Part shown: positions 1 to 64,000 of the stretch, piece after piece
How positions within the stretch are numbered: position 1 is the stretch's first letter
Layout of the letters: every line of letters starts with the position of its first letter
Assembly (NCBI RefSeq): GCF_000020725.1
Contig: NC_011146.1
Span: forward strand, 3,972,001 to 4,036,000
Direction: 5' to 3'
DNA: 64,000 bases
DNA from: Citrifermentans bemidjiense Bem
GTDB lineage: Bacteria > Desulfobacterota > Desulfuromonadia > Geobacterales > Geobacteraceae
The notes under the pieces: model-generated
Databases searched by the model: none
What the model saw: only the letters and a program-made list of their open reading frames with translations
What the model was told of the DNA's origin: nothing
Translations under genes and position numbers: made by a program

Positions 1-491
1 TCCTCGGCAAGGCCGAAGAGGAAGGCGACCAGGTCCCCTCCGACGAAGCCGCCGGGAAGCGGCAGCAGGTAAGCCGGGAGTTCCCGTTTCCAGCCGAGAT
101 CGAGGGTGGTGGCTGTCTTGCCGGTAGTGAAGAGCGGGCGAAACGGCGGATAGGCGAGCGAGGCCACCGGTAGGGCGAGGGCTATGTGCTCCATGGCGGG
201 GTTTCCCGCCAGCGCCACCTGGGCAAGTTCAGCGGGTGCGGCGCCGGCGAGTGCCAGGAGTTCGTCGACCAGGCGCTCCATCTCGACCGCGAGAACTCCC
301 TGCATGGCGCGCAGCTTTTCGCTGTCCGCCGCGGCGGTAAGGCGGGTGAGGACGTCCGCGCCGAAAGCGCGCTGCGGGTTGAGCGCTCCGGCACGCGCCA
401 GGCGCTCCCCGGTGGCAGGATCGACCAGGGATGCGGCGATGGTGGTGGTGCCCAAGTCGAAAGCCGCGGCGAGCCTTCTAGACGAAGACAA
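1..491 (-). CDS. ASKHA-domain corrinoid-activator-like protein (DUF4445/RACo type), partial
   Basis: The reverse strand reads an open frame that runs off the window edge, so the C-terminus is missing. The visible ~163 residues open with a nucleotide-binding loop [13 protein letters not shown] (about residues 9-21). A second motif, [15 protein letters not shown], and then [11 protein letters not shown] follow. This is the pattern of the C-terminal ASKHA domain (DUF4445) of ATP-dependent reductive activators of corrinoid proteins, without an N-terminal ferredoxin domain in the part seen. I chose a TTG start at 491-489 because GGAGG lies about 7 bases upstream; it overlaps the end of selD by 14 bases, suggesting translational coupling. 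Family membership is fairly clear. The exact partner (corrinoid protein or other enzyme) cannot be told from here. Confidence 0.7.
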
Positions 492-1509
492 TTGGGGTTC
501 CTCCGGCGGGCTCGACCTCGCCGATGCAGGCGGCGAAAAGCCCTTCCTTCCCGGCGCGGGAGAGGAAAGTGCGGGCGTCGTCGGGGGCGAAGGTGATCAA
601 CAGCCCACCCGAGGTCTGGGGGTCGAAGAGCGGCAGCAGGGGGTCCCCGCTGTTTCCGGAGACATGTTGCTCGTAATGCTGACGGTTGCGGTAGCAGCCG
701 GCGGGGACCATGCCGTCGTCGATCAGCGCGGGTACACCCGGGATGACCGGCACCCGTGCCAGTTCGATCTTGAAGCTGACCTTGGCGCCCAGAGCCATCT
801 CGCAGGCGTGTCCGATGAAGCCGAACCCGGTAACGTCGGTCGCGGCCGTGGCGCGGCAAGCGACCATGAGATCCGCTGCCTTGGCGTTCAAGGTGGTCAT
901 CCAGCGGGTTGCCTCCGCCTCCACTTCCGGTTCGATCATCTCCGCCTTGATGGCCGTCGAGATGATGCCGGTTCCCAGCGGCTTGGTGATGACGATGAGG
1001 TCCCCCGGGCGGGCGGTGCAGTTTCTGACCACGCGCGCCGGGTCGATGAGGCCGGTCACAGCGAGCCCGAACTTGAGCTCGTCGTCCTCCACTGTGTGTC
1101 CGCCGACGAGGCAGGTCCCCGCCTCCTTGAGCGCGGCCGATCCCCCGGCCAGGATCGCAGCCAACACCGAGGTGGGGAGCGAGCAGGCGGGGAAAAAGGC
1201 GAGGTTCATCGCCGTCACCGGTCTTCCCCCCATGGCGTACACGTCCGAGAGGGCGTTGGCCGCGGCGATGCGGCCGAAGGTGAAGGGATCGTCCACCAGC
1301 GGGGTGATGATGTCCGTCGTTTCCACCAGGGCGAGGTTCTCCCCGATCCGGTAGATGCCGGCGTCCTCCGCCCCTTCCACCCCCACGATGAGGTTGGGGT
1401 CGTCCGAGCGCGTTATGTCGTGAATGGCTTCTTCCAGGCCCGCCGGGCCCAGCTTGGCAGCTCAACCCGCCGCCTGCACCATCGTGGTGAGCCGTACTTT
1501 GTCAGTCAT
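478..1509 (-). CDS. selD: Selenide, water dikinase SelD, itself a selenoprotein (in-frame UGA = Sec)
   Basis: Makes selenophosphate from selenide and ATP, the selenium donor for Sec-tRNA synthesis. A conventional ORF starts only at 1386, but the N-terminus is incomplete there. Reading back to ATG at 1509 gives [15 protein letters not shown], then TGA at 1464-1462, then AAKLGP. That is the catalytic loop of SelD, with Sec16 (Cys in many species) and Lys19. The full protein is 343 aa, the usual family length. Further family motifs follow, e.g. [15 protein letters not shown] short GGCCC/GGGCC stem starting about 12 bases after the UGA is a candidate bacterial SECIS core. The next gene overlaps its 3' end. 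Standard gene callers will truncate this gene. Confidence 0.93.
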
Positions 1510-1532
1510 AAAACCCCTCAATAAAACCTGAG

Positions 1533-1790
1533 AAAACCTAAAACCATTAACAAGGAGAACATCTGAGGACATCTGAGTAAAAACTGAACCTTGAGAGAAT
1601 CTAAAACGATCAGCCACAGAGAAAATCTGAGAGAATCAAAACGTTTTGGGGGTGAACCTTAAAAGCTTTAAGTCTTTAGGGGGTAAACAAAAAAGTTTTT
1701 TGCTTCTCTCCCTGGCTTTTCTCAGATGTCCTCAGATGTTCTCCCTGTTAAGGGTTTTCGGTTTGCTTGGTTTTCTCGGTTTTTCTCGGC
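1533..1790. repeat. Intergenic imperfect palindrome, copy A
   Basis: Between selD and alr. A left arm (about 1533-1600, containing AACAAGGAGAACATCTGAGG) and a right arm (about 1716-1790, containing CTCAGATGTCCTCAGATG) are nearly perfect reverse complements over ~60 bases, with an A/T-rich spacer of roughly 110 bases. A second copy lies at 3238-3438 with the same arms. No coding potential is convincing; the 91-aa frame inside is a by-product. It resembles a MITE-like or REP-like element; transcripts through it would form a very long hairpin. Confidence 0.8.
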
Positions 1791-1792
1791 TC

Positions 1793-2932
1793 CTAACCGA
1801 GATACACCCTGCGCACGCGGCGGGTGGCTATGCCGCAGAGGACTTCGTACGGTATGGTCCCGGCTTTCTCGGCCATCTCCTCGGCACTGATGCAGTCCCC
1901 CATGGGATCGGGACCCAGTAGCGTCACGTCGTCGCCTACCGCGACCCCTTTTACGTTGGTGACGTCCAGCATGATCCAGTCCATGCAGACGGTGCCGGCT
2001 ACCTTCGCCCGCTGCCCCCTTATCAGGGCCTCGCCTTTGTTGGTGAGGCTGCGGCAATAGCCGTCGGCGTAGCCTACCGGGACGCTGGCAATGAGGGCGC
2101 GCTCGGCCGCCACGTAGCGCCTGCCGTAGCTGATGCTGGTGCCGGGCTCGACCCACTTGAGCATCGCCACCCGGCTCTTCAGGCGCATCACCGGCTGCGA
2201 CGGGACCTGCCCCTCGAAGTCGCCGGAGGGGAGCGCGCCGTACAGAATGATGCCGGGGCGAGCGAGGTTGCAGTAAGGGAGATCCTGCGTGAGGATGGCG
2301 GCGCTGTTGGCGACGTGCACATAGGTGGGCGCGTATCCCTGCCGGCGCGCCTCTTCGACGGCGGCGTTGAAACGCTCGGCCTGCAGTTTGGTAAAGGCGA
2401 TCCCTTCGGGGTCGAGTTCGTCGGCGCTGGCGAAGTGGGAGAATATTCCCTCCAGCTCCAGGTTCTTGAACTGCTTCAGCTTGGCGAGGAACTCGGGGAC
2501 CTCGTGGTAGGGAACCCCGAGCCTCCCCATCCCGGTGTCGACTTTGAGATGGATGTGCGCCTTCCGGTAGCACTTGATCTCCAGCGCGGCCTGGTCCAGC
2601 GCCGCGGCCTGCTCCAGCGAGAAAAGCGCGGTGGAGATATTGAGGCCGATGCAGCGCCTCTCCTCGCCGGGGTAGATCCCGCCGAGAATCAGCACCGGCC
2701 GGGTGATGCCGCTCATGCGCAGCTGCACCCCTTCGGCCAGGAAGGCGACGGCGAAGGCGTCGACACCGAGCTTCTCCAGCTCTTCCGAAACGTACTGGAA
2801 GCCATGCCCGTAGGCGTCCGCCTTAACCACGGCCAAAAGCCCGCACCCTTCGGGGACCCGCTTTTGAACCAGGGAGAAATTGTGCCGCAATGCGGCAAGA
2901 TCTATCTCGACAACTGTAGGACGACTGTCCAT
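1793..2932 (-). CDS. alr: Alanine racemase
   Basis: PLP-dependent interconversion of L- and D-alanine, supplying D-Ala for peptidoglycan. 379 aa, the normal family length. The PLP-binding lysine is Lys37 in [10 protein letters not shown], and the opposite catalytic base is Tyr269 in [10 protein letters not shown]. The N-terminal TIM-barrel strand [11 protein letters not shown] and the C-terminal [13 protein letters not shown] ending are typical. The ATG at 2932 is the natural start, giving the conserved N-terminus directly. It is transcribed away from the TPP riboswitch leader and towards selD, with palindrome copy A in the gap, so it need not be co-transcribed with selD. Confidence 0.97.
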
Positions 2933-3040
2933 AAAAAGACCCGTATCCCTAGAGGTGAATGAAATCAGGCCGGGAGGTCCCGGCCAGTGATTTTTCTACC
3001 ACTTCTGCCGAGAGCTGTAAAGGCAAAAACCCGAAACCGA

Positions 3041-3069
3041 TTGACTTATCAGTAGGATTCCATTATGTT
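3041..3069 (+). promoter_or_regulatory. Sigma70-type promoter of the thiamine leader
   Basis: TTGACT (3041-3046), a 17-base spacer and TATGTT (3064-3069), with transcription expected to begin about 20 bases before the riboswitch. Position and spacing fit well; not experimentally known. Confidence 0.6.
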
Positions 3070-3090
3070 TACGCGCAGCCACTAAAGCCA

Positions 3091-3184
3091 GCTAGGGGAG
3101 TTCTTGAGAACTGAGACAGGCGCGGCCTGAACCCTTTGAACCTGATCCGGTTGACACCGGCGTAGGGAAGCGGCGCGAACTCCG
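3091..3184 (+). ncRNA. TPP (THI-box) riboswitch
   Basis: Contains the signature CTGAGA (3111-3116), then ACCCTTTGAACCTGATC, a GGTTGACACCGG hairpin, and CGTAGGGA. The closing P1 stem is GGGAGTTC (3096-3103) against GAACTCC (3178-3184). These are the conserved thiamine-pyrophosphate-binding elements of the class. It is followed at once by an intrinsic terminator, so TPP binding probably stops transcription before thiE-thiD and thiC, both downstream on the same strand. Confidence 0.96.
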
Positions 3185-3198
3185 ACCTACTCTATTTC

Positions 3199-3233
3199 CG
3201 GAGCCGTGACCCATTCCGTCACGGCTCTTTTTC
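3199..3233 (+). terminator. Intrinsic terminator of the TPP riboswitch
   Basis: GAGCCGTGAC paired with GTCACGGCTC, followed by a T run. It sits 15 bases after the aptamer and is the likely expression platform. An antiterminator was not worked out. Confidence 0.85.
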
Positions 3234-3237
3234 GTTC

Positions 3238-3438
3238 CAAAACCAAAACCCCAAAACCCTTAACAAGGAGAACATCTGAGGACATCTGAGTAAAAGCTAA
3301 CCCCTGAGAGAACCTGAAAGCTTCAAGACTTGGGGTTAACCCAAAAGACTTTGCTTTTAGCTTCTCTCCGGTTCTGTTTATTCTCAGATGTGCTCAGATT
3401 TTCTCCTTGTTAGAGGTTTGGTTTCTCCAGTTTCTCTG
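3238..3438. repeat. Intergenic imperfect palindrome, copy B
   Basis: Second copy of the element at 1533-1790. The left arm (about 3238-3300) again contains AACAAGGAGAACATCTGAGG. The right arm (about 3375-3438) contains CTCAGATGTGCTCAGATT and a TCTCCTTGTTAGAGG stretch. The spacer is shorter than in copy A. It lies between the riboswitch terminator and the thiE-thiD start, and the GAGG that serves as ribosome-binding site for that gene (3438-3441) is at its right edge, so any read-through thi transcript must carry the hairpin. Confidence 0.8.
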
Positions 3439-3446
3439 AGGTTACC

Positions 3447-4901
3447 GTGCTAAGACTCGTGGTGGATCATAGTGGCAAGGAGCGGCGCATAGGGGGGCTC
3501 TACCTCATCACGGATCAAGCTGAGCGCCTGGTCCACCGCGTGCGCGAGGCGCTCTCCTCGGGAGGGGTCGCCGTCCTGCAGTACCGGGACAAGGTCCGCA
3601 GCTACGAGGAACGCCTGGAACTGGGACAGGAGCTGAAACACCTCTGCACGGAATTCCAGGTGGAATTCATCGTCAACGACGACGTCGAACTGGCCTTCGC
3701 CCTCGACGCCGACGGCGTCCATCTGGGGCAGGACGACGGCGACCCGGCCGCGGCACGCGAGGCGCTCGGCCCCAAAAAGATGATCGGGATCTCGACCCAT
3801 TCGCTCACGGAAGCGCTCGAGGCGCAGGAGGCCGGCGCCGACTACGTCGGCTTCGGAGCCATCTACCCCACCGACAGCAAGGAGGTCGAGCATATCCAGG
3901 GGCCGGAGAAGCTCGTGCTTTTGAAGGAAAAGCTGAGGATACCGGTGGTCGCCATCGGCGGCATCACCAGGGACAACGCCTGCGCGGTGATCGACGCCGG
4001 AGCCGACGCCATCGCGGTGATCTCGGCGGTGCTGTCGGCCAGATCCCCCGCGCTCGCCGCGACGGAACTGGCGCTCCTCTTCAACAGGAAGGCGATGCAG
4101 CCGCGCGGCGGCGTGCTCACCGTGGCCGGGAGCGACTCGGGAGGGGGCGCCGGCATCCAGGCGGACCTGAAGACTGTGACGCTTTTGGGAAGCTACGGCG
4201 CCTCTGCCGTCACCGCGCTTACCGCACAGAACACCCGCGGCGTTACCGCCATCCATCCGGTCCCGGCCGCCTTCCTCGCGGAACAGATCGACGCGGTCCT
4301 TACGGACATCCCGATCGACGTGGTGAAGGTAGGGATGCTCTCCTCGGCCGAGAACGCCGCCACCCTCGCCGACAGGCTCACCGACCACGGCGTGAGGATG
4401 GTGGTGCTCGACCCGGTGATGAGCGCCAAGGGGGGGGTAGCGCTCATGGAGGACGAGGCGCTAGGCGTCCTGAAACAGAGGCTCATCCCGCTTTGCTACC
4501 TGCTCACGCCGAACATCCCGGAGGCCGAGGCCCTCACCGGGCTCACCATCACCGATACGGCCGGCATGGAACTAGCTGCTCGGGCTCTGCACCTCATGGG
4601 GGCAAAGCACGTGCTGGTCAAGGGGGGGCACCTGACCGAGGGGGTAGTCACCGACATCCTCTTCGACGGCGCCGGCTTCACCCGCTTCACGGCTCCGCGC
4701 GTACTCACCCGCAACACCCACGGCACCGGCTGCACGCTGGCCTCGGCAATAGCAAGCTATCTAGCCCAGGGGGAACCGCTCCCCGGCGCGGTGCTCCGGG
4801 CGAAGCTCTTCGTCACCCGCGCCATCAAGTACGCCCAACCGCTGGGAAAGGGGCACGGCCCCGTGAACCATTTCATGGCGGCAAGAGACCAGGCCGAATA
4901 A
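3447..4901 (+). CDS. thiED: ThiE-ThiD fusion: thiamine-phosphate synthase / HMP(-P) kinase
   Basis: A 484-aa bifunctional enzyme joining the thiazole and pyrimidine halves of thiamine. Residues ~15-212 are a ThiE TIM barrel: LYLITDQ, VAVLQYRDK, VHLGQDD, and a phosphate loop around AIGGITRDNA. Residues ~221-475 are ThiD, a ribokinase-fold kinase: LTVAGSDSGGGAGIQAD at the start, and near the end NTHGTGCTLASAIA, the anion hole with catalytic Asp region. The GTG start at 3447 has GAGG five bases upstream; no better ATG exists. It is the first gene after the TPP riboswitch and is followed 66 bases later by thiC, consistent with one TPP-controlled transcript. Confidence 0.95.
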   Translation: MLRLVVDHSGKERRIGGLYLITDQAERLVHRVREALSSGGVAVLQYRDKVRSYEERLELGQELKHLCTEFQVEFIVNDDVELAFALDADGVHLGQDDGDPAAAREALGPKKMIGISTHSLTEALEAQEAGADYVGFGAIYPTDSKEVEHIQGPEKLVLLKEKLRIPVVAIGGITRDNACAVIDAGADAIAVISAVLSARSPALAATELALLFNRKAMQPRGGVLTVAGSDSGGGAGIQADLKTVTLLGSYGASAVTALTAQNTRGVTAIHPVPAAFLAEQIDAVLTDIPIDVVKVGMLSSAENAATLADRLTDHGVRMVVLDPVMSAKGGVALMEDEALGVLKQRLIPLCYLLTPNIPEAEALTGLTITDTAGMELAARALHLMGAKHVLVKGGHLTEGVVTDILFDGAGFTRFTAPRVLTRNTHGTGCTLASAIASYLAQGEPLPGAVLRAKLFVTRAIKYAQPLGKGHGPVNHFMAARDQAE

Positions 4902-4967
4902 ACCAGGGGCTAGGGGCTGGGAATTTTCATCGACACGACAAGAAGCAAGTTCAATAAAGGAGTAGAC

Positions 4968-6281
4968 ATGACTCAGCTCGAATACGCCCGCAAGGGGATC
5001 ATTACCGACAAGATGAAGACCGCGGCCCTCGCCGAAGGGGTGGATCCGGAATTCATCCGCGCCGGTATCGCCGCGGGCAACATCATCATCTGCCACAACA
5101 ACAAGCACGCAAACGGGACCCCACTCGCAGTGGGCAAGGGGCTCAGAACCAAGGTGAACGCCAACATCGGCTCCTCCGCCGACGACCTCAACTTCGAGAA
5201 CGAGCTGGAGAAGGTGCGCGTGGCCGTGGCCAGCGGCGCCGACGCCATCATGGACCTCTCGACCGGCGGACCGGTGGACGAGATCCGCCGCGCCGTGATC
5301 GCCGAGACCTCCGCCTGCATCGGCACCGTGCCGCTGTACCAGGCGGCACTCGACGCGGTCAGAAAGCACAAGAAGGCGATCGTGGAGATGACGGTCGAGG
5401 ACATCTTCCAGGGGGTGATCAAACACGCCGAGGACGGCGTCGACTTCATCACCGTGCACTGCGGAGTGACCCGTTCGACGGTCGAGCGCATGCGCAAGGA
5501 AGGGCGCATCATGGACGTGGTCTCCCGCGGCGGCGCCTTCACCATCGAGTGGATGGCCCACAACAACGCGGAAAACCCGCTCTACGAGCACTTCGACCGC
5601 CTGCTGGAAATCGTCAAGGCCTACGACATGACCCTGTCGCTGGGAGACGGCTTCCGCCCCGGCTGCCTGGCCGATGCGACCGACCGCGCCCAGATCCACG
5701 AGCTGATCCTTTTGGGCGAACTCACCCAGCGCGCGCAGGAGTACGGCGTGCAGGTAATGATCGAGGGGCCCGGCCACATGCCGCTGAACCAGATCGAGGC
5801 CAACATCCTCTTGCAGAAGAGGCTTTGCCACGGCGCTCCCTTCTACGTGCTCGGGCCGCTGGTCACCGACATCGCACCGGGCTACGACCACATCACCTCG
5901 GCCATCGGCGGCACCATAGCCGCGGCCGCCGGGGCCGACTTCCTCTGCTACGTGACACCTTCGGAGCACCTGAAGCTCCCGAGCGTCGAGGACGTGCGCG
6001 AGGGTGTCATGGCGAGCCGCATCGCGGCACACGCAGCCGACATCGTCAAGGGGGTCAAGGGGGCCATGGAGAAGGACAACGAGATGGCCCGCTGCCGCAA
6101 GAAGCTCGATTGGGAGGGGCAGTTCGCCCTCGCCATCGACCCGGTAAAGGCGCGCCGCCTGAGGGAGGAGTCGGGGGTCGCCGACCACGGCGCCTGCACC
6201 ATGTGCGGCGAGTTCTGCGCCTACAAGGTGATGGACGACGCCACCCAGCGCGAAAAGGCCAACTCAGCCAACGCGGCCTAA
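4968..6281 (+). CDS. thiC: Phosphomethylpyrimidine synthase ThiC (short form)
   Basis: Radical-SAM enzyme converting aminoimidazole ribotide to HMP-phosphate in thiamine synthesis. 437 aa, the short anaerobe-type form without the long N-terminal extension. It begins [16 protein letters not shown] and has the conserved stretches NANIGSS, DLSTGG and EGPGHMPLN. The C-terminal iron-sulfur motif reads CTMCGEFC (Cys410, 413, 417), i.e. CX2CX3C rather than the textbook CX2CX4C. AAAGGAG lies 7 bases before the ATG. The TPP riboswitch and thiE-thiD upstream support the thiamine role. The paralogous hydroxybenzimidazole synthase BzaF is similar in size and is the main alternative. Confidence 0.9.
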
Positions 6282-6328
6282 ACCACCTGGTTACCGAGCC
6301 AGTCCCCATCCCTGCTGCCTAAAAAAAA

Positions 6329-6367
6329 TAAAAGCCATGCCCGGCGCGCTGCCCGGCATGGCTTTTT
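6329..6367. terminator. Bidirectional terminator between thiC and the sensor kinase
   Basis: AAAAGCCATGCCCGGC and GCCCGGCATGGCTTTTTT form a strong stem with A and T runs on the two sides, serving the convergent thiC (+) and histidine kinase (-) transcripts. Confidence 0.9.
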
Positions 6368-6398
6368 TGTTCCGAACTCCCCTGCCCTTTCTTTAAGA

Positions 6399-7847
6399 CT
6401 ACTGGCGGTGGTTGAAGCGCATGGTGATGGTGGTCCCTTTCCCCAGCTTGCTCCACGCCAGCACCCGGCCGCGATGCATGGTCATGATCGCCTTGACGAT
6501 GGCGAGCCCAAGCCCGGTTCCGACGCGGAGCTCCCCCTCCACTTCCTGGTCTATCCGGTAGAAACGGTCGAACAGCATCGGCAGATGCTTGGCTTCTATG
6601 CCGCACCCGGTATCGCTCACGTCCACCTCGACGCTGCCGTCATTGCGGGGGCGAATGGTAACCGAAACCACACCGCCGCTCGGGGTATGCGAGATGGCGT
6701 TGGAAACCAGGTTGCTGAGCGCACGGCGAAAGAGGGTCCGGTCGGCAGCGATGACGGCGGCGCCGCGGCACTCCAGGGTGATGCCGGCCTCGGCCGCCTC
6801 CTCCGAGAAGTAGTCGATGACCTCGGAAGCCTCCCCCTCTGCCGCGAGCCTTTGCAGCAAAAGATCGTTGTTGTTGCTGTCGGCGCGCGCCAGAAAGAGC
6901 AGCCGGTCTATGGTCAGGGAGAGCTGGGTGTACTCCTCCAGCGCCGAGGCGAGTACTTCGCGGTAGGCCTCCGGCGTCCTTTCCTTGGACAAGGCTATTT
7001 CGGTCTGCAGCATCAGGTTGCCTATCGGGGTGCGCAGCTCGTGCGCCAGGTTCCCCGAGTAGTGCGAAAGACGCTGGAAGGACGTTTCCAGGGTGTCCAT
7101 CATGGTGTTAAAGGAGTTGGCCAGGGACTGCATCTCGACGGGGAAGATGGCGGGGTTGAGCCTCGTGCCGAGTTCGTCGTCGGTTACCTGCGCGATGGTG
7201 TCGGAGAGGTCGTTGAGCGGCTTCAACCCGTGCCGCACCACGAGAAGCGAACTGGGTATGGCGAACAAAAGGCCGCCGAAGCCGAAAAGGATCAGGTAGG
7301 TGCGGTAGCTGGCGGCAAGCCTTTCATGCGGGGAGAGGTCGACGGCGATCTGCAGGCGCCAGCCGTTGCTTTGCGACAGGGGGTCGTGCAGCGCTGCGTT
7401 GCGGATCAGGTATAACTTGCCGTCTTCGGCCCGGTACTTCTTGAGCTGACAGTCCCCCGCCAGCGGGAAGGCCGCGATGGGAACGCCCTTGAGGTTCTTG
7501 CCTTCGAGGAGCGGGTTGCCGTTTTTATCCAGGAGGCGGAGCAGTATGCTGTGACGCCCCACCTCCTCGCTCTCGGCCTCGTTCTGCATCGAGTTCCGGA
7601 GCATATCTACTCCGTTGGAGGAGAAAAGCAGCGTCCTGATGGAGGCGATTTCCGACCTGAGTTCAGCGTTGGCGGATTGGTCCAACTGTTCGACGATCTT
7701 GAAGTACAGCAAGGTGGCGCAGACGGTGAAGGCGACCAGGATGGTAAGGATATGCACCATGGCCAGGTTGTGGGCGATGGAGAAAGCCCCGGGACGGTCG
7801 ACCAGAATCCCTTTTTTTAGAAGCCGCAGCGTCTTACCGATCTTCAA
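6399..7847 (-). CDS. Sensor histidine kinase, CusS/heavy-metal-sensor-like
   Basis: 482-aa membrane sensor. Two transmembrane segments (about 29-49 and 183-203) flank a ~130-residue periplasmic sensing domain. A HAMP linker follows, then a dimerisation domain with phospho-acceptor His269 in NLAHELRTP. The ATPase domain carries the N box NLVSNAISH, G1 DTGCGI and G2 GTGLGLAIV. Its start overlaps the 3' end of the response-regulator gene by 14 bases, so the two form a pair. Architecture and layout resemble CusS-type metal sensors, but the periplasmic ligand cannot be deduced. It may control the upstream membrane-protein and radical-SAM genes in the same strand array; that is inference. Confidence 0.88.
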   Translation of the reverse strand: MKIGKTLRLLKKGILVDRPGAFSIAHNLAMVHILTILVAFTVCATLLYFKIVEQLDQSANAELRSEIASIRTLLFSSNGVDMLRNSMQNEAESEEVGRHSILLRLLDKNGNPLLEGKNLKGVPIAAFPLAGDCQLKKYRAEDGKLYLIRNAALHDPLSQSNGWRLQIAVDLSPHERLAASYRTYLILFGFGGLLFAIPSSLLVVRHGLKPLNDLSDTIAQVTDDELGTRLNPAIFPVEMQSLANSFNTMMDTLETSFQRLSHYSGNLAHELRTPIGNLMLQTEIALSKERTPEAYREVLASALEEYTQLSLTIDRLLFLARADSNNNDLLLQRLAAEGEASEVIDYFSEEAAEAGITLECRGAAVIAADRTLFRRALSNLVSNAISHTPSGGVVSVTIRPRNDGSVEVDVSDTGCGIEAKHLPMLFDRFYRIDQEVEGELRVGTGLGLAIVKAIMTMHRGRVLAWSKLGKGTTITMRFNHRQ

Positions 7848-8505
7848 GTATGTACCCCAAGCCGCGCACCGTGTGTATCAGCTTCTTCTCGTAAGGCCCG
7901 TCCACCTTGGCCCTCAGGGCGGCTACCTTGACGTCGACGATCTTCAGGTTGGCGTCGAAGCCGAGGTTCCACACCCGCTCGGCAATCCTCAACCGGCTTT
8001 GCACCTCTCCCGCCCGCCGGATCAGCAGGGAGAGCAGGGCGAACTCCTTCGGGGTGAGTTCCAGGTTCTTCCCCGCGCGGGTCGCCTTGTGGGCGAAGAA
8101 GTTGACGGTAAGGTCCGCCACCTGTATCTCGTCCTGCTGCACCACCTGTCCCCGGCGCAACAGCGCCTGGACCCGGGCGCAAAGTTCGGCGAAAGAGTAC
8201 GGCTTGACCAGGTAGTCGTCCGCCCCAAGCTGCAGCCCGGTGATGCGGTCGTGCACCTCGTCGCGCGCGGTAAGGATCATGACCGGAGTGGTAGATCCCC
8301 CTTCGCGCAACCGCTTCACCACCTCGAACCCGTCGATGCCGGGGAGCATAAGGTCGAGGACGATCAGGTCGTAGTCCCTCTCCCGGGCCATCGCCAGCCC
8401 CTTGAGCCCGTCGGATGCGACGTCCACCGTCACCGACATCTCCGACAATCCTCTGCGCAACTGTTCAGCGGTTTTTTCCGCGTCTTCCACGATCAAAAAG
8501 TACAT
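7834..8505 (-). CDS. OmpR/PhoB-family response regulator (CusR/CopR-like)
   Basis: 223 aa. The receiver domain (1-~118) has the acidic pocket VED at residues 6-8, phospho-acceptor Asp51 in LIVLDLMLPGIDG and Lys101 in DDYLVKPY. The C-terminal winged helix (~125-223) includes LELTPKEFALLSLL and VRGLGYIL, typical of the OmpR class. The ATG at 8505 follows a GGAGG sequence. The gene lies 35 bases after the small membrane-protein gene and overlaps the cognate kinase, so all are probably one transcript. Target promoters are unknown. Confidence 0.92.
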   Translation of the reverse strand: MYFLIVEDAEKTAEQLRRGLSEMSVTVDVASDGLKGLAMARERDYDLIVLDLMLPGIDGFEVVKRLREGGSTTPVMILTARDEVHDRITGLQLGADDYLVKPYSFAELCARVQALLRRGQVVQQDEIQVADLTVNFFAHKATRAGKNLELTPKEFALLSLLIRRAGEVQSRLRIAERVWNLGFDANLKIVDVKVAALRAKVDGPYEKKLIHTVRGLGYILEDR

Positions 8506-8540
8506 AAGCTCGAATTCCTCCGGGGCCGGCAGCGGCCGTC

Positions 8541-8894
8541 CTAGCCGAACGACAGCGAATAGCCCCAGTAGCTGCCGGCGCCGACCACTAGCAGCAGCAG
8601 GACGTGCTTTATCACCAGCATCCTGCGCCGCGTCCGCTCAGCTTCGGGGCCGTAAAAATTGTTGACGTAGGTGAAGCTGCGCATCCCGCCGGTGGCGAAG
8701 ATGGCGGCGGCAGCCCCCACCGTGTTCCAGAAGAAGAACCGCTCGATACCGGAGAGGATCACGGTCACCTCGGGGATACCTCCCCGGAAACCGTGCAGCA
8801 GGTAGATCGCTATCAACGCCGAGAGCCAGTAGCCCGTGGCGAAATCGTGGATGAAGCCGTTCAGCACGATGGCTGCCTTCTTGATCGAATCCAT
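8541..8894 (-). CDS. Small integral membrane protein, unknown family
   Basis: 117 aa starting MDSIKKAAIVLNGFIHDFATGYWL. I use ATG 8894 rather than an upstream in-frame ATG at 8966, because the longer form would run into the radical-SAM gene and its extra residues look non-coding. Three hydrophobic stretches are visible: ~15-35, ~55-72 and ~92-110. A histidine and arginine-rich loop ERTRRRML lies before the last helix. I do not recognise the family. It lies between the B12/radical-SAM gene and the two-component genes, so it is likely in their operon. Function unknown. Confidence 0.75.
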   Translation of the reverse strand: MDSIKKAAIVLNGFIHDFATGYWLSALIAIYLLHGFRGGIPEVTVILSGIERFFFWNTVGAAAAIFATGGMRSFTYVNNFYGPEAERTRRRMLVIKHVLLLLVVGAGSYWGYSLSFG

Positions 8895-8919
8895 GTTGCT
8901 CCAAAATCTTGTCCAGCCC

Positions 8920-10440
8920 TTACGGAATCGGCGCGAAGGTGTGCGGGTGGTCGCTGGCACCGGCATTGCCGCGCACCGTCTTGATGCTTTTTAAAAGCGC
9001 CTGCACCTCGGGCGGCATCTGCTTTCCTTCCTTCATCATCGACCTCATCTGCACCGCCAGGTACGAGTTGTTGATGAGGATGTCCAAAACCGCGACCATG
9101 AAGGTCTGCTTCCAGGGGGAGAGGTCGTGCAGCTTCTGGAACTTGTGCATGTAGAACTTCTGGCTCGCGCGGCCCAGCTCCCTTTCCAGCTCCTCCACCG
9201 TCATCGCCTTCGGCTTTATCACCGGCTCCACCAGGTTGTACTTGCGGTAGTCCTTGGTCGCCACGTACGGCTCCAGCTCGGGGTAGAGCTCGGCGTAGGG
9301 CCAAGGGGCGATGGCGAGGAAAAACGCCATGTCCGGGTTGTAATGCTTGGCGAGCTCGATGGTCGCCGCGATGCTCTCCGGCGTGTCGTCCGGCATACCC
9401 AGGACGAACGAGGTCTCGGAGACGATGTCGGCGTTGTTGATGATGTCGATGGCGGCTTTGGACTGCTCCACCTTGGTGTTCTTGTTGAAGAGGTCGAGGG
9501 TCGCCTGGTCCCCCGCTTCCACCCCGACGTAGATGTGCTCGACCCCTGCCTCGCGGTACTTGTCCATGATGTCCGCGTCGCGCAGGATGTCGTCCACCCG
9601 GGTTTCCATCAAAAGCTTCACCCCGACCTTCCTTTCGATCATCAGGTCCAGGATGCGCACCCAGCGCTCGCGGTCGAAGGTCGGGATCTCGTCGGAGAGC
9701 ATCGCCACCTCGACGCCGTAACTGTCGCGCAGAAGCTCCAGTTCGGCCACGAAGTTCTCGGCGCTTCGGGCGCGCCAGGAGCGTTCCCAGAAGAGCTGCT
9801 GCGAGCAGAAGGAGCATTTCTCCATGCAGCCGCGCGACGAGGAGACGATCGCCAGGCGGGCGTTGTTCTTGGCGCGGTAGGTGTAGATGGGCCATTCCAC
9901 CAGGTCCCACGCCATGGGGAGCGCGTCGAGGTCCTGGATGGACGCCGCCTTCGGCGTCGTGACCACGGCGCCGTCGCGCCAGAAGGAAAGTCCGGGGACG
10001 CAGGCGGGGTCGCCCCCTTGGTTCAGGCAGTCCAAAAGCTTAACCAGGGTCACTTCACCCTCGCCCCGGACGATGAAGTCGACCGTGTCGTGCTCGGCCT
10101 TGAGCATCTCGTCATAGCAGAAGGTGGCGTGCACGTTCCCGTGCACCGTGACCACGTCCGGGTTGATCTCCTTGGCCAGCGCCGTCAGCTCCAGCGCGTG
10201 CCCTATGGAGGCGGTGAACGAGGTGGTGGCCACAACGTCCGGGTTGAAGGCCCTGATGCGCGCCTCAATCTCCGGCCACTTGTGCCAAAGGCTCATCGCG
10301 TCGTAGTAGTCCACCTCGTAGCCGGCTGCGCGCAGCGACCCGGCAACGTATACGAACCCCACATTGAGCCAGGTCCCCGCTGACTCCACGACGCCGGAAT
10401 GATACGGCGGCGTTATCAGTGCGACCCTTTTTATAGTCAT
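8920..10440 (-). CDS. Cobalamin-binding radical-SAM protein (BchE/P-methylase-like)
   Basis: 506 aa. The N-terminal ~150 residues form a B12-binding Rossmann-type domain: VALITPPYHSG, then VVTVHGNVHATF. The radical-SAM core follows with Cys205, Cys209 and Cys212 in CMEKCSFC, and later VGVEAGDQATL and FVLGMPDDTPESI. Such enzymes perform methylations, cyclisations or oxidations of lipids and tetrapyrroles. The GNVHATF stretch resembles the BchE group, but I cannot assign a substrate. I chose ATG 10440 (GGAAGGGG upstream); an in-frame extension to 10695 looks spurious. It heads an apparent operon with the small membrane protein and the two-component system. Confidence 0.85.
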   Translation of the reverse strand: MTIKRVALITPPYHSGVVESAGTWLNVGFVYVAGSLRAAGYEVDYYDAMSLWHKWPEIEARIRAFNPDVVATTSFTASIGHALELTALAKEINPDVVTVHGNVHATFCYDEMLKAEHDTVDFIVRGEGEVTLVKLLDCLNQGGDPACVPGLSFWRDGAVVTTPKAASIQDLDALPMAWDLVEWPIYTYRAKNNARLAIVSSSRGCMEKCSFCSQQLFWERSWRARSAENFVAELELLRDSYGVEVAMLSDEIPTFDRERWVRILDLMIERKVGVKLLMETRVDDILRDADIMDKYREAGVEHIYVGVEAGDQATLDLFNKNTKVEQSKAAIDIINNADIVSETSFVLGMPDDTPESIAATIELAKHYNPDMAFFLAIAPWPYAELYPELEPYVATKDYRKYNLVEPVIKPKAMTVEELERELGRASQKFYMHKFQKLHDLSPWKQTFMVAVLDILINNSYLAVQMRSMMKEGKQMPPEVQALLKSIKTVRGNAGASDHPHTFAPIP

Positions 10441-10840
10441 ATCCAACCCCTTCCAGGTATCAGAACTGTAGTTAGTGAAGTCGATTTCTGAGTCGGTTTG
10501 TTTACTATGCCACAGAGGCCATCGAAATGAAAAGATAAAGCCTTGTCGCAGCCCGGTGACCCGGCCACTGTAATACAGATGTGCCATTCTTTGCGCGTTT
10601 TTTAATAAAAGCGTAACCAAATGGTTACTTTTGATGTGCCTGAATTCAAGCGACTTTGATGCTTGCCTCGTTTTATTCGGGCTGACCCGATTCACGGAGG
10701 CGTTTTACGGCATTGACATTCAACTTGATGCCGCAATTTCGGGAGATTATGTTCTGGAGCGGGGGGGGAGACAGGACGCGTTCGGTAGGGGTGAAGGCAA
10801 TGACAGCGTTAATCGTGTCTATTAGGGCCCGGCCGCTGGA
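10441..10840. other. Intergenic region with a 16-bp palindrome (10613-10628)
   Basis: No credible gene in 400 bases. It must carry the promoter of the radical-SAM operon. GTAACCA-AA-TGGTTAC at 10613-10628 is a perfect dyad of the kind bound by TetR-family or similar dimeric repressors. It is 170 bases upstream of the radical-SAM start, next to an A/T-rich run. Confidence 0.5.
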
Positions 10841-11245
10841 TTACCCCTTCATCCTCAGCATACCGGAGATGGCGCCACTGCAGAAGGCAACCAGCCAGCA
10901 GCTGTAGATAGCGAGGCTTACCCGGTGGAACAGGTGGTTCATGGCGTCGGCGCGCCGCGCAAGCGTGGCCGAAAGCGCCAGCAGGAAATGGAAGGCCATC
11001 CCCGCAAGCGACGCGATGCCGGTGATGTTGTGCCACTCGGGCGCCTTGCCGAACGCCTGGGCGTAGTGGTTCATCTCGCGGGTGCCGAGGTAGTCGCAGA
11101 AAAGCCCGATGCCGAAGATGGCCAGATGCTTCGCGCGCAGCCCTTCCTTACGGCCGCTGAAGACGGCCCAGGTATAGAAGATAAGCGCCAGCGTCATCCA
11201 GAACACGGCGGTGGCCAGCAAGGTTTTGTGTTCCGCTCCCATCAT
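10841..11245 (-). CDS. HsmA/TIGR03987-family membrane protein
   Basis: 134 aa, four predicted transmembrane helices. The start MMGAEHKTLL is chosen because GGAGAAGGAG lies just before it; the upstream ATG at 11278 lacks such a site. The segment LALIFYTWAVFSGRK followed by LGLFCDY-like residues and LGTREM matches the TIGR03987 signature as I remember it. The family's function is not established. It lies 48 bases downstream of the unknown anchored-protein gene and could be co-transcribed with it. A long gap separates it from the next downstream gene. Confidence 0.72.
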   Translation of the reverse strand: MMGAEHKTLLATAVFWMTLALIFYTWAVFSGRKEGLRAKHLAIFGIGLFCDYLGTREMNHYAQAFGKAPEWHNITGIASLAGMAFHFLLALSATLARRADAMNHLFHRVSLAIYSCWLVAFCSGAISGMLRMKG

Positions 11246-11293
11246 CGCTCCTTCTCCCCGGCGGAGTGCAGCATGCATTGGATGCTGGGACTG

Positions 11294-12529
11294 TCAGTCC
11301 TTGCCGTGGCGGGCAAGTAAGTCCGAGATGTCCTGGTCGGAGAACGAGATGTGCGGCTTGACGGGGATGTCGTTCCCGGGCTTGCAGCTCGCCATGCCGA
11401 TGGCAAGGACGTAGACGTCAGCCTCCCCAGGCGCCAGCTGCCGGGGTCCCCATTGCATGGAAAGAACCCTGGTGGTCGGGCTTTGCAAAGGCACCCGCTC
11501 CTTCTCGCTGGCGAAAAAGCCGAGCCGGTTCGAGAAGTACATCAGGTCCGGCCGCGCCCCCAGCGACTCGATGAAGTTCGCCAGGTTGGTGTACTGCTGC
11601 GTCTCGCCGGCAGCGCTGTTGCCGTGGTCGTACATGCCGAAATAGGAATCGCGCTCAGGATCGAGCCCGGTCTCGTACTGGAAGAGCCGCCCTCTGCCCC
11701 ACCCCACGTTCCCCGTGGAGCCGCGGTAGTCCCCCACGGAGGGCTCGTCGCCGTAGACGTAGTAGTAGAGAGCCGGCGTTCTCCCCTCGTTGCGCACCCG
11801 GTTCACCAGGATGAAATAGGGTTCCCCCGCCTTGAAGACGGCGAAACGGTCGATGTGCAGCGCCATCCCTTCGCCGGCGACGCGGTGCGAGCTGGAAAGC
11901 ACCATCTTCTCCCGGCTCGAAACCAGCACGCGGCTGCCGAGGAATTCCCACTTCGAGGGGGAAAGCTGTCGCGAACCATTCCCCAGGGCTATACCCTCGT
12001 TGGCGTTGCCCCAAAGGTGCCGCCACTTCTTGCCGTCGAAGAAGGCCATCCCCGACTCCCCCTCCTGCGGGGAGGCGTTACCTTCCTCGTAGGGTACGTT
12101 CCCCCCGACGAAAATCCCGCGGGGGATGGCGTTGCCGGCGTCTACGAACCTGCTGAAGCAGGTGATGAGCATGGTCCCGTTGGGAAAGACGTTCCTGACG
12201 AAGCCGCTGCCGTCGGCTTGGAACCAGTCGTACTGGAGATGGGAGCCCGCGGGGGCGAAGGCTTTGGAAAAGTGCAGGGACTTGGCGACCTCATCCCAGT
12301 GCAGGGCGAACAAGAGCCGGTCCTCCTGCCCCAGTTGGATCATGTCCGTCAGCACCAGGCGGTACGGGCCCTCGCGCAGCAGGTATACCCCCTTGTAATT
12401 ACGGGTCACTTCCACCCGCACCAGCCAGGAGAGCGCCAGTAGAAAAACCAGCGCCGCGCCGCCCACGCAGCACCAAATCTTCCGATTCAACTTCGGGTGA
12501 AGCATCCCCGCCACCTGCCTAGCCGCCAA
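11294..12529 (-). CDS. Membrane-anchored periplasmic protein of unknown function
   Basis: 411 aa. One hydrophobic segment (~19-36, IWCCVGGAALVFLLALSWLV) anchors the N-terminus; the remaining ~370 residues are soluble and probably periplasmic. The body is rich in aromatic residues and beta-strand-like patterns (LYYYVYGDEPSVGDY, YFGMYDHGNSAAGE). I recognise no catalytic motif or named family. The next gene on the strand is the HsmA-like protein, 48 bases away. The ATG at 12529 may be a few codons too early; MLHPKLNRK (residue 9) is an alternative start. Confidence 0.7.
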   Translation of the reverse strand: MAARQVAGMLHPKLNRKIWCCVGGAALVFLLALSWLVRVEVTRNYKGVYLLREGPYRLVLTDMIQLGQEDRLLFALHWDEVAKSLHFSKAFAPAGSHLQYDWFQADGSGFVRNVFPNGTMLITCFSRFVDAGNAIPRGIFVGGNVPYEEGNASPQEGESGMAFFDGKKWRHLWGNANEGIALGNGSRQLSPSKWEFLGSRVLVSSREKMVLSSSHRVAGEGMALHIDRFAVFKAGEPYFILVNRVRNEGRTPALYYYVYGDEPSVGDYRGSTGNVGWGRGRLFQYETGLDPERDSYFGMYDHGNSAAGETQQYTNLANFIESLGARPDLMYFSNRLGFFASEKERVPLQSPTTRVLSMQWGPRQLAPGEADVYVLAIGMASCKPGNDIPVKPHISFSDQDISDLLARHGKD

Positions 12530-12757
12530 GAGAATGTAAACACTGTCTAATCAAATAGATACATTCTAATGAAGAGGCGAGACAGGAGCAACCCAAATTA
12601 TTCTCATGACAGTAACCATAGTTTCGACGGTCAGGAAATTTCCGTCATCCGCGCCTTCAGCGCCTCAGATATCGGCCCCCTGAAAGTTCAAAGGTGTTGA
12701 TCTGGCTTGGGAGAAAAATCGTTGGGCGGGCCGCCGTAGCTCCCGGCGGAGGGCAGC

Positions 12758-12793
12758 ATCCGGCGGGGGGATACTCTCCCCCGCCGGATTTTC
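12758..12793. terminator. Strong inverted repeat downstream of the cytochrome gene
   Basis: ATCCGGCGGGGG and its complement form a ~12-bp GC-rich stem 46 bases past the cytochrome stop. The T run (TTTTCTC) is on the plus-strand side, so as a terminator for the minus-strand cytochrome mRNA it is imperfect; it may act mainly in mRNA stabilisation. Confidence 0.55.
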
Positions 12794-12838
12794 TCAAACC
12801 TGCTTCTTACTGCTCGTAAAGCTAAGGCCTCATGCGGA

Positions 12839-15715
12839 TTATCTTTCGATACTCCACGGCTTGGTCTTCTTGAAGTGGCAGCTCACGTTGAAGCAGCTGC
12901 CGGACTTGTTGACCCCGCCGTTGACCAGCTGGGCGGAGGTGTAGCCCAGGAACGGATCGTCGCTGAAGCGGTACTGCGGATCGATCTTGACGGTGACGTT
13001 GTCCACGTGGTTCCTGATCGGCAGCGCCCTTGAGTGAGCATCGTTGCCGCCGTTGTGGCAGGGGAGGCAGTTTGCCCAACCCTCGGAAGGCTTGGCGTCC
13101 TTCTTGATGTGAGCTGCAACCGCGTGGGCGCCGCCGCCGCCGGAGTAGTCTTCGAAGCGGGCGGAAGACCAGTTGCCCTGGACACCGAAGGTGACTGCGG
13201 AGATGGTTTTTCTCGGAGCCGGCGGGTAGCCATGGCAGGCGTCGCATCCGCCGTTGGGAACGAAGGCGAGGCCGGTTGCCGGGTTGTGCTGGTGGCACTC
13301 GAGGCAGTTCGTGGTGGAATCCACGTGGGTTGCCTCCGGCTGCCCGGCCTTGGTGAAGTACTGGGTCGTGGTGTGGCAGACCTGGCAGACGCCGGTGCGA
13401 GCACCGTTAGCGAAGGTGTTGACGGTGGTGAAGCTCACCGCGGTTCCGTTGATCGTGCCGTTAATCATCATGCTGTTTGCGGTACCGTGCGCGTTGTGGC
13501 AGTCGGAGCACTTGGCGCCGAGTGCGCCGGTGGGGCGGTGCACCTTCACGTTCAGAGCGGCGCCGGCTACCTTGCCTGCGTCGGTGTGGCAGTAGTTACA
13601 TTCCTGGTTGTCCGCGCCGGTCAAGGCGCCCAAGAGACGCTTCTGGTCGCCGGCTATGCCGTTGATGTGTGCGGAGTTGGCGTCGTGGCAAGCGGAGCAG
13701 GACTGGTTGATTCCGGTCTTGCCGTGGCCCGCGGTCGCTGCCAGGGTCTTGTCCGGAGCGGTGAGGGCGCCGATGACGGAGAGCTGGCCCCCTGCGGTGC
13801 TGTGGCAGCTTTCGCAGGAAACGCGCCCGGTGGTCCAGTTGGTCGACTGCTTGTGGCAGGTGGAGCAGGTGCCGATCTTGTTGTAGCCGATGGCGAGGTT
13901 AAGCGTGCCGTCTGCGTGGCTGGCTGCGGTGTTCGGGGTATGGCAGCCGGAGCAGGAGGTGGCAGCGGCGCCGTCGAAGCCCGGGCCGTAGGTTGCGGTG
14001 AAGTGGGCGGAGTGGGCGTTGCTGCTCACCAGGCCGTTCGCGGTGGTGGAAAGCGCTTTATGGCAGGTACCGCAAGCGCCGGAGTTCTTGTCGTTCCACT
14101 TCGGGGTGCCGGAAAGGTGGCAGGAAGTGGCGCAGTTCTTGGTGTCGGTGGCGAAGCTGGTTACCTTGACGCCGGCAACCTCGACGATGGCGTCGCCGTG
14201 CAGGGTCTTGTCTGCGAAGGTGGTGCTGCCGGTGACGGTCTGCGCGTGGCAGGTGTCGCAGGCATAGCCCTTGGTGGAAACGTGAGCCGCGTGGGCGTTG
14301 GTGGTAAGGGTTGCGGCGTCGCCGTGGCAGCCGTTGCAGCCAAGCGACTGGCCCCATTTGGCAGCGCCGACGCCTGCGATCTTGCCGCCGCCGTCGTGGC
14401 AGGATACTGCGGAGCAGCTGTTCCCTGCGATGGTGAAGCTCTTGCCGTTGCCGGCTGCTACGTTGCGGGTGCCGTCGGTGTGCGGAGCGCCGGCCTTGAT
14501 GGTCAGGCCGTCGGTGGTGGTGTTGACGTGGCAGTTCTGGCAGCTGGCAGCGCTGAATACGTGGTTTGCGTGGCTGTTGGCGCGCGGCTGGTCCATACCG
14601 TCGTTCTTGTAGTTAGGCTCGCCGGCGATGGAGGCGACAGCACCAGGCGCCGTGTCGGAGCCATGGCAGCTTTTGCAGTCCAGCGCCTGGGTCTGGGTCC
14701 AGGTAACCGTCTTCTGGACTCCCTTGCCGTCGGTGTGGCAGTAGGAGGTGGAGCAGGTCCCGGCAACCGGGGTCCCTACGTGGGCGCCCGCGACGTCTTT
14801 GTTCTTGTTGACGTGGTTGTTGAAGTTGCCGATGGTGTTGTTGTCGGTCACGGTGGCGGAGTGGCACTCCACGCAGCCGTAGTTGGTGCCGAGGAAGCCG
14901 GCGTTGTTCACGTGTTTGGCGTGCTTGCCGGAGAGGGTGTTGCTGGTCGCGTCGCCGTGGCAGCCGGCGCAGCTAAGAGAAGCGCCCCAGGTCGGCGGGG
15001 TGAAGCTACCCTGGCCGTTGCTGTGGCAGTAGAGGTTGGCGCACTGGTTGCCGGCGAAGGAGCCGCCGTCGGGGAGCACCACTTCGATGGCGCGGCCGGC
15101 GCTGGTTGCGTGGCTGAAGGGCTTTGCCTGAGCGCTGTGGTCGGTATGGCACTTAACGCAGGAGCCGGTACCGGTGCCGAAGTAGGAGGCGTGCTTGCTA
15201 TTGAGTGTCGGGTGGTTGCCGGTAGCCGGAGCTACGTCGTGGCACTGGGAGCAGTCGCCGGGAGCCTGGAACGGTGCAGCGCCCCAGGCCGGGGTGGCCT
15301 TAAGGGTGCCCTTGCCGTTACTGTGGCAGGCCGCGGTGGAGCAGGAACCCATCGGGGTCGGCGGTACCGAGGTCTGGTTCACAAACCCGGCTGCGATCTT
15401 CCGTGAGTAGCCGATGCCGTCGGCAAGCTCGATGGTCTTGTTCCTGTGGCCCATGGCGTAGCCGCTCACGTCGCCGTGGCACTTGGCGCAGGAATTGACC
15501 GCTGCCGAAGCGTGACCCTGGTGGTTGCCGGGAATGGCGCCCGTGTTGGGGTCCTTCTTCGCGTTGGCGGAATCCAGCGGCGGCATTTGGTGACAGAAGG
15601 TACAGTCATAGCTGTACTGCGAAGCAGCTTGTGCCTGTCCGGCACCAAGCGCCATCAGTGTCAGCACTGACATTGCCAACACTAACAAACAACGCCCTAC
15701 GTACTTAGATAACAT
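12839..15715 (-). CDS. Multihaem c-type cytochrome, 27 haem-binding motifs
   Basis: 958 aa. A Sec signal peptide (about residues 1-30, ending GQAQA) exports it to the periplasm or cell surface. I count 27 haem motifs: 21 CXXCH, five CX4CH (CSTAACH, CANLYCH, CSTSYCH, CSAVSCH, CFNVSCH) and one CX3CH (CATSCH). The central part is built of degenerate repeats, each with a CX4CH and CXXCH near GNG/DGKG and AHAAHV-like histidines that can serve as distal ligands. Such large cytochromes form electron conduits for extracellular electron transfer in Geobacter. ATG 15715 is preceded by GAGGAGG; an in-frame extension to 15805 is not a signal sequence. A long leader region lies upstream. Confidence 0.95.
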   Translation of the reverse strand: MLSKYVGRCLLVLAMSVLTLMALGAGQAQAASQYSYDCTFCHQMPPLDSANAKKDPNTGAIPGNHQGHASAAVNSCAKCHGDVSGYAMGHRNKTIELADGIGYSRKIAAGFVNQTSVPPTPMGSCSTAACHSNGKGTLKATPAWGAAPFQAPGDCSQCHDVAPATGNHPTLNSKHASYFGTGTGSCVKCHTDHSAQAKPFSHATSAGRAIEVVLPDGGSFAGNQCANLYCHSNGQGSFTPPTWGASLSCAGCHGDATSNTLSGKHAKHVNNAGFLGTNYGCVECHSATVTDNNTIGNFNNHVNKNKDVAGAHVGTPVAGTCSTSYCHTDGKGVQKTVTWTQTQALDCKSCHGSDTAPGAVASIAGEPNYKNDGMDQPRANSHANHVFSAASCQNCHVNTTTDGLTIKAGAPHTDGTRNVAAGNGKSFTIAGNSCSAVSCHDGGGKIAGVGAAKWGQSLGCNGCHGDAATLTTNAHAAHVSTKGYACDTCHAQTVTGSTTFADKTLHGDAIVEVAGVKVTSFATDTKNCATSCHLSGTPKWNDKNSGACGTCHKALSTTANGLVSSNAHSAHFTATYGPGFDGAAATSCSGCHTPNTAASHADGTLNLAIGYNKIGTCSTCHKQSTNWTTGRVSCESCHSTAGGQLSVIGALTAPDKTLAATAGHGKTGINQSCSACHDANSAHINGIAGDQKRLLGALTGADNQECNYCHTDAGKVAGAALNVKVHRPTGALGAKCSDCHNAHGTANSMMINGTINGTAVSFTTVNTFANGARTGVCQVCHTTTQYFTKAGQPEATHVDSTTNCLECHQHNPATGLAFVPNGGCDACHGYPPAPRKTISAVTFGVQGNWSSARFEDYSGGGGAHAVAAHIKKDAKPSEGWANCLPCHNGGNDAHSRALPIRNHVDNVTVKIDPQYRFSDDPFLGYTSAQLVNGGVNKSGSCFNVSCHFKKTKPWSIER

Positions 15716-16308
15716 CTTTCCCTCCTCAGTCATAACAACCATTGCAGATGTGTCGCCTGTGGTAACTCCTCTATCAGCTGCCGGAACTATTCTTCCGTAC
15801 TTCACTTTTCCGACGGGCTCATTGTGACAGGCGATGTCGAATCACTTGCCTGTAGCGTTTTGCGCCGCGTTGGTCTAACGGTGTGCCCCCTGCAGCAAAA
15901 AACATGCCCCACTTCCCTCAGTCAATAAGATAAAACAGCCTGCCGCTTCACACTAAGAAGGTAAACCATTGAATTACTGAGTTGCTGCGATGAGAAACAA
16001 AACCTCTGGCGACATTTGGGCCAGGCGTGGGCTTTCCGAAGGTGGTGCTGGCCGCCGGTGAAATAACCCCGTTTCGGCAATAGTTACCGCGATTTAACCA
16101 AAACGTTACCATTTTATGTTTTTCAGAAAGGAGTGTGGCGGACGAGGGTATCCGGTAGCGGAGCGGCTCTTATCATGCCGGAGCGTGCGGCAGAATGTCA
16201 TTGACGGATACCTGATTTTAGGTTAAAAGATACCTCTGCTCACAGCCGGCTTTTCAGCAGGTTGTGGCAAAGATACCAGCAGGTTAGCTAGTGCAAGAAC
16301 AGAGAGAT
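15716..16308. other. Intergenic region upstream of the cytochrome
   Basis: 593 bases with no credible gene. It contains the cytochrome promoter and leader, and on the other side the tRNA-Thr promoter. Two direct GTTACC hexamers about 22 bases apart (16084-16110) are the only regulatory-looking pattern I see. Frames at 16223-16503 on the minus strand are tRNA-antisense artefacts. Confidence 0.5.
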
Positions 16309-16384
16309 GCCGGAGTAACTCAGTTGGTAGAGTAGCTGATTCGTAATCAGCAAGTCGGCGGTTCGAATCCGCTCTTCGGCTCCA
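16309..16384 (+). tRNA. tRNA-Thr (anticodon CGT)
   Basis: 76 bases including an encoded CCA. Acceptor GCCGGAG pairs with CTTCGGC (one G-U). The anticodon arm GCTGA-TTCGTAA-TCAGC gives CGT, decoding ACG. The T arm has GGTTCGAATCC. Its 3' half is the left attachment site of the integrated element, so the tRNA remains intact after insertion. Confidence 0.96.
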
Positions 16385-16390
16385 TAAAAA
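16339..16390 (+). repeat. attL: 52-bp direct repeat covering the tRNA-Thr 3' half
   Basis: 52 bases from the anticodon loop (ATTCGTAATCAG) through TCCATAAAAA are identical to 36210-36261. This is the core duplication expected for tyrosine-integrase insertion at a tRNA 3' end. Confidence 0.95.
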
Positions 16391-16391
16391 C

Positions 16392-16427
16392 AAGGGGTTA
16401 CAGCTTTTGCTGTAGCCCCTTTCCTTT
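16392..16427 (+). terminator. Element-borne terminator for tRNA-Thr
   Basis: GGGGTTACAGC-TTTT-GCTGTAGCCCC followed by TTTCCTTTT begins immediately after attL. The native tRNA terminator is now at the other end of the element (36257-36293), so the element supplies a replacement. Confidence 0.85.
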
Positions 16428-16439
16428 TCGGTAGCCATC

Positions 16440-16460
16440 TGGGTAACACATGGGTAACAT
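16440..16460 (+). promoter_or_regulatory. Probable left arm-type integrase sites
   Basis: Two tandem TGGGTAACA units ten bases apart. The same tandem pair occurs at 36071-36091 beside the integrase gene. Repeats shared by both ends and just inside the core sites are the pattern expected for integrase arm-binding sites. Confidence 0.6.
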
Positions 16461-16526
16461 CATCGCCCAAGACGGAACAACATAGGGAAGGCTTTGCTAC
16501 CACGATTCAGTTGCCCCAGAGAACAC

Positions 16527-16554
16527 AAAAGGGCAGCTGGTAGCTGCCCTTTCT
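16527..16554. terminator. Terminator at the end of the SDH protease gene
   Basis: AAAGGGCAGCT-GG-TAGCTGCCCTTT, a symmetrical stem with A and T flanks, 35 bases after the stop of the minus-strand protease gene. Confidence 0.8.
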
Positions 16555-16588
16555 TGTCGCGTATGTCGCCCCCCTGGATGATCTTCCA

Positions 16589-17479
16589 CTATGACCAGAA
16601 GATGGCGTTCCCTAGGTGGTTCTCGATAATTTTGGAATGCGTGGAGTTAGCAAAAGTGTGCATGAATGAGTGATGAATAGTCAGAACCAAGTCTTGGTAT
16701 TCATCATCGAAATCATCTTCCAGAGAACGGATCGTCAAACCGATCCTCTTTGCTTCGTCCAGATGGATGTGGCGTGAGTGAGTCTTGGTGTCCTTGTGGT
16801 TGTTCAGGTAATCAACTATAGCCTCTGATTTCCGCTTCTTTTCGGGGTCCCCTTGGAACATACCGGTTTCGAGCCACTCCCGCACCATCTGAGACGCCAA
16901 ATCTATGGCATTTGAACACTCCCCGATAAAGGTAGGGTGGTACTTTCCTACTATTACCTGCCACATAGGGATAGTCCCAGGATCCTTCTTAGTTTCTTGG
17001 ATTGCACGTTCAAACTCGGCTATAACCCCATGGGCAGGTATCCCCCCATACTGCGGGTCGATGGGGCCGATGTTGGACTGCTTCCCCATAATGATTTCAT
17101 TGCAGGAGCACGCCAGCATCGTCCCGGCCGACATAGCTAGTTGGGGTACGAAGGCTCGTATATCGGTGCCGAACATAGCCCTGAGATAGTTTACTATGGA
17201 CTCTGTCGCGGAGATATCTCCCCCCGGTGTGTGCAGAATCAAGTCCAAACCTTTTGTCCTATCTAGGTTATGGATGGTTGCCATGAGGCCGTTCTTGTCA
17301 TCATCATTGACGTGGGCCATGGAAAGCTGGGGTTTCTGCAGCCAGCCAGAGTAGTAAGCGATTACATTCCTACCGGTCTTCTCATGGAATAACTTCAGAT
17401 ACTTCCGGCGCACGGTATCGAGAGAGGAAACTCCTCCAGTAGCAATAAGTTCTGCTAAGACTTCATTCCAACTTGGCAA
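16589..17479 (-). CDS. SDH-family (ClpP-fold) serine protease
   Basis: 296 aa, cytosolic by sequence. The ClpP/crotonase fold is shown by LDLILHTPGGDISA (residues 78-91), the nucleophile region MSAGTMLACS with probable catalytic Ser117, and IGPIDPQYGG with Asp141. This is the pattern of the serine dehydrogenase proteinase family (SDH_sah, PF01972). Members occur in prophages and islands; their targets are mostly unknown. It has its own flanking terminators and a start 40 bases after a previous terminator, so it looks like an independent cargo gene at the left edge of the element. A role in defence or host takeover would be a guess. Confidence 0.87.
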   Translation of the reverse strand: MPSWNEVLAELIATGGVSSLDTVRRKYLKLFHEKTGRNVIAYYSGWLQKPQLSMAHVNDDDKNGLMATIHNLDRTKGLDLILHTPGGDISATESIVNYLRAMFGTDIRAFVPQLAMSAGTMLACSCNEIIMGKQSNIGPIDPQYGGIPAHGVIAEFERAIQETKKDPGTIPMWQVIVGKYHPTFIGECSNAIDLASQMVREWLETGMFQGDPEKKRKSEAIVDYLNNHKDTKTHSRHIHLDEAKRIGLTIRSLEDDFDDEYQDLVLTIHHSFMHTFANSTHSKIIENHLGNAIFWS

Positions 17480-17511
17480 TTCGCTCCCTCCGTCATCTCA
17501 AGGTGTATGGG

Positions 17512-17543
17512 CAAAAAAAAGGAGGCCCTATGAGGGGCCTCAC
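17512..17543 (-). terminator. Terminator after the 60-aa ORF
   Basis: On the minus strand GAGGCCCC-TCATA-GGGCCTC followed by eight T residues. It separates the 60-aa gene from the protease gene. Confidence 0.9.
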
Positions 17544-17566
17544 TTTGCTTGCTGTTCTGAACTTAC

Positions 17567-17749
17567 CTACTTCAGTACAGTGGAACTGGAGTAGGTAGTC
17601 GGCGCTTCATGAAGGATGCTGCATCGCTTATATTGCTTGGCAAACGGCGCTGCACCGGGATAGGTAACGAGGTAATTAGCACCTAGCCCCAGTTGTTCAA
17701 ACCCCCGCTTCACTTCCGCCTCGCTCAATGTGGTCTTTTCGTCTCTCAT
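17567..17749 (-). CDS. Small protein, 60 aa, unknown
   Basis: MRDEKTTLSEAEVKRGFEQL begins the protein, which ends with a serine-rich YSSSTVLK tail. A purine-rich GGGGGGATGG sequence precedes the ATG by about four bases, and a strong terminator follows 24 bases after the stop, which together support a real gene. No family recognised. The first half looks helical and charged; the second half has YPGAAPFAKQYKRC. Located between the protease cargo gene and an A/T-rich control region. Confidence 0.6.
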   Translation of the reverse strand: MRDEKTTLSEAEVKRGFEQLGLGANYLVTYPGAAPFAKQYKRCSILHEAPTTYSSSTVLK

Positions 17750-18081
17750 GGTCCATCCCCCCTTCGAAATAGGCCCGATTCATCATTTACTGCGCGAGTT
17801 AAGTCCTTTGTATAGCGTTAACTGCATTAAAGTCAAGTGTTTTATAGTTAAAACCAACGTTCTACAATAACATTTTTTAATAGCAATAAAGGTGCCATTT
17901 CCAACCAATACAGTAATATTCGGTAACAGTTCACCTTAACTTTAGCTATTATTTCAGCGATATACAGGAGGTGCCGTTGGCACCCCTGCTGTCAGTCCAA
18001 AGCTCTATACTATCGCTGTGCTGACATTAGGCCCAGAAGGCGCGGGGTATCCCTTTTGGACCTGTCGACGTGGATAATTAG
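17750..18081. other. A/T-rich intergenic region
   Basis: 332 bases, clearly lower in GC than the rest of the window, with no credible gene. Probably the promoter region of the 60-aa gene. Near its right end GGTGCC-GTT-GGCACC (17971-17985) forms a short hairpin that may end the HTH-gene transcript. Confidence 0.5.
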
Positions 18082-18348
18082 TCATGGTCCGAATGTCTCT
18101 ACTCCTTGATCGTTCGGAGATACTGCTTCGTTGGGCATTGCATACTCTAATCGGCACTCCGTCGTAGAAGGAAACAGCCGCGCCGCGATGTACGCTTCCA
18201 CTTCTGCCACCCGATACCGCACCAACCGCCCCACCTTGACGAACGCAGGCCCCCTTCCCTGCCACCTCCATTGATGGAGGGTCGACTCCTTCACCCTCAG
18301 CACCTCGGCGGCCTCTCTCGTGGTCAGTAACGTGCTGAGCACTGTCAT
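18082..18348 (-). CDS. Excisionase-like helix-turn-helix protein
   Basis: 88 aa. A MerR-like winged-helix domain: LLTTREAAEVLRVKESTLHQ, then WRWQGRGPAFVKVGR and VRYRVAEVEAYI. This is the helix_turn_helix_17/excisionase layout (DNA recognition helix then wing). A close paralogue lies at the other end of the element (33549-33779), sharing the WQGxGxxFVKxGRxVRYR core and an ending at FxSTTE. Its ATG overlaps the previous stop by four bases (ATGA), so it is coupled to the 114-aa gene. Likely role: directionality of excision or early regulation. Confidence 0.85.
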   Translation of the reverse strand: MTVLSTLLTTREAAEVLRVKESTLHQWRWQGRGPAFVKVGRLVRYRVAEVEAYIAARLFPSTTECRLEYAMPNEAVSPNDQGVETFGP

Positions 18349-18689
18349 GGTTTTTCGAGCCCCATGATGACCCTCAGCGCCTTCCCTGTGGGGCCCGGGA
18401 CTGCAGGTTTGAAGTCAAGCTCGAGTTGGCTGGCGTCGGCGGCCTTCTTGTCCTTCTTTGCCCTCGCTCTCGGACACCTCTCCGGGCACATTTTCTCCAG
18501 CTTCGCGCATACTGGCCCGATACCTGCGGCCCGCGACGCCGCAGACTTCAAAGGCCGTCCGCACCTCCGACACGGACAAGGGCAAAGAGTTGATTTCCCC
18601 ACCGGCACCTTGCGGGGCGGGTACAGTTTGAGGAACGTAAGGATCGTGGCCAGGACTGCGATGAGGGGGTTGGCTCTAGGTGTGCTCAT
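18345..18689 (-). CDS. DUF6011-like cysteine-rich small protein
   Basis: 114 aa from MSTPRANPL. The ATG at 18689 is preceded by AGGAGGTGCC, making it a better start than the longer frame to 18836. The core CPCRRCGRPLKS followed by GIGPVCAKLEKMCPERC has the cysteine spacing of DUF6011-type zinc-ribbon proteins common in phages. The N-terminus has a hydrophobic stretch PLIAVLATILTFLKLY. The C-terminus is basic (RAKKDKKAAD). It is translationally coupled to the downstream excisionase-like gene. Confidence 0.7.
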   Translation of the reverse strand: MSTPRANPLIAVLATILTFLKLYPPRKVPVGKSTLCPCPCRRCGRPLKSAASRAAGIGPVCAKLEKMCPERCPRARAKKDKKAADASQLELDFKPAVPGPTGKALRVIMGLEKP

Positions 18690-19682
18690 GTGGCACCTCC
18701 TATGGTTGGATTTTGTAGGGAATGCCAATGGCGGCAGACAAAATCCGACCAGACAGTGGTGCACCTGAAAAGAACCGATAAAACAACACAGGAAACTCAA
18801 CCAGAAACGAAACCGAAAACGACACCCAAAACGCACACGAATACAGTCCCGCTTTGGCTACCGCTAAATACGTGTTTCACATGCATGGCAAAATTCCACA
18901 CTTATTTTTTACCCCTCCAGATGCCTCATTTCAGCCTGAGGTCGAGGGGTTGCATGACTAAGGGGGGTGCACGAAAAAAGGCCTTCGTTGACTAGCGGAA
19001 CGGGGACACTTGGAAGGGGACAGTGCTGGAATCTGCCTGCGCCGCGGTGCCGCGACAGGCAGTTGGTTTATGGCTGAGGGAGGAGAACCTGAGGCAAGGA
19101 TATCCAGGCATGGACGCAACGGAGAGTAGCTCGGGAAGGTTCTGCAGATCGTCCAGGTTAGGCGGCGACTGTGCCCGGTGTGTGCCTTCCGCCTGGCCCC
19201 GATCTCTTCCGCCTTGGGCCCGTCCTCCTGCTTTTCCCCCTCGGCGCAAGGGGTAGCCGCATCGTTAATGAGATCGTCGCCTGTAGGCAGAATTTCGCAC
19301 TCGGCCGACAGCCCGGAGGAGATGAATAGCAACATGACCGTGATATGGTGCGGCGGTCTCAGATGTCGCGGATCCGGCGGGCGAGCTCGGCGCGCAATTG
19401 CCCCAGGGGGAACATGCGGGTGTCGGGTAGCGATGTGGATTTTCGTAGGGGATGTGTGGCGTGGGCATCGTGCACCTACAGTCGTTTCTATCTCTTGTGC
19501 GGGACAGCAACCACGATGGAGAGCCGATGAGGTGCGAGGCGACAAAGAGAGGAGCCGGCACCCCAGAGCGAGCACCATACCTCTCTTTAGGGGATTCGCT
19601 ACAGTGTCAGGGCAACCTAGGAGAAAATAGACATGGCCAGTTCAATGTTGTACCCTCGGGCAGCTCAGATCAGGAGGCACAT
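18690..19682. other. About 1 kb without a convincing gene
   Basis: Frames of 98-206 codons on both strands have compositions unlike proteins and overlap one another, so I call none. A nested stem-loop at 18911-18950 (ACCCCTC...GAGGGGT around CCTCA...TGAGG) stands out. The region must contain promoters for the minus-strand DUF6011 gene and the plus-strand DUF2513 gene. It may contain remnants of lost genes or a non-coding RNA. Confidence 0.45.
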
Positions 19683-20057
19683 ATGCAGCGAGATATGGAT
19701 CTATGTAGGAAGATACTGCAGGTTATCGAAGGTGGAAATGATCGGCCACACACAATAGGAGTGACCGATCTCGGCGAAGATGAGGCCTTCAATGTCACAC
19801 AGGAGACCCTCAACTACCACGTGAAGCTTCTGATACAAGCGGACCTGGTTAACTCAAGTGGGACCCTCGTGAGAGGGATTCCGGTGGTGCGGGGACTTAC
19901 CTGGAAAGGTCATGATTTTGTGGAAAGCTCTCGAAATCAAGGTCTGTGGGAGAAAGCAAAGCAGACGGTAAAGGAAAAGACGGGGGGGCTGACTCTTGAA
20001 CTGCTCTCAGCTGCCCTTGCCTCGGTAGCAAAGAAAGCACTCGGGATTGACGACTGA
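19683..20057 (+). CDS. DUF2513-family protein
   Basis: 124 aa starting MQRDMDLCRKILQVIE, the standard N-terminus of DUF2513 proteins, which are predicted winged-helix proteins found in prophages. The start is fixed by AGGAGG seven bases upstream; the frame upstream to 19452 is not protein-like. The segments ETLNYHVKLLIQADLV and GLTWKGHDFVESSR complete the family pattern. The C-terminal ~45 residues are helical and Lys/Ala rich. It is one of few plus-strand genes in the element and faces the AlpA gene end to end. Function unknown. Confidence 0.82.
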   Translation: MQRDMDLCRKILQVIEGGNDRPHTIGVTDLGEDEAFNVTQETLNYHVKLLIQADLVNSSGTLVRGIPVVRGLTWKGHDFVESSRNQGLWEKAKQTVKEKTGGLTLELLSAALASVAKKALGIDD

Positions 20058-20118
20058 GCCCTGCAGCAGAGACTATGGTGAGGACAGACAAGCGGTGAGC
20101 ATCTCAACGCTCCCCCTC

Positions 20119-20442
20119 TCACATCCTCTCGATTAACGCCTGGATGTCCTCGGCGCGCCATGCGGTGCACCTGGCACTCAGTTTCACCCCTGCCGGGTAC
20201 TTCCCCGCCTTGATGCCTTCCCACCAAACCGTCTTGCACACCGGGATGATCTTCAGCACCTCCGGCAGCCGGAGATAGCCTGTTTCAGACAAATGGCTCA
20301 TCCGGCCCGCAGAGTTTTTTACCTTCTTTCCGCCAGGCGCCAGGCCGACCAGCTCTTGTTCACGCAGTTTCCGGACCACGGCGTCAGCAATCGCTTCGAT
20401 ATGTTCGGGTGTTAGGGCTACGGTGATCTGGTCGTTCTTCAT
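20119..20442 (-). CDS. AlpA-family transcriptional regulator
   Basis: 107 aa. The C-terminal half has GYLRLPEVLKIIPVCKTVWW, then GIKAGKYPAGVKLSARCTAW and RAEDIQALIERM. This is the AlpA (phage regulatory) DNA-binding domain. The N-terminal half, LTPEHIEAIADAVVRKLREQ, is a short helical region. ATG 20442 overlaps the preceding stop by four bases (ATGA), and AGGGGAAG lies just upstream. AlpA proteins activate excision or regulate integrase in satellites and islands. It is the last gene of the leftward early operon starting at 22318. Confidence 0.88.
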   Translation of the reverse strand: MKNDQITVALTPEHIEAIADAVVRKLREQELVGLAPGGKKVKNSAGRMSHLSETGYLRLPEVLKIIPVCKTVWWEGIKAGKYPAGVKLSARCTAWRAEDIQALIERM

Positions 20443-21116
20443 AACTTCCCCTCCACATGGGCCTTTGCGGCCTCTTCTCGCTCCCATTCCGCCCGGTCTC
20501 GGTAGCCACAGCGGTCGAAGTACTGCTCTGCGAAGAGTCGCTCATCACTGCCGTTCGTGATGTAGGGCCTCTCCACCAGGTGGCAGAGGTCGGCGATGAA
20601 TCCTTGAAGGACCGCCTCCGGGGTCGTGTTTACTTCCTCGCAAAGCTTCAGGAGCTCGTCCGGGAGAGCGAGGGTTAAGTTGCGCAGCGCTTCCCACCGG
20701 GACTTCCGGGTCGAGAGCCGGTGTATGTCGGTCTCGTCGTACAACCTCACGCTGTCCCGCTCCAGGAAGCGGAGCCCGGCCAGGTCCTCAGGGGTGATAG
20801 GCGGTTCATCGTAGTGATGCTGAATCTGCTTGGCCGTCAGCAGCTCTGCCTGGATCTCGCCGCCATACCCCCACAGAGTGACCTCTCCGCCGATGGCCTC
20901 GATGTAGTCGAGCTCGTCCTGGTCCTCTGCCCTGAAGACGGCCACCACGTTCGGGCTTTCCGCCCTAGCCTTTGCCGTTGCAGCCTGGTTGACCTCCACG
21001 CCGGCGGCTGCGAGTTGGCCAACGATCCGGTCAAATAGGCCCGGGGCGGTGGGGTTGCCCCCCTGGATCGCCTGGGAGCAAATCTCTTCCACTGTCTGGT
21101 GAATGTTGTCTGTCAT
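20439..21116 (-). CDS. Hypothetical phage-type protein, 225 aa
   Basis: Starts MTDNIHQTVEEICSQAIQGG; the ATG at 21116 has GGGAGGG upstream. The N-terminal part (to ~110) is acidic and mixed alpha/beta. The C-terminal part includes LALPDELLKLCEEVNTTPEA and LQGFIADLCHLVERPYITNG, with an arrangement seen in several phage early proteins, but I cannot name a family. It lies in the leftward early operon, directly coupled to alpA. Function unknown. Confidence 0.7.
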   Translation of the reverse strand: MTDNIHQTVEEICSQAIQGGNPTAPGLFDRIVGQLAAAGVEVNQAATAKARAESPNVVAVFRAEDQDELDYIEAIGGEVTLWGYGGEIQAELLTAKQIQHHYDEPPITPEDLAGLRFLERDSVRLYDETDIHRLSTRKSRWEALRNLTLALPDELLKLCEEVNTTPEAVLQGFIADLCHLVERPYITNGSDERLFAEQYFDRCGYRDRAEWEREEAAKAHVEGKL

Positions 21117-21157
21117 TGACCTGCCCTCCCTTACGGGTCTTCCCAATCTGCGATTGA

Positions 21158-21188
21158 ACCGGGGAGAGACTACATTCCTCTCCCCGGT
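21158..21188 (-). promoter_or_regulatory. Intercistronic stem-loop
   Basis: ACCGGGGAGAG and CTCTCCCCGGT form an 11-bp stem between two genes of the early operon. There is no T run, so it is more likely an mRNA-processing or attenuation structure than a terminator. Confidence 0.5.
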
Positions 21189-21223
21189 GGTCCTGTTGGT
21201 GCCAGCATTGGCCTGTTTGCCAT

Positions 21224-21766
21224 TTATTCCAACTCAGGGTAAGCGGGGTTCATAGCATTCGGGAAAATCCTCATGTATATCTCCTGGAGGCAGTCAGACA
21301 ACACCTTCCCGTCATTTTCGGAATATCCAGCGTCGAACGTCTCCTTGATGATCCGGCCGATTTTCTCGACTGTGATTTTTTCCGCAGCGACATCCGAATC
21401 ATTTTTCATTGCGATGGTGTTGCCCCGGTTATTCACTAGATCTCCTGCAGTCCCCAACGAGCCCACTGTTTCAGCCTTTTCGTCCCAATTAAAGGTAATG
21501 TTTATGCCTGTATGTTCAGCCCATAGGGCCCACTCTTCGGCCTCACAGCCGGCACCCAGCGCTACCTCACCCAAGCAGTGGCAGGTTGAATCTATCGCGC
21601 TAAGCTCCCGGTCAAGCAGCTCCAGCACCTGGTTCTTGCATGAACCGGGCAAGTTGTTAGTGAGGGCTTGGACACGCCAGCCGATACCTTTGATTGCGTC
21701 TGCCAGGTGGGTGAGGCTTGAATTCTGCCGCTCGAAGACATAGGAATTGATGGTTACGCTAAGCAT
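21224..21766 (-). CDS. Hypothetical protein, 180 aa
   Basis: MLSVTINSYVFERQNSSLTH starts the protein. It is acidic, with a cysteine cluster CHCLGEVALGAGC and a C-terminal helical region EKITVEKIGRIIKETFDAGY. No family recognised. Its start overlaps the upstream 71-aa gene by eight bases, so they are coupled. Codon usage looks less GC-rich than the chromosomal genes. It is part of the leftward early operon under the three-operator switch. Confidence 0.65.
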   Translation of the reverse strand: MLSVTINSYVFERQNSSLTHLADAIKGIGWRVQALTNNLPGSCKNQVLELLDRELSAIDSTCHCLGEVALGAGCEAEEWALWAEHTGINITFNWDEKAETVGSLGTAGDLVNNRGNTIAMKNDSDVAAEKITVEKIGRIIKETFDAGYSENDGKVLSDCLQEIYMRIFPNAMNPAYPELE

Positions 21767-21974
21767 GGGTCACCCCCTGCTCTGCCTGGAGTTTGGCGCG
21801 GAGCTCGTCCCTGAACTCAAAGCATTCGCGTTTCAAGTCAGGCCGCTGCTCAAAGGCACCGGAAAGCCCTTCATGCTCAATGATTTTGTTTGCGAACCAA
21901 AGCCGCCCAACCGTGTCCATCTGCTCTACGAGTGCGAAGAGCTTTTTAGTTTTTCCACCCATGACTCTAGCCAT
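21759..21974 (-). CDS. Hypothetical small protein, 71 aa
   Basis: Begins MARVMGGKTKKLFALVEQMD and is mostly helical and charged (RPDLKRECFEFRDELRAKLQ). No named family. It is preceded by a purine-rich region and overlaps the next gene by eight bases. Its position, second in the leftward early operon, and the coupling argue for a real gene. Confidence 0.6.
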   Translation of the reverse strand: MARVMGGKTKKLFALVEQMDTVGRLWFANKIIEHEGLSGAFEQRPDLKRECFEFRDELRAKLQAEQGVTHA

Positions 21975-22072
21975 TTGCGTTGTCTCCCTTGTCTCATGGC
22001 CGCCTCGGTGTTAGAATTCCGAGTCGGGTTGCGGTGGTCCATGTCCGTGGTCCCTCATCCCTAAGTTGTACG

Positions 22073-22107
22073 GCCCCTCTGCAGTTCGAGCTGCAGGGGG
22101 GCTTTTT
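22073..22107. terminator. Hairpin after the first early gene
   Basis: GCCCCTCTGCAG-TTCGAG-CTGCAGGGGGGC with TTTTT on the plus-strand side. On the minus strand it follows the 69-aa gene at once but lacks a T run, so it would only partly stop the leftward transcript. It would stop rightward antisense transcription. Confidence 0.6.
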
Positions 22108-22108
22108 G

Positions 22109-22318
22109 CTACTGTTGGGCTGACTTTCCTCCACCTTTCTCTACCCACTCAATAAAGGCCGTTTCAGACAGAACAACCTTTTTCCCTAGTTTCAGCACTG
22201 CCGGCGCAAAACCGTTAGATTCCCGATGGAATATGAGGGACCGCAAAGCTCCCTCTGTGAATGCCGGGTACTTCTCCGCTAGCTGCTTGACTGTCAGAAA
22301 GCTTTTTGATCTTTCCAT
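22109..22318 (-). CDS. Excisionase/Cro-like DNA-binding protein, 69 aa
   Basis: MERSKSFLTVKQLAEKYPAF begins a MerR-type winged helix: recognition region FTEGALRSLIFHRES, then LKLGKKVVLSETAFIEWVEK. This resembles small phage excisionase/regulator proteins that fold as HTH_17. It is the first gene leftward of the operator cluster and is transcribed divergently from the repressor-like gene. It could be the Cro-like antagonist or a directionality factor. GGGGGAAC lies just before the ATG. Confidence 0.75.
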   Translation of the reverse strand: MERSKSFLTVKQLAEKYPAFTEGALRSLIFHRESNGFAPAVLKLGKKVVLSETAFIEWVEKGGGKSAQQ

Positions 22319-22338
22319 GTGTTCCCCCTTGGTCAGTG

Positions 22339-22414
22339 TTGACTTACCACTTATGGTAAGATACTAGTTACCACTGGTGGCAACTGTCAAGCACTAATTA
22401 CCACAAGTGGCAAC
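22339..22414. promoter_or_regulatory. Divergent control region with three repressor operators
   Basis: Three 18-bp dyads sharing TTACCAC-nn-(T/G)TGG(T/C)AA: CTTACCACTTATGGTAAG (22343-22360), GTTACCACTGGTGGCAAC (22367-22384) and ATTACCACAAGTGGCAAC (22397-22414). Centres are 24 and 30 bases apart. A strong leftward promoter (TTGACA, 18-base spacer, TAGTAT) overlaps the first two. TTGACT at 22339-22344 may be the -35 of the rightward repressor promoter. This is a lysogeny-type switch. Confidence 0.82.
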
Positions 22415-22425
22415 AAAGGGTGAAA

Positions 22426-22806
22426 ATGGTCAGGGAGCGTGGTGGCGGCGTGACGCCGGAGAGGGTAGTTGAGTTGCTGAAAAAAGAGGTGTCGGAAACG
22501 AGTATGCTCGCGGTGTCGCGGTCCACAGGGTTAGGTCTAGCAGCTATCGGGAGGTATTTGAAGGGGATCGGCGAACCGACTACGGCGACCCTGCAGAAGC
22601 TTGCTGCGCACTTCGGGACCACCGTTCCCTATCTCCGCGGGGAAGCTTGGGCGATGAGAAACGGCGGGATCGACTATAACCAGGCCGGGCCGGTTGCGGT
22701 CTGCGGAGAATGCGGCTCAGAATTGCGGGTTGAAGTCCAGGGTGCCGGACCGCTGCGGGTCTGGTCTTGCGAACGATGTCAGCGTGGCACAACTTCCGAG
22801 GTTTAA
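22426..22806 (+). CDS. XRE-type repressor with a C-terminal zinc ribbon
   Basis: 126 aa from ATG 22426, preceded by AAAGGGTG; a GTG six bases earlier is an alternative. Residues ~8-75 form a lambda-repressor-like helix-turn-helix: RVVELLKKEV, then SMLAVSRSTGLGLAAIGRYL and LQKLAAHFGTTVPYL. After a linker, CGECG...CERCQ (about residues 93-121) makes a two-CXXC zinc ribbon, unusual for a repressor and in place of the usual peptidase or dimerisation domain. It faces the early operon across three operators, so it is very likely their repressor. Confidence 0.85.
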   Translation: MVRERGGGVTPERVVELLKKEVSETSMLAVSRSTGLGLAAIGRYLKGIGEPTTATLQKLAAHFGTTVPYLRGEAWAMRNGGIDYNQAGPVAVCGECGSELRVEVQGAGPLRVWSCERCQRGTTSEV

Positions 22807-22973
22807 CCTTTGGTGACAGGCGGTCGCGCAATCACCTGTCAAATGCCGCGTCCTCCCCGCCCAAGCCATAATTAGAATATTGCATTGTGCATTGTTGTGA
22901 TATGGTGCCCGGCATGTCTGGCAAGAAGAGCTTGGGCTGATTACAGGGAGCTGGCTTGGGGGAGGGGAGATCT

Positions 22974-23348
22974 GTGAAGACGGCGCTATTGTTGGTGGCT
23001 TCACTTGCGTTTGTCCATCCGGCACTTGCCGAATCATTGAAGGCCGCAGACTCGATAGTTGTGAGCCAAGACCCTTACAGGTCGGTTGAAATCTACGCAT
23101 ACGACAAAAATGGAGATCCTGCTTTAGCAAGCTTGCTCCATATGGTATTCATTCGCCCTTTGAAAACGCCACCCGAGTTCAATGCATACCGGTACTTCAT
23201 GGGGATCGATTGCAAACGGCAGATATTCAAGGTTAAGAGGATGTCTGTCAACGGCGGTCCGATGGTTGAACTCAACAACGATTGGCAGACCGTATCGGTT
23301 GGCGGGGTAACTGAGCCGGATACATGGTTTAAACACGTGTGCCCATAA
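22974..23348 (+). CDS. Secreted small protein, surface-adhesin-E-like
   Basis: 124 aa from GTG 22974, with GGAGGGGAG seven bases upstream. A clear signal peptide (KTALLLVASLAFVHPALA) is followed by a ~100-residue domain ending with YRYFMGIDCKRQIFKVKRMS, VELNNDWQTVSVGG and a final KHVC. Two cysteines probably form a disulfide. The layout resembles the surface-adhesin E domain family. Being next to the repressor gene, on the same strand, it may be expressed in the integrated state as a lysogenic-conversion gene; that is inference. Confidence 0.72.
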   Translation: MKTALLLVASLAFVHPALAESLKAADSIVVSQDPYRSVEIYAYDKNGDPALASLLHMVFIRPLKTPPEFNAYRYFMGIDCKRQIFKVKRMSVNGGPMVELNNDWQTVSVGGVTEPDTWFKHVCP

Positions 23349-23381
23349 TCACATGGGGCATCTAAGAAGCGCCTCCTCTTA

Positions 23382-24041
23382 TCACCTCGCCAGCACATTT
23401 TTGACTGCGGTCGCTGTCCATTTGCCACCCCTCGCCGTCTTCACTCCCGCCGCTTCCATCTGCCCGGCGATTTCCCGCAGCGTGGCGCCCTGGGCCCGTA
23501 ATGCCGAGATCATCGGTTTAACCCTGGATGCGAAGTCATCAGCCATGAGCTTGACCGACTCGGAGCCTTTCGCCCTGGCAGCATCCATGTCTGCATGGTG
23601 CAGGTTATCGGTACCGAGCTTGACGCCCCTCGCCTTCGCCGCGGCAAGGCCGGCTTTCGTCCTGGCAGAGATCATCTCTCTTTCACGCTGAGCCAGCGCG
23701 CCGTAAATGTGGATCGTGAAGGAGTCGCACCCGGGGAGGTCGCAGACGGCAAAGTCGATCTTCGTTTTCTGCAGCTGGGTGATGAAGTGGAGATCTCGGC
23801 TTAACCGGTCCAGTTTGCCCACCAGGACCCGGCCGCCGACGAGCTGAGCCTTCCGGATCGCCTTCGCCAGTTCGGGGCGGTCATCAACCTTCCCGCTCTC
23901 CACTTCCACAAAGGATTCAACCAGCTCGCCACCATTGGCAGCGATGAAGTCAGAGATCATCTTTTGCTGAGCCTCAAGACCCAAACCAGACTTGCCTTGT
24001 TTTTTGCTGCTCACCCTGGCGTAAGAGATCCACTTTTGCAT
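23382..24041 (-). CDS. Serine recombinase (resolvase/invertase family)
   Basis: 219 aa from MQKWISYARVSSKKQGKSG. The catalytic serine is in YARVSS (Ser11/12). ESGKVDDRPELAKAI, GGRVLVGKLDRLSRDLHF and ALAQREREMISARTKAGL are the classical N-terminal catalytic motifs. The C-terminus (ALRAQGATLREIAGQMEAAG to AVKNVLAR) is a helix-turn-helix. The start at 24041 is chosen over 24095 because the family N-terminus begins there. In an element that already has a tyrosine integrase, it may resolve multimers or invert a segment; no target site was found. Confidence 0.93.
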   Translation of the reverse strand: MQKWISYARVSSKKQGKSGLGLEAQQKMISDFIAANGGELVESFVEVESGKVDDRPELAKAIRKAQLVGGRVLVGKLDRLSRDLHFITQLQKTKIDFAVCDLPGCDSFTIHIYGALAQREREMISARTKAGLAAAKARGVKLGTDNLHHADMDAARAKGSESVKLMADDFASRVKPMISALRAQGATLREIAGQMEAAGVKTARGGKWTATAVKNVLAR

Positions 24042-24270
24042 AGCTGCCCCCTCTGTATAAATCCTTATTGAACGTTTAAAGGTAATATACAGCAACCAGA
24101 GGGAGAGTCAACAAGGAAAAGATCAGGTGAGACAAAAAAGCTGAAAGCTCGAAATTCCCGCTACAGGAGGCGATAAGCTTTCAAGAACAGCCAAGGGCCT
24201 TCATGGGAGGGGAATTGTGCGACGTTTAGCGACCTGCTCAACCTCGGAGGGACAAGCAGGCCGCCTATGA

Positions 24271-24426
24271 TCAATCCTTGGCAGGTTCCTGAGGGTTGAG
24301 CTTACCAGCTTCAAAAAGCAGCTGGTGGTATGCCCTCCATGTTTCGTGGTCGGCGTCGTCGGCCGGCCTCATGTCAAGAAGTTCCTGGTCCGTGTATTCC
24401 TTCGTCGGGTGTTGTTCGCCGTTCAT
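24271..24426 (-). CDS. Small acidic protein, 51 aa
   Basis: MNGEQHPTKEYTDQELLDMR begins a short acidic protein ending GKLNPQEPAKD. GAAGGGAGA precedes the ATG by seven bases; a longer in-frame version to 24591 looks non-coding. No family recognised. It is the last gene before the serine recombinase and lies downstream of the GNAT gene, so it may be the end of the radical-SAM cassette. Confidence 0.55.
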   Translation of the reverse strand: MNGEQHPTKEYTDQELLDMRPADDADHETWRAYHQLLFEAGKLNPQEPAKD

Positions 24427-24643
24427 CGTGTCTCCCTTCTTTCCTTCCACTCCATCAGCGCCACCCGCACCAACTCCTTCAACGGCGCCCGCTCGGCTGA
24501 TACCGGGGTCGCGGAACTCTGCATCTTCCGCCCTGGTGGAATCTCCCGGACAGCACGCAATCCTTCTTTGGCCTGTCGAATCTAAAATCATCGTAAAGCA
24601 CCCCGCCCCCTGGCCGTTTCAATGCGTGCCTGCATATTGTGGC

Positions 24644-25078
24644 TCACAACGCCATTTCATAGTGCATTTCGATCAAAGAGAATCCTTCCTTATCGTAGAA
24701 GGCCTTCAGCTTGTCAGGCATCGAGCACGGCAGGTAGATCATCGCCAAGCGCTCACACCCATTCTCCTTCGCCCACTTCTTGAACTTGAGATACAGCTTG
24801 ACCCCGTCGCCCCTGGTCTCCTTCGCTGTGTACCAGAACATTTCAACGGCAGTCATCCGACCGCTGAGGGCTTCGGGAAACTTGATGCCGCCGATCCCGC
24901 CCAGCACGACCCCGTCGACCTCAGACAGAAAGATCACGCCGAGGCCGCTTTTCAGCATGTTCTGCCAGAACTGCACGTAATGATCAGGGTTGAACTTCAT
25001 GTCTGGGATGATGTCGGTGTATTCGGCCGCGCACGGGATGATTTTGGGGACATCTTTAACGGTTGCTTGGTAGATCAT
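24644..25078 (-). CDS. GNAT-family N-acetyltransferase
   Basis: 144 aa. Acetyl-CoA-dependent acyl transfer is suggested by GVIFLSEVDGVVLGGIGG (beta strands), then TAKETRGDGVKLYLKFKKWA, an R/G-x-x-G pyrophosphate loop in degenerate form (RGDGVK), and FYDKEGFSLIEMHYEMAL at the C-terminus. GNATs of this length occur in tailed phages. Its ATG overlaps the radical-SAM stop by four bases (ATGA), so it is translated with it. The substrate is unknown; the coupling suggests it acts on the product or protein handled by the radical-SAM enzymes. Confidence 0.85.
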   Translation of the reverse strand: MIYQATVKDVPKIIPCAAEYTDIIPDMKFNPDHYVQFWQNMLKSGLGVIFLSEVDGVVLGGIGGIKFPEALSGRMTAVEMFWYTAKETRGDGVKLYLKFKKWAKENGCERLAMIYLPCSMPDKLKAFYDKEGFSLIEMHYEMAL

Positions 25079-26025
25079 TTCGGTCCCCCGTTTATGATGC
25101 AGGTGGTGGCAAGGTTGTTGAGCGTGCCGTCGGTTGCGGTATACCAGGGCCCGCAGTCAATGTCTTTGAGGTCGACGTTCTCCACGTCGTACCAAGACAC
25201 AAGGATCAGGTGAAGGCCTTCGTGGATGACATTGGCATAGCTCACTTTGTTGTTCTCCGACTCGACCAGTGAAGTTTGCCCGTGTTGGTTCAGCCACAAG
25301 ATCATGTCCGAAATGAAGATCTTGTGGTGCGCCCCGGTCTCGGCCCACAGGTTGCTCGCCGCTTTGATTCGGAAGCGGTGAATCACGTCCTGGTATTCCC
25401 GCGCAAGCGCCACGGCCTCGGCGAGCTCGTCGACCGAGTCGATGACAAAGAAGGTTGTCCCGATCCTGTAACCTTTCCGGCGGCACAGCTCCAGCACCTC
25501 CAGGTCCTTCCCGGCGGACTCCTTGTGAAATGATAGCCCGGCCAGGACGATATCCCCATGTAGGAGGCCGGCGCTGCAGAGCTCCTCAAAATAGCCCTCA
25601 TCGGCCATCTTCACGCCGTTGGTCAAGACCCACGTCTCGTTCCATGGTGCGAGTTCCCGCACCATGGCCGGAAGATCCGGGTGCAAGGTGGGCTCTCCCC
25701 CAGTTAGGATCGTCGGTCCGAGGTGCCGATGCTCGATAGCGTCGGCGATCACTTCTGCCGCGGCGCGGTGCTCCCCACCGTTTGCATGGTAGCAGTACTT
25801 GCATTTCAGGTTGCACTGGCTGGTCACATCGATCATGTAGCCGTCATAGACGTTCTTGCAACCGAGCTCTTGGCACAGCAGCCACCAGCGCGGATCATGT
25901 TCCACCATCGAGGTGAAGGCACCGTGCTCCGGACAAGTCTTGTCCATAACAACCGTGGCGCCGACTCTGATCGTAGCCGAGATCCTGCCGTAACACTCCG
26001 GGCAGAGTGAGGTAGTTTGCTTCAT
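25075..26025 (-). CDS. Radical-SAM enzyme with N-terminal zinc-binding region (MJ0619-like)
   Basis: 316 aa. The N-terminus has SLCPECYGRISATI...DKTCPEHG, a Cys/His zinc site as in hydroxymethylpterin methylase MJ0619-type and tetraether-synthase-type enzymes. The radical-SAM cluster is CNLKCKYC (about residues 71-78), followed by TILTGGEPTLHPD and VLTNGVK. It is shorter than those relatives, so function cannot be copied from them. It overlaps the B12-type radical-SAM gene upstream and the GNAT gene downstream by four bases each. Finding it inside a mobile element is unusual. Confidence 0.88.
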   Translation of the reverse strand: MKQTTSLCPECYGRISATIRVGATVVMDKTCPEHGAFTSMVEHDPRWWLLCQELGCKNVYDGYMIDVTSQCNLKCKYCYHANGGEHRAAAEVIADAIEHRHLGPTILTGGEPTLHPDLPAMVRELAPWNETWVLTNGVKMADEGYFEELCSAGLLHGDIVLAGLSFHKESAGKDLEVLELCRRKGYRIGTTFFVIDSVDELAEAVALAREYQDVIHRFRIKAASNLWAETGAHHKIFISDMILWLNQHGQTSLVESENNKVSYANVIHEGLHLILVSWYDVENVDLKDIDCGPWYTATDGTLNNLATTCIINGGPK

Positions 26026-27131
26026 GCGGCCTCCTTGTGGACAAACATTCCTTTCGATACTGCATACTGAGTGAAAATCGTTGTCAGACGATGGGTCTCT
26101 TCATCGTTGATCGATCGGCTTTGGTACTCGGTCCCGATGAATGGCTGCACCAGCATGGGAAACACATTGTAACCTGAGGGCATGGCCTCCAGTTCCGCCA
26201 AGATGTCGGCGTAGGTTTCGTCGGGGAGCCCTACTAGGACATTGCCATGATAGGGGATTTCGTATTTGCGCAGGAGCTCGAGCGTCGTGATGATCTGCGC
26301 CCGAGTGATTTGCTTGTTCATCGCCTGCAGCTTGGCGTCAATGAAAGACTCGATACCCACCACGAACCGGCTGCATCCGCCCTCTTTTGCCGCCGCTGCC
26401 ATTTCCTCATCGAACACGTCAACGCGGATCGCTGCTGACCAGGCAAGCCCCCGCTCTTTCATGCCGGCGCAGATTTCCATAAAGCGGTCCTTGCGCAGAT
26501 TCAGCGTGTTGTCGTTGAAAACGATATGCGTGGCGCCGTAGTTGGCCCTATAGCCGTCAATCTCTTCAAACACGGCCGTCAGTCTGCGGAACTGGGAAGA
26601 ACACGTCTGAGCGCAGAATCTGCATGAGTACGGGCAGCCTCTTGAGGTGAGGACGCCCATGTACCGGATGCTGTGCAGCTCGTTGTATCGGTCGATGCCA
26701 AAGCCGTTGTAATCGGGAAGTGGGAGCGCATCAAGATCCGGTTTCAGCCCTTGGATAATCCCCTTGGAGGAAAGCGCCTGCTCCATGACCAGCTCCCCCT
26801 CGCCTACCACTACCGCATCGAAGCATCGCGACATCTCTTCTGCCGCGAAAGTTGCCAACGCCCCACCAAGTACCGTGTGAATGCCCCGTTCTCTGCACCA
26901 TGCGGCGACGATGCAGTTGAACTCGGCGAACGCGGGGAAGCCGGTGAAGAGCGCTGCGTCCGCGCCGACCAGCTCTGACTCGAGGTCGTGTTCCTGAAGG
27001 TTGAAGTTGAGCACCGTCACCTGGTGGCCCATCTGTTTCAGCACTGCGCTGATCGACATGAAACCGAGCGGAAAGCAGCAGGGCTCGTTGATCGGGACGC
27101 TATATTTGGGCAGCACCAGGACTAGCTTCAT
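26022..27131 (-). CDS. B12-binding-domain radical-SAM protein
   Basis: 369 aa. Residues ~1-140 form a B12-binding-like Rossmann domain (VLVLPKYSVP, GFMSISAVLKQMGHQVTVLN, VLGGALATFAAEE, VVVGEGE). The usual DxHxxG histidine motif is not evident, so cobalamin may be bound base-off without a His ligand or not at all. The radical-SAM core has CPYSCRFC, then FNDNTLNLRKDRF, VVGIESF and LVGLPDETY. It is coupled to the 103-aa gene upstream and the second radical-SAM gene downstream, both by ATGA overlaps. The substrate is unknown. Confidence 0.88.
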   Translation of the reverse strand: MKLVLVLPKYSVPINEPCCFPLGFMSISAVLKQMGHQVTVLNFNLQEHDLESELVGADAALFTGFPAFAEFNCIVAAWCRERGIHTVLGGALATFAAEEMSRCFDAVVVGEGELVMEQALSSKGIIQGLKPDLDALPLPDYNGFGIDRYNELHSIRYMGVLTSRGCPYSCRFCAQTCSSQFRRLTAVFEEIDGYRANYGATHIVFNDNTLNLRKDRFMEICAGMKERGLAWSAAIRVDVFDEEMAAAAKEGGCSRFVVGIESFIDAKLQAMNKQITRAQIITTLELLRKYEIPYHGNVLVGLPDETYADILAELEAMPSGYNVFPMLVQPFIGTEYQSRSINDEETHRLTTIFTQYAVSKGMFVHKEAA

Positions 27132-27439
27132 GGCCTCTCCATTTCGGGCTTGGCACTGGTCTCACCCGCGGCAGTGGCCTCTCTGAAATCGTCGGTGCAT
27201 CGTCCGATGCAATCAGGATCGGTATTTTTGCGGGTTATCGGCATACACACAACGGATGTTGCGCGAGCGCACACCACGAGGTGCAGCCCGTCCGTAACAG
27301 GATTTTTCTCGGCCGTGCCGCCGCTGTGTGCTTTGATGGTTTCGGTAGAGGGCGCGGTGGTTATCGCTCCTGGCCTGCAAACGAAGGCTGAGGCGCCGAC
27401 GCCCACCACGTAGGGGCCGGTATCGGTTGTTTCTGGCAT
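27128..27439 (-). CDS. Small cysteine-containing protein, 103 aa, possible cassette substrate
   Basis: Begins MPETTDTGPYVVGVGASAF. Five cysteines are spread over the chain (FVCRPG, VVCARA, VVCMPI, DCIGRC), with a Thr/Ser/Gly-rich middle and a charged tail. AAGGAG six bases before ATG 27439 fixes the start; an upstream ATG at 27469 that overlaps the previous stop is an alternative. No family recognised. Its direct coupling to two radical-SAM enzymes makes it a candidate peptide substrate, but it equally could be a minor structural protein belonging with the large upstream gene. Confidence 0.65.
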   Translation of the reverse strand: MPETTDTGPYVVGVGASAFVCRPGAITTAPSTETIKAHSGGTAEKNPVTDGLHLVVCARATSVVCMPITRKNTDPDCIGRCTDDFREATAAGETSAKPEMERP

Positions 27440-27465
27440 GTTGGTCTCCTTGTCGTGTGCGTGGG

Positions 27466-29910
27466 TCATTGTCTCGCCTTCTCCATGGGCGCCATCGGCG
27501 CGAAGGGCCGGGAGGCGTGGGACGTGTCAGTTTTGGCCGCTGCAGCGCTCACAGCCGAAATCTTCTGAATGTCTGCCAACAAGGTGGACAGGTACGGGCT
27601 ACCTGCCGGGGCCTTCGCCGCCTTCATCAGGATCGACTTGCCCCAGGGCGTTGTAAGCAGGGAAGCGACCAGCTTCGTCATTGCGAGCGCGCCGCCCGTT
27701 GCCATCGGGTGCAGCATCAGCCCGCCACCGATCCCCATTGAAATGCCGGTGTCGGATGCACGTAAGCCTGTTGGCGGGGTCTCCGCAAACTGCCCCGCCC
27801 TTTCTGCGGCCCTCGCCAGCTTCGCCAGACCGCTTATCATCTCGCCCTCTTCACCCGGGAAGATGATCCCCTTCGTGGCGCCCAGCTTCTCGATTGCGCC
27901 GGCAAACTTGGCAGGGCTGAAAGGCACGCCCGGTTTGGTATCCTGCCCGGCCTCCAGCGCCTTCTTGAGCACCGAGTATTTAACGAGCTGCTGCCCTTCG
28001 GGGTCCAGCGCGTCCATAAGCTTGCGCGCCAGCTGCGGGCGGTCGGCCTTGATGAACTGGCTGTGGAGTAGGTCCGTGTCAAAGGTGTTGCCGGTGGCTT
28101 TCTTGACGATCACGTCTTTGAAGGGCGCCACCTGGTCGATGTATGCTTGGTTGCGCTGCTTGAACAGGTTGACCACGTTGCTGTTGGTGGAGTTCTCGCC
28201 CCATGCGTTTATGTCCTGGTCCAGGGCGCGCTTCATGGCGGTGAGCTGGTATGTCTCCTTGCTGCCTACCGCACCCGCTGAGCTGTAGGCCCGCCCGATG
28301 TAGTCGTTCAGCTGCTCCCTCAGTTTCATGGCCTGGTCGAAAGGCAACGCCGCCGGGGTGGTGCGCTTGATCGGATTGCCGCTTGCATCGAGGATTGCCG
28401 CGCTTGGTTGACCTCCGTGGTTGTGCCCGCCTTGGACGATGCCCTGAGAGTCCGCGCCGGGAACCTTGATTGTCGAAGTCTGTGGGCTGGCTCCCTCTGC
28501 TATGGCCGTCAGCTTCGATTTCAGCGGCGTGCTCGGCAGGCGGTCGAAGATGTCGGGGAACTCTTCCAAAAGCGTGGTTGCCGCCGTCCTCAAGTTGTCG
28601 GGTGCTATCGGGCCCACGTTCTGGCTCTTCACCGCCGCGTTGATCTGGGCCTGTATGTTCCCGACGTCCGCCTTGCCATGATTCAAGGTTTTAATCATGC
28701 TCTCCTGGATCTGGTCCGGCACGTCCACCGGGTTGTCAGGGGTGAACTTATCGGCCAAGCGTGCAGCTGCGTCACCGAGTGCCGCCGACTGGCGCTGACG
28801 AAAGCCACGAGTCCCGACGAGCGGCACGCGCTCGAGCTGCGTTTCCAGACTCTTCACGGCGGCATTGCCCGACTCTTCGCCGGCTGTCAGCGGCACGGCC
28901 CACTGTTCACTGAGCCCGGCCAGCTCGGCACGAGGCGTCAGTCCGACGTTACCCCTTGCCACCTTCACCCCGGCGCGGATCGGCTCCGCTATCATCCCTA
29001 GGGTGGCCGCATTACCTACAGGGTTCGTCACCCACCTATCCTTGTCTGCCAGGTCCTTCACCGACTGCAGGGCCCCGTTCGCAACCTGCATACCTCCGCC
29101 TGGTGTGACCGCCGCCGTTGACAGGTCGGACATCATGCCCAGGGCGCCGTTGGCTGTCTTGATTGCTGAACCGGGGATGTTCGAAAGCAGCTCCCTTGCG
29201 TTGGCAGCGACACCGCGGCCGGCGGCCGGGTTGACTGCCGGGGCTTCCGGCTGTTCCTGTCCAAAGATCATGTTGCCCGCCGCCTTTCCGATCCCGCCGC
29301 CAAGGAGCGCACCCGCAGCAAGGCCCCCAGGGACAGGGGAGGCGAACCCGGCCACGCCTCCGACTCCCGCGCCGATCCCCATCAGCGCGCCGCGCCCTGT
29401 TTTTGCCAGCTCGGCGCGCAGCTTCTCCGGGGTGTCGATCCCGAAGTAGGGGTTCTTCATCTTCTCGGCAACACTCATGTCATCGTCGCCCGCCGTCACG
29501 TCCAGGATCGGTTGGCCGTTCTCATCGAGGGCCGGCCCGCCGCTCTGGGCCAGGTCAAGCTCTGCTTTCGATGTGACCTTGGGCGCGTCAGGTGCAGAGT
29601 GCTCCAGGTCGGCAAAGCCGCCCGCCTCATGTTTCGCCGCCAGCTGGTCAAGGACGCCCTTTTGCCCGTGCTTTGCGGCAAGTTTATCGAGTGTGCCGTC
29701 TTGCTCTGCAACCCCTCCCTTGCTGGCGAGATAAAACGCCTTCCTGATATCCGTCTCCGACGGTGGTCCTGAACTCTGGATGGTGAGCTTCTTCCCGGTA
29801 GTCGGGTGCGTCACCTCGTAGGCCTTCATTCCTCCGCCCTGGCCGTACTGTGCCGCCAGTTTATCAAGCGGTCCCTGCGGTTCTTTTGCCAAATCGTCAA
29901 ATGCTCCCAT
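27466..29910 (-). CDS. Large phage DNA-ejection/internal-virion-like protein
   Basis: 814 aa from MGAFDDLAKEPQGP. The N-terminus has three or four short repeats of the type LDKLAA(Q/K)(Y/H)GQ (residues ~4-110), typical of podovirus ejection proteins. A strongly hydrophobic glycine-rich segment follows (~170-215: GIGAGVGGVAGFASPVPGGL). The middle is long and helical, and the C-terminus has a second Gly/Met-rich hydrophobic region. Such proteins are packed in virions and help DNA cross the envelope. Finding one without capsid, portal or terminase genes is notable. The start at 29910 has GGAGAG upstream. Family assignment is by pattern only. Confidence 0.65.
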   Translation of the reverse strand: MGAFDDLAKEPQGPLDKLAAQYGQGGGMKAYEVTHPTTGKKLTIQSSGPPSETDIRKAFYLASKGGVAEQDGTLDKLAAKHGQKGVLDQLAAKHEAGGFADLEHSAPDAPKVTSKAELDLAQSGGPALDENGQPILDVTAGDDDMSVAEKMKNPYFGIDTPEKLRAELAKTGRGALMGIGAGVGGVAGFASPVPGGLAAGALLGGGIGKAAGNMIFGQEQPEAPAVNPAAGRGVAANARELLSNIPGSAIKTANGALGMMSDLSTAAVTPGGGMQVANGALQSVKDLADKDRWVTNPVGNAATLGMIAEPIRAGVKVARGNVGLTPRAELAGLSEQWAVPLTAGEESGNAAVKSLETQLERVPLVGTRGFRQRQSAALGDAAARLADKFTPDNPVDVPDQIQESMIKTLNHGKADVGNIQAQINAAVKSQNVGPIAPDNLRTAATTLLEEFPDIFDRLPSTPLKSKLTAIAEGASPQTSTIKVPGADSQGIVQGGHNHGGQPSAAILDASGNPIKRTTPAALPFDQAMKLREQLNDYIGRAYSSAGAVGSKETYQLTAMKRALDQDINAWGENSTNSNVVNLFKQRNQAYIDQVAPFKDVIVKKATGNTFDTDLLHSQFIKADRPQLARKLMDALDPEGQQLVKYSVLKKALEAGQDTKPGVPFSPAKFAGAIEKLGATKGIIFPGEEGEMISGLAKLARAAERAGQFAETPPTGLRASDTGISMGIGGGLMLHPMATGGALAMTKLVASLLTTPWGKSILMKAAKAPAGSPYLSTLLADIQKISAVSAAAAKTDTSHASRPFAPMAPMEKARQ

Positions 29911-29969
29911 GTCGTTCTCTCCTTGCGCCCTGCCGTGCCTGGTCAATGTTGGTGGCCGGAATTTGGCCG

Positions 29970-30209
29970 TTAAATGTCAGCGAGCATCGCCCTGGCAAAC
30001 TTAACCAGTTGCCGTGACTCCCGCCGGATCGCGAGTGCCTCTCTTGTAAACATGCCTGTTCGGTATCTGCCGTGCGCTTTTCCTGCTAGTGATTTGCCAC
30101 CGTGCAGCCGACACTTCCCGTTCGGCATGGCAGGCTGGTGGCATCGCCCTGCTGAACGAGTTTTTGCCCCACAGTAAACCCTAGGTATGGGGTAATCTTC
30201 AATTTCCAT
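29970..30209 (-). CDS. Conserved small phage protein with HGG motif
   Basis: 79 aa from MEIEDYPIPRVYCGAKTRSA. The pattern CGAKTRSAGRCHQPAMPNGK then CRLHGGKS...GRYRTGMF is a recurrent small phage protein with conserved Cys, His and Gly-Gly, often encoded next to packaging genes. The cysteines and histidine probably bind zinc. It overlaps the previous gene by 11 bases, and the plus-strand poly-C run just upstream (30212-30230) provides the purine-rich ribosome-binding region. Function unknown. Confidence 0.75.
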   Translation of the reverse strand: MEIEDYPIPRVYCGAKTRSAGRCHQPAMPNGKCRLHGGKSLAGKAHGRYRTGMFTREALAIRRESRQLVKFARAMLADI

Positions 30210-30819
30210 CCTGCCCCCCCCTACCCCCCTCCCCACGGTTGACATTGCCGACGATAGCTTGCCCGCCTTCGTGGACATGGACATGCTCCACGCGGACCTG
30301 TTGCCCGCCCTTACCGCGAAGCTTCTGCATCGCTTCAACCTGAGCAGTAAATGTCCGCTGCAACTTGGTCGCCATGTTCACGTTTGATTCCCTGCCTTGG
30401 ATGCTTTGCCCTTCGTAGAAGGCCTGTCCCATGCACCTGTTGATACCTTCGCTCACCTGGATCATTTGCACAGCCAACAGCGTTTCAAGGTAGCTCTGTG
30501 GTTTCATTGCTTCGATCTGCAAAAGCGCCAGGTCTACTTCTTTGTCCACGTCCTTACCCTTCCGGACTATGGTTGCATCCTCGTTGGCCTTGACAGCTAG
30601 CTCGTAATGGTCTGTCTTGCACACATCCAAAAAGGCCCCTAAGACTTCAGGTGTGCCGTGTATCACGCCGCCGCCTTCCGTGCGAGGCACGAGCGACGAC
30701 CTTGCCGAGCCAGCGCGGAAGATTTCGGCCAACCGTTCCTGTTCTGAGCTGAGCGGTTTTGCCGCCACATCTCCCGCTGTTTTGACGTTGGCCAGTTGGT
30801 TGGTTTTTCGCTTAGTCAT
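30199..30819 (-). CDS. Conserved hypothetical phage-type protein, 206 aa
   Basis: Begins MTKRKTNQLANVKTAGD. The central part VDLALLQIEAMKPQSYLETL and VQMIQVSEGINRCMGQAFYE is helical. Toward the end TKLQRTFTAQVEAMQKLRGK is followed by QQVRVEHVHVHEGGQAIVGN. This histidine-rich tail is a feature I associate with phage proteins next to HGG-motif and terminase genes, but I cannot name the family. It overlaps both the 54-aa ORF upstream and the HGG gene downstream. Confidence 0.7.
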   Translation of the reverse strand: MTKRKTNQLANVKTAGDVAAKPLSSEQERLAEIFRAGSARSSLVPRTEGGGVIHGTPEVLGAFLDVCKTDHYELAVKANEDATIVRKGKDVDKEVDLALLQIEAMKPQSYLETLLAVQMIQVSEGINRCMGQAFYEGQSIQGRESNVNMATKLQRTFTAQVEAMQKLRGKGGQQVRVEHVHVHEGGQAIVGNVNRGEGGRGGQDGN

Positions 30820-30976
30820 CTGTGCCCCTGATTGGTACCCTGTTCTCACTTGGCGGCCCTTGGGCCACTCCCAGAGACCGCGGCGATGTGGCTGCTAAAC
30901 GGACTCTCCGGACTTGTGCCAGGATACTGGCCATAGCCCCCTCAGGGATTCGCGTCTTGCTCGCCCGTTTTTTCAT
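30812..30976 (-). CDS. Small basic protein, 54 aa, coupled to dnaB
   Basis: MKKRASKTRIPEGAMASILA begins a basic protein ending IRGTDD. The ATG overlaps the helicase stop by four bases (ATGA), and the stop overlaps the next start by eight bases, filling an otherwise empty gap exactly. AGGAGGAC lies 5-10 bases upstream, inside the helicase 3' end. These overlaps support a real gene despite its size. No family recognised. Confidence 0.6.
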   Translation of the reverse strand: MKKRASKTRIPEGAMASILAQVRRVRLAATSPRSLGVAQGPPSENRVPIRGTDD

Positions 30977-32316
30977 ACTGCTGTCCTCCTCTTGGGCTTC
31001 TCTTCCTTGGGCTTCGTGTAGCTAACCATGTCCTGAAACTGGAATGACGGCTTGTCGATGACCACCTTCAGGCGCCAATCCTTGGGGCCGTTCCGGTTCT
31101 TCAGCCCCTTGCAAATGAGGTCTCCAGCTTCGTCGGTGTAGAACCCGAGCATGAAGTCAGCGCCCGCTTCGATGTCGCCGCCACCCTTGGCGCTGTGGGC
31201 GGCAATGTCGTACTCCACCTTAGCGGCCTCACGGTTGATCTGGCAGAGCAGGACCACCGGGACCCCCAACTCCTTGGCCATGTTCTTGACGCCGGCGGAA
31301 ATATACGCGGTCCGGTCGAAAAGGGTTTTTCCGGGGGCGTCAAGGAGGCCCATGTAGTCAATCCCGATCGCGTTGATCTTGCCGTACTTCTGCCCGGCCA
31401 GTTCGGTGAGGCGCGCTATCTTCTCCAGATTGAGGCGCGGCTTGTCACAGACCAGGAGCCCCATGGACCCGCCGCTAACCATGCCAGCGCCGACTGTGCC
31501 CGCCATGGCCTGGCCGCCGTCGACGTTGAAAGTGTCCTCGACCGCCCGGCCAGTCATTCCTGTGCTGATTTGGACCTCGCGCTCGAACACCTTTTCAACA
31601 GGCATTTCGAGGGAGAAGAAGAGGTGAAAGAAATGGGTGCGCTTGGCGCCGGCGAGGAGGAGGTTTTGAAGGAATGCCGTCTTGAAGCTGCCAGCGTAGG
31701 CGATGATGGTCATCACCTCGCCGGGGGCCACCCCGCGGATCAGAGAGTCGAGGCGAGAGAACCCGGTGACAAACCGGCTCTGCTGGATAGTCTTGATCTG
31801 CTTTTCGTAGCGGGCCGCCCGGGAGTCCATGTCAGCAATGTCGGCAATACTCACACCGCCGTAGGTGTCCATGCTCGAGGCGATAGAGGCGAGCCCCGCC
31901 TTTGCCTCTTGTAGGCCCTCTGCGACCGAGCAGCCGTCATGCGCTATTGTGATAAGAGACTGCGCGTAGGCAATGATCTGGCGCCGGGTGGCCGCCTCCT
32001 TCACCATCTTGCAGTAATGGACGACATTCGCGCTCATCGGCACGTAGTCAACCAAAATGGCTAGGTACGCCCCGCCGCCGATCTGCTCGAGGGTGCCGGC
32101 GTCCCGGAGGTGTTTCGTGAGGGTGACCAGATCGAAAGGGCTATCGGCCAGTTGGAGGGAGAGGAACGCGTGGAAAATGAGTCTGTGCGACTCCCGATAG
32201 AAGTCGGCGCCGTCAAGGATGCCTCTCACCTGTTTGAGACAGGGGTTGTCGATCAGGACCGCGCCAAGTACGCTCATTTCTGCTTCGATATTCTGGGGGG
32301 GTGGTTCACGCTGCAT
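30973..32316 (-). CDS. Replicative DNA helicase, DnaB family (phage type)
   Basis: 447 aa from MQREPPPQNIEAEMSVLGAV. The N-terminal DnaB domain (~8-110) is followed by a linker and a RecA-like motor. Walker A is degenerate: AYAGSFKT (206-213) in place of the usual GxxxxGKT. Walker B is AIGIDYMGLL, followed by VVLLCQINR. The GGGDIEAGADFMLGFY stretch is typical. An upstream in-frame extension to 32538 is rejected because it is the shadow of the preceding gene. It overlaps the loader-like gene by 11 bases. It is likely to drive replication of the excised element. Confidence 0.93.
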   Translation of the reverse strand: MQREPPPQNIEAEMSVLGAVLIDNPCLKQVRGILDGADFYRESHRLIFHAFLSLQLADSPFDLVTLTKHLRDAGTLEQIGGGAYLAILVDYVPMSANVVHYCKMVKEAATRRQIIAYAQSLITIAHDGCSVAEGLQEAKAGLASIASSMDTYGGVSIADIADMDSRAARYEKQIKTIQQSRFVTGFSRLDSLIRGVAPGEVMTIIAYAGSFKTAFLQNLLLAGAKRTHFFHLFFSLEMPVEKVFEREVQISTGMTGRAVEDTFNVDGGQAMAGTVGAGMVSGGSMGLLVCDKPRLNLEKIARLTELAGQKYGKINAIGIDYMGLLDAPGKTLFDRTAYISAGVKNMAKELGVPVVLLCQINREAAKVEYDIAAHSAKGGGDIEAGADFMLGFYTDEAGDLICKGLKNRNGPKDWRLKVVIDKPSFQFQDMVSYTKPKEEKPKRRTAV

Positions 32317-32980
32317 TGCTTTCCTCCTCTGGGATCCAGTCTTGCCAGTTGTTGAACCAGGTCTCACCCTTCTTGACAAACCTCGGCTGGACCCCTTCAC
32401 GCTCGATGTGATCAAGATAAGAGCCCAAAGCCAAGTTGATGCGCTCCTTGTCGGATTCATTTTTGACCGTCGCACTGAAATGGCGCTGGGCAGATTTTTT
32501 CCCGTCCTTCCGGGGGTAGGCCGCCCAAAGTTTTTCAAAAAAGAGGGCGAAATCAGACGAGTCTTTTAAAGGATTAGGATTAGGATCTTTAGTAGTGCAC
32601 TGCGATCTGTCTGTTATCTGTCCGTCTTCTGTCCGCTTTCTGTCCGTCACGCTCGGCAAGCACTTGGAATCTATGATTTTTATCTGCCCGTTATCTGCTC
32701 GTGATCTGCTCGATATCTGTATCATGATCTGTCCGCGCTGATTCTGCTTCTGGCCGGTGGTTTCGGGGTACTCGATGCTGGCCCCGATCTCCCCCAGGAA
32801 CCGATCAACCCTACCTCTCGACCACCTCCATAAACTGGCATACCCGTTGACGGTCACCTGTTTCCCCTGGTCGTAATCGACCGATAAAGAGAGCATCGCT
32901 TCTAGTCGTGTGAAGGCCCGGTCCTTTGGCAGCTCAGACAGCAAGGCCTTAGAAATTGGCACCCAGTTCCCCCCGTTCAC
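32306..32980 (-). CDS. Replication initiator/helicase-loader-like protein
   Basis: 224 aa. The GTG start at 32980 overlaps the previous stop (GTGA). The N-terminal part, WVPISKALLSELPKDRAFTR to YASLWRWSRGRVDRFLGEIG, is a winged-helix region as in phage replication O-like/DnaD-like proteins. After a polar linker, the C-terminal FEKLWAAYPRKDGKKSAQRH and ETWFNNWQDWIPEE form the small domain recurrent in phage replication proteins next to DnaB. It probably binds the element origin or loads the helicase. A longer frame to 33286 is not protein-like. Confidence 0.8.
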   Translation of the reverse strand: MNGGNWVPISKALLSELPKDRAFTRLEAMLSLSVDYDQGKQVTVNGYASLWRWSRGRVDRFLGEIGASIEYPETTGQKQNQRGQIMIQISSRSRADNGQIKIIDSKCLPSVTDRKRTEDGQITDRSQCTTKDPNPNPLKDSSDFALFFEKLWAAYPRKDGKKSAQRHFSATVKNESDKERINLALGSYLDHIEREGVQPRFVKKGETWFNNWQDWIPEEESNAA

Positions 32981-33198
32981 ACCCTCACCGCCGCTAGCGC
33001 TGCCTCGGTGTAGTTCTGGCCAGCGTAGCTCAGGATGTTTTGGCGCCTGGATATCTGGCGCTGTGCCTGAAGGCAGAGCTTCACCTGATCGAAGAGCTGA
33101 GACTTCCTGGTGGACTCGCTTATGCCGGCAGCGAGGGAGATTGACACTTTCGGGTTGAGGAACGGCTCGTCGTAATATCTGCGGGAGGGGTTGGTCAT
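32977..33198 (-). CDS. Small protein, 73 aa, replication operon
   Basis: MTNPSRRYYDEPFLNPKVSI starts it; FDQVKLCLQAQRQISRRQNI follows. Basic, helical, no family recognised. Both ends overlap neighbouring genes by four bases (ATGA at the start, GTGA at the stop), strong evidence that it is translated as part of the replication operon. Confidence 0.65.
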   Translation of the reverse strand: MTNPSRRYYDEPFLNPKVSISLAAGISESTRKSQLFDQVKLCLQAQRQISRRQNILSYAGQNYTEAALAAVRV

Positions 33199-33425
33199 TT
33201 GGTCCTCCCGGCCCGGAGCTGCCGGTACAAGAAGCCGCGGATTGACAAAAGCCGCTTTGCCGGCAAGCAGAGATCGTCGCAGGCAAAGCGTGTGACGGCC
33301 GATATTACTTCGGGGGAATCTGGAAACGTGAAGGTCTGAAGCCCTGTTATGGGCCTGTTCAGGGTCGGTTGCAACCCTGTACTCGTGAGAATTGCTGCTG
33401 CGAGGTCGATTTCTGATGTCGTCAT
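33195..33425 (-). CDS. DUF5659-like small protein, 76 aa
   Basis: From MTTSEIDLAAAILTSTGLQP. The pattern DLAAAILTSTG, then TFTFPDSPEVISAVTRFACD and AKRLLSIRGFLYRQLRAG resembles DUF5659 phage proteins, whose role is unknown. ATG 33425 is used rather than 33473 since the family N-terminus begins there. It overlaps the next gene by four bases. It is the first gene of the replication operon after the excisionase-like gene. Confidence 0.7.
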   Translation of the reverse strand: MTTSEIDLAAAILTSTGLQPTLNRPITGLQTFTFPDSPEVISAVTRFACDDLCLPAKRLLSIRGFLYRQLRAGRTK

Positions 33426-33548
33426 TTCGTAGTGTCTCCGGTGCCGTGGAGTCTCCGCCGCTCGGCTCTTCAATACCCCCTTTTCACGGTTAGGTCGTTG
33501 TGCTGCTTCTGTAGGCTCTAGCCTCGATGTCTGCCCGGGGTTTCTATC

Positions 33549-33779
33549 TTACGCTGCCGATTGCGCTTCAGTGGTGCTACTGAAAACCCGCGCTTCGAGG
33601 AAGGCGTCCAGGTCGGCCTGGCGATAACGGACAGAGCGGCCAATTTTGACGAAGGGGCAACCGACCCCCTGCCAGCGGTGCTGCTCCAGAGTAGAGGGTT
33701 TTTGCTTCAAATATGCTGCTGCTTCGGCGGTGGTGAGTAATGCAGGGGTGGGGGTGACATGTGGAGATATTTTTGACAT
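33549..33779 (-). CDS. Excisionase-like helix-turn-helix protein (second paralogue)
   Basis: 76 aa from MSKISPHVTPTPALLTTAEA. The recognition helix region AEAAAYLKQKPSTLEQHRWQ is followed by GCPFVKIGRSVRYRQADLDA. It closely matches the 18082-18348 protein in the WQGxGxPFVKxGRxVRYR core. GGAGAACAGG precedes the ATG. Lying 127 bases from the 198-aa gene near the integrase end, it is the better candidate for the excisionase (directionality factor); the other may be a regulator. Confidence 0.83.
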   Translation of the reverse strand: MSKISPHVTPTPALLTTAEAAAYLKQKPSTLEQHRWQGVGCPFVKIGRSVRYRQADLDAFLEARVFSSTTEAQSAA

Positions 33780-33905
33780 GACGCCTGTTCTCCTTTTAGT
33801 GGTGGACTTGGGAGGAGTTCTATCACATGCTTTTAAGACAGAAAAAGGACCCAACTTTTTTAGTTGAGTCCTCGCGCGTGAGGCTAGAGCTGACAGAGTT
33901 CTGGA

Positions 33906-34502
33906 CTATGTACGGCGGTCCTTGGCAGCCTTCTTGAGTATCTCGGTTCGGTTATCCCTATACTTTTTGACAGTCGAAATTGCTATCCCTTGCACAACTG
34001 CGACAATGCAATCAGCAATCTCTGAGTGGGTATCTGGCATGACTTCACCATCACGGCCTTCCAAGGCTCCGGTTCCTCCCGCAATGCCAAAGACTTCGCA
34101 TAATGTCACATTTCGCTCATCCTCCGTAAGCTGGTTAAATCCCATCCCATCCAACGCGTTCTTTATTGTCAGCCATTGGCCCGCTATCTTGGCTTTATTT
34201 CCAACACGCCTTGAACCCCCGTAAGCCAAAGCCGCCCCAACTGCCTTTAGACACGCTTGAGATTTGAGAAAAACGTCATCATCAGGGGACTTAAGGCCTA
34301 CGCGCCACTTCATGATTTTCGACCTCCCATAATTCGTGAATAGATACCCGGAGTTCTCCTTCAAACTAGAGATAAAATTCTCATCTGCAACTTCGGCGTC
34401 AGTCAAGCAATTCAGAGCATCTTCGTCTAAAATGGGTTCCCGATATCTATCATTCCCCCCCAGGAGGGGCGCTAACCGAATGCGGCCGTATGTCTTTTCC
34501 AT
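33906..34502 (-). CDS. Hypothetical protein, 198 aa
   Basis: Begins MEKTYGRIRLAPLLGGNDRY. Mixed alpha/beta, with ENSGYLFTNYGRSKIMKWRV, a glycine-rich FGIAGGTGALEGRDGEVMPD and a basic C-terminus (VKKYRDNRTEILKKAAKDRR). Base composition is lower in GC than its neighbours, suggesting separate origin. I do not recognise it. It is directly downstream of the integrase (61 bases), a site where satellites and prophages often carry accessory or defence genes; that is context only. Confidence 0.7.
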   Translation of the reverse strand: MEKTYGRIRLAPLLGGNDRYREPILDEDALNCLTDAEVADENFISSLKENSGYLFTNYGRSKIMKWRVGLKSPDDDVFLKSQACLKAVGAALAYGGSRRVGNKAKIAGQWLTIKNALDGMGFNQLTEDERNVTLCEVFGIAGGTGALEGRDGEVMPDTHSEIADCIVAVVQGIAISTVKKYRDNRTEILKKAAKDRRT

Positions 34503-34563
34503 CGCGTGTCCCCCTAAACGAAACCCGTCATAGGCTCGGAACCATGTCTTTCGCCTGTTCCAC

Positions 34564-36024
34564 TTACTCTGCCTTTGCCTGTATCGGAACTACTTGCCCA
34601 TGCTGCTTCTTGATCCGCTCCTGTATCGCGTCGGTCATCTTCTGCATGGGCTCACGCAGCCGGTCAGCATTGAGGATGATGTAGCCGCCTGTCACGTCGC
34701 CAGACTGCTCCTTGTGGTTGAGCAGGGCCTTTATTGTGTACTTGGACAGGTCGAGGCTCTCAGCGATAGTTGCGAAGGTCCGGCGCAGATCATGGCAACT
34801 GAAGATGATGCCCGTCGCCTGGGTGACAGCTTCAAGAGCCTTTTGAGGATCGGCAATGTAACCGGCTCTGCCACTGCCCGGGAACACATAGGGAGACTGC
34901 AGCCGGGACTCTGCTGCGGCTACTCGGTTGCGAAACGCCTGGCGCTGTTTCGGTGTCAGGTACTCCGGGGAGTGCAGGGAAGCTTCGAGAGCAGCCTTAG
35001 CCGCTTCGAGCTCGGTCTTCAGGCCTTCCTTGCGCCCCTCGAGAAGGGTGTGGAGGTAGTCGCTTAACGGGAGGGTGTGAGGTTCCTTGTTCTTGGTGTC
35101 GATGATGGTGAAGCATCCATCTTCGAAATCGACGTGCTGCCACTGAAGACAGGCCGCCTCGTTTCGCCTAAGGCCGGTGTGCAGGAGAAACAGCAGGTAA
35201 TCTCTTGCCACGGCGTTCTCAAGCGCAAGGACTGCCTTGCTCCATGCGGGAAGGTCGCTGTTCTTGATCAGGTTGCGGCGCCGCGGGACCTTGTACCAAG
35301 CCTTCTTTCGGGACAACGTGCGGACCGGGTTGGGCCTGACGATCCCGAGCTCCTCATCGTCCCCGAACGTGTAGTTGAGGACGGCACGGAGGACGCGCAT
35401 GGTGCCGTCAGCGGAGGCCTCCCTACGCTGAGAGTCCGGAACCTTGGACTTCTCCACCTTGGGCTTTCCTTTGCCTTTGTCGACCACGGCCTTTTTGAGG
35501 GCGGTACGGTTTCTTGCACCGGTCGCGATGTCGGTGTGACGTTGCGCCACCATAGTGCTGGTGATCTCCCCGGCCGGGAGCTGCAACCAGTCGGAGAGGT
35601 GCAGGCGGAACAATTGTTTGTAGGTGGCCAGCGTCTTCGGCTTCAGCTTCCGTTTTTCCAGGTAGACCTTCAAGGCATCCTCCAAGGTCACCACCTGGCT
35701 CTTTTGCGCTTCTTCTTCCTTCCTGGCGTCCTCTGTCCGCTTCTTCGCCGCCCGCTTCTCCTCGTTTGGGTCCTGGCCTCTGCCCATGTCAGCCAAGGCG
35801 CCCTCGGCCCGTTTCCGCGCCTGCTCCGCGGTGATCTTGTCAGCGGTGTCGATCTTGGCTCTCACCAGCTTGCCGTTGACGCGACGCATGACGAAGTATG
35901 TCTTGGTGGAGGGGGAAACGCGGATCCCGAAGCCTCGAAGCGCATCATCGAAGTAATCCACCCGGCCCTCGGCTGGCCGCTCAAGCTTGTCTATAGCTGT
36001 CTTGGTGATGTGTATAGTCGGCAT
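34564..36024 (-). CDS. int: Tyrosine-type site-specific integrase
   Basis: 486 aa from MPTIHITKTAIDKLERP, the start of the DUF4102/P4-type N-terminal arm-binding domain (GFGIRVSPSTKTYFV). The core-binding domain is around 113-225. The catalytic domain has Arg286 in TGLRRNEA, His411 and Arg414 in HDLRRTFA, His437 and nucleophile Tyr448 in GGYIILNADRL. A charged coiled insert lies at ~330-372. AGAGGGGGGAGAG precedes ATG 36024; the frame upstream to 36108 is rejected. The gene starts 186 bases from attR, with GTTACCC repeats in between. It catalyses integration into tRNA-Thr. Confidence 0.96.
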   Translation of the reverse strand: MPTIHITKTAIDKLERPAEGRVDYFDDALRGFGIRVSPSTKTYFVMRRVNGKLVRAKIDTADKITAEQARKRAEGALADMGRGQDPNEEKRAAKKRTEDARKEEEAQKSQVVTLEDALKVYLEKRKLKPKTLATYKQLFRLHLSDWLQLPAGEITSTMVAQRHTDIATGARNRTALKKAVVDKGKGKPKVEKSKVPDSQRREASADGTMRVLRAVLNYTFGDDEELGIVRPNPVRTLSRKKAWYKVPRRRNLIKNSDLPAWSKAVLALENAVARDYLLFLLHTGLRRNEAACLQWQHVDFEDGCFTIIDTKNKEPHTLPLSDYLHTLLEGRKEGLKTELEAAKAALEASLHSPEYLTPKQRQAFRNRVAAAESRLQSPYVFPGSGRAGYIADPQKALEAVTQATGIIFSCHDLRRTFATIAESLDLSKYTIKALLNHKEQSGDVTGGYIILNADRLREPMQKMTDAIQERIKKQHGQVVPIQAKAE

Positions 36025-36043
36025 CTCTCCCCCCTCTCGCTTT

Positions 36044-36091
36044 GTTACCCCGACTGTTACCCAGGAGCTGTGGGTAACACATGGGTAACAC
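36044..36091. promoter_or_regulatory. Probable right arm-type integrase sites
   Basis: Four GGGTAAC units: two inverted (GTTACCC near 36044 and 36055) and two direct in TGGGTAACACATGGGTAACA (36071-36090). The direct pair is identical to the one inside the left end. The cluster also overlaps the integrase promoter region, so it could give autoregulation. Confidence 0.65.
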
Positions 36092-36209
36092 TTTACAGCG
36101 AACCCCATCTGACATGGTAGAACAAGACTAAGGTTAATTCACTGTTATGTCAAGCAATTACAGAAGAGGGTAGAACAAGGCAAGGTATAGAGATAGGGTC
36201 AATTCAAGA

Positions 36210-36261
36210 ATTCGTAATCAGCAAGTCGGCGGTTCGAATCCGCTCTTCGGCTCCATAAAAA
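36210..36261 (+). repeat. attR: 52-bp direct repeat (tRNA-Thr 3' fragment)
   Basis: Identical to 16339-16390. It holds only the 3' part of tRNA-Thr, from the anticodon loop to TCCA plus AAAAA, with no matching 5' half, so it is a truncated copy rather than a gene. Confidence 0.95.
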
Positions 36262-36293
36262 AGCCCCCTCATATCGAGGGGGCTTTTCTTTTT
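36257..36293 (+). terminator. Original tRNA-Thr terminator displaced by the insertion
   Basis: AAAAGCCCCCTC-ATATC-GAGGGGGCTTTT followed by CTTTTT directly after attR. Before insertion it would have followed the tRNA. Confidence 0.9.
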
Positions 36294-36415
36294 CCAGACG
36301 TTCGCTGTCACCGATCCAAGCCCCCCGCAACATAAGCCCGAAACCCACGCCTGCCCCAGCTACCTGCAGCCGAGGGGAGCGCGCCCGGGATAACAACGGG
36401 AGGGGAACCGTTGGA

Positions 36416-36617
36416 GTAAAAATTGAAAGGCCCGCCGAATCCGGCGGGCCTCTGGTTGTAGTGTCTTACATTGGGTACCCTTTTCAAGGGTGGATGCCGG
36501 TACCTATGCGGACCGGACCGTTACTACTTTCAAGTTTTGAGAATCCTAATCGGTGGGGTTTCCTCTATGGTCGGGTACCTCCTTATTCCGAGATTTCTCT
36601 TAGCTAGCTAGCTGAGT
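36416..36617 (-). ncRNA. Putative small RNA, copy 1 of a three-member family
   Basis: Minus strand. A -10-like GATAAT (36628-36623) precedes the conserved start CAGCTAGCTAGC. Blocks shared with the other copies are ATCTCGG, AAGGAGGTA, GAGGAAAC, CCACCGAT, AGGATTCTCAAAA and CCGGCATCCACCCTTG. It ends in an intrinsic terminator (GGCCCGCCGGATTCGGCGGGCC plus T run). There is no start codon behind the AAGGAGG, so it is not a small ORF. I cannot match it to a known RNA family. Confidence 0.72.
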
Positions 36618-36967
36618 CATACATTATCACTGGTCGCACCAAAGAAACAGTCTGTTGAAATATTTTTTTAGCGTGTATACTGCTTCAGTTGCCCGCTCCA
36701 GAAAAAGCTCCCGTCTATGAGAGAACCCTCACCAGCTAACAGAGAACATGCCCTAACTGCAGAGTGACCCAAGCCTTTTACGACCTCGCACAGACTGTTC
36801 TTGCGCTTGAGAGAGCGGCTTGGCCACGCTCGCAGCGAGCGCCCTGCTGGCGGCGCAGTCCCTGGGACGCAAAGAAGGCGCCCCTCAGGAGATGCCGCTG
36901 GTATGCAGTGAGAGTTTTGTAGGATGGAGTCGGGATGGCTGGAGGGGATGACCAACGGGTGGGCTCG
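36618..36967. other. Spacer between RNA copies 1 and 2
   Basis: Contains the promoter of copy 1 with the dyad AACAG-T-CTGTT (36647-36657). The rest (36670-36960) has short GC-rich inverted repeats (GCTCGCAGCGAGC) but no credible gene. Confidence 0.45.
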
Positions 36968-37148
36968 AAATTGAAAGGCCCGCCGGTTTCGGCGGGCCTC
37001 TCTCATCGAGAACCCTTTGCAAGGGTGGATGCCGGAGCCTGTGAGCTCCGGACTATTACAGCCGTCAATTTTTGAGAATCCTGATCGGTGGAGTTTCCTC
37101 TAAAACGGTTTACCTCCTTGGCTCGAGATACTCTGACTAGCTAGCTGA
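36968..37148 (-). ncRNA. Putative small RNA, copy 2 of a three-member family
   Basis: Minus strand, most similar to copy 1. GTTAAT (37160-37155) is the -10 candidate, then CAGCTAGCTAG, ATCTCG, AAGGAGGTA, GAGGAAACTCCACCGATC (a GAG-GAAA-CTC hairpin with a GNRA tetraloop), AGGATTCTCAAAA, and a GTCCGGAGC...GGCTCCGGC helix. It ends in the terminator GGCCCGCCGAAACCGGCGGGCC. The same AACAG-T-CTGTT dyad lies upstream. Confidence 0.74.
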
Positions 37149-37280
37149 TTTCAAATTAACACCACTGACGCGAAAGAAACAGTCTGTTGTAAAAAAAATT
37201 TTCCGTATATACTGCTGAAGTTGTCTCTCCAGGCCTCCCCCGCATTTACACAGGTTCAATTCCCACTGACATAGAGCCCA

Positions 37281-37814
37281 CTAGTTGTAGACCGCCGCGG
37301 TCTTCGTAGCGTTATGCGCAGCCCCTATGCCTGTGCTGGTGACCTCAACTCCACCTTTGCTCCTCTGGGCCTGGTACTGTGTGACAGTCCCGTGGTCCCT
37401 GAATGAAGCAACGGAGTTGCCGCTCTTGACGTTCCAGTTGATGGAAAGCGTGTCCAGATAGGTATCGCCCCGGTAATGGTTGAAGGTATAGGTGACGTTG
37501 TCGCCGTCTTTGCGGGCGTTCACCTGGAAGCGCTCGCCGTTTTCAGCGTACTGGAAGTTCTTCTCGCCTTGCGCCACGGGGTTGTTGCCGCTCCAGAATT
37601 CGATGGTGTTGAACAGCACGAAGTCGACAAGCGCCGCTATGCCGTACACGGGGACGATGATGAAGACCCAGGTGACCAGGCTGCGCAGGAATTTGTCATG
37701 CACCTCGCCGTTCACCCGGTACACCTTCCTGGTCAGGGCCATCTTACCGTAGCATCCCTGAAGTGAAGCCATGGCGATGACCATGGCAAGTACCGCTGCT
37801 GTTACTCTTTTCAT
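37281..37814 (-). CDS. DUF3332-family lipoprotein
   Basis: 177 aa. A lipoprotein signal peptide (MKRVTAAVLAMVIAMASLQG then Cys21) directs it to the envelope. The family signature continues with LTRKVYRVNGEVHDKFLRSL, a hydrophobic VTWVFIIVPVYGIAALVDFV that is probably membrane-embedded, and FNTIEFWSGNNPV. The C-terminal half is beta-rich (VTYTFNHYRGDTYLDTLS). The function of the family is unknown. The gene lies between RNA copies 2 and 3 on the same strand, which may be meaningful. GGGAGGAAATC precedes the ATG. Confidence 0.82.
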   Translation of the reverse strand: MKRVTAAVLAMVIAMASLQGCYGKMALTRKVYRVNGEVHDKFLRSLVTWVFIIVPVYGIAALVDFVLFNTIEFWSGNNPVAQGEKNFQYAENGERFQVNARKDGDNVTYTFNHYRGDTYLDTLSINWNVKSGNSVASFRDHGTVTQYQAQRSKGGVEVTSTGIGAAHNATKTAAVYN

Positions 37815-37946
37815 GATTTCCTCCCTTGGTTTTATGATTTAATGCTATCTATCCCTCTCCCCATCCTCATTGCGGGGCGAAGTTCTCTTTTTACGTCTGC
37901 TCTCGACATCCGATGATTGTCACAGCTACCACACTTTGCCGCGAGG

Positions 37947-38138
37947 TGGAAAAGAAAAGAGGCCTGCACTGGTACGCGGGCCTCTTTTGCTTGTTCGATC
38001 CCTCGTTGCAGGGGTCACTCCAGTGCTGCTCGCACCGGATCCTTTACTTCTGTCTTGTAATTGGAATTCTCTTCGGTGGAGTCTCCTTCGATGCTGCTAC
38101 CTCCTTTTTCCGAGATCCTGTTACAGCTAGCTAGCTGT
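37947..38138 (-). ncRNA. Putative small RNA, copy 3 of a three-member family
   Basis: Minus strand, more divergent. TATAGT (38149-38144) is the -10 candidate, followed by CAGCTAGCTAGCTG, GATCTCGG, AAAAAGGAGGTA, GAAGGAGACTCCACCGA and AGAATTC. It ends with the terminator AAAAGAGGCC...GGCCTCTTTTCTTTT. Conservation of order and of the AAGGAGGTA/CTCCACCGA pair across all three copies argues for a structured RNA. Confidence 0.68.
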
Positions 38139-38408
38139 GCTTAACTATACCACCCATCAGCGAAATTTACAGAGAGTGTCAAATTTTATTTTGAGCATGT
38201 GCACCGCAGCTATGACTCTTAGCTGCAATTGCTGCTTGAGAAGACAACGACCAATAGCAGCGTTGAGACTGGACTTTGAAAACGTGGATGCTAGAATCCG
38301 TTGGTGCATTAACCGGGGCAAATGCCCCGAACCACGGATCCCGGCAAAGCCGCCCTGCCAAGCGGAATGTCCGGGTACCTACTCCAGCGCTGAAAGCGGG
38401 GGCCTCCC
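38139..38408. other. Leader region of the M23 peptidase gene
   Basis: 270 bases without a gene. The last ~110 bases contain GGGGC-AAAT-GCCCC (38317-38330), then CCCGGCAAAGCCG and GTCCGGGTACC. The mix is faintly like a GEMM riboswitch but does not fit its conserved core. It may be a structured 5' leader. Confidence 0.4.
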
Positions 38409-39755
38409 ATGAGAACTTCGGCAATCCTCGGGTTATTTTTCTTGTTTGTCGTCATCGCAGCAGGGATCGGGATCTATTACTTCGTCGACACCTCCGGCCC
38501 GGCCCTGGCGCTTTCCCGTCGCCCTGGCCCTATCGCCTCCAGGGCAGACCTGATCCTGACCCTGCGGGACCGCGCTTCGGGCCTCAAATCCCTGAACGTG
38601 CAGGCGGTGCAGAGAGAAAAGAGCTTCACCATCCTGAACAAGGAGTACGCCGCCGGGACCACCGACGCGAAGGAGACCTTCCGGCTCCCGCCCCCCCCCG
38701 GACTGAAAGAGGGCCCGGTGACACTGCGGATAGCGGCTTCCGACCGCTCCGTCTTCAGGTTCGGCTCGGGCAACAGCACCTCCGTGGCGCTGGAGTTCGT
38801 GGTGCAGAACAAGCCCCCTGTGGTAACCGTGCTCAGCACCGCGCACAACGTCTCCCCGGGAGGCTCCGCCCTGGCCGCATACACGCTGAACCGTGACGTG
38901 GTCAAGACCGGCGTCACCTTCGCGGACAGGTTCTATCCCGGTTACAAGCAGCCCGAGGGGTACTACGCCTCCCTGTTTCCGTTCCCCTACGACGTCCCCC
39001 CGGAACGCTTCATACCCAAAGTCTTTGCGATGGACCAGGCGGGGAACGAACGGCTTACCGGGATCTACTACCGGATCCTGGCGAAGAGCTTCCCGAAGGA
39101 CCGCATCGAGCTGAGCGACGCCTTCCTGGAGAAGATCTTCACCGAATTCAAGGACCGCTTCCCCCAGATAAAGAACCCGCTAGAGCTGTTCCTGAAGGTG
39201 AACCGGGAGGTGCGGCAAAGCGACGCGAAGATACTGCAGCAGTGCAGCCTGAAAACCTCCCCCACCCCTCTTTGGGAAGGGGAGTTCATGCGCCTCCCCA
39301 ACTCCGCCCCGCGCGGCAGCTTCAACCAGTTGCGCAGCTACTATTACCAGGGAAAAGAGGTGGACCAGCAACATCACCTGGGAATCGACCTGGCCTCGCT
39401 TTCCCACGCCAAGGTTCCCGCGGCCAACCGCGGCAAGGTGGTATATGCCGACGACCTGGGGATCTACGGCCAGTGCATCATCATCGACCATGGGATGGGG
39501 CTGCAGAGCCTGTACGGCCACCTGAGCCGGATCGGCGTGAAGGAAGGGGACCTGGTGAAAAAGGGGGACATCATCGGCGACACCGGGGACACCGGGCTTG
39601 CGGGGGGGGACCACCTGCATTTCGGCGTGGTGGTGTCGGGCCAGGAGGTGAACCCGATCGAATGGTGGGACCCGTCCTGGATCAAGAACAACGTCACGGA
39701 CAAGTTGAAAGACGCAAGGGAAGCCGCGGCTGCGGCCGCCGGGGCCGCGAAGTAG
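38409..39755 (+). CDS. M23-family metallopeptidase, membrane anchored
   Basis: 448 aa. One N-terminal transmembrane helix (~7-25) anchors it, with the rest periplasmic. Residues ~30-300 are a beta-rich non-catalytic region. The C-terminal M23 (LytM) domain has His323 and Asp327 in HHLGIDLAS, and the second zinc-ligand motif HLHFG (His402/404). All expected ligands are present, so it is probably an active peptidoglycan endopeptidase rather than an EnvC/NlpD-type activator. An Ala-rich tail ends the protein. It is 40 bases upstream of gpmA on the same strand. Confidence 0.92.
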   Translation: MRTSAILGLFFLFVVIAAGIGIYYFVDTSGPALALSRRPGPIASRADLILTLRDRASGLKSLNVQAVQREKSFTILNKEYAAGTTDAKETFRLPPPPGLKEGPVTLRIAASDRSVFRFGSGNSTSVALEFVVQNKPPVVTVLSTAHNVSPGGSALAAYTLNRDVVKTGVTFADRFYPGYKQPEGYYASLFPFPYDVPPERFIPKVFAMDQAGNERLTGIYYRILAKSFPKDRIELSDAFLEKIFTEFKDRFPQIKNPLELFLKVNREVRQSDAKILQQCSLKTSPTPLWEGEFMRLPNSAPRGSFNQLRSYYYQGKEVDQQHHLGIDLASLSHAKVPAANRGKVVYADDLGIYGQCIIIDHGMGLQSLYGHLSRIGVKEGDLVKKGDIIGDTGDTGLAGGDHLHFGVVVSGQEVNPIEWWDPSWIKNNVTDKLKDAREAAAAAAGAAK

Positions 39756-39795
39756 GGCGATGGATGGGGCGGCCGGAAGACAGCGGAGGTAAAGG

Positions 39796-40500
39796 ATGCA
39801 TCAACTGGTGCTGCTGCGACATGGCGAAAGCGTCTGGAACAAGGAGAACCTCTTCACGGGGTGGACCGACGTGGAGCTCTCCCCGCGGGGGGAGGAGGAG
39901 AGCCGCAACGCGGGGCTGCTCCTGAAGGAGCACGGCTTCGTCTTCGACCTGGCCTTTACCTCCCTCTTGAAGCGGGCGATAAAGACGCTCTGGATCGTGC
40001 TGGAGCAGATGGACCTGATGTGGATTCCGGAGCACAAGGAGTGGCGCCTGAACGAGAGGCATTACGGCGCGCTGCAGGGGCTGAACAAGGCGCAGACCGC
40101 GCAAGAGTACGGGGACGAGCAGGTGAAACTCTGGAGGCGCAGCTATAAGGTGCGGCCGCCGGCGCTCGCGGAGGGAGACCAGCGGCACCCGTCGTTCGAC
40201 CCGCGCTACCACTCCCTCTCCAGGGATCTGCTCCCCGATACCGAGTGCCTGCAGGACACGGTCGAGCGCGTGCTTCCCTTCTGGCAGCAGCAGGCGGTCC
40301 CGGCCCTGCAGCAAGGAAAGCGCATCCTGATCGCGGCGCACGGCAACAGCCTGCGGGGGCTGATCAAGTACCTGGACCAGATCCCGGACGACGACATCGT
40401 GGGGCTGGAGATCCCCACCGGGAGCCCGCTGGTGTACGAACTGGACCGCGACCTGAAGCCCGTGCGCCGCTACTACCTGGAGACGGGGAAAGCCGGGTAA
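39796..40500 (+). CDS. gpmA: 2,3-bisphosphoglycerate-dependent phosphoglycerate mutase
   Basis: 234 aa. Interconverts 3- and 2-phosphoglycerate in glycolysis and gluconeogenesis. The phospho-histidine motif [10 protein letters not shown] (His9) opens the protein, followed by [31 protein letters not shown] with the catalytic Glu, and [19 protein letters not shown] with the second catalytic His. Length and motifs are those of the dPGM class. GGAGG is nine bases before the ATG. A bidirectional terminator follows. Confidence 0.97.
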
Positions 40501-40516
40501 CACCGGCACCATGATG

Positions 40517-40558
40517 AAAAAACGGGGATAAGTCCTGAAGGGCTTATCCCCGTTTTTT
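40517..40558. terminator. Bidirectional terminator between gpmA and the PBP gene
   Basis: ACGGGGATAAG-TCCTGAAGG-CTTATCCCCGT with A and T runs on either side, placed between two convergent genes. Confidence 0.93.
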
Positions 40559-40583
40559 ATTGCAACGAGAGCGGGTCCGAATG

Positions 40584-42689
40584 CTACTCCTGGGGCGCGG
40601 TCTCGCCGGGCTCCTGAGGTTGCCCCCCGGGCTCCTGTATCGGCTCCTCCGGCGGGGTCGCCTCAACCGGCTGCTCCGGCGGCGTCAACTGCTCAGGCTG
40701 CTCCGGCGGGGTCAGCTGCTCCGGCTGGGGCTGCGGTTCCGGGGCCACATGCTCCATATCGTCGCCGCCATGCTTGGAGCAGTACTTGGTCGGCTCGGTC
40801 CCCACGATGTAGAACTCCTCCCTGGTGGTCGGGCAGTTGGGTGTGGCAAGCTCCCCGGTGGTCGGGTCGATGGTGGCGCTGACCACGCCATCGGGTTTGG
40901 GGAAGTCGACCGCGGGTTTGCCGGCCGTGGCCAGCCGCATGAAACGCTCCCAGATCGGCGCGGACACGGCGCCGCCGGTGAACCCTCTGCCGACCGGCTT
41001 GGGCTTGTCGTAGCCGACCCAGACGCCGGTGATGATCTGGGGGGTGTAGCCTACGAACCAGGCATCGCGATAGTCGTCGGTGGTACCGGTCTTGCCGGCG
41101 GCGGGTCGCTGCGAGGCGAATTTCTTCAGCCCCTTCGCGGTCCCGTATTCCAGCACGTCCTTCATCATCTCGGTGGTCACGTAGGCGGTGACCGGCGGCA
41201 GGACCGGCGCCACCACCGGCGGGTTCTCGGTCCAGGCGCGGCGGCTGCGGTCGAAGACGCGGATGATGGTGCGCGCCTCGGAGCGGAAGCCTCCGTTGGC
41301 AAGCGGGGTATAGGCGGAAACCAGGTCGTTCAGCGTCACCTCGTCGGTCCCAAGCGCAAGCGAGAGGTCGTTCGGGTTGCGAAGGGAAAGCCCGAGGCTT
41401 CCCGCGAAGCCGACGAAGTTGTTGACCCCGATGGCGTCGAGGAGCTTCACGGTGATCACGTTGTTCGAGTGCGCGAGCGCCTGCCGAAGCGACAGCTCGC
41501 CGTACGACTTCCGCTCGTAGTTCTGCGGCTTCCAGATTTGGCCGTTGCCGCGGTTGTAGGCGACCGGGTGATCGTCCAGGATGCTTCCCGCGGTGAAGCC
41601 GTTTTCCAGCGCATCGGCGAAGATGAGCGGCTTGATGGCCGAGCCCGGCTGCCTTTTCGCCGAGAAGGCGCGGTTGAAACCGACCTTCCCGTCGGTCCCG
41701 CCGACGGCGGCAAGGACGTCGCCCGTTTTCAGGTCGAGGCTCAACAGGGCCCCCTGCAGGTTGGGGTTCACCTTCTTCACCCCCTCGCGCAGCACCTTCT
41801 CCGCGTGCTTTTGCAGGTCGAGGTCGAGCGCGGCGATCACGTCCAGACCCCCCTGCTCGACGACCTTCGCGCCGTAGCGCTCCATCAGTTGCCGGCGCAC
41901 CAGGTCGAGGTACCCCTGGGCCTGCCCCGATTTGATCACGGTGGCAGGGTGCGCCTCGATGGCGCGCTTTTGCGCGGGAGTGATCATCTTGACGTCTAGC
42001 ATCCGCTTCAATACGGTGCTGCGGCGCGCGCTCACCTTGGCCGTATCCCCCAGCGGGTTGTAGCGCCCCGGGTTCTTCGGGACCCCCGCTAATAGGGAGC
42101 ATTCCGCCTCGGTCAGCTCCTCCGGGTTCTTGTCGAAATAAAGGCGCGCCGCCTGCGCAACCCCCCAGGCCCCGTTGCCGAAGTAAATCTCGTTGAAGTA
42201 CATCTCCAGAATCTGGTCCTTGGTGTACTTCTTCTCGAAATCGATGGCGAGCTGCACCTCCTTGACCTTGCGGTCGATCGACTTCTCGCCGGAGAGGTAC
42301 TTGTTCTTGATGAGCTGCTGGGTGATGGTCGAGCCCCCCTCGGCGAGCCTCCCCTTGACCACGTCCTTTACCAGTGCGCGCGCGATGCCGCGCACGTCGA
42401 TCCCCTGGTGCTGGTAGAAGCGGGCGTCCTCGGTGGCGATGAGCGCGTTTCTCAAGAAGACCGGGATGCGCTCGATGCCGACCCAGTAGCGCTGGCTTGA
42501 CATGATCCGCCCCACGAAACGCTGCTGGTTGTCGAAGACCCGGATCGAGCTGTAGCCGTGCGGCAGCTGCGGGTAGGTGGCGATCTGCGCCCCGGCGGGC
42601 GCGGCTAGAGAGAGGCTGAAAGCCAAAAGGATGGCGAAGGGGATGAGGTGCCTGAGGGCCTTGAGGAAAGAGTGCCTGTCGGAGAGCAC
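40584..42689 (-). CDS. Class A penicillin-binding protein (PBP1A type)
   Basis: 701 aa bifunctional peptidoglycan synthase. An N-terminal signal-anchor (~15-34) is followed by the GT51 glycosyltransferase with catalytic Glu87 in ATEDARFYQHQG, GGSTITQQL and RKVKEV. The transpeptidase domain has Ser350 and Lys353 in QPGSAIKP, SNN at 408-410 and KTGTTDD at 533. A proline/glutamate-rich tail with PEQLTPPEQP repeats closes the protein. The signal segment resembles a cleavable one (APAGAQ), which would be unusual. It lies 90 bases downstream of the PLD-like gene. Confidence 0.95.
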   Translation of the reverse strand: MLSDRHSFLKALRHLIPFAILLAFSLSLAAPAGAQIATYPQLPHGYSSIRVFDNQQRFVGRIMSSQRYWVGIERIPVFLRNALIATEDARFYQHQGIDVRGIARALVKDVVKGRLAEGGSTITQQLIKNKYLSGEKSIDRKVKEVQLAIDFEKKYTKDQILEMYFNEIYFGNGAWGVAQAARLYFDKNPEELTEAECSLLAGVPKNPGRYNPLGDTAKVSARRSTVLKRMLDVKMITPAQKRAIEAHPATVIKSGQAQGYLDLVRRQLMERYGAKVVEQGGLDVIAALDLDLQKHAEKVLREGVKKVNPNLQGALLSLDLKTGDVLAAVGGTDGKVGFNRAFSAKRQPGSAIKPLIFADALENGFTAGSILDDHPVAYNRGNGQIWKPQNYERKSYGELSLRQALAHSNNVITVKLLDAIGVNNFVGFAGSLGLSLRNPNDLSLALGTDEVTLNDLVSAYTPLANGGFRSEARTIIRVFDRSRRAWTENPPVVAPVLPPVTAYVTTEMMKDVLEYGTAKGLKKFASQRPAAGKTGTTDDYRDAWFVGYTPQIITGVWVGYDKPKPVGRGFTGGAVSAPIWERFMRLATAGKPAVDFPKPDGVVSATIDPTTGELATPNCPTTREEFYIVGTEPTKYCSKHGGDDMEHVAPEPQPQPEQLTPPEQPEQLTPPEQPVEATPPEEPIQEPGGQPQEPGETAPQE

Positions 42690-42779
42690 GTTGTTTGCTC
42701 CTTTTGCATCGTCCCCCCTCCCCTCGGGAGGGGATCGGCGGGTGGGGCGCTTGCTGCAACGGAGGGGAGGACGGCTTTC

Positions 42780-43322
42780 TTACCGTATCCCTTCCAGGTA
42801 TTTCGCGGTCTGCGCGGCCAATTCCGGCGAGTCCACCAGGAGCGAGAGCTCGCGGTTTCGGGAAAGCGCCGCGTGGCTCAGGTTGTGGCTCCCGATCATG
42901 ACGTAGCGCCCGTCGATCACCACCGCCTTTACATGGGTGACGCGCCTCCCCCCGGGGATGACCACCCGGACCCCGCCGCGGGAAAGAGCCCTTGCCGCGG
43001 CCCGGTTCTCGCGCGCGACCGGCTTCCCCCCTTCGAGGATCACGGTCACCTCCACGCCGCGCTTTCCGGCCTGGATCAGTTCCGCCGCCAAAGCCGCCGG
43101 CAGGTTGTCCCGGCGCTCCCCCACCTTGAAAAGGTAAAAGGCGCAGATGATGCGCCTTTTCGCCTCGCGGATCCGCTTTACGAGCGCCCCGTCGTAAGCC
43201 GCGTCGGCCAGAAGGACGGCCTTTGCCCCCTCGGGCTGCAGGGGCGCAGCGGGGACGGGATGGGGGGCAAGCAAAAGCGCCGCAAGCGCCCACGCCGATC
43301 CCGTCTGCAGGGCCTTTCTCAA
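42780..43322 (-). CDS. Secreted phospholipase D-like (HKD) protein
   Basis: 180 aa. A signal peptide ([20 protein letters not shown]) is followed by a single PLD domain: [20 protein letters not shown] and the HKD motif [20 protein letters not shown]. This resembles Nuc-type single-HKD proteins that dimerise to act as nucleases or phosphodiesterases. The start is taken as TTG 43322, overlapping the dnaJ stop (TTGA), because it is the only nearby start that gives a signal peptide. A ribosome-binding site is weak, so translation may depend on dnaJ. The longer frame to 43871 is the dnaJ shadow. Confidence 0.8.
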
Positions 43323-44443
43323 GTGAAGATGTCCATGACCTTGGAGAAGAAGTTCTTGCGCATGGGGTTCACGTCCTCGCCGCTGATGCGGGCGAACTCC
43401 TCCAAAAGGTCGCGCTGCTGCCGGTTCAGGTTGGTCGGGGTCTCCACCTTGGCGACCACCAGGTGGTCGCCGCGCCCGTAGCCCTGCAGCGCCGGGACAC
43501 CCTTGCCGCGCATCCTGAAGACGGCGCCGGACTGGGTACCTTCGGGTATCTTCATCCCCACCTTGCCGTCGAGCGTCGGCACATCTATCTCGCAGCCCAG
43601 GGCCGCCTGGGTGAAGCTGATGGGGATCTCGCAGATGACGTCGTTGTCCTCGCGCCGGAAAAGCGGGTGCTCGCGCACGGTCAGCGCCACGTACAGGTCG
43701 CCGTTGCCCCCCCCTTTGGCACCCTGCCCCCCTTCGCCGGAGAGCTTCAGCCTGATGCCGGTCTCCACCCCGGGAGGAACCTTCACCGAGATGGTCTTCT
43801 TGTCCCGCACCGTCCCGGCACCCCGGCAGGTGGGGCAGGGATGCTCGACCACGCGCCCTTCGCCGTTGCAATGGGAGCAGGTCTTGCTCACGCTGAAGAA
43901 ACCCTGCTGGAAACGCATCTGCCCGGCACCCTGGCAGGTGGGGCAGGTCTTCGGGGTGGTCCCGGGCTTAGCGCCGGAGCCGCCGCAGGCGTCGCAGCGC
44001 TTGGAGTAGGGGATGTCGATCTTTTTCTCGGCCCCGAAGGCGGCTTCCTCGAAGGTCACCTCCAGGTTGTACTGCAGGTCGTCGCCCCTTCTGCCGCGCG
44101 CCCCCTTCTGCCTCCCGCCGCCGAACACCTCGCCGAAAATATCGCCGAAGATGTCGCCGAAGGGGGAAGCGCCGAAACCGCCGAAGCCCCCCGAGGAGAA
44201 GCCGTTGCCGTTGACGCCGGCGTGGCCGAACTGGTCGTAGCGCGCCCTCTTCTCGCCGTCGGAGAGTACCTCGTACGCCTCGGAGATCTCCTTGAACCTG
44301 TCCTCGCTCGCCTTGTCCCCCGGGTTCTTGTCGGGGTGATACTTGATAGCCAGCCGCCGGTACGCCTTCTTGATCTCGGTCTCGGAGGCGTTCTTGTTCA
44401 CTTCGAGTAGTTCGTAGTAATCCTGTTTTTCACCGTTTGCCAA
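43319..44443 (-). CDS. dnaJ: Chaperone DnaJ (Hsp40)
   Basis: 374 aa co-chaperone of DnaK. The J domain (~6-70) has YHPDKNPG. A Gly/Phe-rich linker (~75-115) leads to four zinc-binding repeats [24 protein letters not shown] and CPTCRGAG, and the C-terminal substrate-binding domains follow. The start is taken as TTG 44443 ([13 protein letters not shown]), with GAGGG seven bases upstream; an in-frame GTG at 44461 is an alternative. It follows dnaK on the same strand with a hairpin in between. Confidence 0.96.
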
Positions 44444-44466
44444 TGTATGCCCTCGTAACACAAAGA

Positions 44467-44491
44467 GCAGCGTCCCCTAATGAGACGCTGC
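44467..44491 (-). promoter_or_regulatory. dnaK-dnaJ intercistronic hairpin
   Basis: GCAGCGTC-TCATTAGGG-GACGCTGC on the minus strand, followed by a weak CTCTTTGTGTT. It probably lowers dnaJ expression relative to dnaK by partial termination or by stabilising the upstream mRNA. Confidence 0.6.
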
Positions 44492-44559
44492 CCGTTGCGC
44501 GCTTTTATTTTCTGCAGGCGCCATCTTCTATCAAAGCGCCCCGTATTTGCAACCTTTTC

Positions 44560-46482
<1,923 letters not shown>

Positions 46483-46563
46483 GTGTATGCCTCCTAGTTT
46501 GGTAACTGTATTTGCAAGCTAGTCATCCCCCGGTCGAAAAACAAGGGGGTGTGAGAAAAAAAT

Positions 46564-46645
46564 CGGGGCTGGGGGCTAAGGACTGGGGGCTGGAAAAACC
46601 TCTCGGTCTTCCCTAGCCCCTAGCCCCTGATCCCTAGTCCCTGCC
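46564..46645. repeat. GGGGCTA-type intergenic repeat
   Basis: GGGGCTGGGGGCTAAGGACT and, further on, complementary CCCTAGCCCCTAGCCCCTGA units form a degenerate inverted repeat between grpE and dnaK. A single related GGGGCTAGGGGCTGGG stretch occurs at 4904-4920 between thiE-thiD and thiC. Confidence 0.7.
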
Positions 46646-46646
46646 G

Positions 46647-47213
46647 TCAAGCCGCAGGCTTGACGGCTACCGTGACCATGGCCGGGCGGAGCAGGCGCTC
46701 GTTTAAGAGGTACCCCTTCTGGAACACGGCAACTATGGTGTTCGGCTCCTGGTCCGCGCTCTCCACCTGCCCCATGGCCTGGTGGAACTCGGGATTGAAG
46801 GGTGTCCCTTGCGGCGTCTCGACCGGGGTCACTCCGAACTTCTTCAGTGCGGAGAGGAGCATGCTGAGGGTCAGCCTCACCCCCTCGACGATCGCCGACT
46901 CTTCGTTGGCGTGGTCGATGGCGCGCTCCAGGTTGTCCAGCGCCGGGAGGATCTCCATTATGACCTCCTCTTTGCCGTACTTGAGGATCTCTTCCTTCTC
47001 CTTTTGCACCCGCTTCCTGTAGTTCTCAAGGTCGGCCCTCTCGCGCAGGTACTTGTCCCAGTTGGCTGCCGATTCGAGTCCCTTGGCGGCCAGCGCCTCT
47101 TCAAGTTCCTTGATGCGATCGGCGTCGGAAAGCGGCTGCGCCACTTCGACCTTTTCCTGCGACGCGTCCGCCTTCTTCTCATGCTGATGCGAATCGTGCT
47201 TTTTCTTGTCCAT
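46647..47213 (-). CDS. grpE: Nucleotide exchange factor GrpE
   Basis: 188 aa. Charged, disordered N-terminus ([20 protein letters not shown]), then a long coiled coil (~30-90) with [20 protein letters not shown], and a C-terminal beta domain with [11 protein letters not shown] and [20 protein letters not shown]. It accelerates ADP release from DnaK. It lies 24 bases after hrcA and before dnaK in the conserved stress operon order. Confidence 0.97.
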
Positions 47214-47237
47214 CCGCTTCTTTTCTCCTTTATTCCG

Positions 47238-48269
47238 CTACTCGACTTCGAGCAGACGGCTGATCAGCTTGGCTGTGTAATCAACGATGGGGATCACCCT
47301 GCCGTACCCCATGCGGGTAGGCCCTATCACCCCGAGGACGCCTACCGTGTCCTTCCCGGTCATGTAGGTGGAGGTGACGAGACTCATCCCCTCCATCTTG
47401 AGGAGGTTCGACTCCGAACCTATGAAGATCTGCACCCCCCCGGCCGACAGCGAACGGTCCAAAAGGTCTAAGAGCATGCTCTTTTTCTCGAAGGTGCGGA
47501 AGATCTCCCGCATCTTGGCCGTGTCGGCGAATTCGGGCTGCTCCAGGATGTTCGCCTGCCCTTCCAGGAAGATCTCGGCCCCGTCGGCCTGTATGGTCTG
47601 CTGCGAAAGGGTCAACGCCCGCGCCATCATGGTGTCGTAGCGCACCTTCTCGTTTTGCATCTCGCTTAAAAGCCGCTCGCGCACCTGGGCAATGGTGAGC
47701 CCCTGCAGCATCCCGTTCAGGTAGTTGGCCATCCGGACCAGGTCTTCCTGCGCGATCTCCTCGCCGGTCTCCAGGAGCCGGTTCTGCACCGTACCGTTTT
47801 GCGAAACCAGGATGGCGAGCACCCTGCGGCTCGACAGCTTGACGAATTCCATCTGGTGGAAGACGTTGGCGGAGAGGTGCGGCGCCATCACCACCCCCAT
47901 GTAACTGGAGGTCGAGGAGAGGAGCCGGCTGGTTTCCTTGAGCACCTCGGCGAGGTCCCTTCCCGCCATCCGGCAACGCCTTCTGATCTCCTCCCGGTTG
48001 TCCCGGGCGAGGTTCTTCACCTCGAGAATGGAGTTGACGTACAGGCGGTAGGCCTTGTCGGTCGGGATGCGCCCGGCGGAGGTGTGCGGGGAGGTGAGAA
48101 GTCCCATCTCCTCCAGGTCCGACATGACGTTTCTCACCGTAGCCGGGGAGAGCGCCAGCGCATGGCTGCGCGTTATGGTCCTGCTGCCAACAGGTTCGGC
48201 TGTTGCGATGTAATCCTCGATCACCGCCTCGAGGATGCGTTTGCTGCGCTCGGAAAGTTGCTCTTCCAT
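47238..48269 (-). CDS. hrcA: Heat-inducible transcription repressor HrcA
   Basis: 343 aa from MEEQLSERSKRILEAVIEDY. An N-terminal winged helix (ALALSPATVRNVMSDLEEMG, then SPHTSAGRIPTDKAYR) binds CIRCE. The remaining GAF-like and dimerisation regions are standard (GVIGPTRMGYGRVIPIVDYT). ATG 48269 has GAGGTAAGAG upstream; the ORF extension to 48353 would cover the operator and promoter and is rejected. It represses its own operon (hrcA-grpE-dnaK-dnaJ) through the perfect CIRCE 21 bases before the start. Confidence 0.98.
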   Translation of the reverse strand: MEEQLSERSKRILEAVIEDYIATAEPVGSRTITRSHALALSPATVRNVMSDLEEMGLLTSPHTSAGRIPTDKAYRLYVNSILEVKNLARDNREEIRRRCRMAGRDLAEVLKETSRLLSSTSSYMGVVMAPHLSANVFHQMEFVKLSSRRVLAILVSQNGTVQNRLLETGEEIAQEDLVRMANYLNGMLQGLTIAQVRERLLSEMQNEKVRYDTMMARALTLSQQTIQADGAEIFLEGQANILEQPEFADTAKMREIFRTFEKKSMLLDLLDRSLSAGGVQIFIGSESNLLKMEGMSLVTSTYMTGKDTVGVLGVIGPTRMGYGRVIPIVDYTAKLISRLLEVE

Positions 48270-48289
48270 ATCTCTTACCTCAAAAGCGA

Positions 48290-48316
48290 TTAGCACTCCA
48301 AAAGTTCGAGTGCTAA
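48290..48316. promoter_or_regulatory. CIRCE operator
   Basis: TTAGCACTC, nine bases, GAGTGCTAA: a perfect match to the HrcA-binding consensus, just downstream of the promoter of the operon. Confidence 0.98.
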
Positions 48317-48324
48317 CGCGCTTC

Positions 48325-48353
48325 AAGTTAGCAACGCCACTCTGCTTTGTCAA
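48325..48353 (-). promoter_or_regulatory. Sigma70-type promoter of the hrcA operon
   Basis: TTGACA (48353-48348), 17-base spacer, TAACTT (48330-48325). The start point would fall at the edge of CIRCE, so bound HrcA would block initiation. Confidence 0.85.
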
Positions 48354-48379
48354 GGGGGGAGTCGGTATTGGAGGGGAAA

Positions 48380-49525
48380 TTAGACGAAGCTGGAGAAGAT
48401 GCTGTTGGCGAGGATGACGGAGCCGGGGGATATGCTGATGCGGCTCCCTTCCCTGGTGAGGGCGCCCTTTTTTTCCAGCGCCGCCACCTGCTTAAGGTGC
48501 GGCGCCAGCGCGCTCTCCCCATAGCGCTCGGAAAGCGGAGCCAGGTCGAGCCCGTCGAGCATCCTGAGGCCCAAAAAGAAGCATTCGGAAAGCGCGTCTT
48601 CCAGGGTCAGCTGCTCCGGTTCCTCGTCCACGGGGAGCCCTGCCCGGATCCCCGCGGCGTACGCCGCCGCGTCGCCGGGGTTCTTCCAGCGGCGCCCGAG
48701 CCCGTCCGGGTTCCAAAACGAATGTGCGCCGGCGCCGAAGCCTAGATAGCTTACCCGGCTCCAGTAGGCGGAGTTGTGGCGGGAATGGCGTCCGGGTTTC
48801 GCGTAGTTGGAGATCTCGTAGTGGCGGTACCCCGCGGCGGAGAGAACGTCCGAGGTCGCCTCGAACATCGCGGCGGCTTCTTCTTCGGATGGAAGCGCGA
48901 GCGCCCCCTCCTCGTGGAGCCGCTCGAACGGCGTACCCTCCTCTATGGAGAGCGCGTAGGCGGAGACGTGCTCGGGATCGAGCGAGACGGCAAGCTCCAG
49001 CGCCTCGCGCCACTGAGAAAGGGACTGCCCCGGCAGGGAGTGCATCAGGTCAATGCTGATGTTGTCGAAACCGGCGCGGCGCGCATCCTGGAAGGCGGAT
49101 AGGGCCTCGGCGGAGCTGTGCACGCGCCCCAGCCGCCGCAAAAGGCGGTCCTCGAAGGACTGGATCCCCAGCGACAGGCGGTTCACCCCGGCCATCCGGT
49201 ACCCCTGCAGGCGTTCGGGCGTGAGCGTCCCCGGGTTCGCCTCCAGAGTGACCTCCGCGTCAGGCTCCAGCGAGAAGTTGTCTCGCGCCGCGGCGACGAT
49301 CAGCCCCACCAGTTCCGGCGCCATCAGCGACGGGGTCCCCCCCCCGAGGTAAAGGGTCGGGGCGCTGACCGGCTCGGGAAGCGCCGCCTGCCTGAGCGCC
49401 ATCTCTTTCAGCAGCAGCTCCACGTACTCCCGATGGTCGTCGCCTGTAGCGGGAGTCGAGTTGAAGTCGCAGTAGAGGCACTTTTTCAGACAAAAGGGGA
49501 AATGCAGGTACAGTCCGGCACGCAT
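48380..49525 (-). CDS. hemW: Radical-SAM haem chaperone HemW
   Basis: 381 aa. The radical-SAM cluster CLKKCLYCDFNS begins at residue 12 after LYLHFPF. LYLGGGTPSLM, VTLEANPGTL, RLSLGIQSF and DLMHSLPGQ are the coproporphyrinogen-dehydrogenase-like motifs, and the C-terminal HemN domain follows. It lacks the longer N-terminus and the extra cysteine usage of true HemN, so HemW (haem insertion) is the better name. It precedes the hrcA operon with its own start, ATG 49525. Confidence 0.92.
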   Translation of the reverse strand: MRAGLYLHFPFCLKKCLYCDFNSTPATGDDHREYVELLLKEMALRQAALPEPVSAPTLYLGGGTPSLMAPELVGLIVAAARDNFSLEPDAEVTLEANPGTLTPERLQGYRMAGVNRLSLGIQSFEDRLLRRLGRVHSSAEALSAFQDARRAGFDNISIDLMHSLPGQSLSQWREALELAVSLDPEHVSAYALSIEEGTPFERLHEEGALALPSEEEAAAMFEATSDVLSAAGYRHYEISNYAKPGRHSRHNSAYWSRVSYLGFGAGAHSFWNPDGLGRRWKNPGDAAAYAAGIRAGLPVDEEPEQLTLEDALSECFFLGLRMLDGLDLAPLSERYGESALAPHLKQVAALEKKGALTREGSRISISPGSVILANSIFSSFV

Positions 49526-49723
49526 CGGGGGCTCCTTTATGGCTCAAGGTCAACATCTAGCAGATCGCCCCCCTTTTTGTCACGCAAAACAGCAGCCAAC
49601 TGCAGGAACTTGCTTGAAATCGACAGGGACTCGGATTACACTCCGAAACTCGCCGACCGCCGGTGGCCGCCATGTCCGGCCAGACTTGACATGCGGCGAT
49701 TCTTTTCCTGAAGGAGGGAGAAC

Positions 49724-50503
49724 ATGCAAAAAAGCGTCAAGGCTGCTGCGGTCCAATTCAACATCGCGCTTGCGGACGTGGACCAAAACCTCGCCTATGC
49801 CGAAAAAGCGCTGCGCCGCCTGGCCGCCCAGGGGGTGGAGCTGGCCGTATTGCCGGAAATGTGGAGCTGCGGCTTCGCCTACCGGGAGCTGAACCAGCTG
49901 GCCACGCGCACCCCGGGGATCGTCGAGAAGCTGCAGGCGCTCTCAGCCGAACTCTCCCTGACCGTCATCGGCAGCCTGCCTGAGCCGCACGGAGACAAGG
50001 TCTTCAACACCGCCTACGTAGTGGACCGCGGCAGGGTCGCAGGAAGCTACCGCAAGATGCACCTCTTCTCGCTGATGGGGGAGGACCGCCACCTGGATCG
50101 CGGCGACTCGATCCTTTTGGCGCAGACCAGCGTGGGGAGGATCGGCGTCATGATCTGCTACGACCTCCGCTTCCCGGAACTGGCGCGCAGGCTGGCGGTC
50201 GACGGCGCCGACATCATCGTCGTCCCCGGTGAGTGGCCCAAGCCGCGCGAAGAGCACTGGCGGGGACTTTTGAAGGGTCGCGCCATAGAGAACCAGCTCT
50301 TCGTGATAGCGGCCAACGCCTGCGGGGTCATCGGCAAACTCGACTTCTTCGGCTCCAGCATGATCCTCGGCCCCAAGGGGGAGGTCCTCGCGGAGGCGGG
50401 GTACGAGAACGCGGAGCCGACGGCTCTGCTCGACCCGGCCGAGATGGAAAAGTGGCGCCAGAGCATAACCTGCTTCCAGGACCGGCGCCCGGAGTGCTAT
50501 TAA
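49724..50503 (+). CDS. Nitrilase-superfamily carbon-nitrogen hydrolase (omega-amidase-like)
   Basis: 259 aa. The catalytic triad is complete: Glu45 in LAVLPEMWSCG, Lys111 in SYRKMHLF and Cys145 in VMICYDLRFPEL. Length and the motif GEWPKPREEHWRGLLKGRAI point to the Nit2/omega-amidase-like branch, which hydrolyses alpha-keto acid omega-amides such as alpha-ketoglutaramate. Substrate assignment by motif is tentative. AAGGAGGGAG precedes the ATG. It is followed by the tol-pal operon, probably from a separate promoter in the 123-base gap. Confidence 0.92.
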   Translation: MQKSVKAAAVQFNIALADVDQNLAYAEKALRRLAAQGVELAVLPEMWSCGFAYRELNQLATRTPGIVEKLQALSAELSLTVIGSLPEPHGDKVFNTAYVVDRGRVAGSYRKMHLFSLMGEDRHLDRGDSILLAQTSVGRIGVMICYDLRFPELARRLAVDGADIIVVPGEWPKPREEHWRGLLKGRAIENQLFVIAANACGVIGKLDFFGSSMILGPKGEVLAEAGYENAEPTALLDPAEMEKWRQSITCFQDRRPECY

Positions 50504-50626
50504 ATAGAGCCCGGGGGCTGTGAAGGGTAACCCCGCGCCCCCGTGCGCGCTTTCTTTACAGTTGACTTCGCATTGCGTAAAGCATATTTTCCCTGTTTGA
50601 TCACCATCTAACCGGAGGTATCTTCC

Positions 50627-51301
50627 GTGGGCATGTTCGCTTCGACCGGCCTGGTCGTAAAACTGGTTCTTTTCCTTTTGCTCTACTTCTCGGTCGTCTC
50701 CTGGGGCATCATCTTCTACAAGCTGCTGCAGGTCTCCCGCGCCAACGGCGCCTCCGAGCGCTTTCTCGACTTCTTCTGGAAGGCCAAGCGCTTCGACGCC
50801 ATCAGCGGTCAGCTGGACCGCTTCGCCAACTCCCCCCTTACCGTGCTTTTCCAGGAAGGGTACGGGGAGCTGAAGAAGCTCCAGGAAAAGATTGAGGAGA
50901 AGGCCGACCCCACCAGCATCAGCACCGACCTGGGGGGGATCGACAACATCGCCCGCGCCCTGCGCCGCGCCACCACCTCCGAGATCACCCGCCTGGAAAA
51001 GTACCTGACCTTCCTGGCCACGACAGGCGCCACCGCCCCCTTCATCGGCCTCTTCGGCACCGTCTGGGGGATCATGACCGCCTTCGAGAAGATCGGCCAG
51101 ACCGGTTCCGCCTCGCTCGCCGTCGTCGCCCCGGGGATCGCCGAGGCGCTCATCGCCACCGCCATCGGCCTCGTTGCGGCGATACCCGCCGTCATGGGGT
51201 ACAACCACTTCCAGCACAAGATCAAGGTGCTCATCTCGGAGATGGACAGCTTCTCCACCGAGTTCCTCAACATCGTGCAGCGCAACTTCGCGGGGAGATA
51301 A
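50627..51301 (+). CDS. tolQ: TolQ proton-channel protein
   Basis: 224 aa with three transmembrane helices (~10-32, ~125-148, ~165-190). The MotA/TolQ/ExbB signature is FLATTGATAPFIGLFGTVWG, then APGIAEALIATAIGLVAAIP. With TolR it forms the proton-driven motor of the envelope constriction system. GTG 50627 is preferred because GGAGG is eight bases upstream; ATG 50633 is possible. It is the first gene of a six-gene operon. Confidence 0.96.
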   Translation: MGMFASTGLVVKLVLFLLLYFSVVSWGIIFYKLLQVSRANGASERFLDFFWKAKRFDAISGQLDRFANSPLTVLFQEGYGELKKLQEKIEEKADPTSISTDLGGIDNIARALRRATTSEITRLEKYLTFLATTGATAPFIGLFGTVWGIMTAFEKIGQTGSASLAVVAPGIAEALIATAIGLVAAIPAVMGYNHFQHKIKVLISEMDSFSTEFLNIVQRNFAGR

Positions 51302-51304
51302 GCC

Positions 51305-51724
51305 ATGGAGTTCGGCAACAGGGATAACGGCGACCGCGGCACAATGTCGCAGATCAACGTGACGCCGCTGGTCGACGTCATGCTGGTGCTTTTGATCATC
51401 TTCATGGTCACGGCGCCGATGATGCAGCAGGGGGTCCAGGTGAACCTCCCCAAGGCGGACACCAAGGCGCTGGCCCCCAAGGAGGACACCCTGGTGGTCT
51501 CCCTGGAGCAGTCCGGCAAAACCTTCATCAATTCCTCCGAAATCTCCCAGGACCAGCTCAAAGAGAAGCTCACCTCGATGCTGGCCGGCAGGGAGAAACG
51601 CGAAGTCTTCCTAAAGGCTGACCAGGCGGTCCCCTACGGCGAGGTCGTGAAGGTGATGGCCCAGATCAAGGGGGCGGGAGTCGAGCGGCTCGGCATGGTA
51701 ACGGAGTCCCCGCAGCGGCGATGA
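51305..51724 (+). CDS. tolR: TolR (ExbD-family) proton-motor component
   Basis: 139 aa. One transmembrane helix contains the proton-carrying Asp in LVDVMLVLLIIFMVTAP. The periplasmic domain follows (GVQVNLPKAD, then EVFLKADQAVPYGEVVKVMA). It starts three bases after tolQ and overlaps tolA by four bases, consistent with tight coupling. Confidence 0.96.
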   Translation: MEFGNRDNGDRGTMSQINVTPLVDVMLVLLIIFMVTAPMMQQGVQVNLPKADTKALAPKEDTLVVSLEQSGKTFINSSEISQDQLKEKLTSMLAGREKREVFLKADQAVPYGEVVKVMAQIKGAGVERLGMVTESPQRR

Positions 51725-52497
51725 GAAAACAGCTGACACGCCGATACCCGGGGCCGCAGGGGATGTTCGCGCTCTCCTTCGTCTGCCACCTGGTCGTGTT
51801 TCTGATCATAGCCAAGTGGCAACTCTCACCGGAATTACATCCGGACGACACCCCGGTCACCTACGTAGACATGGTCACCCTCCCCGTCGCCTCGCCTCAG
51901 GCCGGCACCCCCGCGCCTGCGGCCGAGGCGGAGAAGGAAGCTGCCCCTCCCCCGCCTGCCGCGCCTGCTGCACCGGCCATGGTGCAGCCCGCCAAACCGG
52001 CGAAGCCCGCGAAACCTGCGGCCAAGGCTCCGGCGGCGGAGCCCAAGGGGAAGTCCGCGCCGGCGAACCCCGCGGCCCAGGCGCAGGAGTTCAACGAGCG
52101 GCTGGCGAAACTGGAGCGGGTCGCCCAGGATAAACGGCAGGCCGAGGTCATGGAGCGGCTGAGGAAGAAGGGAAGCCAGCAGACCGGGATGCCCGGGGCC
52201 AAGGGAACCGAGGCCGGGAGCGACTACCCCTCGTACCTCCAGTCCCGCCTCAAGGATGCACTCAAGGAAGTCATGGTCTCGCAGACCAAGTCGCCGCAGG
52301 TGATCGCAACCATCACCGTGTCCGGCGACGGCAGGATCGCGGAATACCATGTGGAAAAGGGATCAGGGGACCCGCTTTTTGACGATGCGGTCCATCGGGC
52401 CGTGACGCTGGCCGGCAAATCGCTGGTCCCACCGCCGGGCGGCGCGCCGTTCAAGCGCATGTTCCGCTTCAGACCGGAAGGGGTCGGTATCAGATGA
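51721..52497 (+). CDS. tolA: TolA-like energy transducer
   Basis: 258 aa. An N-terminal transmembrane helix (GMFALSFVCHLVVFLIIAKW) and a long Ala/Pro/Lys-rich periplasmic spacer (~60-130) are followed by a C-terminal TonB/TolA-type domain (VIATITVSGDGRIAEYHVEK; FDDAVHRAVTLAG). The spacer is shorter than in enterobacterial TolA. It links TolQ-TolR to TolB-Pal. Overlaps with both neighbours support its place in the operon; a TonB-like alternative is less likely here. Confidence 0.9.
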   Translation: MRKQLTRRYPGPQGMFALSFVCHLVVFLIIAKWQLSPELHPDDTPVTYVDMVTLPVASPQAGTPAPAAEAEKEAAPPPPAAPAAPAMVQPAKPAKPAKPAAKAPAAEPKGKSAPANPAAQAQEFNERLAKLERVAQDKRQAEVMERLRKKGSQQTGMPGAKGTEAGSDYPSYLQSRLKDALKEVMVSQTKSPQVIATITVSGDGRIAEYHVEKGSGDPLFDDAVHRAVTLAGKSLVPPPGGAPFKRMFRFRPEGVGIR

Positions 52498-53717
52498 GAA
52501 TAATATTGCTGTTGGCCATGCTGCTCCTGGCGCCTCAAATGGCGCAGGCGGCAGAGGGATATATAGACGTAACGGCCCCGGTGAGCCGCAAGCTCAAGCT
52601 CTTCCCGGCTCCCGCCACCGGCCTCGCCGGGCAGGTGCCCCCGGAGGTGTCCAGGGAGCTCTCCGAGCTGTTCGGGATGGACCTGGGATTAGCCGGCCCC
52701 TTCGAGGTCTCCGGGGACGGCGCGGGCGCCGACCTGATCCTGAAAAGTTCCTACAGCGCGCAGGGGGGCAACATCACCCTGGAGTGCCGACTGGTGGACC
52801 GGGTGCTGAACCGCGAGATCACCGCCAAGCGCTACAGCGGGTCAGCGAAGGAATTACGCCGCATGGGGCACGCCTTCTCCGACGAGGTGCTGCGCGCGGT
52901 GACCGGGGAAAAAGGTCCCTTCACCGGCAAGATCGCCTACGTGACCAAGGCCTCCGGCAACAAGGAGATCTTCGTCATGGACTACGACGGGCACAACCCG
53001 CAGAGGCTCACCAACAACGGCTCCATCAACCTGAACCCCGACTTCGCCCCCTCCGGCAAGGAGATCATCTACACCTCCTACAAGAAAGGGAACCCGGACC
53101 TGTACCGCCGCGAACTCTTCACCGGGCTCGAGGCGCGCATCTCCTCCCGAAGCGGCCTGAACGCCACGGGCGCCTACTCCCCAGACGGCAGCAAGATAGC
53201 CATGGTGATGAGCAAGGACGGCAATTCCGAGATCTACCTGATCTCGCGGGAAGGAAAGGAGCTGGCGCGGCTCACCAACAACCACGCCATCGACGTCTCC
53301 CCGGCCTGGTCGCCGGACGGCTCCCGCATCGTCTTCGTCTCCGACCGCCTGGGCAAACCTCAGGTGTTCATAATGAATGCGGACGGCGGCAACGTGCACC
53401 GGCTCACCGCCAACGGCGCCTACAACGTCACGCCCCGCTGGTCGCCCAAAGGGGACCGGATCGTGTACGCGCGCCAGGGAGGAGGCGGGTTCCAGATCTA
53501 CGCCATCAATGCGGACGGCACCCAGGACACCCAACTCACCAGCGCAGGTAGCAACGAGCACCCCCGCTTCTCGCCGGACGGCCGCTTCATCGTCTTCAGC
53601 TCCACCCGCGACGGCGCCGAGGCGATCTACCTGATGCGCGCCGACGGAAGCGGCCAGACCAGGGTATCCCCCAACAAGTCCCAGAATTCCCATCCGACAT
53701 GGTCGGTAAATTGGTAA
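52494..53717 (+). CDS. tolB: Tol-Pal system protein TolB
   Basis: 407 aa with a signal peptide (IILLLAMLLLAPQMAQA). The N-terminal domain (~25-145) is followed by a six-bladed beta-propeller with repeats such as YDGHNPQRLTNN, SPDGSKIAMV, WSPDGSRIVFVSDRLGKPQV and RFSPDGRFIVFSSTRDGA. It is periplasmic and binds Pal and TolA. The 4-base overlap with tolA indicates coupling. Confidence 0.97.
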   Translation: MRIILLLAMLLLAPQMAQAAEGYIDVTAPVSRKLKLFPAPATGLAGQVPPEVSRELSELFGMDLGLAGPFEVSGDGAGADLILKSSYSAQGGNITLECRLVDRVLNREITAKRYSGSAKELRRMGHAFSDEVLRAVTGEKGPFTGKIAYVTKASGNKEIFVMDYDGHNPQRLTNNGSINLNPDFAPSGKEIIYTSYKKGNPDLYRRELFTGLEARISSRSGLNATGAYSPDGSKIAMVMSKDGNSEIYLISREGKELARLTNNHAIDVSPAWSPDGSRIVFVSDRLGKPQVFIMNADGGNVHRLTANGAYNVTPRWSPKGDRIVYARQGGGGFQIYAINADGTQDTQLTSAGSNEHPRFSPDGRFIVFSSTRDGAEAIYLMRADGSGQTRVSPNKSQNSHPTWSVNW

Positions 53718-53841
53718 AGATACCGGTACATTTTGAATCATTGATTAACTCGGAAAAGGTGAGTATACTTTCCTTCGCTTTTTAACCACGGCACGCTCAT
53801 GAGGAGCGGCACGTATTCTATCTAGAAAAAGGAGTGGGATA

Positions 53842-54441
53842 ATGCGCAAGATGATTCTCGGATCCCTGGTTGTTCTGACTTTCGGAGCACTTCTTTCGGC
53901 CGGCTGCGCCAAAAAGGACGTCGTGAAAACAGAGGAGCCGATTTCGGCTGCCCAGTCCGCCCCCGCTCCGGCACCCGTGCAGACGCAGCAACAGGCACGG
54001 CCGGAGGCCCCCGCGGCGCAGCAGCCCATCACCGAGACCACTCCCAGCCGCGAGCAGCCCGTGGCCCAGGAAACCCCCAAAGATGCCGGCAAGGCGCAAG
54101 AAGTCCAGGCAGAGCTGCAGAAGGTCTACTTCAACTTCGACTCCTCCGATCTTTCGGAAGAAGCACGCGCTTCCCTCTCCAAAAACGCCGAGTACCTGAG
54201 CCGCCAAGCCGGGACCAAGGTGCGCATCGAGGGTAACTGCGACGAGCGCGGCTCCGACGACTACAACATGGCGCTGGGCGAAAGAAGGGCGAAGTCCGCC
54301 AAGGACTACCTGGTCAACCTGGGCATCGCCTCCGACCGTCTCTCCACCATAAGCTACGGCGAAGAGAAGCCCGCCGATCCGGGTCACGACGAGGCGGCCT
54401 GGGCCAAGAACAGAAGGGATGAATTCGTCATCGTCAAGTAA
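53842..54441 (+). CDS. pal: Peptidoglycan-associated lipoprotein Pal
   Basis: 199 aa. Lipoprotein signal with lipobox LSAGC (Cys~20). A Pro/Ala/Gln-rich linker (~35-90) leads to an OmpA-like domain (VYFNFDSSDLSEEARASLSK, VRIEGNCDERGSDDYNMALG, ERRAKSAKDYLVNLGI, then WAKNRRDEFVI). It binds peptidoglycan and tethers the outer membrane. AAAAGGAG lies seven bases before the ATG. Confidence 0.97.
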   Translation: MRKMILGSLVVLTFGALLSAGCAKKDVVKTEEPISAAQSAPAPAPVQTQQQARPEAPAAQQPITETTPSREQPVAQETPKDAGKAQEVQAELQKVYFNFDSSDLSEEARASLSKNAEYLSRQAGTKVRIEGNCDERGSDDYNMALGERRAKSAKDYLVNLGIASDRLSTISYGEEKPADPGHDEAAWAKNRRDEFVIVK

Positions 54442-54459
54442 CTCAAGCAGTTCCTGCCG

Positions 54460-54486
54460 AAAAGGAGCCTCAGGGCTCCTTTTTTT
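54460..54486 (+). terminator. Terminator after pal
   Basis: AAAGGAGCC-TCAG-GGCTCCTTTTTTT. It may reduce transcription into cpoB, which lies 30 bases further on. Confidence 0.88.
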
Positions 54487-54516
54487 ATAGAGCAGCAGGA
54501 TCACAGGAGGTTTGTC

Positions 54517-55368
54517 ATGCAGGCAATGAGAGTGGCACTGGGGTCACTGGTACTGCTCGCCTTTTTCGGTTGCGCCAGCCAGAGTGAACTCGAATCGGTG
54601 CGCCGCGATTCGGACGAGATGAAGAACCGCCTCTTCACCATGGAGAAGGGGTTGAACGAGACGCGCGCCGAAGTAAGGGATGGGGTGGAGAAATCGCTGG
54701 CTGGTTACCGCCAGAGCCTCGAATCTCTGCAGTCCGACATGTCCGGGTTCCAGAAGGAGATGACGGGAATCAGGAAAGGGGGCGCCGACCTTCAGGCGAC
54801 CCTGGAGAGCGCCCGGGTCGACATGCAGCTTTTGACCGGGAAGGTGGACGACGTGCGCATCCTGGCCCAGAAGCCGGCTGACGACATCGCGCTCTTGAAA
54901 GAAGACCTGACCAAGCGTCTTGCCGCACTCGAAGAGCGGATGGCCAAGATGGAAAAGGGGGTCGAGGAGCAGGCGAAAAAGGAGGCCGAACTGCAGCAGG
55001 CGCCCGAGTACCTCTACCAGAAGGGGTACGAAGCGATGAAGGAGGGGAACCTCCCCAAGGCGCGGGAACTCTTTTCAAGCTTCCTGGAGCATCACCCCAA
55101 GCACAACCTGGCAGCGAACGCCCAGTACTGGATCGGCGAGAGCTACTACTCCGAGAAGAAGTTCGAGAACGCGGTGCTCGAGTTCGAGAACGTGATCAAG
55201 AACTACCCCAACAAAGACAAGGCTCCCGCCGCCATGCTGAAGCAGGGGATGGCCTTCAGGGAATTGGGCGACAGCAAGAGCGCCAACTACATCCTGAAGA
55301 AACTGGTGGAAGAGCATCCGAAGTCGGAAGAGGCTAAGATCGCCAGAGAGAAATACAAGATCAGATAG
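54517..55368 (+). CDS. cpoB: Tol-Pal accessory protein CpoB/YbgF
   Basis: 283 aa. A lipoprotein-like signal (VLLAFFGCAS, Cys~20) is followed by a long coiled coil (~25-155: SDEMKNRLFTMEKGLNETRA). The C-terminal TPR domain (~165-283) has YLYQKGYEAMKEGNLPKARE, LFSSFLEHHPKHNLAANAQY and YWIGESYYSEKKFENAVLEF. It coordinates envelope constriction with peptidoglycan synthesis in relatives. AGGAGG precedes the ATG. Confidence 0.93.
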   Translation: MQAMRVALGSLVLLAFFGCASQSELESVRRDSDEMKNRLFTMEKGLNETRAEVRDGVEKSLAGYRQSLESLQSDMSGFQKEMTGIRKGGADLQATLESARVDMQLLTGKVDDVRILAQKPADDIALLKEDLTKRLAALEERMAKMEKGVEEQAKKEAELQQAPEYLYQKGYEAMKEGNLPKARELFSSFLEHHPKHNLAANAQYWIGESYYSEKKFENAVLEFENVIKNYPNKDKAPAAMLKQGMAFRELGDSKSANYILKKLVEEHPKSEEAKIAREKYKIR

Positions 55369-55390
55369 TCCGCAGGCGTCCGCGGTATTA

Positions 55391-55419
55391 CGGCCCCCCT
55401 GCCGCAAACAGGGGGGCCG
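55391..55419 (+). terminator. Terminator-like hairpin after cpoB
   Basis: CGGCCCCCCTG-CCGCAAA-CAGGGGGGCCG, a strong stem with only a weak T-rich tail (CCGTTTCTC), 22 bases after the stop. Confidence 0.75.
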
Positions 55420-55476
55420 TGCCGTTTCTCACCGGGTCATCCCCATAAAACATTCACGACAGACAAGGAGTCGCCC

Positions 55477-55665
55477 ATGTTCCTCGCCCGAGACAAAAAC
55501 AACGATCTCTACCTCTTCGACAAGCTTCCCATCAAGGGTTCCGAATGCTGGTGGGCCGAGACCGGCGTGGACGGGACCTACCTGCGCCTCGACAAGTCCC
55601 TGTACCCGGAAGTCACCTGGGAAAGCGAGCCTGTCGCGGCCGAGCTGGTTGTGTCGAAGGGATAG
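55477..55665 (+). CDS. Conserved-looking small protein, 62 aa
   Basis: MFLARDKNNDLYLFDKLPIK and then GSECWWAETGVDGTYLRLDK: a compact beta-rich acidic protein. AAGGAG with a good spacing precedes the ATG, and the gene lies between a terminator and a convergent gene. I do not know its family or function. Confidence 0.75.
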   Translation: MFLARDKNNDLYLFDKLPIKGSECWWAETGVDGTYLRLDKSLYPEVTWESEPVAAELVVSKG

Positions 55666-55690
55666 CAGTTGGGGCTGGTTGGCCGGAGGC

Positions 55691-56110
55691 TCAGCCGAGC
55701 CGGATGGCGGGCTTGATGTTGTCGGGGGTGTAGCTTGTAGCCGCAGCCCATCCCTTACCCGGCACCAGCACGGGTTCCAGCCGGCAGGCTATGTACCCGA
55801 TGAGGTTCGCGGGTTCGGGAACGTCCGGGGCGATGGTGACGATGCGAAAGCCGACGAAGTCCCCTTCTCTGGGGTAGGACTTCGATTCCTTGAGGGTGCA
55901 GCTCCAGATCTTCATGGCCCCATGAGGCCCGGCGATGCTGATCAGGAAGGTGCGCTCGCCGTCGCGTCCAAGCCCGGCATCTTCCTCGACGAGGGCCGGG
56001 ACCAATCCCCCTATGAGCGGCGTGTATCCGATCGAGCAGGCATGCGCGAACGCGGAGGCGTTATCCTCGAAGACGAGATTCTCCTGTTTTTTGCGGAACC
56101 AGTTGAACAT
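55691..56110 (-). CDS. Hypothetical protein, 139 aa
   Basis: MFNWFRKKQENLVFEDNASA is followed by FAHACSIGYTPLIGGLVPAL and a beta-rich middle (MKIWSCTLKESKSYPREGDF, VGFRIVTIAPDVPEPANLIG). Soluble, no transmembrane segment. No family recognised. It is convergent with the 62-aa gene and separate from tatA, which lies upstream of it on the same strand behind a terminator. Confidence 0.72.
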   Translation of the reverse strand: MFNWFRKKQENLVFEDNASAFAHACSIGYTPLIGGLVPALVEEDAGLGRDGERTFLISIAGPHGAMKIWSCTLKESKSYPREGDFVGFRIVTIAPDVPEPANLIGYIACRLEPVLVPGKGWAAATSYTPDNIKPAIRLG

Positions 56111-56221
56111 GGGTCACCCTCAAATGGAATGCGAGACTATACCGGCTTTTCCAGGGCTGCAGCAGGAAAAACGGGGGATTTATCGCACACAGTTAACGGA
56201 AGATCATAGCTACCAGGAACT

Positions 56222-56261
56222 AAAAAGGGAAAGGCGAGTTGACCCGTCTTTCCCTTTTTTT
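56222..56261. terminator. Bidirectional terminator downstream of tatA
   Basis: AAAAAGGGAAAG and CTTTCCCTTTTTTT around a short loop; A and T runs on both sides. Confidence 0.88.
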
Positions 56262-56284
56262 GCTGCAGCGAGGATTTGAAGCTC

Positions 56285-56611
56285 TTAGGCGGTTTTTTCC
56301 GCCTCGGCCTTGGCCGCCTGTGCCGCAGGCGCGGCTGCCGCCCCCTCCACCTTGACTCTGAGCTCCTCCGCAGCCTTGGCCTGCTCGTCTTCCGCCTTGC
56401 GCTTCGCCTCGGCGAGCTTGGCCAGGTGCTCCTTCTCCTCTTCCGTCCTGCTGTCGGCCTCGATGGTCTGCTTGAAGTCGTCGGTCGCCTTCTTGAACTC
56501 GGCAAGCCCTTTGCCAAGCGACTTGGCAAGGTCAGGGAGCTTCTGAGGGCCTATGACTATCAGGGCGATTACCAAAATAATGACCAGCTCAGGCATCCCT
56601 ATTCCGAACAT
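56285..56611 (-). CDS. tatA: Twin-arginine translocase subunit, TatA/TatB family
   Basis: 108 aa. An N-terminal membrane helix [20 protein letters not shown] is followed by the amphipathic helix [20 protein letters not shown] and a charged, Ala/Glu-rich tail. This forms the pore for folded proteins exported by the Tat pathway. The FG-x-x-MPELVII start fits both TatA and TatB; without TatC nearby I cannot separate them, so the symbol is provisional. Confidence 0.88.
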
Positions 56612-56804
56612 TCTATCTACCTCGCTTGATTTGCTGTTTAAACACGCGCTGTACTTAGGAAAATTTCAAAAAATAATAGAGGTTTTACCCTCCGGTGTCA
56701 AGCGTGCTAATCTGCACCCTTAATTGGTTTGACATGAACCTTAACATTGTCTACTATCGGTGCTGTTTACCATATGTATTCCCAATGAACTAGTTTTGGC
56801 GGTG

Positions 56805-57725
56805 ATGAATATGACGCAGGAAACTTTAAAAGCAGATATTAAAGCGCTTCTCAAAGAGCGCAATGCTGTACTTCTCGCTCACAACTACATGCGTGACGAG
56901 GTGCAGGAAATAGCAGACATAACCGGCGACTCGCTGGCGCTTTCCATAGAAGCGGCAAAGACAGATGCGGAGGTGATCGTATTCTGCGGCGTCCACTTCA
57001 TGGCCGAATCCGCCTCCATCCTGGCTCCTGAAAAAACGGTTCTCCTCCCCCGCCTCGACGCGGGATGCCCCATGGCCGACATGGTTTCGGTCGAGGCCCT
57101 CAGGGAAATGAAGGCGAAGCTCCCCGGCGTGCCGGTGGTCACCTACGTGAACTCTTCCGCCGCGGTCAAGGCCGAAAGCGACATCTGCTGCACCTCCGCG
57201 AACGCCGTGAAAGTGGTCCAGTCGATGAGCGAAAAGGAGATAATCTTCGCCCCGGACCGCAACTTGGGGAGCTACATCGCCCGCTTCACCGACAAGAAGT
57301 TCCACCTCTGGGAAGGGTACTGCCCGACCCACGAGCGGCTCAGGCCCGAGGTGGTCAAGGAGCTGAAACAGGCTAACCCCGACGCCCCCTTCGTCTGCCA
57401 TCCCGAATGCAACCCCAAGGTGGTCGAACTGGCAGACCATGTCTGCTCCACCACCGGGATGTACGACTACTGCAAGAAGAGCGGCGCCAAGCGCTTCATC
57501 ATCGGCACCGAGGCGGGAATACTGTGGCGGCTCAAGCGTGAGAACCCGGACAAGGAGTTCATCCTCGCCTCCCCGGCGCTCATCTGCCCCAACATGAAGC
57601 TCACCTCCCTGGAGGACGTCTTCGAGGCGCTGCAGCAGATGAAGCCCGTGGTCAAGGTCCCGGAAGATATCCGCATCCCCGCCAAGCGCGCACTGGACCG
57701 GATGCTCGCCATCCCGAGAGATTAG
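56805..57725 (+). CDS. nadA: Quinolinate synthase A
   Basis: 306 aa. Condenses iminoaspartate and dihydroxyacetone phosphate to quinolinate in NAD synthesis, using a [4Fe-4S] cluster. The three cluster cysteines are visible: Cys88 ([12 protein letters not shown]), Cys173 ([12 protein letters not shown]) and Cys261 ([16 protein letters not shown]). [20 protein letters not shown] is the substrate motif. The start is ATG 56805 or the second ATG at 56811, behind GGCGGTGA; an in-frame extension to 56760 is unlikely. Confidence 0.97.
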
Positions 57726-57773
57726 CCGGCAGCCCCAGAGCACCAGACTTCCCATAAACGACAGGAGCCCCAT

Positions 57774-58307
57774 ATGATCCGACCGTTCAAGGGTATCGCC
57801 CCCAAGATAGATCCCTCCGCGTTCATAGCCGAAACCGCCGTCATCATAGGCGAGGTCAGCATCGGCAGGGAAGCCAGCATCTGGTACAACTGCGTGGTCC
57901 GCGGGGACGTCAACTTCATCAGCATCGGGGACCGGACCAACATACAGGACCTCTCCATGCTGCACGTGACCCACAAGAAGAACCCGGAGGACCCCGGGGC
58001 GCCGCTCATCATCGGCAACGACGTCACCGTCGGCCACAGCGTGACCCTGCACGGCTGCACCATCGAGGACGGCGCCTTCGTGGGGATGCAGGCGATCATC
58101 ATGGACAAGGTCTTGGTCGGCAAGGGGGCCCTGGTCGGCGCGCGCGCCCTGGTTACCGAGGGGACCGTCATCCCCCCCGGCACCCTCTGGGTCGGGTCCC
58201 CAGCGAAGTACAAGCGGGACTTAACCGAGAGCGAGATCGCCTGGCTCGCCCGCTCCGCCGGGAACTACGTCAGGTACTCCCGCGAGTACATGGAAGATAT
58301 CGGCTAG
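57774..58307 (+). CDS. Gamma-class carbonic anhydrase family protein
   Basis: 177 aa left-handed beta-helix protein. Hexapeptide repeats run through ASIWYNCVVRGDVNFISIGD. The metal-binding histidines are in LHVTHKK (His64/67) and VTVGHSVTLHGC (His88, His93). Arg43 and Asp45 match the active-site Arg and Asp. It lacks the acidic loop of true Cam, so it belongs to the CamH/YrdA-like group whose carbonic anhydrase activity is variable. AGGAG is upstream, 49 bases after nadA. Confidence 0.93.
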   Translation: MIRPFKGIAPKIDPSAFIAETAVIIGEVSIGREASIWYNCVVRGDVNFISIGDRTNIQDLSMLHVTHKKNPEDPGAPLIIGNDVTVGHSVTLHGCTIEDGAFVGMQAIIMDKVLVGKGALVGARALVTEGTVIPPGTLWVGSPAKYKRDLTESEIAWLARSAGNYVRYSREYMEDIG

Positions 58308-58349
58308 GCGCGGCGCCACCAGCCTCCCCGGCCAAGCAGCAAGGAATCT

Positions 58350-59036
58350 GTGAAAGACACGCTGGACAAAGAACAGACGCGGGCGGCGCTTCTGGAACTC
58401 TTCGAGACGCTCTTAAGCCGCTACGGCGCGCTTAACTGGTGGCCCGCCGACACCCCCTTCGAGGTCTGCGTCGGCGCCATCCTGACCCAGAACACCAACT
58501 GGCTCAACGTTGAAAAGGCAATAGTAAACCTGAAACGAGAGGGGCTCCTCTCGGCAGAGGCGCTCCGGGAGATCGATGAGGGGCGGCTGGCCGAGTTGAT
58601 ACGCCCCTCTGGCTTTTTCAACGTGAAGAGCGCGAGGCTGAAAGGGTTTGTCGGCTGGCTTTTCGAGCGCTACGGCTCCCTGGACGCCATGTTCCAGGGG
58701 GACTGGATCGGCCTTCGGGAGGAACTGTCCGCGGTGCGCGGCATCGGGCCCGAGACCTGCGACTCGATCCTTCTCTACGCGGGGGGAAAGCCTTCCTTCG
58801 TGGTCGACGCCTATACCAGGCGTCTCTTCTCAAGGCTCGGGCTCATGCGGGAAGAGGACGACTACCACCGGGTGCGCGCCCTTTTCATGGATCATCTTCC
58901 GGCCGAGGTGCCCCTATTCAACGAGTACCACGCCCTGATCGTCGAGCAGTGCAAGCGGCACTGCCGCAAGAAGCCGCTGTGCGACGGCTGCCCGCTCACC
59001 CGCTTTTGCACCTTCCTCGCGGCAGGCCGCCCTTGA
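58350..59036 (+). CDS. Endonuclease III-like DNA glycosylase (MagIII-like)
   Basis: 228 aa HhH-GPD protein. The helix-hairpin-helix is VRGIGPETCDSILLYA (129-144) and the catalytic Asp153 lies in FVVDAYTRRLF. The C-terminal [4Fe-4S] ligands are CRKKPLCDGCPLTRFC. At the position of the Nth catalytic lysine (GVGRKTA) this protein has Glu135, so it should lack beta-lyase activity and resembles monofunctional 3-methyladenine glycosylase MagIII. GTG start at 58350 with AAGGAA upstream. Confidence 0.88.
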   Translation: MKDTLDKEQTRAALLELFETLLSRYGALNWWPADTPFEVCVGAILTQNTNWLNVEKAIVNLKREGLLSAEALREIDEGRLAELIRPSGFFNVKSARLKGFVGWLFERYGSLDAMFQGDWIGLREELSAVRGIGPETCDSILLYAGGKPSFVVDAYTRRLFSRLGLMREEDDYHRVRALFMDHLPAEVPLFNEYHALIVEQCKRHCRKKPLCDGCPLTRFCTFLAAGRP

Positions 59037-59069
59037 CCCTGACCCTGACCCTGACCCTGACCCTTACCC
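59034..59069 (+). repeat. Hexanucleotide tandem repeat (TGACCC)
   Basis: Five perfect TGACCC units and one variant, starting in the stop codon of the glycosylase gene and ending 20 bases before the next start. Its copy number may vary between strains. Confidence 0.9.
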
Positions 59070-59089
59070 AGCACCCACAGGACCTATAG

Positions 59090-60301
59090 ATGAGATTCTT
59101 CGCCAACCTGTTCCTGCTCCTGTTCATCGCCGACGGGAGCCTTTCGCTTTTGGACGAACTGGCCTCGCTCCTATTCCCGCTGGTCCCCCTTTCCGGGCTG
59201 CGCGGCTTTCTGGCCAACGCCGTCATACTGATCGCGATACCGCTCTACCTGGGCCTCGGCATCGACCGGCGGCTGCCCAAACGGCTCTTCCTACCCCTGA
59301 TCCTGTTCGTATTCTGGTGCCCGCTCTCCATCTGGTTCTTCCCCGCCCTCGGCGCCTTCAAGCTGTACGGCCTGATCATGGCGGCGCTGCAGGTAGGGCT
59401 CGGCACCTTCCTCATCTCCCGGTTCAATGAGAACCCGGCGGCGCCGCTTACCCTTCCCCCCACGCTCTTCGAGGCGCCTTACTTCGACCTGCGCAACACA
59501 CTGGTGTTCGTCGGCGTGAACATCTTCGTCCTCCCGCTGGCCCTGGCGACGGCGGCGCTCTTCGCGGCCAACTCCTACGCCACCGAGGCCACCGGCGGCT
59601 TCATGAACGTGTCCCCCCGGGGTCTCTACATGAGCGAGCGCACCTACCGGCGCGGCGACCGCACCGTCAAACTCGCAGCCATGATCCACATCGGCGAGAA
59701 GGATTATTACGACGAGGTGGCGCGGCTGGTTCCTGCGGGGAACACCATAGTGCTGGCCGAAGGGGTCACCGACGAGAAGGGAAAGCTCAAAAACAAGTTC
59801 GATTACCACCAGGTGGCGAACCTGCTGGGGCTCGCCTCGCAGGAAAAGCTCCTCTTCAAGGGGAGGATGATCGAACCCAACGAGCTGCAAACCCCGGGGA
59901 AGCCGGAGGGAAAGGCACAGGCGGGGCCGGATATCCTGCGGGCGGACGTGGACCTGAGCGCCTTCCGCCCGGAGACCATGATGCTTCTGGACGCCATGGG
60001 GAAGCACTTGCGCGAGAACCCTTCCGCCCTCGACGGCCTGCTGAAGCTGAACCGGTGGGCGGAGAAAAACATCACGCCCGCCATGTACGCCGTGATCATG
60101 GACGACATCCTGCAGCGCAGGAACAAGGTGGTGGTTCAGTACCTGGACCAGGCGCTGAAGCGCTACCAGACCGTGGTGATCCCCTGGGGCGCCCTGCACA
60201 TGAAAGGTATCGAAGCAGAGGTTCTAGCGCGCGGGTTCGTGCTGCAAGGGGAACAAAAGCGGCTGAGCGTCGACTTCAAGCGCGTGGCGTTACACAATTA
60301 G
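59090..60301 (+). CDS. Membrane protein with TraB/GumN-like domain
   Basis: 403 aa. Five or so transmembrane helices fill residues 1-165 (LFLLLFIADGSLSLLDEL; LANAVILIAIPLYLGLGI; LILFVFWCPLSIWFFPAL). The soluble C-terminal domain has AAMIHIGEKDYYDEVARLVP, TIVLAEGVTD and, near the end, VVIPWGALHMKGIEAEVL. These are the paired GxxH and E motifs of the TraB/Tiki putative metalloprotease superfamily. The substrate is unknown. No strong ribosome-binding site; AGGACC precedes the ATG. Confidence 0.8.
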   Translation: MRFFANLFLLLFIADGSLSLLDELASLLFPLVPLSGLRGFLANAVILIAIPLYLGLGIDRRLPKRLFLPLILFVFWCPLSIWFFPALGAFKLYGLIMAALQVGLGTFLISRFNENPAAPLTLPPTLFEAPYFDLRNTLVFVGVNIFVLPLALATAALFAANSYATEATGGFMNVSPRGLYMSERTYRRGDRTVKLAAMIHIGEKDYYDEVARLVPAGNTIVLAEGVTDEKGKLKNKFDYHQVANLLGLASQEKLLFKGRMIEPNELQTPGKPEGKAQAGPDILRADVDLSAFRPETMMLLDAMGKHLRENPSALDGLLKLNRWAEKNITPAMYAVIMDDILQRRNKVVVQYLDQALKRYQTVVIPWGALHMKGIEAEVLARGFVLQGEQKRLSVDFKRVALHN

Positions 60302-60517
60302 AGTACGTTCAGACCCTAGCACTATTGGAATAACAAAGTTTCTCGCACTGCATGTAACACATGCAGACCGCCAAATAGTGATTTCTGAACATCTGTCAGT
60401 CGCTCTGCTAGTGTTACAGCCTTTACACTTGACTTTGTAAACAAAACAATGCTAATTGCATGACCTCTTTTCCTATGCTCACGTTTTGATTAACGCATGC
60501 AAGGCCGCGGAGGTTGC

Positions 60518-63500
60518 ATGGCGAGACACAAGATAACCGCTCCCGGTCTTGCTGCCGGCATCGTACATAGAGAAAGGCTGTTCCAGGTTTTGGACCATGC
60601 CGATAAACCTGTGCGCTGGATTTCCGGTCCCGGCGGCTCCGGCAAGACCACCCTGGTCTCCAGCTACCTCGAAACCCGCGGCATCCCAGCCCTGTGGTAC
60701 CAGGCAGACCAAAGCGACTCCGACCCGGCCACCTTCTTCTATTACATGGGTCTGGCGTTTCAGGACTCTGTTTCACCCGACCGCGAACCGCTGCCACTTC
60801 TCACCCCCGAATACCTTGCCGGCCTCAAGACCTTCTCTCGCCGTTACTTCCAACAACTCTTCGCACAACTGCCGGCACCTTACGCCATAGTCATTGATAA
60901 CTACCAGGAGATCCCGGCTGGTTCCCCGTTTCACGAACTGATAGCGGAGGGACTGGCGCAATGTCCGGACGGGATCACCGTGATAGCCACAAGCAGGGAA
61001 GAGCCGCCTGCGGTGTTGACCGTGAACGAAACAGCGGCACGTTTCGCTTTCCTCGGCTGGAGCGACCTCCGGTTTTCCTTCGACGAGGCCAGGGAGTTCG
61101 CCGGGACACAGACTTCAAGCCACATTGAGACCGAAGCGCTGGCGAGCCTTTACGCCAAGACGGACGGGTGGATAGCCGGGCTGCTCCTGATCCTGGAGAG
61201 CCTCGACGGCGGCACCCTCGACCAAAAGCTGCTGCAAGAACTTCCTCTCGACAAGGTGTTCGTGTACTTCGCCGACAAGATCTTCGAAGCGCGAGACGGC
61301 GAGCTGCAAAACTTCCTGCTGAAGACCGCTCTGGTCCCGGGAATCACGGCGCAGATGGCCGAGCGTTTGACCGGCATCGGCAGTTCCGAGCAGATCCTCT
61401 CCCGGCTCTGCCGCAACCGTTTCTTTACCGCGAAGTCCTCGCCGGCAGACCCCGTCTACCAGTACCATCCACTTTTCAGAGAGTTCCTCGTTGCGCGTGC
61501 GGAGGGAACCCTTCCTGCCGCCGAGCTGAGGGAAATCAGGCGGCAGGCCGCCTCCCTGCTTAAGGGCGCGGATCGAGCCGAGGACGCGGCAGGCCTGCTC
61601 ACCGAGGCTTCGGACTGGGACGGCGTTGCGGAGCTGATCCTCGATTGCGCGCCGCTGCTTGCTGCGGAAGGAAGAAGCGAGACGGTTCGTGGCTGGCTTG
61701 AGAGCGTACCTGCCGAGAGCGTGGCAGTAAACCCAGGCCTGCTCTACTGGAAAGGGGTATGCCTGCTGCTTCATTCGCCTCCTGCAAGCAGGGTCTGTTT
61801 CCGTGAGGCCTACGATCTATACCGCCTGGCCGACGACCGGGTCGGCATGCTCCTCTCCTGGTCCGGCGGCGCGGAAGCATCGCTTTACGACAGGGAGTTC
61901 ACCCCGCTGGACCAGTGGCTCGCCCTGCTGGAAGAGATGCGGATCGAGGAAGGGGACATTCCCTCGCGACAGCTTGAGGAGCAGATGGCCATGAGCATCT
62001 TCAACGCCATGGCTTTCAGGCAGCCGCACCACCGCGACATCTCCAAGTGGCGCGAGCGCGCCCTTTCCCTGGTGCGCGGCTGCGCCGACATCAACCTGCG
62101 TCTGCAGTCGGCAATCCATCTGGTCGTCCACGATCTCTGGAACGGGAACTTCGGCAGGGCGAGCGTACTGCTGGAGCAGACCTTGGCAATGGCCAGCACG
62201 GGCAAGCCCTCCCCGATGACCCGGATCACCATAATGAATGCGCAGGTGCTCAACTGCTATTTCACCGGGGCATGGGCTTCGGGGGTCGCGGTCGCCTTCG
62301 ATGCACTGAGGATGGCGGACGAGACGGGGGTCCACGTCTGGGACATCCAACTCATGGGAAACGGCGCCGGCTGCGCGCTTTGCAGGGGAGACTCCGCCAC
62401 GGCGGATGAGCTGCTGAACGCGATGCGCGACCGGTTGCAATGGGGCGTAAGGCTCGATATCGGCCAATACCATGGGCTGCGTGGATGGCAGGAGAGTCTG
62501 GCAAGACGTTTCCAGGCAGCGATCCCGCACCTGGAACTCTCCTTGGAATCCCTCCAGGGGACGGGTTTCCTGGCGCCGGAAGCGGTGATGCTCATAACCC
62601 TGGCCGACAACCTCCGGATGACCGGAAATCCGACCCGGGCAGAGGCATGCCTTAGCCGTGCCTGTGACATCGCCCGCGGTATGGGGAGCGGGTACCTTGA
62701 GTTCCTTTGCCTTCTGAACAGCGCCGAACTTGCGCTGGATGCTGAAGACGACGTGCAGGGCGATATGCTGCTGCGCCGGGCGATGGCCCTTGGCAGTGCC
62801 GGAGGGTACCTGAACGGCTGGTGCTGGCGCCCCGATGCCCTGGTGCGGCTATGCACCAAGGCATTGGAGAACGACGTAGAGGCTGCTTACGTAACCCGGC
62901 TGGTGCGCCATTGGGCGCTGGCGCCGGAGACGCCGCCGCAGCATCTGGACAACTGGCCCTGGCAGTTCCAGATCCTCACCCTGGGGGGCTTTCAGCTGAT
63001 CCGGGGAAACGAGCCCCTGATCCTTGCCGGTAAATCGCGAAAGCCGCTGGAACTGTTGAAAGCTCTGGTGGCCTTCGGCGGCAGCAACGTGCCCCTGGAG
63101 CGGCTTACCGATGCGCTTTGGCCCGAAACCGACGGCGACCTGGCCCAGCGCTCCTTCGACACGACCCTGCATCGGCTCCGAAAGTTGCTGGCAGATGAAA
63201 AGGTACTCCAACTCCAGGCGGGAAAGCTTTCCATCAACCCCAGGTACTGCTGGATCGACACCTGGGCCTTCGAGCGCCGATGCGGCGAGATAGATGCCGC
63301 ATTGAACCTCCCTCTTGCTTTCGAGAAAGGTGCGGCCCTGTACCAGGGAAGCTTCCTCCTCGACGATGCATCCCTGGCCTGGACCGCACCGATGCGGGAC
63401 CAGATGCGCAACCGGCTGCGCCAACTAGTCGGCAGGGCGGGGGGATATTTCGAGGGACTTGAGCGATGGGATCTGGCTGTCACCTGGTACGACAAAGGGA

Positions 63501-63685
63501 TAAAGCTCGATCCGGTTGCCGAAGAATTGCACCAAAGGCTCATGGTCTGCTACCGGCAGCAGGGACAGATGTCGCTGGCGATCAAGACCTATCTCAACTG
63601 CCGCTCGATGCTCTCCACCGAACTTGGGATAGCACCCTCGGCGCACACTGAAGAGATATATCGAAGCTTGACCGTAGGCCAGTAG
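60518..63685 (+). CDS. MalT-like STAND ATPase with C-terminal BTAD transcription-activator domain
   Basis: 1055 aa. N-terminal P-loop ATPase with Walker A GPGGSGKTTL (37-46) and Walker B YAIVIDNYQEI. A winged-helix/arm region and a long helical TPR-like sensor (~340-830) follow. The C-terminus (~880-1050) has an OmpR-type DNA-binding domain (ILTLGGFQLIRGNEPL; LERLTDALWPETDGD; FDTTLHRLRKLLADEKVLQL) and a bacterial transcriptional activator (BTAD) domain. This is the LuxR/MalT-BTAD signal-transduction ATPase layout. ATG 60518 is chosen because GGAGG lies just upstream; ATG 60497 is an alternative. The inducer is unknown; the small ORF downstream is a possible target. Confidence 0.93.
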   Translation: MARHKITAPGLAAGIVHRERLFQVLDHADKPVRWISGPGGSGKTTLVSSYLETRGIPALWYQADQSDSDPATFFYYMGLAFQDSVSPDREPLPLLTPEYLAGLKTFSRRYFQQLFAQLPAPYAIVIDNYQEIPAGSPFHELIAEGLAQCPDGITVIATSREEPPAVLTVNETAARFAFLGWSDLRFSFDEAREFAGTQTSSHIETEALASLYAKTDGWIAGLLLILESLDGGTLDQKLLQELPLDKVFVYFADKIFEARDGELQNFLLKTALVPGITAQMAERLTGIGSSEQILSRLCRNRFFTAKSSPADPVYQYHPLFREFLVARAEGTLPAAELREIRRQAASLLKGADRAEDAAGLLTEASDWDGVAELILDCAPLLAAEGRSETVRGWLESVPAESVAVNPGLLYWKGVCLLLHSPPASRVCFREAYDLYRLADDRVGMLLSWSGGAEASLYDREFTPLDQWLALLEEMRIEEGDIPSRQLEEQMAMSIFNAMAFRQPHHRDISKWRERALSLVRGCADINLRLQSAIHLVVHDLWNGNFGRASVLLEQTLAMASTGKPSPMTRITIMNAQVLNCYFTGAWASGVAVAFDALRMADETGVHVWDIQLMGNGAGCALCRGDSATADELLNAMRDRLQWGVRLDIGQYHGLRGWQESLARRFQAAIPHLELSLESLQGTGFLAPEAVMLITLADNLRMTGNPTRAEACLSRACDIARGMGSGYLEFLCLLNSAELALDAEDDVQGDMLLRRAMALGSAGGYLNGWCWRPDALVRLCTKALENDVEAAYVTRLVRHWALAPETPPQHLDNWPWQFQILTLGGFQLIRGNEPLILAGKSRKPLELLKALVAFGGSNVPLERLTDALWPETDGDLAQRSFDTTLHRLRKLLADEKVLQLQAGKLSINPRYCWIDTWAFERRCGEIDAALNLPLAFEKGAALYQGSFLLDDASLAWTAPMRDQMRNRLRQLVGRAGGYFEGLERWDLAVTWYDKGIKLDPVAEELHQRLMVCYRQQGQMSLAIKTYLNCRSMLSTELGIAPSAHTEEIYRSLTVGQ

Positions 63686-63776
63686 AGATCCGCCCCTCCT
63701 CTCAACATTTTTCCTCCACCTGTAAGTCTTCTGTAAGCCGCTCTCCATTACCATCCCCGCAATAAGGGGCAAGGAA
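63686..63776 (+). promoter_or_regulatory. Gap between the large regulator and the 35-codon ORF
   Basis: Contains two CTGTAAG units 12 bases apart (63720-63738) that could be an activator site or promoter for the small ORF. Otherwise featureless. Confidence 0.35.
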
Positions 63777-63884
63777 ATGAACCTGTTTAGAAGGTATGGC
63801 GGGTTCCATTCAGTTCATCAGGAATACGTGACTGGAGCAGAGGATGTTGCGGAAATAGTCATCCTCGATGAAACACATCAGTAA
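63777..63884 (+). CDS. Candidate 35-aa peptide gene
   Basis: ATG 63777 follows GGGGCAAGGAA closely and opens a 35-codon frame beginning MNLFRRYGGFHSVHQEYVTG and ending with an acidic, aliphatic EIVILDETHQ. It ends with TAA. The good ribosome-binding site and its place 91 bases after a large BTAD regulator make it plausible as a target gene. No homologue recognised; it could be chance. Confidence 0.45.
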   Translation: MNLFRRYGGFHSVHQEYVTGAEDVAEIVILDETHQ

Positions 63885-64000
63885 ACCTCCCAACATAGAA
63901 GTTACCCATATAGAAAATAAATCTTCGCTATCTATAACAGGTAATATATTTCTCATATATAGTAAACCGTCAACACCCTCAATAACATATGTAGAACAAC
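63885..64000. other. A/T-rich end of window
   Basis: 116 bases, strongly A/T-rich (TATATAGAAAATAAATC-like), with no gene. Probably a promoter region for something beyond the window. Confidence 0.4.

Follow-up and report, generated by a model that had tools for sequence, protein, structure and literature searches.

Three repeats in Citrifermentans bemidjiense as probable members of a widespread, apparently unannotated family of tiny free-standing genes

A stretch of 64,000 nucleotides of the Citrifermentans bemidjiense Bem genome (NC_011146.1, positions 3,972,001 to 4,036,000; hereafter the window) contains three similar minus-strand segments around a gene for a DUF3332 protein. Are these segments non-coding small RNAs, or do they encode something? 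The original prediction took them for a multicopy sRNA family, and much of this stands, since the family is multicopy and each unit has promoter-like and terminator sequences. However, the three copies (c1, c2 and c3) do not look purely non-coding. Comparison of their sequences with those of relatives suggests that they are members of a widespread, apparently unannotated tiny free-standing bacterial gene.

Three related units and their surroundings

The motifs listed in the original prediction were recovered by alignment in all three copies, on the minus strand and in the order given. The 5' start CAGCTAGCTAG lies at 36614 in c1, 37147 in c2 and 38137 in c3, with the terminators running to 36426, 36974 and 37957, respectively. 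The copies match each other at 72.8% over 272 nt (c1 and c2, E 9e-41), 74.5% over 110 nt (c1 and c3, E 5e-13) and 70.7% over 75 nt (c2 and c3, E 2e-5), and their folding z-scores are -3.7, -4.0 and -3.2. With at most one mismatch, CAGCTAGCTAG has six matches in the window against 0.54 expected, five of them at the three copies, both strands counted because the motif is self-complementary. The pattern AAGGAGGTAN{5,25}ACYCCACCGA occurs exactly three times in the whole genome and its reversed control not once, while a covariance model gives c1, c2 and c3 scores of 183.5, 159.9 and 136.5 bits and none of its other 15 matches in the genome more than 21.8 bits, 13 of these being confined to the model's 3' end. 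By both pattern and covariance model, c1, c2 and c3 are thus the sole copies in the genome. Their features, with transcripts and micro-ORFs as predictions, are as follows.

36647..36655, minus: c1 promoter box ACAGACTGT, 20 nt upstream of the -10-like TAATGT (box motif search)
36621..36628, minus: c1 -10-like element GATAATGT (read directly from sequence)
36426..36614, minus: c1 putative transcript body, CAGCTAGCTAG to terminator T run (covariance model, 183.5 bits)
36578..36584, minus: c1 Shine-Dalgarno AAGGAGG (sequence)
36530..36568, minus: c1 micro-ORF, AUA start, (M)EETPPIRILKT stop, 12 codons (family frame)
36497..36516, minus: c1 CCGG hairpin (family covariation)
36477..36491, minus: c1 ACCCUUGAAAAGGGU hairpin (weak family covariation, columns 171-183; compensated stems by eye)
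36426..36452, minus: c1 intrinsic terminator (family covariation and sequence)
37179..37187, minus: c2 promoter box ACAGACTGT (box motif search)
37154..37159, minus: c2 -10-like element TTAATT (read directly from sequence)
36974..37147, minus: c2 putative transcript body (covariance model, 159.9 bits)
37113..37119, minus: c2 Shine-Dalgarno AAGGAGG (sequence)
37065..37103, minus: c2 micro-ORF in the family frame, UUA at the start position (doubtful start), LEETPPIRILKN stop, 12 codons
36974..37000, minus: c2 intrinsic terminator (family covariation and sequence)
38169..38179, minus: c3 promoter box variant ACACTCTCTGT (inexact match to the box)
38144..38149, minus: c3 -10-like element TATAGT (read directly from sequence)
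37957..38137, minus: c3 putative transcript body (covariance model, 136.5 bits)
38100..38106, minus: c3 Shine-Dalgarno AAGGAGG (sequence)
38015..38092, minus: c3 micro-ORF, AUC start, (M)EGDSTEENSNYKTEVKDPVRAALE stop, 25 codons (conserved in c3-type rows)
37957..37984, minus: c3 intrinsic terminator (family covariation and sequence)
37281..37814, minus: DUF3332 protein gene, between c3 and c2 (association mainly in one genus group)

A loose promoter box lies upstream of 54 of 70 members, a raw count that carries no chance control, and exact ACAGACTGTNNNTT is found in the genome at c1 and c2 only. A promoter regulon was rejected, as ACAGACTGTNNNTT has 22 one-mismatch sites beyond the two exact ones and its reversed control 29, which is chance level.

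Covariance models pick up relatives across most of the order and, with a weaker signal, across the class. Outside the class, the R2 model matched 13 genomes in a phylum sample, 12 of them with 3'-end pieces only; a match in genome G300 (29.4 bits) spans the model, yet on reading has neither a Shine-Dalgarno sequence nor an ORF. The absence of a recognisable Rfam class, already suspected in the original prediction, was borne out with Rfam 15, in which nothing reached the gathering cut-off for these elements in the window or in eight relatives. Only a TPP riboswitch and tRNA did so elsewhere in the window and only a neighbouring tmRNA in the relatives, and a permissive scan of 36000-38600 gave sub-threshold matches only (at most 26.7 bits, where the cut-off is 55). 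A plasmid origin was also considered, and no match was found. The accessible part of PMC2996986 describes intergenic multicopy nucleotide sequence families in the G. bemidjiensis genome, and the three copies, likewise intergenic, multicopy and in that genome, may be listed in its supplements. The same part of the paper gives those families neither a function nor coding content and states that most of them have no equivalent in either G. sulfurreducens or G. metallireducens; the three-copy family, in contrast, spans most of the order. Published Geobacter sRNA lists with coordinates exist (for example PMC6013743, accessible part). A literature search at the level of listed records gave no recognised description of the family or of AUC-start small RNAs.

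Do the units belong to a neighbouring gene? DUF3332 does adjoin them here, as originally described, and of 18 other genomes examined from the genus, 13 also have it flanked by two copies, but the association is mainly a habit of one genus group. Across genera, no shared downstream family was found: the commonest first same-strand cluster accounts for 4 of 70 matches, as delimited by a quick ORF caller that sometimes assigns the wrong strand. With no neighbour gene common across genera, each unit looks free-standing. A leader-peptide attenuator of a downstream gene, for example c3 for DUF3332, would explain why a micro-ORF is followed by a terminator, why c3 lies upstream of DUF3332 on the same strand and why that gene is so often flanked by copies within the genus. 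Yet downstream gene families do not recur across genera and c1 and c2 have no comparable gene, and we consider such an attenuator very improbable.

CsrB, CsrC, RsmY and RsmZ are CsrA sponges, and the family is similar to them in being multicopy with several GGA motifs, which the original prediction proposed as CsrA/RsmA sites. The copies contain 5, 4 and 7 GGA against 4.9, 4.3 and 4.5 in their shuffles, so that c3 exceeds its own expectation; moreover, CsrA acts in Geobacter sulfurreducens, and predictions for that species place CsrB-like sRNAs at other named loci (PMC11934962, accessible part). Over the 109 aligned rows of the family, however, the mean of 4.98 GGA per RNA equals that of dinucleotide shuffles (5.04), and the second GGA (GAGGA) is missing from Geomonas c1-type copies with AAAGAAACTCC. 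The unenriched GGA thus does not support a CsrA sponge, from which the family also differs in carrying a micro-ORF, and this reading strikes us as scarcely credible.

A conserved frame behind the Shine-Dalgarno sequence

The earlier statement that no ORF follows AAGGAGG is substantially incorrect: no AUG, GUG or UUG start follows it, but a conserved frame opens 7-9 nt past the motif in all three copies, with AUA in c1, UUA in c2 and AUC in c3. The proposed relation of AAGGAGG to ribosomal RNA signals holds, but its role appears to be that of an ordinary Shine-Dalgarno site before the micro-ORF. It is near invariant, with its four G columns kept in 107-109 of 109 rows and the A between them replaced by G in 19. 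The supposed GAGGAAACTCC hairpin turned out to be the codons GAG GAA ACT CC. rather than a conserved hairpin (Geomonas copies have AAAGAAACTCC here), and GAGGAAACTCC and CCACCGA encode E-E-T-P-P. The family pattern is fM-[E/D]-[E/D]-(x)-T-P-P-x..., in ORFs of mostly 8 to 33 codons; PP-x is not universal, since some subfamilies have T-P-E, S-P-E or S-T-E.

Substitutions in this frame have a codon-like distribution. Over the start and five further codons in 109 rows, deviations from the consensus at codon positions 1/2/3 number 67/64/299 (p 0.001); they number 50/42/165 in 70 AUC/AUA/AUU rows (p 0.002, or 0.010 with the start codon excluded) and 0/2/40 in 23 AUG rows (p 0.015), all by column permutations that take columns as units and ignore the kinship of rows in the tree. 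The few substitutions at the third base of the T codon fit CUCC:SD pairing as well as coding, so that conservation may partly be RNA structure. The ORFs are very short, and their C-termini vary in length and even frame between subfamilies. Within subfamilies, stops are kept: 14 of 15 c3-type rows share AUC, 25 codons and the same stop without indels (L084 has 12 codons), and c1-type rows keep frame and stop position in 21 of 21 cases, with 12 codons in 20 and 13 in one. Frames 1 and 2 have stops in 12 and 10 of 12 unique c3-type rows and in 7 and 3 of 11 unique c1-type rows, while frame 0 has none in either. On the other hand, the variable columns of the c3-type ORF (16/12/13 by codon position) have no third-position excess, and in c1-type rows one reverse-strand frame outscores the ORF frame (mean BLOSUM for differing codons 1.06 vs 0.91).

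The expected covariation in homologues is present: in the 109-row family, the terminator and the CCGG hairpin covary clearly and the UGAAA-loop hairpin weakly, and the signal of the latter is weak evidence because the scan ranks non-pairing column pairs (e.g. 81-87) higher. Sequestration of the Shine-Dalgarno by GGAG:CUCC as the main conserved structure was not supported, since the pairs hardly vary, c1 breaks one and no covariation was seen. Longer-range helices (spacer with AGUAUCG; ACUGCC with GGCAGU) are plausible by eye in some subfamilies, with no rise in covariation. We take the sequence comparison to have shown the family itself, its frame, codon-like substitution over six codons, a start position other than AUG, covariation in the CCGG hairpin and the terminator, and the absence of any common downstream gene.

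A start position that is mostly not AUG

With 14 of 109 rows re-registered by hand, the start position holds AUC in 53 rows, AUA in 20, AUU in 2, UUA in 2, ACG in 1, AUG in 28, AUG/UUG in 2 and GUG in 1. Hence AUC, AUA or AUU follows a strong Shine-Dalgarno in 75 of 109 rows; c2 is not among these, and its UUA is an unlikely start codon. The non-AUG state (78 rows) and the AUG/GUG-like state (31 rows) are separated by 7 changes on the tree, against a mean of 27 with shuffled labels, and AUC is present in at least 17 of 19 loci examined from other families of the class. Because other relatives have AUG at that place in the alignment (23 rows before and 28 after re-registration by hand), we take AUC or AUA as the start rather than as an internal Ile codon. 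Of 80 non-AUG rows, 71 have GGAGG 7-9 nt ahead of the start, and over all of them this distance varies from 5 to 13 nt. No in-frame AUG, GUG or UUG lies upstream in the aligned RNA in 60 of these 80, where the frame is blocked by a stop (45) or reaches the 5' end (15). The other 20 have an upstream in-frame canonical codon, before the Shine-Dalgarno in 12 and between it and AUH in 8 (among them the two AUG/UUG rows and L245, with AUG directly before AUC), and thus some may initiate there.

The start codon of E. coli infC is AUU; this ordinary long gene lies in an operon and is autoregulated, and IF3 discriminates against such starts. The family is similar in having a strong Shine-Dalgarno followed 7-9 nt on by an AUH start of the type that IF3 discriminates against, and differs in that its ORF of mostly 8 to 33 codons lies on a free-standing structured RNA. 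In the accessible part of PMC10158994, raised IF3 lowers fMet incorporation at mismatched third bases, e.g. AUU/CAU, in a titration that does not include AUC and AUA with the CAU anticodon. The use of AUC or AUA in place of AUG suggests that cells deliberately hold translation weak or conditional, and by analogy IF3 may control initiation in this family.

Possible roles of the units

Our preferred reading, held with moderate confidence, is that each copy is a free-standing small mRNA, possibly dual-function, with an IF3-gated poor start, slowing at early Pro-Pro and a peptide or occupied RNA as output. A dedicated promoter would start an RNA of about 175-190 nt, with a 5' hairpin, the AAGGAGG Shine-Dalgarno, the micro-ORF, the CCGG hairpin, the UGAAA-loop hairpin and the terminator in this order. 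In most relatives, the micro-ORF would be translated from AUC or AUA. As for infC, IF3 proof-reading might keep initiation low and allow more of it when there is little IF3 for the 30S subunits present, and the early Pro-Pro-x codons could slow the ribosome just past initiation. The output would be a short acidic peptide, a ribosome-occupied RNA state, or both.

Dual-function small RNAs are known in the SgrS/SgrT type, similar in the short predicted transcript with its own promoter, terminator, hairpins and small ORF. In contrast, the family keeps its non-AUG start through most of an order, has another sequence and size and has no known pairing target. When EF-P is lacking, ribosomes can pause at Pro-Pro-x motifs, but they do so at a subset of them only (PMC4140641, accessible part); leader peptides and EF-P-responsive Pro-Pro sites share with the family a very short ORF with early Pro-Pro-x, whereas the family has no shared downstream gene to attenuate and lacks Pro-Pro in some subfamilies.

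One may argue that the RNA is a base-pairing regulatory sRNA, whose peptide is irrelevant and whose micro-ORF recruits a ribosome only to stabilise or switch it. This would agree with free-standing units that have a covarying CCGG hairpin and terminator and with a C-terminal part unconserved in sequence, length and frame, but substitution over the first six codons follows a synonymous pattern, which speaks for the importance of the encoded residues, and no conserved unpaired seed was identified; we regard it as possible but rather unlikely. A purely non-coding 30S decoy or initiation sensor, with the Shine-Dalgarno and poor start parking or counting 30S subunits, would fit the almost invariant AAGGAGG and the start codon that stays poor in most members. 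It is nevertheless improbable, as codon periodicity runs past the start codon, stop positions are kept within subfamilies and 31 of 109 members have an AUG/GUG-like start. A further reading, speculative and in our judgement unlikely, is a class-wide trans RNA sensor of initiation: AUC or AUA would be rejected while IF3 is plentiful and translated, with a Pro-Pro pause, only when initiation factors or EF-P are limiting, so that the occupied RNA or the fM-E-D-T-P-P peptide reports this state, with AUG paralogues in some of the same genomes as the ungated counterpart.

If the small-mRNA reading is correct, most genomes of this metal-reducing order carry an overlooked gene, missed by annotation pipelines because it has under 35 codons and an AUC or AUA start. 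The family would then serve as a simple natural reporter of how cells select start codons and would allow one to test directly whether the supply of initiation factors is sensed in trans by bacteria. Other RNAs that have GGAGG motifs and are classed as "structured non-coding" may be micro-mRNAs starting at non-AUG. The long-term retention of a poor start beside a near-perfect Shine-Dalgarno implies that weak or conditional initiation is selected for; apart from infC and a few other genes, this is to our knowledge rare. In C. bemidjiense, infC itself has an apparent AUA start after AGGAGG.

A multicopy RNA family and its spread

Three minus-strand segments had been read in the original prediction as a structured small-RNA family beside a DUF3332 gene, and they are present as described. 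Each unit, with a predicted transcript of about 175-190 nt, comprises a promoter-like box, a 5' hairpin, the Shine-Dalgarno sequence (SD) AAGGAGG, a micro-ORF, a CCGG hairpin, a UGAAA-loop hairpin and a terminator. No Rfam match was found for the family elements, in line with the prediction, which had recognised no Rfam class.

Family units and their micro-ORFs
36426-36614, minus strand: copy 1; AUA-EETPPIRILKT-stop
36974-37147, minus strand: copy 2; frame of copy 1, UUA at the start position
37957-38137, minus strand: copy 3; AUC-EGDSTEENSNYKTEVKDPVRAALE-stop

By BLAST, copies 1 and 2 are 72.8% alike over 272 nt, copies 1 and 3 74.5% over 110 nt, and copies 2 and 3 70.7% over 75 nt. A core-derived pattern matches the genome exactly three times, at these copies, and its reversed control not at all. 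A first covariance model, built from 13 members including the three copies, scores them at 183.5, 159.9 and 136.5 bits in a genome search; the other 15 matches reach at most 21.8 bits, and 13 of them cover the model's 3' end only. The same three copies are present in C. bremense R1. A pattern scan of a genome-contig collection returned 40 stretches: C. bremense has three copies, and seven Geomonas species and a pair of Geobacter MAGs have a single copy each. The remaining 30 stretches were set aside as probable chance matches by taxonomy.

A covariance-model search, as originally proposed, finds relatives in most genomes of the order. The first model matches 130 of 141 at E <= 0.01, members and terminators being mixed at the weak end, and the sequences of high-scoring matches were therefore read individually (70 of 75 matches, from 61 high-scoring sources; the five left out comprise three fragments of the 3' end and two weak matches in antisense orientation). 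A second model (R2), built from 52 diverse members, matches all but 7 of the 141 at E <= 1e-4 by a tally of the listing, although a few matches with E near 1e-5 to 1e-7 may represent nothing more than terminators. R2 also matches 214 of 277 genomes in a class sample, many weakly, and 17 of 148 in a phylum-wide sample; 13 of these 17 lie outside the class, 12 of them with 3'-end pieces only. Among 28 further loci displayed, 17 of the 19 that belong to other families of the class have an SD and AUC, then Glu, Asp or Lys (the other two were not properly displayed). The eight order loci comprise one of this kind, three with AUG and T-P-P-G, and four with AUC, placed by eye, after a weaker SD; the single phylum locus has neither SD nor ORF.

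Covariation is clear for the CCGG hairpin and the terminator. It is weaker for the UGAAA-loop hairpin (columns 171-183, with z 5.9 and a paired fraction of 0.83 where 0.71 is expected), a pair outscored by some non-pairing columns; by eye, its stem is compensated (CCCU/AGGG, CCCA/UGGG, GCCG/CGGC). At the 5' end, also by eye, lies a short segment that is self-complementary and whose sequence is group-specific (CAGCUAGCUAG, CAGGUAGCGCUACCUG, CAAGCAACGUUGCUUG). Counted without a chance control, 54 of 70 members have the upstream box ACAG-N-CUGU in a relaxed version, and in 46 of 70 it lies 20-22 nt before a -10-like element; the exact box occurs in this genome only at copies 1 and 2.

A predicted micro-ORF with mostly non-AUG starts

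The claim that no ORF follows AAGGAGG does not hold, since an AUA frame in copy 1 and an AUC frame in copy 3 open behind the SD. In 69 of 70 members AAGGAGG is followed, at a distance of 3-13 nt, by a canonical or near-cognate codon; this criterion is loose, and the coding argument is therefore based on the alignment, whose columns after the SD have a three-base rhythm.

Consensus after the SD in the 109-row alignment
Codon 1 (start): A 94%, U 91%, N 49%
Codon 2: G 94%, A 81%, N 54%
Codon 3: G 91%, A 92%, N 39%
Codon 4: A 82%, C 89%, U 91%
Codon 5: C 82%, C 94%, N 58%
Codon 6: C 97%, C 95%, N 35%

Consensus deviations at codon positions 1/2/3 number 67/64/299 over the 109 rows (p 0.001), 50/42/165 in AUC/AUA/AUU rows alone, 30/20/94 when these are thinned to <75% identity (41 rows), and 0/2/40 in AUG rows. 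Rows resembling copy 1 keep frame and stop position in 21 of 21 cases and 12 codons in 20, the locus L084 having 13 codons from ACG; rows resembling copy 3 keep AUC, 25 codons and stop in 14 of 15, with no indels. In the raw column frame the ORF has 8 to 33 residues in 108 of 109 rows (MEDTPPER is among the shortest) and extends for 68 in L117:856, from another genus of the family. Three observations count against a coding reading: the copy 3-type ORF has no third-position excess (variable columns 16/12/13), one reverse-strand frame in the copy 1-type set tops the ORF frame in mean BLOSUM of differing codons (1.06 vs 0.91), and C-termini vary in length and frame between subfamilies. We nevertheless consider it highly probable that the micro-ORF is translated. 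The variable C-terminus would favour a function that resides in the six or seven N-terminal residues or in translation itself.

Judging from the alignment, the A-U-wobble column marks the start codon, because AUG occupies it in about a quarter of members. The raw columns read AUC 50, AUG 23, AUA 19 and AUU 1; the remaining 16 rows read otherwise. After 14 off-register rows had been placed by hand, 78 of 109 starts were non-AUG (AUC 53, AUA 20, AUU 2, UUA 2, ACG 1) and the others AUG-like (AUG 28, AUG/UUG 2, GUG 1). On a FastTree tree built with the start codon left out, the two types switch 7 times (mean 27 when labels are shuffled), and start type is thus inherited; AUG starts fall mostly within one clade of paralogues. 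In the main AUG clade the spacer behind the SD is longer, mostly 10-13 nt. AUC/AUA-started and AUG-started paralogues coexist in some genomes (L138, both copies; L130 and L154; L158 and L163). Of 80 rows without AUG/GUG at the start, 60 lack any canonical start in frame further upstream within the aligned RNA. The other 20 have one: in 12 it precedes the SD, and in 8 it falls between SD and AUH (AUA/AUC/AUU) codon, where the true start may lie in a few rows, above all L245.

A parallel is infC of the same genome (L300, genome 2297210-2297707; found with TIGR00168), which reads AGGAGG-TGGCGTC-AUA-GCU-AAA. Upstream of this AUA, back to the nearest in-frame stop codon, the frame contains no canonical start; the infC start appears to be AUA.

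A proposed small mRNA

The units are predicted to be laid out like a small mRNA, with its own promoter, 5' hairpin, strong SD, micro-ORF and intrinsic terminator; the start codon is of the kind disfavoured by IF3, the proof-reading product of infC. The infC gene is autoregulated, and by this analogy output would be expected to increase whenever IF3 is in short supply relative to 30S subunits. Such IF3 gating is a tentative proposal, somewhat less probable than its opposite. Katoh and Suga report that fMet incorporation at codons with a mismatched third base declines as IF3 is raised, to 31.1% for AUU read by CAU; the same titration omits AUC and AUA read by CAU (PMC10158994). The ribosome may also stall early, at Pro-Pro-x codons, because these can cause pausing without EF-P, at a subset of sites only (PMC4140641). 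The active product could be the peptide, the RNA while occupied by ribosomes, or a regulatory 3' end. Taken as a whole, this composite reading is probably correct.

Small mRNAs and non-AUG starts under IF3 are already known kinds; new, as far as our searches go, is a family of structured micro-mRNAs that stand alone and whose poor starts are retained across most of an order. The literature searches turned up nothing recognised as this family. The supplements of the genome papers for G. bemidjiensis (PMC2996986) and G. metallireducens (PMC2700814) catalogue anonymous multicopy sequences, and the three copies may already be listed there without interpretation. Small RNAs are reported for G. soli (PMC6013743) and G. 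sulfurreducens (Qiu et al. 2010, as cited in PMC6013743).

Genomic neighbourhood

Genes adjoining the units differ from genus to genus, and each unit therefore appears to be transcribed on its own. A tblastn search finds DUF3332 at 14 of the 21 genus-group loci; leaving this genome aside, 13 of 18 genomes have it. In each positive genome it lies between two copies. In other genera it occurs at 1 of 14 loci. In L117, two copies (867-1037 and 1640-1823) lie beside an opposite-strand DUF3332 gene, and thus the association may predate the genus. In some genera (L117, L118, L122, L146, L164) the element lies near genes of a putative heme-synthesis cluster, one resembling hemE and one resembling a radical-SAM protein gene.

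A putative integrative element (16309-36261), which seems to span tRNA-Thr(CGT) to a 52-base repeat, adjoins copy 1, and a riboswitch lies elsewhere in the window.

Other features
3084-3185, plus strand: TPP riboswitch, scoring past the Rfam gathering cut-off
16309-16384: tRNA-Thr(CGT), left end of the putative element
34564-36108, minus strand: tyrosine integrase, right end of the putative element, adjoining copy 1
36210-36261: exact 52-base repeat of the tRNA-Thr(CGT) 3' part (tRNA-side copy 16339-16390)
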